Source: Oscillospiraceae bacterium (GTDB lineage Bacteria > Bacillota > Clostridia > Oscillospirales > Oscillospiraceae). Taken from it: 34,657 nt of DNA. Below, piece by piece: positions 1 to 34,657 of this stretch. The translations under genes and the position numbers were made by a program. Numbering within the stretch: the first letter of the stretch is position 1; each line of letters begins with the position of its first letter. Location: assembly GCA_017458335.1 (NCBI GenBank), contig JAFTFT010000026.1, positions 1 to 34,657 of the forward strand, written 5' to 3'. The notes below the pieces were generated by a model. The model ran no database searches. It was not told where the DNA came from and saw nothing but the letters and a program-made list of their open reading frames with translations.

Positions 1-59
1 ATTCATGTAGCAAGTTGGCTGCTTGGGTTTGTTTGGTTGGGGAACTTAACAATACACCA

Positions 60-92
60 TAGCAAGCAAAATTTGCTACACTTTTATTTTTT
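60..92 (+). terminator. Rho-independent terminator-like hairpin upstream of hsdM
   Basis: A six-base stem, TAGCAA (60-65) with TTGCTA (73-78), is followed after three bases by a T-rich tract (82-92). This probably ends a gene lying left of the window. The right arm could instead pair with TGTAGCAA at 6-13, giving an alternative longer-range fold. No coding region is visible in bases 1-203. Confidence 0.45.
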
Positions 93-112
93 CGGAATCA
101 GTTGCTGGCTGA

Positions 113-141
113 TTGCCATCGCGTCAGCGATTTGGTACAAT
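113..141 (+). promoter_or_regulatory. Probable hsdM promoter
   Basis: TTGCCA (113-118) and TACAAT (136-141) are separated by 17 bases, a good sigma-A/sigma-70 match. It lies about 60 bases before the hsdM start. A second -10-like TATAAT overlaps at 141-146 but lacks a well-placed -35. The promoter is inferred from sequence only. Confidence 0.5.
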
Positions 142-203
142 ATAATCTTAAATTGGGGAATTTATACATTATAGCTGTGGAGCAGACAAAGGAGTAAACG
201 ACG

Positions 204-1712
204 ATGGCGAAAGAGACACAAGCGAACCTCGGATTTGAAAAACAGCTTTGGGACGCAGCTTGCGTATTATGGGGTTCCATTCCGGCTGCGGAATACCGCC
301 AAATTATTGTCGGACTGATTTTTCTGCGTTATATCTCTGCGGCCTTTGAAAAACGCTACAATCAGCTGGTCGCGGAGGGCGATGGCTTCGAGGATGACCA
401 TGACGCCTATATGGAGGACAACATCTTTTTTGTCCCTGAGACTGCCCGCTGGAAGTATATCGCCCAGTACACCCACACCCCTGAAATCGGCAAGGTCCTG
501 GATGACGCCATGCGTGCCATTGAGGAAGACAATAAAGCGCTTAAGGGAGTCCTGCCGAAGGTATATGCCAGTCCGGATCTGGATAAAAAGATTCTTGGAG
601 AGGTGGTAGACCTCTTCACGAACAATCTGCATATGGACGGATCCGAGGATGATCAGGATCTCCTGGGGCGTACCTATGAATACTGTATTGCCCAGTTTGC
701 GGCAAAAGAAGGCAAGGGAGGCGGTGAATTCTATACGCCCGGTTGCGTCGTGCGGACGCTGGTGGAAGTTCTGAAGCCTTTTGAGAACTGCCGGATCTAT
801 GACCCCTGCTGCGGTTCCGGCGGAATGTTTGTGCAGAGCGCCAAGTTCCTGCAGGCCCATGGCGGCAGGCGGGGATCTCTTTCCATCTACGGTCAGGAGG
901 CAAACCCGGATACTTGGAAAATGGCGAAAATCAATATGGCCATCCGCGGCATGAACGCAGACTTTGGAAAGTATCACGCCGATACCTTCACCAATGACCT
1001 GCATCCAAATTTGAAAGCTGATTTCGTGCTGGCGAATCCTCCGTTCAATTATCATCCTTGGCATCAGGAAGAGCTGCAGGGCGATGCACGCTGGAAGTAT
1101 GGTGTTCCGCCAGCCGGAAATGCCAACTATGCCTGGATCCAGCATATGATCTATCATCTTGCCCCCAATGGTAAGATCGGACTGGTTCTGGCCAACGGTG
1201 CATTGTCCACCCAGTCGAGCGGAGAAGGGGAGATCCGTAAGAAGATTATTCAGGCGGATCTGGTGGAAGCCATTGTCGCCATGCCCACGAATCTTTTCTA
1301 CAGCGTGACGATTCCGGTTACCCTCTGGTTTATCAGCCGGAACAAGAAGAATAAGGGTAAGACCGTCTTCATCGACGCCCGAAAGATGGGAACCATGATT
1401 GACCGAATCCATCGGGAGCTCTCAGATGAAGATATAGCGAAGATCGCCGGAACCGTGGAAGCATATCAGAATGGAACTCTGGAAGATGAGAAGGGATTCT
1501 GCGCTGTTGCCACATTACAGGATATCGAGAAGCAGGACTTTATCCTGACGCCGGGTCGCTATGTCGGGATTGAGGAACAGGAAGACGATGGCGAGCCGTT
1601 CGAGGAGAAAATGACACGTCTGACATCAGAACTGTCTGATCTGTTTGCCAAGTCCCATGAGCTGGAAGCGGAGATCCGGAAGAAGCTGGGGGCGATTGGG
1701 TATGAGATATAA
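204..1712 (+). CDS. hsdM: Type I restriction-modification DNA methyltransferase subunit HsdM
   Basis: This is the modification subunit of a type I restriction-modification system. It transfers a methyl group from S-adenosylmethionine to adenine N6 at the site chosen by HsdS, and the M2S core also joins the restriction complex. The 502-residue protein has the family's helical N-terminal domain (about 10-140), a GEFYTP segment (174-179), the AdoMet-binding motif I in DPCCGSGGMF (200-209) and the catalytic NPPF motif (278-281). Its length is usual for the family. The ATG at 204 follows an AAAGGAG ribosome site. The 3' end overlaps hsdS1 by 11 bases, so translation is probably coupled. No broken motif was seen, and the gene appears functional. 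Confidence 0.96.
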   Translation: MAKETQANLGFEKQLWDAACVLWGSIPAAEYRQIIVGLIFLRYISAAFEKRYNQLVAEGDGFEDDHDAYMEDNIFFVPETARWKYIAQYTHTPEIGKVLDDAMRAIEEDNKALKGVLPKVYASPDLDKKILGEVVDLFTNNLHMDGSEDDQDLLGRTYEYCIAQFAAKEGKGGGEFYTPGCVVRTLVEVLKPFENCRIYDPCCGSGGMFVQSAKFLQAHGGRRGSLSIYGQEANPDTWKMAKINMAIRGMNADFGKYHADTFTNDLHPNLKADFVLANPPFNYHPWHQEELQGDARWKYGVPPAGNANYAWIQHMIYHLAPNGKIGLVLANGALSTQSSGEGEIRKKIIQADLVEAIVAMPTNLFYSVTIPVTLWFISRNKKNKGKTVFIDARKMGTMIDRIHRELSDEDIAKIAGTVEAYQNGTLEDEKGFCAVATLQDIEKQDFILTPGRYVGIEEQEDDGEPFEEKMTRLTSELSDLFAKSHELEAEIRKKLGAIGYEI

Positions 1713-2241
1713 GTCATTTAAAATGGAAGATGCGCTGGAATCTCTTATTGATTACAGGGGAAAAACTCCTCAAAAGTCAGATAATGGCATTATGACACTC
1801 AGTGCAAAATCTGTACGCGATGGCTATATCGACTATTCACAATGTTACTATATTTCCAAGGATGAGTATAAGCGCTATATGGTACGAGGCTTTCCCAGAG
1901 TTGGAGATGTACTTATGACTACAGAAGCGCCACTTGGGGTTACGGCTCGACTGGATAGGGACGATATAGCCTTAGCACAAAGACTCCTCACCTTACGTGG
2001 TAATCCAGAGGTCCTGGATACAGGGTATCTTTACTATTATTTACGCTCTCCAAAAGGACAGGCTAAACTACGGGAGCGACAAACTGGAACGACGGTAACC
2101 GGAATAAAACAATCAGAATTCAGAAAGATAGAGATTGAATTACCGGATATCAAGTCACAAAGAAAGATTGCTTCAGCTCTTGAGACTATAGATGAAAAGA
2201 TAAGATGTAATAAAACAATAAACGAGAATTTAGCGGCTTAG
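1702..2241 (+). CDS. hsdS: Type I specificity subunit HsdS1, truncated to its N-terminal half
   Basis: HsdS reads the DNA target through two target-recognition domains (TRDs) separated by conserved helices. This frame encodes only 179 residues: the first TRD (about 1-145) and the start of the central conserved helix ending in INENLAA. A normal HsdS has about 400 residues. The start ATG at 1702 lies inside the end of hsdM, giving translational coupling. Truncation happens at a recombination site (2218-2233): just beyond it comes a stop, and the missing C-terminal half lies inverted next door. Inverting that segment would restore a 405-residue HsdS. The gene is therefore best read as one phase of an invertible gene, not a decayed one. 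Half-size HsdS proteins can sometimes dimerise and work, so activity in this state is not excluded. Confidence 0.9.
   Translation: MRYKSFKMEDALESLIDYRGKTPQKSDNGIMTLSAKSVRDGYIDYSQCYYISKDEYKRYMVRGFPRVGDVLMTTEAPLGVTARLDRDDIALAQRLLTLRGNPEVLDTGYLYYYLRSPKGQAKLRERQTGTTVTGIKQSEFRKIEIELPDIKSQRKIASALETIDEKIRCNKTINENLAA
2218..2233 (+). repeat. hsdS inversion site 1 (forward)
   Basis: ATAAACGAGAATTTAG encodes the INENL segment of the central HsdS helix. The same element occurs at 2924-2939 (reverse), 4543-4557 (forward, 15 of 16 bases) and 5219-5234 (reverse). Every copy sits at the junction between hsdS halves next to a tyrosine recombinase gene, so it is the likely crossover site. With site 3 the identity extends to 18 bases (ACA added at the 5' side). 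Confidence 0.88.
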
Positions 2242-2939
2242 AGGTTGATATCGGATACATCAAGCTCGCCTGACATCAGTCGAGGCAAAAGGGTGTCTCT
2301 AAGAGTCGATAAGCTATGGATTTCATCGATATTTGCCTTCGTTTGCATCCTTATGGCATGGAGTACAGAACCAATCTTTAACTGCTCTGCCATTGGTGGA
2401 AGTAAGAAGGTGTACTTCTTGAAATCCTTGAGGACTATTCTCGGTAATGCAGAGCCAGATACATAGTTGTCCCCGACGTCTTTCCTAATCGAAGGCTGCT
2501 TAAGAAGATAAAGAAGGATTTCGGGCATGATGATTTCTGTGTTTGGCCTAAAGATGGCAATTGAAGACAGGATAGCTTCATCTTTTTCTTCTGAGCATAT
2601 GAAGATCTCTTTAAGATAGCTGCCATCTTTAGCTACCAAGATGTCATTAAGTCGTGGAACACAATCGTTTTTCTGCATTTTAAGGAACTCTTCTGCTGTA
2701 ATATGCTTGCAGGAAGAAGAATTGAAACCATAGGTTTCCATGTCCTTAACTGAATACATGGGGTATGGAGCATCTGGAGCATCGGCTGGGCTGTAATGTG
2801 ATCCATCAGTTATTCGCGTGCAGACATCATCTAAGGAAACCTCAGTCCAGTCGGCAGGCGCAGAGCCGCCATAAGGTTCATAGTCCATAAAATAATGACA
2901 GAAAAGCGCCAGAGCTTGCTGCTCTAAATTCTCGTTTAT
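2238..2939 (-). CDS. Silent inverted HsdS C-terminal half (second TRD cassette)
   Basis: On the minus strand this frame encodes the second half of an HsdS protein. It begins at the INENL element, continues EQQALALF and a TRD (about 150 residues), and ends with the C-terminal helix LRDTLLPRLMSGELDVSDIN and a TAA at 2238-2240. That end closely resembles the end of hsdS2 (LRDSLLPQLISGKLDVSDLD). No start codon or ribosome site lies at its upstream edge; the frame only stays open back into the recombinase leader, so it is probably not translated as a proper subunit here. An internal ATG (near 2891) could give a 217-residue product. It converges on hsdS1 with a 4-base overlap. Inversion between sites 1 and 2 would fuse it in frame to hsdS1 as 228 codons. 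Confidence 0.88.
   Translation of the reverse strand: MNENLEQQALALFCHYFMDYEPYGGSAPADWTEVSLDDVCTRITDGSHYSPADAPDAPYPMYSVKDMETYGFNSSSCKHITAEEFLKMQKNDCVPRLNDILVAKDGSYLKEIFICSEEKDEAILSSIAIFRPNTEIIMPEILLYLLKQPSIRKDVGDNYVSGSALPRIVLKDFKKYTFLLPPMAEQLKIGSVLHAIRMQTKANIDEIHSLSTLRDTLLPRLMSGELDVSDINL
2924..2939 (-). repeat. hsdS inversion site 2 (reverse)
   Basis: The plus strand reads CTAAATTCTCGTTTAT, the exact reverse complement of site 1 over 16 bases. It marks the upstream edge of the silent hsdS half. Inversion between sites 1 and 2 would flip about 690 bp without touching the recombinase gene. Confidence 0.88.
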
Positions 2940-2941
2940 AA

Positions 2942-3004
2942 ACTCCCACCAACGGCGGGAGTACCACCAACGGAACTGCCGTTGATGTCGTTCTCTGGAA
3001 TAAC
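2942..3004 (+). promoter_or_regulatory. Two-hairpin leader, copy A, upstream of the recombinase gene
   Basis: Hairpin 1 pairs ACTCCC (2942-2947) with GGGAGT (2957-2962) around a 9-base loop. Hairpin 2 pairs CAACGG (2968-2973) with CCGTTG (2979-2984) around AACTG. A GTTCT..GGAATAA segment follows, and the AAGGAG ribosome site of the recombinase comes right after it. The block CCCACCAACGGCGGGAGT (2945-2962) recurs exactly at 6058-6075 before hsdR, and similarity continues for about 40 more bases. The function is unknown; a shared cis-acting RNA or DNA operator is inferred. Confidence 0.6.
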
Positions 3005-3024
3005 AAAACGAAGGAGAAACGACA

Positions 3025-4011
3025 ATGAAAAACGAATTGATTACAGAGATCATGCAGCTCATGCTGCCAGTTCTCGATAATTCTCAGCTGAAGCAGCTGA
3101 AACAAGTGATGGAGCAAACGCTCTTCCATTACGAAGTGACCAGTAAAGAGATTAAGTCGAAGAAGGACGATAACAATGACCTCATAAATATGTTCATAGC
3201 CGCCAAGCGGATCGAAGGATGCTCGGAAAAGACACTGCATTATTACCAGACCACGATTGGTGCAATGGCATCAGCTCTAGGCAAGAATGTACGGCATATT
3301 CTTACTGAAGATTTGCGGACTTATCTTACCGAGTATCAGAACAAGAACCAATCAAGTCGAGTGACCATTGACAATATCCGTCGCATTCTCTCCAGTTTCT
3401 TTTCCTGGCTTGAGGATGAGGACTATATCATCAAGAGCCCTGTACGCCGCATCCATAAAGTGAAAACGGCAATCAGTATCAAGGAAACCTACTCCGATGA
3501 GGATTTGGAGAAGATGCGCGATAACTGTGAGGAACTGCGGGATCTGGCAATGATTGATATGCTGGCATCAACAGGAATGCGTGTCGGTGAAATGGTACTT
3601 CTGAACCGAACCGATATCAATTTTGCCGAGCGAGAGTGCATAGTGTTCGGTAAAGGTGACAAGGAGCGGATCGTGTACTTTGACGCCAGGGCGAAGCTGC
3701 ATCTGCAGGAGTATCTAGACAGCCGGACAGATGACAATCCGGCGCTCTTCGTTACACTACGAGCTCCGCACGAGCGGATACAGATTGGCGGTATTGAGCA
3801 TCGACTCCGTGAAATGGGTAAGCGATTGAATATTTCAAAAGTGCATCCGCATAAGTTCCGACGGACTCTTGCGACGATGGCCATTGATAAAGGAACGCCT
3901 ATTGAACAGCTTCAACGACTCCTGGGGCATCAGAGAATAGATACGACCTTGCAGTATGCAATGGTCAAACAGAGCAATGTAAAAACAGCTCATAGGAAGT
4001 ATATAGGTTAG
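3025..4011 (+). CDS. Tyrosine recombinase (XerC/D-like), probable hsdS invertase
   Basis: The 328-residue protein has a SAM-like core-binding N-terminal domain (about 50-135) and a catalytic domain (about 150-328). The expected active-site set is visible: Arg186 in TGMRVGE, Lys210 in the beta-hairpin GKGDKER, His276 and Arg279 in HKFRR, His302 in LGHQR, and the nucleophile Tyr311 in TTLQYAMV. Such enzymes break and rejoin DNA through a 3'-phosphotyrosine link. Lying between two hsdS genes with four matching inverted sites, it most likely shuffles the hsdS halves, as invertases do in other phase-variable type I loci. The ATG at 3025 follows AAGGAG. hsdS2 starts 12 bases downstream, so the two are probably co-transcribed. 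Target and activity are inferred from context. Confidence 0.93.
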   Translation: MKNELITEIMQLMLPVLDNSQLKQLKQVMEQTLFHYEVTSKEIKSKKDDNNDLINMFIAAKRIEGCSEKTLHYYQTTIGAMASALGKNVRHILTEDLRTYLTEYQNKNQSSRVTIDNIRRILSSFFSWLEDEDYIIKSPVRRIHKVKTAISIKETYSDEDLEKMRDNCEELRDLAMIDMLASTGMRVGEMVLLNRTDINFAERECIVFGKGDKERIVYFDARAKLHLQEYLDSRTDDNPALFVTLRAPHERIQIGGIEHRLREMGKRLNISKVHPHKFRRTLATMAIDKGTPIEQLQRLLGHQRIDTTLQYAMVKQSNVKTAHRKYIG

Positions 4012-4023
4012 GATGGTGAGATA

Positions 4024-5214
4024 ATGGCGGAATGGAAAGAAATGATGGTTGGAGATTTGTGCGATACGATTTCAGATACTTATCATCGCAATGATGCTGA
4101 GGTTGTCCTTGTAAACACATCAGATGTATTAGAAGGAAAAATACTTAATCATCAGGCTGTGGAAAATAAAAACCTAAAAGGTCAGTTTAAAAAAACATTC
4201 AGAAAAGACGACATCCTTTATTCGGAGATTCGACCTGCTAATAAACGATACGCTTATGTTGATTTTGAAGAAACAGACTGTTATATAGCTTCTACAAAAT
4301 TAATGGTTTTAAGGCCGAAGATAGACAAAGTTTTACCCCGTTTCTTATTTGCATTCCTGTCCTCGAATCATGTACTAATGGAACTTCAACACTTAGCGGA
4401 AACGCGCTCGGGGACGTTTCCTCAGATTACTTTTTCATCTGAGCTAGCCCCTATGCCAATTACAGTACCTGACTTTAAGACACAAGAAAAAATAGTTTGT
4501 TTGCTATCATCAATCGAAGGGAAAATACAGAATAATAGCACAATAAACGAGAATTTACTTCAGCAATCAGAGGCAATTTATAAAGCTTGGTTCTGTGGCC
4601 ATTCCTCCCTAAACAAATCTTCCCCTTGGCAAAAGACAACCATCGGTGAGCTCACCAGTCTTGTTGTGAGAGGTATTACGCCAAAATACAACGATGATTC
4701 AAACCAGTTGGTCATTAATCAGAAGTGTATCCGTAACCACATCGTTGATTTGACGCCTGCCAGACGACATCTCCCAAAAGCAATCACTGAAAAGTGGCTT
4801 ATAAAAGGAGATCTCTTGATAAATTCGACCGGGGAGGGAACTCTTGGACGTGTTGCTCAAGTTTGGTTCTCTCCAAATAACCTCACTGTTGATTCACATG
4901 TGACCATTGTACGGCCAAAATCAGCAGAGCTTAGTAACTATATTGGCTTGTGGGGACTTACACATGAGGCGGAGATAGAATCTCTTCATACAGGCAGCAC
5001 CGGTCAGACTGAATTACCGCGAGAAAGGGTCAAGGCCATGGAGCTACCTTTACCTGACGAAACCACACTTTCTAGATTCAATGAATTGATTACACCCATG
5101 ACACAAGCTATAGTCAAAAATCAACAGGAGAATATCCATTTAGCTGAACTGCGGGATTCTTTATTACCCCAGCTGATATCTGGAAAGCTAGATGTCTCCG
5201 ACTTGGACATCTAA
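4024..5214 (+). CDS. hsdS: Type I specificity subunit HsdS2, full length
   Basis: The 396-residue HsdS has two TRDs (about 1-145 and 200-345), a central conserved helix (about 150-200, containing STINENLLQQSEAIYKAWF) and a C-terminal conserved helix ending in LDVSDLDI. Its TRDs differ from those of hsdS1 and of the silent half, so it should specify a different bipartite target. The start ATG at 4024 has a GGTGAG ribosome site and follows the recombinase by 12 bases. The central element at 4543-4557 and an inverted copy just past the stop (5219-5234) bracket its second TRD, so that half can also flip. After a flip the frame would end INENLVA-stop, nearly the same as the current hsdS1 end (INENLAA-stop). 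As sequenced this is the only complete HsdS for the HsdM/HsdR pair. Confidence 0.94.
   Translation: MAEWKEMMVGDLCDTISDTYHRNDAEVVLVNTSDVLEGKILNHQAVENKNLKGQFKKTFRKDDILYSEIRPANKRYAYVDFEETDCYIASTKLMVLRPKIDKVLPRFLFAFLSSNHVLMELQHLAETRSGTFPQITFSSELAPMPITVPDFKTQEKIVCLLSSIEGKIQNNSTINENLLQQSEAIYKAWFCGHSSLNKSSPWQKTTIGELTSLVVRGITPKYNDDSNQLVINQKCIRNHIVDLTPARRHLPKAITEKWLIKGDLLINSTGEGTLGRVAQVWFSPNNLTVDSHVTIVRPKSAELSNYIGLWGLTHEAEIESLHTGSTGQTELPRERVKAMELPLPDETTLSRFNELITPMTQAIVKNQQENIHLAELRDSLLPQLISGKLDVSDLDI
4543..4557 (+). repeat. hsdS inversion site 3 (forward)
   Basis: ATAAACGAGAATTTA lies in the central conserved region of hsdS2. It is identical to sites 1, 2 and 4 over 15 bases and to site 1 over 18 (ACA added upstream). 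It can pair as an inverted repeat with site 2 or site 4. Confidence 0.86.
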
Positions 5215-5218
5215 GCTA

Positions 5219-5234
5219 CTAAATTCTCGTTTAT
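5219..5234 (-). repeat. hsdS inversion site 4 (reverse)
   Basis: The plus strand reads CTAAATTCTCGTTTAT, the reverse complement of the 16-base site 1. It lies 4 bases after the hsdS2 stop codon in non-coding DNA. That position makes sense only as the far end of an invertible hsdS2 second half. Confidence 0.86.
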
Positions 5235-5285
5235 CACAGATGTTAGTAACAGGGGAAGCTATTTGAAAAGAAAGGAGAAGCCAAC

Positions 5286-5474
5286 ATGGAATATGAGAAT
5301 GAACTTGATTCTACCTGCGGAGTGTCAGATGAAGAGCTGACCTTTCGCTTTAAAGAATCCATCAGGATCGATAATGAAATACGGAAAATAAAAGGGCTAC
5401 CGATCGCCAAGTATGATCGGGCAACGAAGCGGGCCTATCTGGAATACCCGGACGGGAGAAGAGAGTATGCCTGA
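5286..5474 (+). CDS. Small acidic protein, probable antitoxin of the zeta-like kinase
   Basis: This is a 62-residue ORF with an acidic N-terminal helix and a C-terminal segment ending AKYDRATKRAYLEYPDGRRE. The ATG at 5286 follows AAAGGAG with good spacing. Its stop overlaps the start of the kinase gene by 8 bases, the tight coupling usual for toxin-antitoxin pairs. The sequence does not look like classical epsilon antitoxin, and I do not recognise a named family. The antitoxin role rests on size, order and overlap with a zeta-like gene. It lies 51 bases after inversion site 4, inside the restriction-modification locus. Confidence 0.75.
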   Translation: MEYENELDSTCGVSDEELTFRFKESIRIDNEIRKIKGLPIAKYDRATKRAYLEYPDGRREYA

Positions 5475-6045
5475 TTTGGAGAGAAAACGTAAGCCGGAGG
5501 TTATTGTGTTTGCCGGACCAAATGGGAGTGGTAAGTCTACCATTACCAGAATGGCGAAGACGGTCGGGATTTACATTAATGCAGATGATATCAAGAAAGC
5601 AAGTCATTGTACTGACCTGGAGGCTGCGGTAAGGGCAGAACAGCTCAGGGAAGAAGCTGTTGAGGCAGTTCAGGATTTTACCTTTGAAACCGTTTTGTCC
5701 ACAGAAAGGAATCTCATTTTACTAAAAAAGGCAAAAGAGAAAGGATACTTCATAAGAGTTATTTATGTCCTGACAGCAGATCCAACTGTCAATGTAATTC
5801 GCGTGAAGGCACGTAAGGAGATCGGTGGCCATGATGTGCCGGAGGAAAAAATCAGGACACGGTATGACCGCGCGCTGAAACTGATCCCGGAATTGGTAAA
5901 ACTATGCGATGTTATGCACATCTATGACAATACAGAGACACCATTCCGTATTTTCAAAAAGAGGAAAGACCAATTCTTTTACTGGGAAAATCCGGAATGG
6001 ACGAAGTCTGATATTGAAATGCTTACAGGAGTTTCATTTTCATAA
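5467..6045 (+). CDS. Zeta toxin-like P-loop kinase
   Basis: The 192-residue protein has a Walker A motif GPNGSGKST (17-25), the acidic NADDI segment (38-42) and FETVLST (73-79), all typical of the zeta-toxin/AAA_33 kinase group. Characterised zeta toxins phosphorylate UDP-N-acetylglucosamine and so block wall synthesis; many chromosomal relatives have unknown substrates. The start ATG at 5467 was chosen because a GGGAGAAGAG ribosome site precedes it and it overlaps the upstream small gene. The frame stays open to 5413 but without a better site. A toxin between hsdS2 and hsdR could stabilise the locus or respond to its loss; that is inference. Confidence 0.86.
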   Translation: MPDLERKRKPEVIVFAGPNGSGKSTITRMAKTVGIYINADDIKKASHCTDLEAAVRAEQLREEAVEAVQDFTFETVLSTERNLILLKKAKEKGYFIRVIYVLTADPTVNVIRVKARKEIGGHDVPEEKIRTRYDRALKLIPELVKLCDVMHIYDNTETPFRIFKKRKDQFFYWENPEWTKSDIEMLTGVSFS

Positions 6046-6055
6046 TAGCATTGAA

Positions 6056-6116
6056 GCCCCACCAACGGCGGGAGTTATAGCCATCGGAACTTCCGCTGTT
6101 GTTCTACGGAATAATC
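6056..6116 (+). promoter_or_regulatory. Two-hairpin leader, copy B, upstream of hsdR
   Basis: CCCACCAACGGCGGGAGT (6058-6075) is identical to the block before the recombinase. A second hairpin follows with CGG (6085-6087) and CCG (6093-6095) around AACTT, then GTTCT..GGAATAA. Copy A has the same hairpin and a nearly identical loop, AACTG. Hairpin 1 is shorter here (CCC/GGG). hsdR's strong AGGAGGT ribosome site starts 8 bases downstream. Confidence 0.6.
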
Positions 6117-6137
6117 TCCATTCAGGAGGTAATTATT

Positions 6138-9100
6138 ATGCCTGGTCTTTATACCGAGGCGGATTATGAAAACTCCGTCATAGAGCTCTTTGAGAATATG
6201 GGCTATACACATGTGTATGGTCCGGATATCGAGCGCGATTTTACAAGCCCCCTCTATGATGAAGAGCTTGAGGATTCTATCCGTCGGCTGAATCCCGCTA
6301 TGCCTGAACCCGCGATCCAGGATGCACTGTATAAACTTCGGAACTTTGAAAACGGCGAGCTGGTGCAGAAAAATGCCGTTTTCATGGATTATCTTCAGAA
6401 CGGGATTCAGATAAGCTACTATGACGGCTCTGAACATAAGGCCGGACTGGTCTATCTGGTGGACTATAAACATAAGGAGAACAACTCCTTTATCGTTGCG
6501 AACCAGTGGACCTTCATTGAAAATAGCAACAAGCGTCCGGATGTGATCGTCTTCCTCAACGGCCTGCCTGTGGTGATCATTGAGCTGAAGTCTCCCTCCC
6601 GGGAGGAAACCGATGCCAGTGAGGCCTATCTCCAGCTGCGCAATTACATGTTGGAGATTCCCTCCATGTTCGTCTATAACGCCATCTGCGTCATGAGTGA
6701 CCAGGCAACAAGCAAGGCGGGGACAATTACCTCCGGCGAAGACCGATTCATGGAGTGGAAAACGAAGGACGGCAGCTATGAAAACACGGCTTATGCCCAG
6801 TTTGACACGTTCTTTGAAGGAATCTTCGAGCAGGATCGCTTTCTGGATATCCTGAAAAACTTCATCTGCTTCAGCAACGAAGGCACCAGAACATTCAAGA
6901 TTCTAGCCGGCTATCATCAGTATTTTGCCGTCCGCAAAGCGGTGGCCTCGACGGTCAGAGCCTCCGGAGCCGATGGAGACGGACGCGGCGGTGTGTTCTG
7001 GCACACTCAGGGTTCGGGAAAATCCCTGTCGATGGTGTTTTATGCACACCTCTTGCAGGAAGAGTTGGAGAGTCCGACCATTGTGGTCATCACTGACCGG
7101 AACGATCTGGATAACCAGCTTTTCAGTCAGTTTGCCAAATGCAGGGATTTCCTGCGTCAGACACCGGTGCAGGCTGAGAGCCGCCAGCATCTTCGCCTGC
7201 TTTTGGAGAATCGGCAGGCCAACGGCATTTTCTTCACTACCATGCAGAAGTTTGAGGTCTCGGATGAGGCCCTTTCAGAGCGCCGGAACATTGTTGTCAT
7301 GGCGGATGAGGCTCACCGGGGGCAGTACGGCCTGACGGAAAAAATTAAGATGGTCACGAACTCCGCCGGGGAAAAGGTCGCGAAGATTATCCAGGGCATT
7401 GCCCGCATCATTCGCAACAGCCTCCCAAAGGCTACCTATATCGGGTTTACAGGAACTCCCATCTCTCTGAAGGACCGGAGCACACGGGAAGTCTTTGGCG
7501 ATTATATTGATATATACGACATGACCCAGGCCGTGGCCGATGGTGCGACGCGTCCGGTATACTATGAAAGCCGCGTCATCAAGCTCCGTCTTGACCCTGA
7601 AGTGCTGAAGAGAATCGATGAAGAATATGAGCTCATGTCGGAGGAGGCCGACGAGGAGGTTATCGAGGCCAGCAAGAAACGCCTGGCACAGATGGAGACG
7701 ATATTAGGCGATGACAAGACCATTAACTCCCTGGTCTGTGATATTCTGGATCATTATGAGAATTATCGTGAAAATCTTCTGACCGGCAAGGCGATGATCG
7801 TTGCCTATTCCAGACCGATTGCCATGAAAATCTATAAACGGATTCTGGAGCTGCGTCCGAATTGGACGGAGAAAGTGGCGGTTGTTATGACCGGCTCCAA
7901 CAAGGACCCGGAGGAGTGGCATGAGATCGTCGGCAACAAGGCGCACAAGGAAGAGCTTGCGGTTAAGTTCAAGGACAATGACAGTCCACTGAAGATTGCG
8001 ATTGTTGTTGATATGTGGCTGACCGGCTTTGATGTGCCGTCTCTTGCAACCATGTATGTATTCAAACCAATGATCGGCCATAATCTGATGCAGGCCATCG
8101 CTCGGGTCAACCGTGTGTTCCAGGACAAGGAAGGCGGTCTGGTTGTAGACTATATCGGCATTGCCGCCGCATTGAAGCAGGCGATGAAGGATTATACCTC
8201 TCGCGACCAGAATAACTTCGGCGAAATGGATGTCGCGAAGGTCGCCTATGGAAAGTTCCGGGAGAAGATAGAAGTCTGCCGTGATATGCTGCATGGCTTT
8301 GATTATTCAGATTTCAGCGGAGACTCTGACCTCGCGCGCTCCAAGGCGATCAGCGGTGCCGTGAACTATATCCTCGGTATGGGTGATGCATGGAAAACCT
8401 ATGTTAAGGAAGCTTATCTGCTGCGTCAGGCGCTGTCGCTCTGTTCGGCGCTGGCTGGTGATGATGAGCGATTGGAGGCGGCTTTCTTCGAGGCATGCCG
8501 GGTGCTGATTCTTCGCCTGATGAGTCAGGGCGGGCATCATCGGCTGTCTTTGGCGGAGATCAACGAACGAATCAATGAACTCCTGAAACAGGCGGTTAAG
8601 AGTGAGGGCGTCATCAATCTCTTCTCCGATGTGAAAGAAGAATTTTCCATCTTTGACCCAAAGCTTCTGGAAGAAATCTCCAAAATGAAAGAGAAAAACA
8701 TTGTCGTTGAGATGCTCAAGAAGCTGCTGATGGAACAGGTGTCGTTGTATAGGAAAAGCAACCTGGTCAAATCTGAAGAATTCAGTGCGATCCTGACCCG
8801 GGTCATGAACAGCTACATCAACGGCATGATAGACAATGAGCAGGTGATCCAGGAACTGCTGCAGCTTGCTGCCCAGATCCAGGCGGCAAAGAAGCAGGGA
8901 GATGATCTGGGGCTGACAGAAGAGGAGCAGGCGTTTTATGATGCACTGACTCGCCCGGAGGCAATCAGAGATTTCTATCAGAACGATGAACTGGTCGCGA
9001 TGACACGTGAACTGACGGATACCCTCCGCAAAAATCGGACCATAGACTGGGAAAAGCGCGACGACGCCAGGGCAAAGATGCGCATGATGGTCAAAAAGCT

Positions 9101-9278
9101 TTTGAAGCGTTATAAATATCCGCCGGAAGGCATGGATGACGCAGTTCAGACGGTCTTAGCCCAGTGTGAACTCTGGACAGACAATGCGGAATACCAGGCG
9201 CCACAGGTTCTTCACTCCAATGTTGTCGAGTATGATTTCGCCGGAGCCTCCTCTTACAGAGAAGCAGCCGAGGATTGA
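6138..9278 (+). CDS. hsdR: Type I restriction enzyme motor/nuclease subunit HsdR
   Basis: HsdR adds ATP-driven DNA translocation and cleavage to the HsdM/HsdS complex when unmodified targets are met. The 1046-residue protein has an N-terminal PD-(D/E)xK nuclease (PDVIVFLNGLPVVIIELK, with D135, E149 and K151). A superfamily 2 helicase motor follows: Walker A HTQGSGKS (289-296), DEAH (390-393), FTGTP (437-441) and motif VI in ARVNRVF. A long C-terminal helical region for complex assembly ends the protein. The ATG at 6138 follows AGGAGGT at 6124-6130. All motifs look intact. The gene is separated from hsdM and hsdS by the recombinase and toxin-antitoxin pair, and a duplicated leader element precedes it. 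Confidence 0.96.
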   Translation: MPGLYTEADYENSVIELFENMGYTHVYGPDIERDFTSPLYDEELEDSIRRLNPAMPEPAIQDALYKLRNFENGELVQKNAVFMDYLQNGIQISYYDGSEHKAGLVYLVDYKHKENNSFIVANQWTFIENSNKRPDVIVFLNGLPVVIIELKSPSREETDASEAYLQLRNYMLEIPSMFVYNAICVMSDQATSKAGTITSGEDRFMEWKTKDGSYENTAYAQFDTFFEGIFEQDRFLDILKNFICFSNEGTRTFKILAGYHQYFAVRKAVASTVRASGADGDGRGGVFWHTQGSGKSLSMVFYAHLLQEELESPTIVVITDRNDLDNQLFSQFAKCRDFLRQTPVQAESRQHLRLLLENRQANGIFFTTMQKFEVSDEALSERRNIVVMADEAHRGQYGLTEKIKMVTNSAGEKVAKIIQGIARIIRNSLPKATYIGFTGTPISLKDRSTREVFGDYIDIYDMTQAVADGATRPVYYESRVIKLRLDPEVLKRIDEEYELMSEEADEEVIEASKKRLAQMETILGDDKTINSLVCDILDHYENYRENLLTGKAMIVAYSRPIAMKIYKRILELRPNWTEKVAVVMTGSNKDPEEWHEIVGNKAHKEELAVKFKDNDSPLKIAIVVDMWLTGFDVPSLATMYVFKPMIGHNLMQAIARVNRVFQDKEGGLVVDYIGIAAALKQAMKDYTSRDQNNFGEMDVAKVAYGKFREKIEVCRDMLHGFDYSDFSGDSDLARSKAISGAVNYILGMGDAWKTYVKEAYLLRQALSLCSALAGDDERLEAAFFEACRVLILRLMSQGGHHRLSLAEINERINELLKQAVKSEGVINLFSDVKEEFSIFDPKLLEEISKMKEKNIVVEMLKKLLMEQVSLYRKSNLVKSEEFSAILTRVMNSYINGMIDNEQVIQELLQLAAQIQAAKKQGDDLGLTEEEQAFYDALTRPEAIRDFYQNDELVAMTRELTDTLRKNRTIDWEKRDDARAKMRMMVKKLLKRYKYPPEGMDDAVQTVLAQCELWTDNAEYQAPQVLHSNVVEYDFAGASSYREAAED

Positions 9279-9345
9279 GTCTATGAATAGAGTGTTGCCG
9301 CTGTGGCCTTGAGGCTTGAGTATATTGCGCTGAATGGAGCTTGCT

Positions 9346-10056
9346 ATGGATTTGGCAAAATACGATGGAAAGCATGTTCGCATCACGGACAAATGGGGAG
9401 AAACTTACGCGGGCATGGCGGAATATGGAAACGGCAGTTTCCTGGAGTGTGAATACGGCGGTGAGGAAGACGGCATTTTCATTGAAGATTGCCTGATTTA
9501 CCATTCGCAGATCGTTTCCATCGAGGAAATCGAAGTGCATGGAACCGCGGAATTATGGACGGAGCGCATGACCTTGCGCAGATACCGCCCGGACGATGCC
9601 GATTCGCTGTATCAGTATCTTGGGACAGATCCGGCGATGTATGCGTACTCCGGCTGGAATCCTTACGCGACCTTGGAAATGGCGCGGGAAACCGTGCGCG
9701 GGTTTATCGACAGCTATGAAGATGATCATACCTATTCATGGATCATGGATATTGATGATGTGATCGTCGGAACGATCGGAGCCTATGATGATAAAGACGA
9801 TCAGATCGAGATTGGCTTCAGTGTTGTGCCGGGCTGGCAGGGCCGAGGCCTCGCGACCGAGGCGCTGAAAAAAGTGCTGGAGTACCTGACGGAAAATGAG
9901 GGGATTTCCTGTGTAACGGCATGGTGTGCCGCAGAAAACATCGGATCCCGTAAGGTGCTTGAGAAGGCGGGAATGCAGTTCCTCGGCACGGAGAAGCATG
10001 CCATCACGGTCGGTGACAGAGTATACGATAAGCTGATGTATGAATACAGAATCTGA
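9346..10056 (+). CDS. GNAT N-acetyltransferase with an N-terminal LSm-like domain
   Basis: The protein has 236 residues from the ATG at 9346, chosen because GGAG sits 6 bases upstream; an ATG at 9334 overlaps that site. Residues 1-65 (MDLAKYDGKHVRITDKWGET onward) resemble a small LSm-like beta-barrel. Residues about 73-236 form a GNAT fold with the acetyl-CoA pyrophosphate loop in PGWQGRGLATEA (161-172) and AENIGSRKVLEKAGM near the C-terminus. GNAT enzymes of this RimJ-like type acetylate amino groups of small molecules or proteins; the substrate is unknown. It follows hsdR by 67 bases in the same direction. Whether it belongs to the restriction locus is unclear. Confidence 0.85.
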   Translation: MDLAKYDGKHVRITDKWGETYAGMAEYGNGSFLECEYGGEEDGIFIEDCLIYHSQIVSIEEIEVHGTAELWTERMTLRRYRPDDADSLYQYLGTDPAMYAYSGWNPYATLEMARETVRGFIDSYEDDHTYSWIMDIDDVIVGTIGAYDDKDDQIEIGFSVVPGWQGRGLATEALKKVLEYLTENEGISCVTAWCAAENIGSRKVLEKAGMQFLGTEKHAITVGDRVYDKLMYEYRI

Positions 10057-10114
10057 CTATGGCAAAGGCAGCGACTATTTTTGATACAATCATGAGGGAG
10101 CGGGTGCTTGTTGC

Positions 10115-10231
10115 ATGAAATATTCTGATCAGCAAAGGCTTCGGAAAATATACGAGAACACGGATAAGTTGATTCGATACATAAATGAGAAGGGCGTGCA
10201 AAGGGAAGCGTATCTTGAACACGATCTATGA
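10115..10231 (+). pseudogene. HepT-like (DUF86-type) toxin remnant, N-terminal 38 residues
   Basis: A short frame, starting MKYSDQQRLRKIYENTDKLI, resembles the start of HepT-like proteins, which normally run to 110-140 residues and pair with a MntA-type nucleotidyltransferase. It stops after 38 residues, where the sequence changes into an unrelated fragment in another frame. No nucleotidyltransferase partner is nearby. It is probably the left edge of an old deletion or insertion. The identity rests on resemblance over a short stretch. Confidence 0.5.
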
Positions 10232-10460
10232 GGCCATGTCCAAAAATCCCTTCCTGAAGGTCTGGGTGCTGTGCGGCTACTATGATGCCGCGACCCCGTT
10301 CTATGCGGCAGAGTGGGTGTATAATCATGTATTCATCAATGACGCACTCCAGGACAACCTGTCCTTCACCTATTACCCGTCCGGCCATATGATCTATGTG
10401 AATGCCGATTCCCTCGTTCAGCTGCATCAGGACGCCGAGGCCTGGTTCGGCAGAGAATAA
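10212..10460 (+). pseudogene. C-terminal remnant of an S10-like serine carboxypeptidase / alpha-beta hydrolase
   Basis: The frame encodes about 82 residues with two late motifs of the S10 family: GYYDAATPF, holding the catalytic Asp, and YYPSGHMIYV, holding the catalytic His. The nucleophile-serine part, several hundred residues, is absent. The upstream sequence instead reads as the HepT-like remnant. With no ribosome site or complete catalytic domain it is unlikely to be functional. The two remnants together account for bases 10115-10460; 10057-10114 shows nothing recognisable. Confidence 0.6.
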
Positions 10461-10472
10461 TGCAAGAGAATC

Positions 10473-10521
10473 ACGCAAAGAGGCGGAGGCTGCCGGAAAG
10501 GCAGTCCCCGCCTCTTTGCGT
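10473..10521. terminator. Large hairpin, probable terminator of the minus-strand operon
   Basis: Perfect 14-base arms (10473-10486 and 10508-10521, CGCAAAGAGGCGG type) enclose an inner stem CTGCC/GGCAG (10490-10494, 10500-10504). It lies just after the last minus-strand gene and after the S10 remnant on the plus strand. There is no clear U tract on either side, so efficiency is uncertain. Confidence 0.5.
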
Positions 10522-10546
10522 CTGTGAGAAAACGGATGTCCGGGAA

Positions 10547-10669
10547 TTATCTGTGCAGCCTGCGGAGCAGACGGACGATGGTCCGCTCCGCCGCAATCTC
10601 CAGACGGCTGCCCAGATCGTAGAGTTTGCGCAGGAGTGTTTTTTGAGATCCGGATGAGTTCTTTGCCAT
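10547..10669 (-). CDS. Small basic protein of 40 residues, unknown function
   Basis: This short ORF starts MAKNSSGSQKTLLRKLYDLG and ends IVRLLRRLHR. It has a strong AGGAGG ribosome site (10676-10681) and starts 23 bases after the preceding minus-strand gene's end. It is arginine/lysine-rich and predicted largely helical, with no membrane segment. It would be the last gene of the minus-strand operon, ahead of the large hairpin. I do not recognise a family. It is supported only by ribosome site, position and uninterrupted frame. Confidence 0.5.
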   Translation of the reverse strand: MAKNSSGSQKTLLRKLYDLGSRLEIAAERTIVRLLRRLHR

Positions 10670-10692
10670 GTCTGGCCTCCTCTGTATAATGA

Positions 10693-11202
10693 TCAGAACC
10701 TTCGCTCAAAAATCATGAACTGCATTCCGTCCTGGATGCGCAGCCGCCCGTCCAGGTAGAAGAAAGGCAGCGTTTTCCCTTCGGAGAATGCCAGCATTTT
10801 CTCGGTGTCCAGCGTCAGTGCGATTGCCTGGTCAAAGATCCCGAGGACGCCGCTCCCGTCTTCCCGCAGCTCCAGAATCATCGGCATGCCCAGCTGCCGC
10901 AGCCGGGTGAGCAGCTCGTCGGAAAACTCGCCGCCCTCCGTGCGGAGCGACACCAGATCATAATAGCCCGGAAGTTCTTCTCCGATCCCCGTATAGAACG
11001 CCGTGAGCGGGACCGGGGCGGGTGTGGGAGAGGGCGCCGGTGTCGGCGCGGGGGTCGGCGGCGGAATCAGTTCCTCCTCCCGTAAGTTGACGGACGGGAA
11101 GTAGTTCGCCATGAACTCTTCTCCCTTCGGCGTATAGGGGAAGAGCAGGATCAGCGCAATCACCTGGAAGAAGAGCAGATAAAACAGCGTACGGTTCTTC
11201 AT
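10693..11202 (-). CDS. Membrane-anchored protein with a proline-rich stalk, unknown function
   Basis: The 169-residue protein has an N-terminal hydrophobic segment (about 5-22, an uncleaved anchor or signal peptide), a Pro/Thr/Ala-rich linker (PPPTPAPTPAPSPTPAPVP, about 47-65) and a small C-terminal domain (about 70-169). The C-terminal domain has the pattern YYDLVS...LRQLGM...LELREDGSGVL...IFERR. Similar short beta-rich domains occur in secreted Clostridia proteins of unknown role. The linker looks like a wall-spanning stalk presenting the domain outside. It starts 4 bases after the end of the phosphodiester glycosidase gene, so the two are almost certainly co-expressed and may work together at the surface. 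Confidence 0.75.
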   Translation of the reverse strand: MKNRTLFYLLFFQVIALILLFPYTPKGEEFMANYFPSVNLREEELIPPPTPAPTPAPSPTPAPVPLTAFYTGIGEELPGYYDLVSLRTEGGEFSDELLTRLRQLGMPMILELREDGSGVLGIFDQAIALTLDTEKMLAFSEGKTLPFFYLDGRLRIQDGMQFMIFERRF

Positions 11203-11206
11203 CGGC

Positions 11207-12106
11207 TCACCCCGCGGAAGACAGGTCTTCCAGATAGATCAGGTCGGCGAGGCGCACCGGCTGACTGGGAAAGCCGAGCTCGCGGTCGTGATACCAGACA
11301 TGGGTCGAAGACCCTCCGTCCAGATTATAGGCAGACCGGCAGCCCAGCGAAGCAAAGAACGCGGAGAGCTCCTCCAGCGACACGCCGGGAAAACCGCTCT
11401 GATACCCGGAGACGCTCAGCAGACAGTAGTGCCCCGGCGCGTAGTAGCCGATGGCCGTGCGGGGGTGATCCCGCGTTAGATATTCAATTGTACGGTCGGA
11501 GAAGTCCGTGACGGTGCTGCCGTCCTCATTCAGCAGGATCGGCCCGAAGGACCAGGCCTGCCATGCACCGCGAAGCGCCTCGTTGACCTCGTCCTGGTTG
11601 CTCAGCTCCCAGCCGCGGAAGCAGCGCATGCTGCCGTCTTCATAGAGCACGCAGAGGTCATAGCCGCTGACGCAGCTGTTGAGAATGGTGCCGTTGCGGA
11701 TGGCTGTGACGCCCTGCTTGGTGTAGAAATCCCCGTTCACCGCGAAGGCGGCGTTCACGGCCCTGACCGCGTCCCGAATCTCGGAAGGCTCGTTCCCGGA
11801 GATCGACGGGTCGTCCGCGTACCAGGCGCGGAGACTGTGCACATCGGGAATATAGAGATCCGCGAGAACATAGGGACAGGGGAGCGCTCCATCGGTTTCG
11901 TCATGCTGCTCCAGAAAGATGACCGCGTTCGAGGCAAGGTACATGCTATCGTCAAATCGCGCCTCTGCCTGCGTCAGGGACGCATACCAGGGAAACTGAC
12001 TGCTTCTCACAGCGTCGAGATCCGCCGGGGCGTTCTGCGTCAGCGCCCCGGTCAGAGCAAGCAGCGCCAGCACTCTGCGCAGCATCTGAGCGGTGAATTC
12101 GATCAT
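11207..12106 (-). CDS. Secreted phosphodiester glycosidase family protein (NAGPA/DUF2233-like)
   Basis: The 299-residue protein has an N-terminal hydrophobic signal segment (about 8-24). The conserved core of the NAGPA family includes NGDFY (124-128), RTAIGYYAPGHYCLLSVSGY (about 216-235) and the hallmark NLDGGSST (261-268). Family members remove alpha-linked N-acetylglucosamine-1-phosphodiesters or act on related sugar phosphodiesters; in bacteria they are often wall-associated, with unproven substrates. A well-matched promoter lies upstream on the minus strand (12148-12176), and an AAAGGA ribosome site precedes the ATG. It is the first gene of a three-gene operon. Wall-polymer glycan processing is a reasonable inference, not shown. 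Confidence 0.85.
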   Translation of the reverse strand: MIEFTAQMLRRVLALLALTGALTQNAPADLDAVRSSQFPWYASLTQAEARFDDSMYLASNAVIFLEQHDETDGALPCPYVLADLYIPDVHSLRAWYADDPSISGNEPSEIRDAVRAVNAAFAVNGDFYTKQGVTAIRNGTILNSCVSGYDLCVLYEDGSMRCFRGWELSNQDEVNEALRGAWQAWSFGPILLNEDGSTVTDFSDRTIEYLTRDHPRTAIGYYAPGHYCLLSVSGYQSGFPGVSLEELSAFFASLGCRSAYNLDGGSSTHVWYHDRELGFPSQPVRLADLIYLEDLSSAG

Positions 12107-12147
12107 GGAGGCTATCCTTTCCGGCCGGAAAAACCAATCTGCTCTGT

Positions 12148-12176
12148 ATTATGCGATGAAAGCGGATATTTGTCAA
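12148..12176 (-). promoter_or_regulatory. Promoter of the phosphodiester glycosidase operon
   Basis: On the minus strand TTGACA (12171-12176) and CATAAT (12148-12153) are spaced 17 bases apart, a near-consensus promoter about 40 bases before the start codon. Confidence 0.65.
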
Positions 12177-12210
12177 TTCCCGTCCCAGATGTATTGTTCA
12201 TAAAATCCCC

Positions 12211-12240
12211 TTGAACAGGTCTGCCGGCAGACGATATAAT
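12211..12240 (+). promoter_or_regulatory. Promoter of the ABC transporter with a centred palindromic operator
   Basis: TTGAAC (12211-12216) and TATAAT (12235-12240) are 18 bases apart. The perfect 14-base palindrome GTCTGCCGGCAGAC (12219-12232) is centred exactly between them. This overlong spacer with a palindrome inside is the layout used by MerR-family activators. No MerR gene is in the window, so the regulator is unidentified. Confidence 0.6.
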
Positions 12241-12317
12241 GGCAATATCAACGGGAGAGAAGAGCCCGTGAGACGCGCCGGAGACCATGTGCCGGCCGCC
12301 GAAGAAGAGGACAGGCC

Positions 12318-15227
12318 ATGCTGCAGCTGAGGAACATCAAAAAAGACTATATGGTCGCCGACACCAAGGTGCATGCGCTCAAGGGAATCGATCTCGAATT
12401 CCGCGAGAGTGAGTTTGTCGCGATCCTGGGCCACTCGGGCTGCGGTAAGACGACACTGCTGAACATCATCGGGGGTCTGGACCGCTTCAGCGCGGGAGAC
12501 CTGATCATCAACGGACGCTCCACCAGAAAGTTCACGGACGCCGACTGGGACGCCTACCGCAACCACTCCATCGGATTTGTCTTTCAGTCCTATAACCTGA
12601 TCCCCCACCAGACGGTTTTGGCGAATGTGGAGCTGGCGCTGACGATCTCGGGCGTCCCGCATTCCGAGCGCCGCCGCCGGGCGGAGGAAGCCCTGCGCAA
12701 AGTCGGGCTCGGGGATCAGCTTCAGAAGAAGCCGAACCAGATGTCCGGCGGCCAGATGCAGCGCGTCGCCATCGCCCGCGCCCTGGTGAACAACCCGGAT
12801 ATCCTGCTGGCGGACGAACCGACGGGCGCGCTGGACACCGAGACCTCTGTCCAGATTATGGAGCTGCTGAAGGAGATCTCCAAAGACAGGCTGATCATCA
12901 TGGTGACCCACAACCCGGAGCTCGCCGAGCAGTATGCCGGACGCATCATCCGTCTGAAGGACGGACGCATCACGGATGACAGCGATCCGTATCATGAGGA
13001 GCGTGTCACGCAGCAGGGCAGACGGATGAAACGCACCTCCATGGGGTTCGTGACGGCGCTCTCCCTCTCCCTCAACAACCTCATGACGAAAAAAGCCAGG
13101 ACGCTCCTGACCGCCTTCGCGGGGAGCATCGGCATCATCGGCATCGCGCTCATTATGTCCCTGTCCAACGGCATCCAGAACTACATCGACAAGGTACAGG
13201 AGGACACCCTTTCAAGCTATCCCATCACCATCCAGGCCGAAAGTGTGGATATGACCGGGATGATGACCTCGCTCATGGGAATCCAGGCCGCCGACGTGCA
13301 GAACCGGCACGACCGGGATGCGGTCTATTCCAGCACCATCATGTATGACCTGATGAATTCCATGGTCTCGGCGGAGAAGGAGACAAACAACCTGCGGGAC
13401 TTCAAGGCCTTTCTCGACGCGGACACAGGCGGGATCCGGGACTATATCAGCTCTGTTCAGTACAGCTATGACCTGGACATGAATCTCTATGCCGAGGATC
13501 CGGACGGAAACATCGTCAAGACGGACATAGTTCAGCTTCTGCAAGACACCATGAGCACCATTTACGGCGGAAACTACTCCAGCTTCTTTTCTACCTACGG
13601 CCAGTACTATTCCATTGCCAACGTCTGGCAGGAGATGCTTCCGGGAGAGGATGACGGGCTGGTAAACCCGCTGCTCTATGACCAGTATGATCTGCTCTAC
13701 GGCCACTGGCCGGAGAGCTATGACGAGGCCGTGCTGGTGGTGGACGACAACAACGAGATCTCGGACCTGGTGCTCTACGCCCTGGGGCTGAAGTCCAATT
13801 CCACCGTGGCGGATGACATGCAGGCCTTCCTCGCGGCGGAATCGGTGGAGAAAAAGCAGGAGAGCTGGAGCTATGAGGAGCTCTGCAGCAAGAGCTTCCG
13901 CTACATCTATCCGGCCGATACCTGGCGCATCGAAGACGGCGAGACCGTGGACCTGACGGCGGAGCAGCTCGGCCTGAAGTCCCTCTATCGGGACGGCCTG
14001 GAGGTACGGCTTGTGGGCGTCATCCGCCAGAACGCGGATGCCCTGTCCGGCATGATGACCGGCGCCATCGGCTACACCCACGCACTGGTGGAACACATCA
14101 TGGCGGAGGCGGAGACAAAGCCTCTGGTCCGCCGGCAGCTGGCAGATCCAGAGAGGGACGTGTTTTCGGGACTGCCCTTCCTGGATGATGAGAACGAAGC
14201 CCTCAGCAAGACGAAGAAGCGGGACGCCGCAAAGAATTACATCGCCGGCGCGACGGAGAAAGAGATTGCAGAGCTTTACGTCACCTACATGTGCGAGCCG
14301 GATGAGACGACGCTGAACGACATGCTGGATGAGCAGCTCGCGGGTATGGATCGGGCGGATATCGAAAAAACCGTTCTGGACTATTATCCCGAGTACCGCA
14401 GCATGCTGGAGGATCTGGATGACGACACGTTGTTCGACTATGTGCGGCAGATGATGTCCGAGCAGGTCAAAGCAGAATATGCGGCTCAAATGCGCTCCCT
14501 GTATGAGCAGCTCTCCGACCGCCAGCTTGCGGCGGATTTTGAACTGCTGTCCCTGAACGACGAAGATTATCTCTGGATCTATGACAACGCCATGCCCCCG
14601 GTCTATGCCGAGCTGACCCTGAAGGAAACGCTGAAGAAACTTGGCTATGTGGATCTGGACAGTCCGTCGGCCATCAATCTCTATGCCTCCACCTTCGAGA
14701 ACAAGGACAGCATCTCCGAGGCCATCGAGGCCTACAACGAGACTGTGTCCGAGGAGGACGAGATTCATTATACCGACATGGTCGCGCTGCTGATGAGCTC
14801 CATCACCACGATCATCAATGCCATCAGCTACGTCCTGATCGCCTTCGTCGGCATCTCGCTGGTGGTTTCCTCCATCATGATCGGCATCATCACCTATATC
14901 TCCGTGCTGGAGCGCACGAGGGAGATCGGTATTCTGCGCGCCATCGGGGCGTCGAAGCGAGATATCTCCCGGGTGTTCAACGCAGAGACCTTCATCGTCG
15001 GTCTCGCGGCGGGGCTCATCGGCATTCTGGTGACGGTCCTGCTGAATATCCCCATCAACATCATCGTCCATGACCTCACCGGGATTATGGCCATCAATTC
15101 GTCCCTTCCGGTGGCGGGAGCAGTGCTTCTGGTGCTGATCAGTGTGGTGCTGACCTTCATCGCGGGCCTGATTCCCTCGGGAGTGGCGGCAAAGAAAGAT
15201 CCCGTCATCGCCTTGCGCTCCGAGTGA
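12318..15227 (+). CDS. ABC transporter, fused ATPase and FtsX/MacB-type permease
   Basis: The 969-residue fusion has an ATPase domain (1-225) with Walker A GHSGCGKTT (38-46), signature MSGGQ (142-146), Walker B ILLADEP (162-168) and switch His198. The permease has one membrane helix at about 262-282, a large extracytoplasmic domain (about 285-825) and three C-terminal helices within about 830-960, including the conserved LERTREIGILRAIGASKRDI segment. This is the MacB/LolCDE mechanotransmission architecture, used for peptide, lipoprotein or antibiotic handling and not ordinary import. The extracytoplasmic domain is much larger than in MacB, as in many Clostridia members. A lipoprotein gene follows 124 bases downstream and may be its partner. 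The promoter carries a MerR-like operator. Substrate unknown. Confidence 0.9.
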   Translation: MLQLRNIKKDYMVADTKVHALKGIDLEFRESEFVAILGHSGCGKTTLLNIIGGLDRFSAGDLIINGRSTRKFTDADWDAYRNHSIGFVFQSYNLIPHQTVLANVELALTISGVPHSERRRRAEEALRKVGLGDQLQKKPNQMSGGQMQRVAIARALVNNPDILLADEPTGALDTETSVQIMELLKEISKDRLIIMVTHNPELAEQYAGRIIRLKDGRITDDSDPYHEERVTQQGRRMKRTSMGFVTALSLSLNNLMTKKARTLLTAFAGSIGIIGIALIMSLSNGIQNYIDKVQEDTLSSYPITIQAESVDMTGMMTSLMGIQAADVQNRHDRDAVYSSTIMYDLMNSMVSAEKETNNLRDFKAFLDADTGGIRDYISSVQYSYDLDMNLYAEDPDGNIVKTDIVQLLQDTMSTIYGGNYSSFFSTYGQYYSIANVWQEMLPGEDDGLVNPLLYDQYDLLYGHWPESYDEAVLVVDDNNEISDLVLYALGLKSNSTVADDMQAFLAAESVEKKQESWSYEELCSKSFRYIYPADTWRIEDGETVDLTAEQLGLKSLYRDGLEVRLVGVIRQNADALSGMMTGAIGYTHALVEHIMAEAETKPLVRRQLADPERDVFSGLPFLDDENEALSKTKKRDAAKNYIAGATEKEIAELYVTYMCEPDETTLNDMLDEQLAGMDRADIEKTVLDYYPEYRSMLEDLDDDTLFDYVRQMMSEQVKAEYAAQMRSLYEQLSDRQLAADFELLSLNDEDYLWIYDNAMPPVYAELTLKETLKKLGYVDLDSPSAINLYASTFENKDSISEAIEAYNETVSEEDEIHYTDMVALLMSSITTIINAISYVLIAFVGISLVVSSIMIGIITYISVLERTREIGILRAIGASKRDISRVFNAETFIVGLAAGLIGILVTVLLNIPINIIVHDLTGIMAINSSLPVAGAVLLVLISVVLTFIAGLIPSGVAAKKDPVIALRSE

Positions 15228-15262
15228 GCGCATGATATACTCATCCATGAAGCATTCTGCCT

Positions 15263-15295
15263 GTATACCTCCCCGCCGGAGGCGGGGAAATATAC
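15263..15295. terminator. GC-rich hairpin after the ABC transporter gene
   Basis: CCCCGCC (15271-15277) and GGCGGGG (15281-15287) flank GGA, with outer arms GTATA (15263-15267) and TATAC (15291-15295). It lies 36 bases past the transporter stop. The 17-base core is the exact reverse complement of the core of the hairpin at 21446-21462. No U tract follows, so it may be a weak terminator or an mRNA stability element. Confidence 0.45.
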
Positions 15296-15351
15296 CACGG
15301 CTCAGCTTCGAAACCTGACTCATCCTGTTAAAAAGAGTGGAGTGTAAACCC

Positions 15352-16419
15352 TTGAAAAGCAAGTTTGTTCAGAAAAAAACAGCTCTTGCCCTGGTGCTGA
15401 GCGGCTGCCTGCTGCTGAGCGGCTGCGGGGGAGTGCCCGCGGGAAGCACAGCTTCGCAGGCGACGGAGGCTCCGGCCGAAGAGACGGACGTGCCTCAGGA
15501 GGCGTTTCCGATCACCCAGGATCAGTCCGCGGAACTCGTGCAGGCGGAACCGGAGGAAACAAAGGACAGGCTCCTGTTCCACATCGAGCGCACGAGAAAG
15601 GATGCCTTCGATCCCGCGGAGGGAAATACCCGGATTCTGGAATACGCCTGGGACAATGTCCGGATGGAATCAAGCCAGTATCCGGAGGCCGCGGCCGCCA
15701 TCATGGAAAACCTGGCCGCCAGCCAGGACGTCTGGTATACGGGAACCGGGGAGATGGCCCCTGACAACTACGGCTACAACGCCATGCTGGAGGCGGCGGA
15801 AGACAGTTTCACCATCGCCCGGGAGTATGGCACCGTGCCGGAAGAATGCTGCGCCGAGCGCTTCGTCAGCGTGATCCGGGCGGATGACGCGGTTTGCGCT
15901 TTCCTCATCAGTACAGCCACCGATCTCGGGATAGGACCGAAGAGAACCGTGTATGAAGTGCGCTGCTTCGACCCGAAGACCGGAGAGTTGTTGCTCTCGG
16001 AGCATGCCGCGGAGGATCCGGGGCAGCTCCTGACGGATGTGAACTCACGATGGCAGGAGACAGTCATTTCCGAAACGGCCGACGTGACAATCCGGCCGAT
16101 GGATGATGTGTCCGCCGCCGGCGTCGAGATCGTGGATCAGGTGGTGATCGGCGACGGGGGAGAGGCATATCTGCTGACGTTCAGCGGTACGGCACTGGAC
16201 GTGGAGATCTGCGCGGTGACCTTCACGGACCGCTTCACGGTGGATCAGCAGCTCTTCTTCTGTAACGAGCTGAGCGACTGCGCCCTGCAGCTGGCGCTGA
16301 TCTTCCCGGGGGACCTGCCGAATACCATGCTGCGCTGGCGCGACAGCGCAGGGGAGCACGAGTATCTTGTCATGCTCTCCGGTGAGGATGGCCACATTTT
16401 TCTGGCTGCAGGCCGCTGA
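15352..16419 (+). CDS. Secreted lipoprotein, DUF4163/DUF3298-like (tentative)
   Basis: The 355-residue protein starts MKSKFVQKKTALALVLSGCL, with a basic stretch, a hydrophobic core and a lipobox LLSGC, so it should be lipid-anchored outside the membrane. Two overlapping LSGC candidates occur. A TTG start at 15352 is preferred because GTGGAG lies about 10 bases upstream; a GTG at 15337 is in frame but overlaps that site. After an acidic Ala/Thr/Glu-rich linker, the domain around YPEAAAAIMENL...YEVRCFDPKTGELL recalls DUF4163/DUF3298 proteins such as RsiV; this assignment is uncertain. It probably works with the ABC transporter upstream. A strong terminator hairpin follows. Confidence 0.75.
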   Translation: MKSKFVQKKTALALVLSGCLLLSGCGGVPAGSTASQATEAPAEETDVPQEAFPITQDQSAELVQAEPEETKDRLLFHIERTRKDAFDPAEGNTRILEYAWDNVRMESSQYPEAAAAIMENLAASQDVWYTGTGEMAPDNYGYNAMLEAAEDSFTIAREYGTVPEECCAERFVSVIRADDAVCAFLISTATDLGIGPKRTVYEVRCFDPKTGELLLSEHAAEDPGQLLTDVNSRWQETVISETADVTIRPMDDVSAAGVEIVDQVVIGDGGEAYLLTFSGTALDVEICAVTFTDRFTVDQQLFFCNELSDCALQLALIFPGDLPNTMLRWRDSAGEHEYLVMLSGEDGHIFLAAGR

Positions 16420-16459
16420 TTCAGGATCGGAACGGAAGAAATACAGAACTCTTTTCCTG

Positions 16460-16496
16460 CCCGCCCGGCGAGAGCCGGGCGGGTATTGTGCTATTT
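16460..16496 (+). terminator. Terminator after the lipoprotein gene
   Basis: A perfect 10-base stem CCCGCCCGGC (16460-16469) / GCCGGGCGGG (16474-16483) with GAGA loop is followed by the moderately T-rich TATTGTGCTATTT. It lies 40 bases after the lipoprotein stop and before the arginine operon promoter. Confidence 0.75.
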
Positions 16497-16538
16497 GCAT
16501 AAGAAGCGGACAGCGAAGAAATCCACAGTTTGCAAGTC

Positions 16539-16607
16539 TGCATAAATATGAAAAGAGCACTTGACTTTTTTGGAATTGGGACCTATAATCACCGCATAAA
16601 TATTCAA
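16539..16607 (+). promoter_or_regulatory. Arginine operon promoter flanked by two ARG-box-like repeats
   Basis: TTGACT (16561-16566) and TATAAT (16584-16589) with a 17-base spacer form a strong promoter. The decamer GCATAAATAT occurs at 16540-16549, upstream of the -35, and again at 16594-16603, just after the -10. The repeat starts lie 54 bases, about five helical turns, apart. The extended forms (TGCATAAATATGAA and CGCATAAATATTCA) resemble degenerate ArgR boxes (TGAAT-4-ATTCA). Repression by ArgR/AhrC with arginine is therefore likely but inferred. Confidence 0.65.
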
Positions 16608-16622
16608 TAAGGAGCTAATATT

Positions 16623-17837
16623 ATGAATAAATCCGATATCAAAAAAGTCGTTCTTGCATATTCCGGCGGTCTGGACACCTCCATCATTATCCCCTGGCTG
16701 AAGGAGAATTACAACAACTGTGAAGTCATCGCCGTTTCCGGCAACGTGGGCCAGGCGGACGAGCTCGAGGGGCTGGAGGAGAAGGCGACGAAGACCGGCG
16801 CCTCCAAGCTCTATATTCTGGATCTGACGGACGAATATGTGGACGACTACATCATCCCCTGCATGAAGGCCGGCGCCGTCTATGAGGACTATCTGCTGGG
16901 CACAAGTCATGCCCGGCCCTGCATCGCCAAAGGCCTTGTGGAGATCGCCCTGAAGGAAGGCGCGGACGCCATCGTCCACGGCTGCACGGGCAAGGGCAAC
17001 GACCAGGTTCGTTTCGAGCTGGCCATCAAGCACTTTGCGCCGAACATGCCGATCATCGCACCCTGGCGTGAGTGGAACATCAAGTCCCGTGACGAGGAGA
17101 TCGACTATGCCGAGGCGCATAACGTCCCCCTGAAGATCAACCGCGAGACCAACTACTCCAAGGACAAGAACCTCTGGCATCTGTCCCACGAGGGCCTGGA
17201 TCTGGAAGACACCGGAAACGAGCCGATGTATGAGAAGCCAGGCTTCCTGGAGATGGGCGTCTCTCCGCTGCAGGCGCCGGATGAACCCACCTATGTGACG
17301 CTGGACTTCGTGCAGGGTGTTCCGGTGGCGCTGGACGGCGAGAAGATGAGCGCCAAGGAGATCATCCTGAAGCTGAACGATCTTGGCGGAAAGAACGGCA
17401 TCGGCCTGATCGACATCGTTGAGAACCGCCTGGTCGGCATGAAGTGCCGCGGCGTGTACGAGACCCCGGGCGGCACGATCCTCTACGCGGCCCACAAAGC
17501 GCTGGAGACGCTCTGCCTCGACAAGCTGACCATGCACGAAAAGCAGAAGCTCGCCATCACCTTCGGCGAGCTGGTCTACAACGGCCAGTGGTTCACCCCG
17601 CTGCGCGAAGCGCTCAGCGCCTTCGTGGACAAGACCCAGGAGCGCGTCACCGGCAAGGTAAAGCTCAAACTCTACAAGGGCAACATCATCAAGGCCGGCA
17701 TCTGGAGCGACAAATCCCTCTACAGCGAAGAGATCGCCACCTTCGGTGAAAGCGATTACAACCAGGCGGACGCCGCCGGCTTCATCAACCTCTACGGACT
17801 GCCCATCAAGGTGCAGGCCATCGTCGACGGAAAGTAA
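16623..17837 (+). CDS. argG: Argininosuccinate synthase
   Basis: ArgG joins citrulline and aspartate using ATP to give argininosuccinate, the penultimate step of arginine synthesis. The 404-residue length is normal. The N-terminal PP-loop for [11 protein letters not shown] (13-20), is intact, and other family segments are present ([32 protein letters not shown]). The ATG at 16623 follows AAGGAG. It is the first gene of the nine-gene arginine operon, right after the operon promoter, and argH follows after 3 bases. Confidence 0.97.
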
Positions 17838-17840
17838 GCC

Positions 17841-19217
17841 ATGGCGAAGATGTGGGCCGGCGTCACGGCCGGCAGGACCGACCGCCTGGCGGATGACTTC
17901 AATTCGTCCATTCGCTTTGACAGCCGGATGGCCCGCCAGGATATCACCGGGAGCATCGCTCACGCGGCAATGCTCGCGGCAAAGGGGATCATCTCCGAGG
18001 CGGACTGCGATGCTCTGACCGAGGGCCTCACCGGGATTCTGGAGGATCTGGAGAGCGGAAAGCTCCTGATCGACGAAAGTGCGGAAGACATCCATATGTT
18101 TGTCGAACAGGTTCTGACCGAGCGCATCGGAGACACCGGAAAAAAACTCCACACGGCCCGCAGCCGGAACGACCAGGTGGCGCTGGATCTGAGAATGTAT
18201 CTGAGAGATGAGAGCGACGAAATCGCCGCTCTCATCCGCGGCTTTCTTCATGTGCTCACCGATCTCGCCGAGAAGCATACCGAAACCATCATGCCGGGCT
18301 ATACGCATCTACAGCGAGCCCAGCCGGTGAGCTTCGGCCATTATATGATGGCATACGCGATGATGCTGCTGCGTGATCTGGACCGGCTGAAGGACTGCAG
18401 AAAGAGAATCAACATCTCTCCCATCGGCTGCTGTGCCCTGGCGGGGACCACCTACGACACCGACCGGTATCTGGAGGCGGAGAAGCTGGGCTTTGACGGC
18501 ATCTGTCTCAATAGCATGGACGGCGTCTCGGACCGGGATTTTGCCCTGGAGCTGCTGAGCGCACTGTCGATTCTCATGATGCACCTCTCGCGGCTCTCTG
18601 AAGAGCTGATCCTCTGGGCCAGCTGGGAGTTTCGTTTTATCTCCTTCTCCGATGCCTACACCACGGGTTCTTCCATCATGCCGCAGAAGCGCAACGCCGA
18701 CATGGCCGAGCTGGTGCGCGGGAAGACCGGGCGGGTCTATGGGGACCTGATGGGCCTGCTCACCACGCTGAAAGGCCTGCCCCTTGCTTATAACAAGGAC
18801 ATGCAGGAGGACAAAGAGGGCGTTTTTGACGCCTGCGACACGGTGAAGATGTGTCTGAAAATCATGACTCCGATGCTCGCGACCATGACCGTGAACCGGG
18901 AAAACATGCTGCGCGCGGCGCAGGGCGGCTTCATCAACGCCACCGATCTTGCCGACTGGCTGGTGAAGAAGGGGATGCCCTTCCGGAATGCCTATAAGAT
19001 CTCCGGGCAGCTGGTGCGGACATGCATGGAGAGCGGACAGGTTCTGGAGACGCTTCCGCTGGAGACGTACCGGACGTACAGCGAACTCTTCGACGAAAGC
19101 CTCTATGAGGCAATCGACCTGAAGACCTGCATGGAAAAACGGATCAGCGAGGGCGGCACTTCGGCGGCCTCCGTGGAAAAGCAGATTGCGTTTGTCAGAA
19201 AGGAACTGAACCAATGA
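17841..19217 (+). CDS. argH: Argininosuccinate lyase
   Basis: ArgH splits argininosuccinate into arginine and fumarate, the last pathway step. The 458-residue protein belongs to the fumarase/aspartase superfamily. It shows TARSRNDQVALDLRMY (105-120), YTHLQRAQP (154-162) and the signature loop GSSIMPQKRN (276-285) containing the catalytic serine. Length is usual. Its start lies 3 bases after argG and its stop overlaps the argC start (ATGA), implying coupled translation. Confidence 0.97.
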   Translation: MAKMWAGVTAGRTDRLADDFNSSIRFDSRMARQDITGSIAHAAMLAAKGIISEADCDALTEGLTGILEDLESGKLLIDESAEDIHMFVEQVLTERIGDTGKKLHTARSRNDQVALDLRMYLRDESDEIAALIRGFLHVLTDLAEKHTETIMPGYTHLQRAQPVSFGHYMMAYAMMLLRDLDRLKDCRKRINISPIGCCALAGTTYDTDRYLEAEKLGFDGICLNSMDGVSDRDFALELLSALSILMMHLSRLSEELILWASWEFRFISFSDAYTTGSSIMPQKRNADMAELVRGKTGRVYGDLMGLLTTLKGLPLAYNKDMQEDKEGVFDACDTVKMCLKIMTPMLATMTVNRENMLRAAQGGFINATDLADWLVKKGMPFRNAYKISGQLVRTCMESGQVLETLPLETYRTYSELFDESLYEAIDLKTCMEKRISEGGTSAASVEKQIAFVRKELNQ

Positions 19218-20128
19218 CAAAGGTTTTTATAGACGGCAGCGCCGGCACCACCGGCCTGCGGATTCATGAGCGCCTGGCCGATCGGAAGGAACTGGAGATC
19301 CTGAGCCTGCCGCCGGAGCTGCGGAAGGACAGGGCGGCCAGGGAAGAGATCCTGAACGCCGCGGATGTGGCTTTCCTCTGCCTGCCGGATGCGGCGGCGA
19401 TTGAGGCGGCGGACCTGGTGCACGGCGATACCGCCGTCATCGACACCTCTACTGCCCACCGCACCGAGCCGGGCTGGGACTACGGCTTCCCCGAGCTCCA
19501 CGGCCTGCGGGAAAAGATCGCCGTCAGCCGCCGGATCGGAAATCCCGGCTGTCACGCCAGCGGATTCATCTCCCTGGTGGAGCCCCTGGTGCATGAGGGC
19601 CTGGTATCCCCGGATACGGCTTTTACCTGCTTCTCGGTGACCGGATATTCCGGCGGAGGAAAGAGCATGATCGCCGACTACGAGGCAGAGGGAAGAGACG
19701 CAGCGATGGATTCGCCCCGGCAGTATGCCCTGGGCCAGAGCCACAAGCACCTGAAGGAGATGGTGAAGATCTCCGGTCTCACGACGGCCCCGTTCTTCTG
19801 CCCGATTGTCGCGGACTATTACAGCGGCATGGCGGTGACGGTGCCCCTGTTCCGGAAGGACCTGAAGGGAAGCGTCGAGGACGTGAAGCAGCTCTATCAG
19901 GCCTGCTACCACAGCAAGATTGTCCACTATAAGGAATATACCGAAGGTCTGATCGCCGGAAACGCCCTCTCCGGGCGCGACGACATGGTGATCACGGTGG
20001 CCGGCAACGACGAGCGGATCCTTCTGATCTCCACCTTTGACAACCTGGGCAAAGGCGCCTCCGGTGCGGCCATCCAGAACATGAACATTCTTCTGGGACT
20101 TGACGAAACCACCGGACTTGCAGTATAA
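19214..20128 (+). CDS. argC: N-acetyl-gamma-glutamyl-phosphate reductase, short type 2 form
   Basis: ArgC reduces N-acetylglutamyl phosphate to the semialdehyde with NADPH. At 304 residues it matches the shorter ArgC type, not the roughly 345-residue form common in Bacillus. The nucleotide-binding start is VFIDGSAGTTGLRIHERL, and the catalytic Cys113 lies in GNPGCHASGF. The start overlaps argH by 4 bases. argJ follows after 37 bases. Confidence 0.95.
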   Translation: MTKVFIDGSAGTTGLRIHERLADRKELEILSLPPELRKDRAAREEILNAADVAFLCLPDAAAIEAADLVHGDTAVIDTSTAHRTEPGWDYGFPELHGLREKIAVSRRIGNPGCHASGFISLVEPLVHEGLVSPDTAFTCFSVTGYSGGGKSMIADYEAEGRDAAMDSPRQYALGQSHKHLKEMVKISGLTTAPFFCPIVADYYSGMAVTVPLFRKDLKGSVEDVKQLYQACYHSKIVHYKEYTEGLIAGNALSGRDDMVITVAGNDERILLISTFDNLGKGASGAAIQNMNILLGLDETTGLAV

Positions 20129-20165
20129 CAGAGCGAAACTGAACCCCTTTGAAGGAGAAATAACC

Positions 20166-21401
20166 ATGAACAATCCTGTTTCATCGATCAAACCGGTCAG
20201 CGGCGGCGTCTGTGCCGCAAAAGGCTTTCAGGCCGCCGGCGTTTACTGCGGGATCCGGAAAAATCCGAACAAGAAGGATCTTGCCCTCATCGTGAGCGAT
20301 GTGAAGGCGAATGCCGCAGCCGTCTATACCACGAATCTTGTCAAGGGCGCTCCCCTGACCGTGACAAAAAGCCACATCGCCGACGGCAAAGCCCAGGCGG
20401 TCATCTGCAACAGCGGCAATGCCAACACCTGCAATGCCGACGGCATCGAGATCGCCGAGACCATGAGCAGCCTTCTGGCCGATGCGCTCTCCATCGCGGC
20501 GAACGACGTGGTCGTGGCATCCACCGGCGTCATCGGACAACCGCTTCCCATCGCCCCCATCGCCTCGGGCATTCCGCCTCTGGTGGCAAACCTGTCTCCG
20601 GAGGGAAGCGGGGAGGCCTGCAGCGCCATCATGACCACCGATACGAAGAAGAAAGAAGTCGCGGTGGAGTTTGAACTGGACGGAAAGATCTGCCATCTGG
20701 GCGGCATCGCCAAGGGCAGCGGCATGATCCACCCCAACATGGCCACCATGCTGGTTTTCCTGACCACGGACGCCGCAATCAGCGCGCCCATGCTGCAGAA
20801 GGCGCTCTCCGGCGATATCCGGACCACGTTCAACATGATCAGTGTGGACGGCGACACCTCCACCAACGACATGGTGACGATTCTTGCCAACGGCCTTGCC
20901 GGCAATACCGAGATCACCGAGGAGGGCGACGATTTTGCGACCTTCATGTGCGCCCTGAACACCGTGAACGTCCAGCTCTGCCGGATGATCGCCGGGGACG
21001 GCGAGGGCGCGACGAAACTGCTGGAATGCTCCGTCACCGGGGCGAAGGATGACAAGGCGGCAAAGACCGTCGCCCGCAGCGTCATCAGCTCCAGCCTGAC
21101 CAAGGCGGCGATGTTCGGCGAGGACGCCAACTGGGGCCGCGTGCTCTGCGCCATCGGCTACAGCGGCGCGGACGTCGATGTGCAGAAGGTGGGGGTGGTC
21201 TTCCGCTCCGTGGCGGGCGAGGTCACCGTCTGTGAAAATGGAGCCGGCGTTCCTTTCTCCGAGGAGAAGGCGGCAGAGGTCCTGCACGAGAAAGAGATCG
21301 ACATCCTGATCACCCTCGGCGACGGAGTGGCTTCGGCCACCGCCTGGGGCTGCGACCTCACCTATGATTACGTAAAGATCAACGGAGACTACCGGACCTG
21401 A
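20166..21401 (+). CDS. argJ: Bifunctional ornithine acetyltransferase / N-acetylglutamate synthase
   Basis: ArgJ moves the acetyl group from N-acetylornithine to glutamate, recycling it, and in bifunctional forms also makes N-acetylglutamate from acetyl-CoA. The 411-residue precursor carries the self-cleavage site in KGSGMIHPNMATML: cleavage between Ala193 and Thr194 would expose Thr194 as the nucleophile. The start at 20166 was chosen for its AAGGAG; the frame stays open 66 bases further upstream into argC. No argA-like gene is present here, consistent with ArgJ starting the pathway. Whether it is mono- or bifunctional cannot be told by eye. Confidence 0.95.
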   Translation: MNNPVSSIKPVSGGVCAAKGFQAAGVYCGIRKNPNKKDLALIVSDVKANAAAVYTTNLVKGAPLTVTKSHIADGKAQAVICNSGNANTCNADGIEIAETMSSLLADALSIAANDVVVASTGVIGQPLPIAPIASGIPPLVANLSPEGSGEACSAIMTTDTKKKEVAVEFELDGKICHLGGIAKGSGMIHPNMATMLVFLTTDAAISAPMLQKALSGDIRTTFNMISVDGDTSTNDMVTILANGLAGNTEITEEGDDFATFMCALNTVNVQLCRMIAGDGEGATKLLECSVTGAKDDKAAKTVARSVISSSLTKAAMFGEDANWGRVLCAIGYSGADVDVQKVGVVFRSVAGEVTVCENGAGVPFSEEKAAEVLHEKEIDILITLGDGVASATAWGCDLTYDYVKINGDYRT

Positions 21402-21437
21402 GCTCCACACAACGCTCAGCGATGACAGAACGGAAAT

Positions 21438-21470
21438 CATCTCATCCCCGCCTCCGGCGGGGATGAGATG
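21438..21470 (+). repeat. Perfect 15-bp-arm hairpin between argJ and argB
   Basis: CATCTCATCCCCGCC (21438-21452) and its exact complement (21456-21470) flank a TCC loop. There is no U tract and the operon continues, so it more likely sets mRNA processing, stability or partial attenuation than full termination. Its core CCCCGCCTCCGGCGGGG is the exact reverse complement of the hairpin core after the ABC transporter (15271-15287). Confidence 0.65.
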
Positions 21471-21522
21471 GAAGATGCCGTCAAATCTGTAGATTATGCA
21501 AACAAAAACGGGAGACCCTGAC

Positions 21523-22404
21523 ATGAATCAGTTTACAAACAGCCAGAGGGCCCAGGTGCTGACCCAGGCCCTGCCCTATATCCGGCAGTACAACGGAAAG
21601 ATCGTTGTGGTCAAGTACGGCGGCAACGCCATGGTCAGCGAGGAGCTGCGCGAGCAGGTCATGGAGGATATTGTCCTGCTGTGGCTGGTAGGCGTGCGGG
21701 TCGTCCTGGTGCACGGCGGCGGGCCGGAGATCAGCGACATGATGAGCAGACTCGGAAAGAAGCCGGAGTTTGTGGACGGACTTCGCGTCACGGATCAGGA
21801 GACCGTGGACATTGTCCAGATGGTCCTCGCCGGCAAGGTCAACAAGACGCTGGTGAAACTCCTGGAGGTCAAGGGCGGCAAGGCCATGGGTATCTCGGGA
21901 ATGGACGGCGGCCTGATCGAAGCGAAGATGAAGCGTGCGGAACTGGGCTATGTCGGGAGCATTACGAGCGTAAACATCGAACCCGTGATGGACCTGCTGG
22001 AGAAGGGTTATATCCCCGTGATCTCCACACTGGGCTGTGACAAGGAAGGCAACACCTACAACATCAACGGCGACACCGCCGCGGCTTACATTGCCGGCGC
22101 CCTGGGCGCCGAACGCCTCATTATGATGACGGACATCGCGGGTGTTCTGCGGGATAAGAACGACCCGAACACACTGATCCCCGAGCTGACCATCGGCGAG
22201 GCAATCAAGCTCTTTGAAGAAAAGGTCATCGCAGGCGGCATGATCCCCAAGGTGGAATGCTGCATCGACGCCATCCACCGAGGCGTGGAACGCGTGATCA
22301 TCATGGACGGCAGAGTGCCGCACTCGATCCTGATGGAGATCCTGACGGACGAAGGCGCGGGCACCATGGTATACGGAGAGGAGACGGAACTATGTCAGAA
22401 CTGA
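21523..22404 (+). CDS. argB: Acetylglutamate kinase
   Basis: ArgB phosphorylates N-acetylglutamate with ATP. The 293-residue protein has the amino-acid kinase motifs KYGGNAM (31-37), VHGGGPEI (63-70) and GISGMDGG, and a normal length. The N-terminal extension before the kinase core (about 25 residues) is of the type linked to arginine feedback inhibition in family members; that property is inferred. The ATG at 21523 has GGGAG about 8 bases upstream; an in-frame ATG at 21496 lacks a ribosome site. It follows a 121-base gap holding the hairpin and overlaps argD by 13 bases. Confidence 0.96.
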   Translation: MNQFTNSQRAQVLTQALPYIRQYNGKIVVVKYGGNAMVSEELREQVMEDIVLLWLVGVRVVLVHGGGPEISDMMSRLGKKPEFVDGLRVTDQETVDIVQMVLAGKVNKTLVKLLEVKGGKAMGISGMDGGLIEAKMKRAELGYVGSITSVNIEPVMDLLEKGYIPVISTLGCDKEGNTYNINGDTAAAYIAGALGAERLIMMTDIAGVLRDKNDPNTLIPELTIGEAIKLFEEKVIAGGMIPKVECCIDAIHRGVERVIIMDGRVPHSILMEILTDEGAGTMVYGEETELCQN

Positions 22405-23555
22405 AAACCATCGACAAAGAATACATCGCCAATACCTATGCACGCTTCCCGGTCGAACTGGTGAGCGGCAAGGGGTCCCTTGTTTATGATGAGAGCGGCA
22501 GGGAATACATCGACATGGGCAGCGGCATCGGCGTCACTGCCTTCGGCATTGCCGACGACGAGTGGAAGGCGGCCGTGACCGGACAGCTGGGCAAGCTCCA
22601 GCATATGTCCAATCTCTACTACACCGAACCCTGCGCCAGGCTGGCGAAGCTGCTCTGTGAAAAGACCGGCATGAAGAAGGTCTTCTTCTGCAATTCCGGC
22701 GCGGAGGCCAACGAGGGCGCCATCAAGGCCGCCCGCAAGTACGCCGCAGAGAAGAAGGGCCCGGATTACTTCACGATCGTCACATTGGAGAACAGCTTCC
22801 ACGGCCGTACGCTCACGACGCTGGCCGCCACAGGCCAGGCCCACTACCATGAGCTTTTCCAGCCGCTGACCCCGGGCTTTGTCCACGCCCCGGCCAATGA
22901 CCTGGAGGCGGTGAAGACCGCGGCGCTTCAGAACAAGGCCGCCGCTGTTCTGATTGAATGCATCCAGGGCGAGGGCGGCGTCATCCCGCTGCAGAAGGAC
23001 TTTGTCACAGGTCTCGCGGCGTTCTGCAAGGCGGAAGACATCCTCCTGATGGTGGATGAGGTTCAGACCGGCAACGGCCGTACCGGCGAGCTCTATGCCT
23101 ATATGAACTTCGGTGTGCAGCCGGATGTGGTCTCTACAGCGAAGGGCCTCGGCGGCGGACTGCCGCTGGGCGCGGTGATGTTCGGCGAAAAGACCGAGTT
23201 CACCCTGGGCGCCGGCGACCACGGCTCCACCTTCGGCGGGAACCCGGTCTGCTGCGCCGGCGCACTGAGCATTCTGAGCCGGATCGATGACAAGCTTCTG
23301 GCGGATGTGAAGAAAAAGAGCGCCATGGCCTTTGCGGCTCTGCAGGGGGCCCCCGGTGTGGAGAGCGTCAGCGGCATGGGGCTGATGATCGGCATCAAGC
23401 CAGTGAAGCCAGCCTCCGACGTGGTGAAGGCCTGCATGGAGAACGGCGTTCTGTGCCTTACGGCGAAGGACAAGGTCCGCCTGCTTCCGGCTCTGAACAT
23501 TCCGGAAGACATCCTGATGAAAGCCATTGAAGTGATCAAAGGAGCGTGCGCATGA
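22392..23555 (+). CDS. argD: Acetylornithine aminotransferase
   Basis: ArgD converts N-acetylglutamate semialdehyde to N-acetylornithine using glutamate and pyridoxal phosphate. The 387-residue class III aminotransferase has [15 protein letters not shown] (101-115), the cofactor-binding Asp222 in MVDEVQTG and the Schiff-base Lys251 in [13 protein letters not shown]. The start at 22392 lies inside the end of argB behind GGAGAGGAG. The stop overlaps the argF start (ATGA). Family members often also take succinyl-diaminopimelate, a possible link to the DapF domain downstream. Confidence 0.96.
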
Positions 23556-24535
23556 ATCTGAAGGGAAAGAGCTTTCTGAAACTGCTGGACTTCACGCCGG
23601 AAGAGATTGAAGGACTTCTGGATCTGGCGGCGGACCTGAAAGCAAAGAAAAAGGCAGGGATCCCGCACCGGCTGCATGAGGGCAAGAGCATCGCACTTGT
23701 GTTTGAAAAGACCAGTACCCGTACGCGCTGCAGTTTTGAAGTGGCTGCGGCGGACCTCGGGATGCACCCCGTGTATCTGGACCCGAAAAGCTCACAGTTG
23801 GGGAAGAAGGAGAGCATTGCCGATACGGCCCGGGTTCTGGGACGGATGTTTGACGGCATTGAGTACCGCGGCTTTGAGCAGACTCGTGTGGAGAAGCTGG
23901 CCGCGTATTCCGGTGTCCCGGTGTGGAACGGCCTGACCAATGAGTTCCATCCGACCCAAATTCTGGCGGACTTCCTCACAATCCGGGAGCATTTCGGTTC
24001 CCTGAAGGGGAAGAAGCTGGTCTACCTCGGGGATGCCCGGTATAATATGGGCAATTCCCTCATGGTCGGCTGCGCCAAGATGGGTCTGCACTTTGTGGCC
24101 TGCGCGCCGGAGAAGTACTTCCCGGATGCGGCGCTGATTGAAGAATGCAAAGCCGTCGCGGCAGAAACCGGCGCCACACTGGAGTTTGAGACCGATCCGA
24201 TGAAGGCTGTCCGGAACGCAGATGTCCTGTACACGGATATCTGGGTGTCCATGGGAGAGCCGGAAGAGGTCTGGGCAGAGCGTATCCATGATCTTCTGCC
24301 GTACCAGGTGACGCAGACCCTGATGGAGACCGCGGGAGAACAGTGCCGCTTCATGCACTGCCTGCCGGCTTATCACGATCTTGAGACCGAGAACGGCGTT
24401 GCGATTTATGAGAAATTCGGCCTGGAGGCCATGGAAGTGACGGATGAGGTCTTTGAAGGACCCCGGTCCATCGTCTTCGACGAGGCGGAGAACCGCATGC
24501 ACACCATCAAGGCGGTCATGGCCGCAACACTGTAA
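23552..24535 (+). CDS. argF: Ornithine carbamoyltransferase
   Basis: ArgF combines ornithine and carbamoyl phosphate to make citrulline. The 327-residue protein shows the carbamoyl-phosphate-binding STRTR (55-59), the FHPTQ segment and the ornithine-site HCLPA. The ATG at 23552 overlaps the argD stop and has GGAG 7 bases upstream; a GTG at 23546 is less likely. The genes for its carbamoyl phosphate supply, carA and carB, follow directly. Confidence 0.96.
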
Positions 24536-24544
24536 CAAGTAACT

Positions 24545-25669
24545 ATGGAAACTGTCTATCTGGTATTGGAAAACGGGATGGCCTTTGCGGGTCATCCCAT
24601 TGGTGCATGGAAGGGAACCGATCCCGGCCTCGAGACCGTGGGCGAGCTGGTGTTCACCACCGGTATGACCGGTTATCTCGAGACCCTGACCGACCCAAGC
24701 TATGCCGGGCAGATCATCCTTCAGACCTTCCCCTTGATCGGCAACTACGGCCTGATCCCCGAAGACTTCGAGGGCGCCTGCCATGCAAAGGGCTATGTGG
24801 TGCGCGAGCTCTGTGACGCTCCGTCGAACTTCCGGAGCCGCGGCACGCTGGACACCTTTCTGAAGGAGCAGGGGATCCCGGGAATCTGCGGTGTGGATAC
24901 CCGCGCACTGACCCGTCTGATCCGTGAGCAGGGAGTGATGAACGCCTGCCTCTGCCGGGCGGTCCCGGAGGACCTCGAACCGGTCAAAGCGTATGCGGTA
25001 CAGCATGTCGTCGCGCAGGTCAGCACCCCGGCGGCGCAGGTCTTTGAGCCATGGAACACAGGGGACGGTTCTCTGTGTTTTCGGAACACAGAGAACCGTC
25101 CCCTGTGTTCCTATAACGTGGCGCTTCTGGACTACGGTGCCAAGCGGAATATTATCCGAAGCCTGCAGAAGAGGGGATGCCGGGTGACGCTGCTGCCCCA
25201 CGACACCACCGCGGAAGAGATCCTTGCCCTGGCGCCGGACGGGCTGATGCTCTCCAACGGCCCCGGAGACCCGGCCGAGAATGTCTTTGAGGTCGAACAG
25301 CTCCGGAACCTGGTGGGGAAGCTCCCCATTTTCGGCATCTGCCTCGGGCATCAGCTCTGCGCGCTGGCCATGGGCGGGAAAACCTACAAGCTCAAGTACG
25401 GTCACCGCGGCACCAACCAGCCCGTCACGGACGGTGTGCACACCTGGATCACCACCCAGAACCACGGTTACGCCGTGGAGACAGGGAGCATGCAGGGCAT
25501 TGCGCACCTGAGTTTCCGCAATGCAAATGACGGAAGCTGCGAGGGCCTGGACTATCCGGGAAAACGCTGCTTCACGGTGCAGTTTCATCCGGAGGCGTGT
25601 GCGGGCCCCCATGATACGGATTTTCTGTTTGACCGCTTTTTACGGATGATAAGAGGGGAGGAGGACTGA
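24545..25669 (+). CDS. carA: Carbamoyl-phosphate synthase small (glutaminase) subunit
   Basis: CarA hydrolyses glutamine and channels ammonia to CarB. The 374-residue protein has the N-terminal CarA domain (1-160) and a class I amidotransferase domain (about 191-374) with nucleophile Cys266 in GICLGHQL and the His349/Glu351 pair in VQFHPEA. Between the domains, residues about 170-190 (WNTGDGSLCF RNTENRPLCSY) are encoded by a perfect palindromic repeat (25053-25111) that has kept the frame open. This falls in the interdomain linker, so activity is probably kept. The start lies 9 bases after argF with a weak ribosome site. carB begins 1 base after the stop. Confidence 0.96.
   Translation: METVYLVLENGMAFAGHPIGAWKGTDPGLETVGELVFTTGMTGYLETLTDPSYAGQIILQTFPLIGNYGLIPEDFEGACHAKGYVVRELCDAPSNFRSRGTLDTFLKEQGIPGICGVDTRALTRLIREQGVMNACLCRAVPEDLEPVKAYAVQHVVAQVSTPAAQVFEPWNTGDGSLCFRNTENRPLCSYNVALLDYGAKRNIIRSLQKRGCRVTLLPHDTTAEEILALAPDGLMLSNGPGDPAENVFEVEQLRNLVGKLPIFGICLGHQLCALAMGGKTYKLKYGHRGTNQPVTDGVHTWITTQNHGYAVETGSMQGIAHLSFRNANDGSCEGLDYPGKRCFTVQFHPEACAGPHDTDFLFDRFLRMIRGEED
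25053..25111. repeat. Palindromic repeat (REP/REPIN- or MITE-like) inside carA
   Basis: Two perfect 27-base arms (25053-25079 and 25085-25111, core GGGGACGGTTCTCTGTGTT) flank a 5-base loop TTCGG. GGGGACGGTTCTC-type palindromes are familiar as dispersed repeats in Clostridia and other bacteria, some linked to REP-associated transposases; that link is recalled, not tested. It lies in frame within carA and no second copy is in the window. Confidence 0.85.
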
Positions 25670-25670
25670 C

Positions 25671-28600
25671 ATGCCGAAGGACAGGAGCATCCATAAGGTC
25701 CTGATGATCGGTTCCGGACCGATCGTCATCGGCCAGGCGGCTGAGTTTGACTACGCGGGTGCGCAGGCCTGCCGGATTCTGCGGCAGGAGGGCATCGAGA
25801 CCGTCCTCGTCAACTCCAACCCCACCACCATCATGACCGACAAGAAGCTGGCCGACGCCATCTATCTGGAACCCCTGACGCCGGAGACCCTGCGCCGCAT
25901 CATCGCCAAGGAGCGTCCGGACGGCCTGCTGGCAGGCCTCGGCGGACAGACCGGTCTGACCCTCGCCATGCAGCTCAGCCGTGACGGAACGCTTCAGAAA
26001 TACGGCGTGCGCCTGCTCGGCTCGGACATCGAAAGCATCGAACGTGCCGAGGACCGTGAACGCTTCCGCGAGACACTGGAGGAGATGGGTCAGCCCGTGA
26101 TCCCCTCCGCCACCGCAACCACGGTGGAACAGGCGCTTCAGATCGCCCTGGAGATCGGTTACCCGGTTATCGTCCGCCCTGCCTATACCCTGGGCGGCAC
26201 CGGCGGCGGCATCGCCGATACGCCGGAGGAGCTCTCTTCCATCGCCCGGAACGGACTGGATCTGTCGCCCATTACCCAGGTGCTCATCGAGAAGTGCGTG
26301 TCCGGCTGGAAGGAGATCGAGTTTGAAACCATGCGGGACGCGGCCGGAAATGTAATTGCCGTCTGCAGCATGGAGAACTTCGACCCGGTCGGCATCCACA
26401 CCGGCGACTCGATCGTCGTGGCGCCGGCGCTGACGCTGGCGGATAAGGAATACCAGATGCTGCGCAGCGCGGCCCTGGACATCATCACGGCACTTGGGAT
26501 CGTGGGCGGCTGCAACTGCCAGTTCGCTTTGAACCCGGAGAGCTTCGAATACGCCGTCATTGAGGTCAACCCCCGCGTTTCCCGTTCCTCCGCCCTGGCG
26601 TCAAAGGCCACGGGCTATCCCATCGCGAAGATCAGCACGCGCCTGGCCCTGGGCTACACGCTGGACGAGATTCCCAACGACATCACCGGCAAGACCTGCG
26701 CCTGCTTCGAACCTGCCCTGGACTATGTGGTGGTGAAACTGCCAAAGTGGCCCTTTGACAAGTTCCCCCACGCCTCACGCCGCCTGGGCACCCAGATGAA
26801 AGCCACGGGCGAGGTGATGGCCATCGCCCCCAGCTTTGAGATGGCCCTGATGAAAGCGGTACGAGGCGCCGAGATCTCCCTGGACAGCCTGAATCTTGCT
26901 TCACCGGATCCCCGCCCGCTCCGTACACGTCTGCTGGATCAGGATGACCACCGCCTTTTTACGGTGTTTGAAGCCCTGAAGCAGGGGATGACCCCGGAAG
27001 AGATACATGAGCTTACGAAGATCGACCTCTTCTTTCTACGGAAGCTGGAAGGCCTCGCCGCCTTCGAGCTGCGTATTGCGGGCAGCTCCCTGAGCGGCTC
27101 GGATTACGCCATGGCCAAGCGCCTGGGCTACCCCGACTCCGCCCTGCGCCGCCTCACCGGCGCCCAGCTCCCGGCGGAGACCGCCTTCTCCTACAAGATG
27201 GTGGACACCTGCGCCGCCGAGTTTGACGCCGAGACACCCTATTTCTACTCCTCCTGTGATGAACTCTGTGAATCCCGCAGCTTCCCGCGCAGCGGGAAAC
27301 CCGTGGTGATGGTTCTGGGCTCCGGACCCATCCGCATCGGCCAGGGCATCGAGTTTGACTACAGCTCGGTCCACTGCGTCTGGACCCTGCGGGAGATGGG
27401 CTACGACGTGGTCATCGTGAACAACAACCCCGAGACGGTCTCCACCGACTATGACACTGCCGACCGGCTCTACTTTGAGCCTCTCTGCCCCGAAGACGTC
27501 TGGAACATCATTCAGGTGGAAAAGCCGGTGGGTGTGGTGGTGGCCTTCGGCGGCCAGACGGCCATCAAACTGACCGGCTTTCTCTCCGAACAGGGCATTC
27601 CCATCCTGGGCACCTCCGCCGACAGCATCGACACCGCGGAGGACCGGGCCCGCTTCGACGCGCTCCTGGAGCGCTTCGGTATCAGCCGCCCGAAGGGCCA
27701 CGGGGTAAACACGCTGGAGGAAGCGCTCTCCGCGGCCGAGGACCTGGGCTATCCGGTGCTTCTGCGCCCCAGCTATGTCATCGGAGGCCAGAATATGTGC
27801 ATCTCCCGCGACCGCGAAACTACCGAGACCTATATGCGCAGTATTCTTGCCGGAGGCATTGAAAACCCCGTCCTGGTGGACAAGTACATGCCCGGGATCG
27901 AGCTGGAGGTGGACGTGATCTCGGACGGCACCGACGTCCTGATCCCCGGCATCATGGAACACATCGAACGTGCAGGCGTCCACAGTGGCGACTCCATCGC
28001 GGTCTACCCGCCATACAATCTGACCGACCCCTTCCTCCACCGGATCTGCGACGTCTCCGAAAAGCTGACCCTGGCCCTGGGCACCAGGGGGCTGGTAAAC
28101 ATCCAGTACCTGATTTATGAGGGGGAGCTCTATGTCATTGAGGTCAATCCCCGCGCCTCCCGCACCGTCCCGTACATCTCCAAGGTGACGAACGTCCCCA
28201 TGGTGGATCTGGCCTCACGCATCATGCTGGGGGCGAAGCTGAAGGATCTGGGCTACGGCACCGGCCTCTGGCGCACGCCGCCCTACTATGCCGTGAAGGT
28301 CCCGGTGTTCTCTTTTGAAAAGCTCTCGGACGCAAACTCCATCCTTGGCCCCGAGATGAAGTCCACCGGAGAGGTTCTCGGCCTTGGCCGCAGTTTTGCC
28401 GAAGCCATGTACAAAGGCCTGACCGCTGCCGGATTCCACATCCCCTCCGCCGGGGATAAGGTCCTTCTCAGTGTAGAGACCGCGGACTATCCCGAGATCC
28501 TGAACCTCGCCCGCCGCTTCCATGAGCTGGGCCTGAAGCTCTGCGGCACCGAAGGTACTGCGGCCACCATCGCCGGGGCGGGGCTGCCGGTGGAGCGCTT

Positions 28601-29711
28601 TGAAGCGGAACAGATCCTCCGCGGTGAGGCTCCCGGCCTGAAGCTTATCGTCTACACGGGTGCCGTGAAGGACGGTACCATGGGAGACTATATCGCCCTG
28701 CATCGGCGCGCCATGCAGCTGGGCATTCCCTGTCTGACCTCCCTGGATACCGCCGGGGCCCTGGCAGACAGCATTGCCTCGCGCTACAGTCAGAGCAACA
28801 CCGAGCTGGTGGACCTGAACCGCATGCGCCGCTGGCGCCGGACGATTCCCTTCACCAAGATGCAGGACTGCGGAAACGACTATATCTTTATCGAAAACTT
28901 CGACGGAAGCGTGTCCTGTCCGGAATCCCTCTGCGTCTCCCTCTGCCAGCCGCACTACGGCATCGGCGCCGACGGCATCGTCCTCATGGAGCACTCCGCC
29001 AGAGCGGATGTGCGCATGCGCAGCTTCAACCGGGACGGCAGTGAGGGGAAAATGGCCGGCAACAACCTGCGCTGCGTGGGCAAGTACATGTACGACCGGG
29101 GCTATCTCCGGACGGAACATCTCTCGGTGGAGACCGCCGGGGGCATCCGCCGCCTGAAGCTCTTCTGCCGCGACGGACAGGTGAGTTCCGTATCCGTGGA
29201 TATGGGCAGGGCAAAGCTGGACGCCGCCTCGGTTCCGCTCAACATAGAAAAACTCGCTGATTCAGAGTGTAACATCGATCAGGACACATTCATTAAAGAT
29301 TTTCCCGTAGAGATTGCAGACTCGACCTGGCATATTACCTGCCTCTCGGTGGGAAACCCCCACTGCGTTGTCTTCTGCGACACGGTGGATACACTGGATC
29401 TGGAGACCGTAGGCCCGCAGTTTGAGCATGCCGAGATCTTCCCGGAACGGGTGAATGCCGAGTTTGTGAGGGTCGTGAGCCGTACGGCGCTGCGGATGCG
29501 AGTCTGGGAGCGCGGCAACGGCGCCACCCTCGCATGTGGGACCGGCGCCTGCGCGGCTGTGGTGGCCGCGGTCGAAAACGGCTTCTGCGACAAGGGGACT
29601 GACGTCAGGGTGACTCTCCCGGGCGGGGATCTGACCGTCAATTATACCGACGACCGGGTGGTCCTGACCGGAAGCGCCAACGTCGTCTTCTCCGGAACCT
29701 TTGAGTATTGA
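25671..29711 (+). CDS. carB: Carbamoyl-phosphate synthase large subunit fused to a DapF-like epimerase domain
   Basis: Residues 1-1053 form a complete CarB: two ATP-grasp halves (GSGPIVIGQAAEFDYAG near the start; GSGPIRIGQGIEFDYSS near 547) and the C-terminal allosteric MGS-like domain ending ELVDLNRMR. CarB makes carbamoyl phosphate from bicarbonate, ATP and CarA-derived ammonia. Without a stop or linker, residues about 1054-1346 continue as a full-length DapF domain (IPFTKMQDCGNDYIF, GIGADGIVLM, NPHCVVF, ACGTGACAA). DapF normally interconverts LL- and meso-diaminopimelate for lysine and wall synthesis using two cysteines. Cys1289 is present, but the first is Ala1129 (MAGN instead of MCGN). 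An ATG at 28824 could start a separate DapF but has no clear ribosome site. A strong AGGGGAGGAGG site precedes the start. Confidence 0.93.
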   Translation: MPKDRSIHKVLMIGSGPIVIGQAAEFDYAGAQACRILRQEGIETVLVNSNPTTIMTDKKLADAIYLEPLTPETLRRIIAKERPDGLLAGLGGQTGLTLAMQLSRDGTLQKYGVRLLGSDIESIERAEDRERFRETLEEMGQPVIPSATATTVEQALQIALEIGYPVIVRPAYTLGGTGGGIADTPEELSSIARNGLDLSPITQVLIEKCVSGWKEIEFETMRDAAGNVIAVCSMENFDPVGIHTGDSIVVAPALTLADKEYQMLRSAALDIITALGIVGGCNCQFALNPESFEYAVIEVNPRVSRSSALASKATGYPIAKISTRLALGYTLDEIPNDITGKTCACFEPALDYVVVKLPKWPFDKFPHASRRLGTQMKATGEVMAIAPSFEMALMKAVRGAEISLDSLNLASPDPRPLRTRLLDQDDHRLFTVFEALKQGMTPEEIHELTKIDLFFLRKLEGLAAFELRIAGSSLSGSDYAMAKRLGYPDSALRRLTGAQLPAETAFSYKMVDTCAAEFDAETPYFYSSCDELCESRSFPRSGKPVVMVLGSGPIRIGQGIEFDYSSVHCVWTLREMGYDVVIVNNNPETVSTDYDTADRLYFEPLCPEDVWNIIQVEKPVGVVVAFGGQTAIKLTGFLSEQGIPILGTSADSIDTAEDRARFDALLERFGISRPKGHGVNTLEEALSAAEDLGYPVLLRPSYVIGGQNMCISRDRETTETYMRSILAGGIENPVLVDKYMPGIELEVDVISDGTDVLIPGIMEHIERAGVHSGDSIAVYPPYNLTDPFLHRICDVSEKLTLALGTRGLVNIQYLIYEGELYVIEVNPRASRTVPYISKVTNVPMVDLASRIMLGAKLKDLGYGTGLWRTPPYYAVKVPVFSFEKLSDANSILGPEMKSTGEVLGLGRSFAEAMYKGLTAAGFHIPSAGDKVLLSVETADYPEILNLARRFHELGLKLCGTEGTAATIAGAGLPVERFEAEQILRGEAPGLKLIVYTGAVKDGTMGDYIALHRRAMQLGIPCLTSLDTAGALADSIASRYSQSNTELVDLNRMRRWRRTIPFTKMQDCGNDYIFIENFDGSVSCPESLCVSLCQPHYGIGADGIVLMEHSARADVRMRSFNRDGSEGKMAGNNLRCVGKYMYDRGYLRTEHLSVETAGGIRRLKLFCRDGQVSSVSVDMGRAKLDAASVPLNIEKLADSECNIDQDTFIKDFPVEIADSTWHITCLSVGNPHCVVFCDTVDTLDLETVGPQFEHAEIFPERVNAEFVRVVSRTALRMRVWERGNGATLACGTGACAAVVAAVENGFCDKGTDVRVTLPGGDLTVNYTDDRVVLTGSANVVFSGTFEY

Positions 29712-29751
29712 ATATTGAATTTCGTTACAGAGCACAACGCAGTACAACAAA

Positions 29752-29814
29752 GGAACCCCGACGAGCTGTCAGCCAGTTCGCCGGGGTTCCGTTCATTCGT
29801 TATACCGTTTTTTT
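29752..29814. terminator. Bidirectional terminator between the arginine operon and the protease gene
   Basis: GGAACCCCG (29752-29760) pairs with CGGGGTTCC (29782-29790), with an inner GAGCTG/CAGTTC extension. On the minus strand the stem is followed directly by TTTGTTGT. On the plus strand a T7 run lies 17 bases after it (29808-29814). It sits between convergent genes and can serve both. Confidence 0.7.
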
Positions 29815-29833
29815 ACACCAGGAAGAAATCGGG

Positions 29834-31978
29834 TCAGGCGCAGTTGATCAGAATGTACCCGCATTCCGGGCAGATCGAAACCGCTCCGCTGAGCCCGTCG
29901 CCGTCATTCTCCAGATCGTGAAGCTTTTTCAGCTCTTCGTACGGATAGAGATAGGCCTTGATGGGGAGATTGTCATACGCCACATAGACGCAGTCGCCGT
30001 CGTCCTTGAAGCTCTCGATGGCAAGCGTCCAATCGAGCCAGCTGCCCTGCCCGAAGCTCACAAAACTCTCGCCCGGGTTCACGACCGCTTTGCAGTAGCG
30101 GTTGATTCTGATTCCGTCGTCCTTGTGAAGCTCATTGAAGACGGCCGGAGCTTCTTCGCCGAGACTGCCGGTGTTGGTGAGGGCATATTTCTGCCCGTTC
30201 TCGGTGGGGACCCGCTCGAGAATCACCAGGCCGATCTTTGCATCCTTCGGGAGCAGCAGTTTTTCCGACAGCTCCATCCGGTGATAGCCTGCATAGAGAA
30301 AGCTCTGCGTTTCACTCTTCAGGAGCTTTCCGTCCGTGGGATTCACCGCGTTATCGTCCAGCAGGTAGACCGACACCGTCACCGAGGTGTTCATGTCGCC
30401 GGTCATAACGGACACATACTGCAGGACGCTGTCTTCGCCCGTCTCAAACACATTGGCGGAATAAACCGGTTTATCAAACAGTGTCGAGCTGATGATCTCA
30501 GCCGGCATATTGTCGTACTCCAGCAGGGAGAGATGATCCATCTCACGGTTTGCGTCATCGACCACGTATTCAAAGCTGCAGATGCCGCACAGAGACTGAT
30601 CATAGTAGGAGAGCCAGAAATACCCGTCATCGCCCCAGTCTGTGTCCCAGCTGTTCTTCACGATCCAGGCGCCGGGCTCCGGCGGCTGATACCCCTCGCG
30701 GAACGCGCTGACCGGGAAGCTGTCGTCCCAGCCCACCGCTGTCACGGCGTGGTTGGACTGCACAGGTTCATAGGTATAATGCGCATAGATGATCGGATCT
30801 TCTCCGGTGAAGTTCAGATAAGGGATGTGCGCGGCATCTTCCTCTTCCTCCGCGACCAGCGTGTCATAGTCATCGCCGAAGTAGTGCGACTTCAGCACCC
30901 GGATGGTCTGCTCCCGGTCCAGGCCCGCATCGGCATAGGGGTCGGCGTCCAGTTCGAAGATCCGGACTGTAATGTCTTTCAGGGTTTCCAGCTGCTCATC
31001 CGATACAGAGTCGGGCTCGGTGATGCCGGAACGGAAGTCCGCATACTGTTCCAGTTCCTCCTCCGTCACGCCGTCGATTCCCTGAAGGTGCTGCAGCAGG
31101 CGGCTGCGCACGGCCGGAGGATCCTGCGGCATCGACTGATCCGCCTTGAAGCTGATTCCGACCGCTCTGCCCTTCAGCAGCTCGCTCTTGATCGCTTCCG
31201 TTCCTTCCGGACGATAGACGTAGTTTCCGTCTTCGTCCCTCCCGGCGGGCGCCGGGAGCATATTGGCGTTCAGAAGTTCAAAGCTCTGCGTAAAACGCTG
31301 CTCCTCCGGCAGCGACCAGTCGCCGGTGGGATCCGGGTTACCCTCGCTGTCACCGTAAGGGACGAGGGCTTCTTTCACGACGCCGACACCGGAAGCGAGG
31401 GACGAGGTGGAGAGGAAGTAGTTCCCGCCGAAGTTATACGTTGTCACGTCGGTATCTTCCAGCGCATACACGCCCTCGCCGGCCTGGCTCACATCATAAG
31501 GATACTGCCCTTCCGGATAGTCCTCCGCCGCCGGCAGCGGGGTGGTCGTAAACCATGCCAGGTGCTTCTCCGAAAGGTCCATTTCTTCGCCGTATTTTTC
31601 GGCATATTCTTCCGCCGTCAGCCCCATCGCGCTGAGAATGGAGGACTCGCTGGCGCCCATGGTGCCAAAGGTCCAGCAGGTGCCCCAGGGGCTCTGGTCC
31701 TTCACGGAGGTAACGACGCTGCGGTCTCTGAGGTCAAACTTCTCCGGGAAAGTGTCTCCGACAGAGGTCCAGAGCACCTCGGAATAGAGGTCGTCCACAT
31801 CCTCACCCGTGCGCATCAGGGTTTTCGCCGGCTTCTGCAGTTCACTTCCCAGATAGTCCAGTGCGTTCCGGTCCGATTCGGAAAGCCCGCTTATGGGGTA
31901 GTGCTCAGCAAACGCGCCTGTCGTGAGCGAGAGCGTCATGACAACCGCAAGAAACATGCACAGCGCTGTTTTTTTCAT
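29834..31978 (-). CDS. Secreted papain-like (C1) cysteine protease with a lectin-like domain
   Basis: The 714-residue protein has a clear signal peptide ([20 protein letters not shown], cut near AFA-EH). The papain-family catalytic residues are visible: Gln95 and Cys101 in [12 protein letters not shown], His in [12 protein letters not shown] and Asn in [21 protein letters not shown] beta-rich region after about residue 490 resembles the lectin-like domain found with C1 proteases in Clostridia. A long insert (about 205-395) separates the catalytic Cys and His. The tail ends with [12 protein letters not shown], a CxxC pair unusual outside the cell. It is probably exported to degrade proteins or remodel surface proteins. 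The start has AGGAGGATC upstream. It follows pepT by 58 bases and may share its transcript. Confidence 0.88.
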
Positions 31979-32036
31979 ACTGACTGATCCTCCTGTTGTT
32001 ATCTCAATAAATTACTTGTTTTACCAAGTTTTTCTG

Positions 32037-33269
32037 CTATTTCCGGTCTGCCCAGCCTTCAGGAGGCGGTTGCAGAAGAAGGTTTTTCAGGATCCTGACG
32101 CACAGGTCCATGTTCTGAACGGAAATGTGCTCATACGGCCCGTGGAACGCGGAACCGCCGGTCCCGAGATTGGGGCACGGCAGCCCGCGGAAGGAAAGCT
32201 GCGAACCGTCTGTCCCTCCGCGAACGGGAACACGGCGCGGCTGCAGGCCTGCCATGCGGACCGCTTGCTCCGCCCGCCGGATGATTTCCGGATGCCCGGC
32301 AAGAATCTCCGCCATGTTGCGGTACTGTTCGCGGATCCGCAGGGAAGCGGCGCAGTCGCCATATTTCTCGTTCAGGCCGCGGACAATGTCTTCCATTTTC
32401 TGCTTCCTGACCTCGAAGCGGTCCGCGTCGTGGTCCCGGATGATATAGCGCAGCTGCGCTTTCTCTACATCGCCCTGCATTGAGGTGAGATGATAGAATC
32501 CCTCATAACCCTCTGTGTTTTCCGGGCGTTCATGGGCGGGAAGAAGGGCGTCGAACTCCATCGCGAGCAGAGAAGCGTTTCGCATGATCCCCTTTGCCTC
32601 TCCCGGATGTACGTTTACGCCCCGGAAGTCCACCACCGCTTCCGCCGCGTTGAAGGTTTCATAGTTGATTTCGTCCGGATCGCCTCCGTCGACCGTGTAG
32701 GCGTATGCCGCACCCAGCCTCTCGAGCGACAGCAGGGCGGCGCCGTGGCCGATTTCTTCATCCGGCACGAAGCAGACGGCGATCCTTCCATGGGGCAAAT
32801 TCTCTTTCATGATCTCTTCACAGGCGGTCAGAATTTCCGCGATCCCGGCTTTGTCGTCCGCCCCGAGAAGGGTGTTTCCGTCTGTCGTGATCAGCGTATG
32901 GCCGATCAGCTTCTTCAGATCCGGGAACTGTTCCGGGCTCAGCACCCTTGGACCGATGGGAAGGTCCTTCCCGTCATAGTCCGGCACCAGCCGGGGCTTC
33001 ACGCCTTCCCCCGAAAAATCCGGAGCGGTGTCCATGTGTGCGATCAGCCCAACAGACGGCCAGTTCCCGCAGCCTTCGGAAGCCGGGACGACCCCATAGG
33101 TATACGCATGCTCATCCACCGCGACATCCTGAAAGCCCATGGCGGTCATTTCCTCTGCCAGCAGATGGGAGAGGTCAAACTGCCGGGCAGTGGACGGGGT
33201 GGTCTCTGCGTTTTCATCGCTTGTCGTATAAACCCGTGCATAGCGGATCAGTCTTTCATATGCCTGCAC
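32037..33269 (-). CDS. pepT: Peptidase T (tripeptide aminopeptidase), M20B family
   Basis: PepT removes the N-terminal residue from tripeptides in the cytoplasm with a two-zinc site. The 410-residue protein has the metal ligands in HMDTAPD (His78), GADDKAG (Asp138), PDEEIGHG (catalytic Glu171, ligand Glu172), TVDGGD (Asp194) and a C-terminal FHGPYEH His. Length is normal and there is no signal peptide. The start is a GTG at 33267-33269 behind AAAGGA. A good promoter lies upstream (33330-33357). With the secreted protease downstream it suggests peptide use: outside proteolysis, then inside tripeptide cleavage. Confidence 0.96.
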   Translation of the reverse strand: MQAYERLIRYARVYTTSDENAETTPSTARQFDLSHLLAEEMTAMGFQDVAVDEHAYTYGVVPASEGCGNWPSVGLIAHMDTAPDFSGEGVKPRLVPDYDGKDLPIGPRVLSPEQFPDLKKLIGHTLITTDGNTLLGADDKAGIAEILTACEEIMKENLPHGRIAVCFVPDEEIGHGAALLSLERLGAAYAYTVDGGDPDEINYETFNAAEAVVDFRGVNVHPGEAKGIMRNASLLAMEFDALLPAHERPENTEGYEGFYHLTSMQGDVEKAQLRYIIRDHDADRFEVRKQKMEDIVRGLNEKYGDCAASLRIREQYRNMAEILAGHPEIIRRAEQAVRMAGLQPRRVPVRGGTDGSQLSFRGLPCPNLGTGGSAFHGPYEHISVQNMDLCVRILKNLLLQPPPEGWADRK

Positions 33270-33329
33270 AATTGTTCCTTTCTCCGGGCCTTTCCGGCTC
33301 AGCCTCCGTGCTTCGGTTTGAATACGTGT

Positions 33330-33357
33330 ATTATAGCAAAATATGGGAAAACTTCAA
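33330..33357 (-). promoter_or_regulatory. pepT promoter
   Basis: On the minus strand TTGAAG (33352-33357) and TATAAT (33330-33335) lie 16 bases apart, about 60 bases before the GTG start. Bases 33270-33514 contain no gene, only this promoter and the divergent one at 33414-33442. Confidence 0.6.
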
Positions 33358-33413
33358 GAATAGAATGATCATCCGGCCAGCAGAATGATTCCATTTCGGG
33401 CTGCTGCTTTTGC

Positions 33414-33442
33414 TTGCACCCGCTCCGATCTTATGATATGAT
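33414..33442 (+). promoter_or_regulatory. Probable promoter of the WDDG-repeat protein gene
   Basis: TTGCAC (33414-33419) and TATGAT (33437-33442) are 17 bases apart, about 70 bases before the start codon. Confidence 0.45.
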
Positions 33443-33514
33443 TCCTTGGATAACACTTCGGAGAACCACAACTTTGGAACAACAGATGCAAAGATTCTGC
33501 CCGGAGGTAAAACA

Positions 33515-34657
33515 ATGCAGTTTAATCGTACTATTCTGCAATGCAGCCTTAAAGTTCTGTGCTTTATTATGACATTGCTTGTCCTGTTCGTCGGAACAGC
33601 GGGAATCAATACCGCATATGCCGAAGACGACTGGGACGACGGCGATTATTGGGACGACGGTGGGTCCTGGGACGACGGCGATTATTGGGATGACGGCGGG
33701 TCCTGGGATGACGGCGGGTCCTGGGACGACGGCGGGTCCTGGGACGACGGCGGGTCCTGGGACGACGGCGGGTCCTGGGATGACGGCGGTTATTGGGATG
33801 ACGGCGGGTCCTGGGACGACAGCGGGTCCTGGGATGACGGCGGGGCCTGGGATGACGGCGGGTCCCGGGACGATGGCGATTCCTGGGACGGCGGTGATAT
33901 GGAGAATAGCGACTATGAGCCTACCTTCGTTACAGCGGAAGGCGGAATGGGCGTCTTCAAGACCGGAAGCGAGAGCTACGTACGGGAAAATGATGAAGAA
34001 GACCCGGAGTATGAAGACGACGAGTTTCTTTCCTACTATGTGAACATCAAAAACACCGATCCCAATGATCTGCGGGAGCAGCCTGCCTCTTATCGGATCG
34101 ACGGCGGGATCGAAAAGCCGTTCAGCGATGTCACGCAGACCGAAGGCGGCGAGACCCAGTACCATGTTGACCTGCAGGATATGGCCGAGCTGTACCCGGG
34201 GCTTCACGAGATCGAAGTCTTCGTGAATAATGAATGGGTTCGAACGGATCGTTTCTATATTCCCCGGGACTGGGATGAGATCATGAAAGAACCTACAGAG
34301 GAACAAATTAATGCCGTCTCGAAGAGCGGACGCTCCACCTATGTGGTCTATTATCCGGAGTTTGAGGAAACAATCGGCCTCAAGGAGTATTCACTGGATT
34401 TTTCCGTCGACAAGATGGACAAGGGAACTTATTTCAGCACCATCAGTGCGGGTCTGGACGTGTCGGAGCTCTATCTGAGAGGATTGAGTCTGACTTCAAA
34501 CTATGGCAGTACCGGTGGCCTTTACGGCGGCTTCCAGTGCCTGGACAACGGCGAGACAGGCGTCATCATGACGGTCTGGAACGTGATCGGCACCGACAAG
34601 CAGGGCAACAAACAGGTTATCAAAGCAAAGCCCCTGTATATGGATGAAAAAGGCAAG
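33515..34657 (+). CDS. Secreted WDDG-repeat protein, unknown function (3' end outside the window)
   Basis: The frame is open from the ATG at 33515 to the window edge (381 codons, incomplete). GGAGGT (33503-33508) precedes it. Residues 1-36 form a signal peptide (hydrophobic LCFIMTLLVLFVGTAG; likely cut after AYA). Residues 39-127 are about 15 near-perfect hexapeptides of the GSWDDG/DYWDDG type, very acidic and tryptophan-rich. From about residue 130 comes a non-repetitive region with beta-strand character (YYVNIKNTDPNDL, GLHEIEVFVNNEWVRTDRFY, STYVVYYPEFEE). No catalytic motif was recognised. The Asp-rich repeats could bind calcium or other cations or form an extended surface segment; this is speculation. 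Frames on the other strand or in other phases over the repeats are artefacts. Confidence 0.85.
   Translation, partial: MQFNRTILQCSLKVLCFIMTLLVLFVGTAGINTAYAEDDWDDGDYWDDGGSWDDGDYWDDGGSWDDGGSWDDGGSWDDGGSWDDGGSWDDGGYWDDGGSWDDSGSWDDGGAWDDGGSRDDGDSWDGGDMENSDYEPTFVTAEGGMGVFKTGSESYVRENDEEDPEYEDDEFLSYYVNIKNTDPNDLREQPASYRIDGGIEKPFSDVTQTEGGETQYHVDLQDMAELYPGLHEIEVFVNNEWVRTDRFYIPRDWDEIMKEPTEEQINAVSKSGRSTYVVYYPEFEETIGLKEYSLDFSVDKMDKGTYFSTISAGLDVSELYLRGLSLTSNYGSTGGLYGGFQCLDNGETGVIMTVWNVIGTDKQGNKQVIKAKPLYMDEKGK
33629..33895 (+). repeat. 18-bp tandem repeat encoding WDDG hexapeptides
   Basis: One partial unit plus 14 full 18-base units, consensus GGGTCCTGGGACGACGGC, run without gaps. Units 6-8 are identical; GAY/TAT variants occur at units 2, 4 and 10, and the 3' end is more degenerate. 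Such arrays change copy number readily by slippage, always in frame. Confidence 0.9.

Follow-up and report, generated by a model that had tools for sequence, protein, structure and literature searches.

The window, the whole stretch of 34,657 nucleotides analysed here, carries an arginine operon whose last gene encodes a carbamoyl-phosphate synthase (CPSase) large subunit, CarB, joined to a diaminopimelate (DAP) epimerase domain, DapF. This in-frame fusion is confirmed as real. On balance, we favour the view that its product is an arginine-dedicated CPSase large subunit with a C-terminal pseudo-epimerase, an accessory part that does not epimerise. The role of this epimerase half would probably be regulatory. 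A preliminary description of the gene had raised such a regulatory role as one possibility, which agrees with the reading that we infer from an Ala at the position of the first catalytic cysteine and a preserved pocket. It had also considered two coupled activities, which are unsupported in the window protein because of that same Ala.

The carriers of the fused CarB~DapF are a large group of gut bacteria, with cysteine loss in the window's genome and in many relatives. The fusion offers a closely spaced natural series: unfused CarBs that branch below it, bifunctional-looking cysteine-intact forms, one cysteine lost, both lost, pocket ruined, and secondary losses of the domain. Such a series makes the question of how an enzyme domain becomes a regulator testable. 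If such proteins were annotated as DapF, many gut bacteria would be assigned a DAP epimerase that probably does not work; if they were annotated as CarB alone, an epimerase that may have no counterpart elsewhere in the cysteine-intact cousins would be missed.

The fusion gene and its operon

The operon has the order argGHCJBDF-carA-carB~dapF (Table 1). A second CarB in the same genome is unfused and sits in a pyrimidine cluster. The fusion frame comprises 1346 uninterrupted codons, with the CarB part at residues 1-1037. TIGR01369 matches residues 2-1032 at 1355.8 bits (cut-off 1027), covering model positions 1-1049 of 1052, and TIGR00652 matches the DapF part at 259.2 bits (cut-off 114.65). 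The DNA stays in frame throughout the junction, and GC3 lies between 0.73 and 0.87 in each 100-codon block. The earlier claim of a fusion free of stop or frameshift is thus borne out by a single frame with both profiles above cut-off, and its claim that no linker exists is correct to within about six residues.

Table 1. Features of the arginine operon and of the fusion gene (window coordinates)
Feature	Position	Strand	Remarks
argG	16623..17837	+	
argH	17841..19217	+	
argC	19214..20128	+	
argJ	20100..21401	+	
argB	21496..22404	+	
argD	22257..23555	+	start codon uncertain: frame overlaps argB
argF, ornithine carbamoyltransferase	23546..24535	+	
carA, CPSase small subunit	24545..25669	+	TIGR01368 over cut-off
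carB~dapF fusion gene	25671..29711	+	1346 aa, one terminal stop only
First CPSase ATP-grasp domain	26052..26669	+	PF02786, residues 128-333
CPSase oligomerisation domain	26931..27155	+	PF02787
Second CPSase preATP-grasp domain	27303..27632	+	PF25596, residues 545-654
MGS-like allosteric domain of CarB	28494..28781	+	Pfam match 28494-28658; end placed at CarB match end
DapF domain	28848..29702	+	TIGR00652, residues 1060-1344
Ala1129, codon GCC	29055..29057	+	aligned to catalytic Cys73 of E. coli/H. influenzae DapF
Cys1289, codon TGT	29535..29537	+	aligned to second catalytic cysteine Cys217

A separate DapF made from an internal start was rejected, as window positions 28701-28900 hold no Shine-Dalgarno-like match ahead of any in-frame start. 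Weak matches before some start near the beginning of DapF occur at 10 of 76 fused loci (6 cysteine-lost, 4 intact) and are taken as chance, a judgement made without a control. No RNA family reached the gathering score within the window.

An artefact of assembly or sequencing that joined two genes has a negligible chance of being correct. Many fusion-bearing assemblies are metagenomic by title, and the window's own genome is 83.7% complete. Against this, 142 of the 394 genomes drawn evenly from the order (the window's own included) show the same join, as do G659, a genome in a single contig, and the record of Ruminococcus sp. FC2018 (L088). Since it recurs in many independent assemblies, chance or sequencing error is excluded, and this reading was rejected. 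Close relatives conserve the fusion rather than all carrying separate carB and dapF. With 142 such genomes in the order, the earlier remark that this is not a known standard architecture needs qualification; literature searches (the fusion; C73A with DapF; DapF pseudoenzyme), judged from their result lists alone, gave no description of a CarB-DapF fusion.

With its full-length profile match, a carA partner directly upstream and the surrounding arginine operon, the CarB part is a predicted CPSase large subunit. Its MGS domain lacks the K.HE ... TSxKGR motif of relatives and reads VYTGAVKDGT. The nucleotide-effector motif, which does not define the large-subunit family, is absent in the window and, as scored with a simple pattern, lost across the window's clade. 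We count approximately one event rather than many, because the loss coincides with that clade, and this weighs against the favoured reading. Arginine-specific CPSases can manage without this motif.

Catalytic cysteines, pocket and history of the DapF domain

The DapF domain of the window has lost the first catalytic cysteine and kept the second, so the earlier statement that it is complete holds for length and fold and fails for the active site. An AlphaFold2 model of the MGS and DapF domains (pLDDT 91) shows the two-domain DapF fold, and superimposes on a solved DapF with a TM score of 0.92 by target length. All pocket residues (N11, N64, N75, N157, H159, N190, E208, R209) are present.

At least one catalytic cysteine is missing in 53 of 76 aligned fusions, in 44 of 60 evenly drawn ones (the odd ranks among the 126 fusions of the order new to the analysis, of 142 in all) and in 0 of 51 stand-alone DapFs. 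The 76 include L011, L012 and L013, which are 96% alike. Also counted are L085 and L091, which run off contig ends, L099, whose DapF part meets a stop shortly before it ends, and L124, which is split by a frameshift and whose fragment was removed from the stand-alone set. Both cysteine columns were masked in one of the analyses. The figures 142 and 19 are re-checked tallies of listed rows, and the three genome samples may share species.

The CarB tree fits a single origin of the fusion, with unfused CarBs branching below it, and two later losses of the domain (L051, inside the cysteine-lost clade, and L052), from which we regard the domain as dispensable, a point against the favoured reading. 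This tree took in rows with about 800 CarB residues, so that L085, L091 and short ones like L109 may be missing. The tree further fits about 11 cysteine losses, at least 7 of them on well-supported branches. The simplest history has the fusion arising a single time, out of a two-cysteine DapF that stood alone, followed by repeated loss of the catalytic cysteines.

In the reading that we favour, the epimerase half of a bifunctional ancestor repeatedly became a non-epimerising accessory of CPSase. The DapF domain of the window would not epimerise DAP; it may still bind an amino acid at the preserved sites that hold the end of DAP not involved in the reaction. The domain would influence the adjoining synthase domains by binding an effector or by stabilising them; in E. 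coli, a catalytically dead DapF acts on RppH in a comparable way. The loss of a required residue from a domain that is nevertheless preserved suggests that an epimerase was reused for control or support. In relatives, the domain is under purifying selection. A more specific version is possible, if doubtful: a cell-wall enzyme captured by CPSase may have become, in many parallel instances, a new allosteric domain that senses an amino acid (DAP, lysine, ornithine or arginine), having lost catalysis and kept the pocket that accommodates the L-amino-acid end of DAP, which does not react. In the window's clade this domain may have taken over from CarB's own nucleotide site, which is eroded there.

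Alternative readings of the fused domain

The retention of C217 in 52 of 53 aligned cysteine-lost domains is more than a pure binding domain needs and counts against the accessory reading. Together with its retention in 40 of 40 members of the window's clade (rows picked by hand) and with the ligand pocket, it argues for a one-base enzyme, in which C73 became a small residue and C217 drives another amino-acid reaction (beta-elimination, dehydration or half isomerisation). The proline racemase family includes a Cys-Thr type that is a dehydratase (PMC4364671), and dehydratases of this kind have the same fold. We consider such an enzyme unlikely, however: several residues (A, G, S, T, F) stand in for the lost cysteine, the arginine genes next to the fusion point to no other substrate, and L157, L158, L166, L222, L238 and L239 carry the domain without either cysteine, L238 and L239 having lost pocket residues as well. 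Alternatively, the domain could be a passive tail kept merely through the fusion, for folding, stability or dimer contacts, with no sensing. Its evolution at 1.1-2.5 times the rate of CarB (20 pairs), the two losses on the tree, and G122 and G237, where the pocket is wrecked and the fusion still present, are consistent with this. A passive tail would not need the pocket, which is among the best-conserved parts of the 53 cysteine-lost domains, and we find this reading quite improbable.

We give little credence to the preliminary proposal of a working bifunctional enzyme that couples arginine and DAP synthesis in the window as elsewhere. The suggested search for another dapF in the window's genome, which is 83.7% complete, found none, and of the 14 genomes of the genus that carry the fusion, 9 have lysA over the cut-off; the idea that the genus makes no DAP and the domain is therefore free, drawn from DapB absence, was dropped because many genomes of the genus have lysA. 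Five genus genomes (G002, G010, G016, G028, G029; 57-90% complete) combine lysA and an Ala-type fusion with no other DapF or DAP dehydrogenase (Ddh) found, which residual epimerase activity would fit and which is the main evidence against the pseudo-epimerase reading. Opposing this reading, Ala occupies a catalytic position of a two-base enzyme, cysteine changes abolish activity in a relative, and neither DapB nor lysA was found in the window's genome at its 83.7% completeness. Also weighing against a pseudo-epimerase, no alternative was found in the cysteine-lost genomes G080, G085, G086, G106 and G041 (C217 to Ser). Cysteine-intact relatives are a different case: in 9 of 20 named genomes, plus G037, no other DapF or Ddh was found (in G093 and G101, two of the nine, no DapB either), which makes their fusion the probable epimerase and a probable working bifunctional enzyme. 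The association of cysteine loss with an alternative epimerase comes from few independent events: corrected for relatedness, it gave 5 independent pairs on starred branches, which is not significant, in a test of little power. Stand-alone DapFs in this survey were identified by profile, cysteines unread, and G065 and G070 are fragments. Family scans around lysA and other dapF genes (five loci) gave nothing informative.

Comparison with known systems

Up to the MGS domain, the window protein shares its domain order with CarB (TIGR01369; E. coli CarB), as well as the score over cut-off, the upstream carA and the arginine operon. It differs in the added C-terminal DapF domain and in the nucleotide-effector motif lost in its clade. 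With DapF (TIGR00652; 9mro, 3ejx, 2otn), the domain has in common the sequence over cut-off, the fold, the ligand pocket and the second catalytic cysteine; unlike DapF, it has Ala for the first, is fused and has no gene of its own.

Members of the Cys-Thr proline racemase family (e.g. trans-3-hydroxy-L-proline dehydratase) share the fold and the replacement of one of two catalytic cysteines. They are distant in sequence (about 12-16% identical in fold matches), their reaction is known, and they have Cys first and Thr second, losing the second cysteine and not the first, in contrast to Ala first and Cys second in the window.

In E. coli DapF-RppH (6d13, 6vck), a DapF fold likewise controls a different enzyme non-catalytically: according to PMC4227774, regulation of RppH by DapF needs no catalysis by the epimerase (C73&217A mutant), which sets a precedent. 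E. coli DapF is separate and active, whereas that of the window is fused beside CPSase and its regulatory role is putative. Yeast CPSase-ATCase carries an inactive dihydroorotase-like domain, as described in PMC6245113, and thus has a dead enzyme domain on a CPSase polypeptide; the yeast domain is of another kind, lies within a linker and belongs to a pyrimidine enzyme.

Structure and distribution of the CarB-DapF fusion

The fused gene carB~dapF encodes 1346 residues in a single open frame, in which a full CPSase large subunit is followed by a full-length DapF. The two parts are joined in frame and separated by approximately six residues (RRWRRT), confirming the uninterrupted fusion described in the preliminary description. 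The gene comes last in the operon argG-argH-argC-argJ-argB-argD-argF-carA-carB~dapF. One other CarB, 48% identical, is present in the same genome (G000, 83.7% complete), adjoining pyrC, pyrK and pyrD. This leaves the window's CarB as the arginine copy. The search for another dapF, proposed in the same description, found none besides the fusion in this 83.7% complete genome.

A search of G000 and 59 relatives found full-length fusions, at 60-82% identity, both within the genus and in further families of the order. A junction profile detected an uninterrupted stretch from the CarB allosteric (MGS) domain into DapF in 142 of 394 evenly drawn genomes of the order and in 19 of 398 drawn in the same way from the phylum, G000 included in each; 17 of these 19 lie outside the order. 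When named genomes were scanned with fused DapF domains, the top 80 loci were retained out of a longer list, and 50 of these were fused. By title, most of the 50 belong to gut and rumen Clostridia, namely Oscillospiraceae, Ruminococcus (including a Ruminococcus sp. FC2018 record) and others. Treponema appears in the title of two fused loci (L096, L129), which may represent misbinned contigs or gene transfer. Our literature search, judged at the level of result listings, found no published account of a CarB-DapF fusion.

Elsewhere in the window, one of the hsdS-like pieces of a restriction-modification locus lies on the opposite strand, with a phage-type integrase alongside. This arrangement resembles a specificity gene that undergoes shuffling and phase variation.

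Features of the window and their coordinates
Feature	Position	Strand	Detail
Type I restriction-modification locus	204-5214, 6099-9278		hsdM, three hsdS-like specificity pieces, then hsdR
Zeta-toxin-like / AAA protein	5413-6045		between restriction genes
carB~dapF	25671-29711	+	CPSase large subunit, residues 1-1037; DapF, residues 1060-1344
Codon at C73 position	29055-29057		Ala, by alignment with solved DapFs and relatives
A/T-rich stretch	29242-29310		about 10 extra residues in the DapF domain relative to most aligned relatives
Codon at C217 position	29535-29537		Cys, by the same alignment
Papain-family protease	29834-31978	-	with lectin-like domain

Repeated loss of the catalytic cysteines

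DapF catalysis uses a cysteine pair, and C73 and C217 (E. coli numbering) are among the catalytic residues given in PMC3581254. Changing either cysteine in the DapF relative PddB leaves less than 0.1% activity (PMC8225329). All 51 stand-alone DapFs compared carry both. The preliminary description had named a coupling of the two pathways as one of several possibilities; two coupled activities are not supported for the window's protein because alanine occupies the C73 position. Both cysteines are kept in 23 of 76 aligned fusions (C73 position: A38, C24, G9, S3, F1, T1; C217 position: C75, S1). An even draw of 60 fusions contained 16 with the complete pair and 44 with one or both cysteines missing (C73 position: A30, C18, G6, S4, F2; C217 position: C55, S3, N2). 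Neither is left in fusions L157, L158, L166, L222, L238 and L239. In L238 and L239 (genomes G122 and G237), the fusion persists despite altered pocket residues E208, R209 and N190 as well. We regard the repeated loss of catalysis within a conserved fusion as the more interesting finding.

A CarB tree of 103 rows was built by a quick method with the MGS and DapF parts removed, and pyrimidine CarB served as its root. Its earliest branches are six unfused arginine-type CarBs. A single well-supported branch (98) holds the 87 fused rows together with the unfused L051 and L052, consistent with a single fusion and the loss of the DapF domain on two later occasions. Given a two-cysteine fused ancestor, in line with every stand-alone DapF compared, at least one cysteine was lost in 11 groups, 7 of them forced by well-supported branches. 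All 45 fused rows of the window's clade are cysteine-lost (at least one missing). The DapF tree has the same outline, with weak mid-tree support.

Other arrangements were also observed. Several genus members carry another kind of DapF (L035-L044) with a GDPGIPH-like motif and both cysteines, distant from the fused type in the tree. At L156 (G060:C7), a cysteine-lost carB~dapF (814-4875) is followed, after a stop, by a two-cysteine stand-alone dapF (4879-5679) in the same frame and strand. In six genomes (L150-L155), a two-cysteine dapF directly follows a pyrimidine-type carB with one stop between, a second carB-dapF association.

The MGS motif K.HE ... TSxKGR is taken as a putative nucleotide phosphate site. 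The E. coli residues T977 and K993 matter for UMP (PMC6245113), and their assignment to this motif is our own mapping. The motif is complete in 21 of 23 cysteine-intact fusions, the remaining two having the TS part. It is wholly missing in 42 of 53 cysteine-lost fusions and kept in 11, outside the window's clade. None of the 41 rows among the 76 fusions that the CarB tree places in the window's clade has the motif; the 42nd motif-less fusion, L091, comes from a fragmentary contig and is absent from the CarB tree. Because the motif-less rows placed on that tree all fall in the window's clade, the loss reads as a single event. Among loci with 2.2 kb or more of flanking sequence upstream, the gene immediately before carA is an arginine gene in 11/21 cysteine-lost versus 0/13 cysteine-intact cases. 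Taken together, the motif loss and these upstream genes suggest that the enzyme became arginine-dedicated in the window's lineage.

Source of meso-DAP and role of the fused domain

Among the 50 named fused genomes, stand-alone DapF was found in 18/30 cysteine-lost versus 3/20 cysteine-intact genomes (Fisher p 0.003), and either DapF or meso-DAP dehydrogenase (Ddh) in 26/30 versus 11/20 (p 0.02), relatedness being ignored in both tests. Ddh alone showed no difference (13/30 versus 11/20). Taking relatedness into account left just 5 independent pairs for cysteine loss against an alternative epimerase, and the association was not significant. Neither stand-alone DapF nor Ddh was found in nine cysteine-intact named genomes (completeness unstated), including Ruminococcus sp. 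FC2018, or in G037; the fused domain is therefore probably the working epimerase there. DapB was also not found in two of the nine (G093, G101; completeness unstated). Within the genus, the DapB profile scored over cut-off in one of 36 other members (G014) and not in G000, with weak matches below cut-off in G008 and G012; lysA occurs in many of these genomes though DapB passes in 1 of 37.

We favor the fused DapF as an accessory domain, probably regulatory. N64, N157, N190, R209 and E208 are retained in the window's DapF. In the pocket roles given in the PddB paper (PMC8225329), these sites serve the non-reacting, L-amino-acid end of DAP, so the domain could plausibly bind an amino-acid ligand. 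Counting against a non-catalytic domain, no alternative epimerase was found in the cysteine-lost G080, G085, G086, G106 and G041. Five genomes of the window's genus (G002, G010, G016, G028, G029; 57-90% complete) also count against it, because they bear lysA and the Ala fusion, and the search turned up no further epimerase in them. The main rival is a one-base enzyme that catalyzes with the second cysteine only, since this residue is kept in 40/40 hand-picked rows of the window's clade.

The favored accessory role has precedents in two systems. E. coli DapF C73&217A makes no meso-DAP, yet it binds and activates RppH, so a catalytically dead DapF still regulates its partner (PMC4227774). Similarly, yeast CPSase-ATCase carries an inactive dihydroorotase-like domain inside the CPSase polypeptide (PMC6245113).
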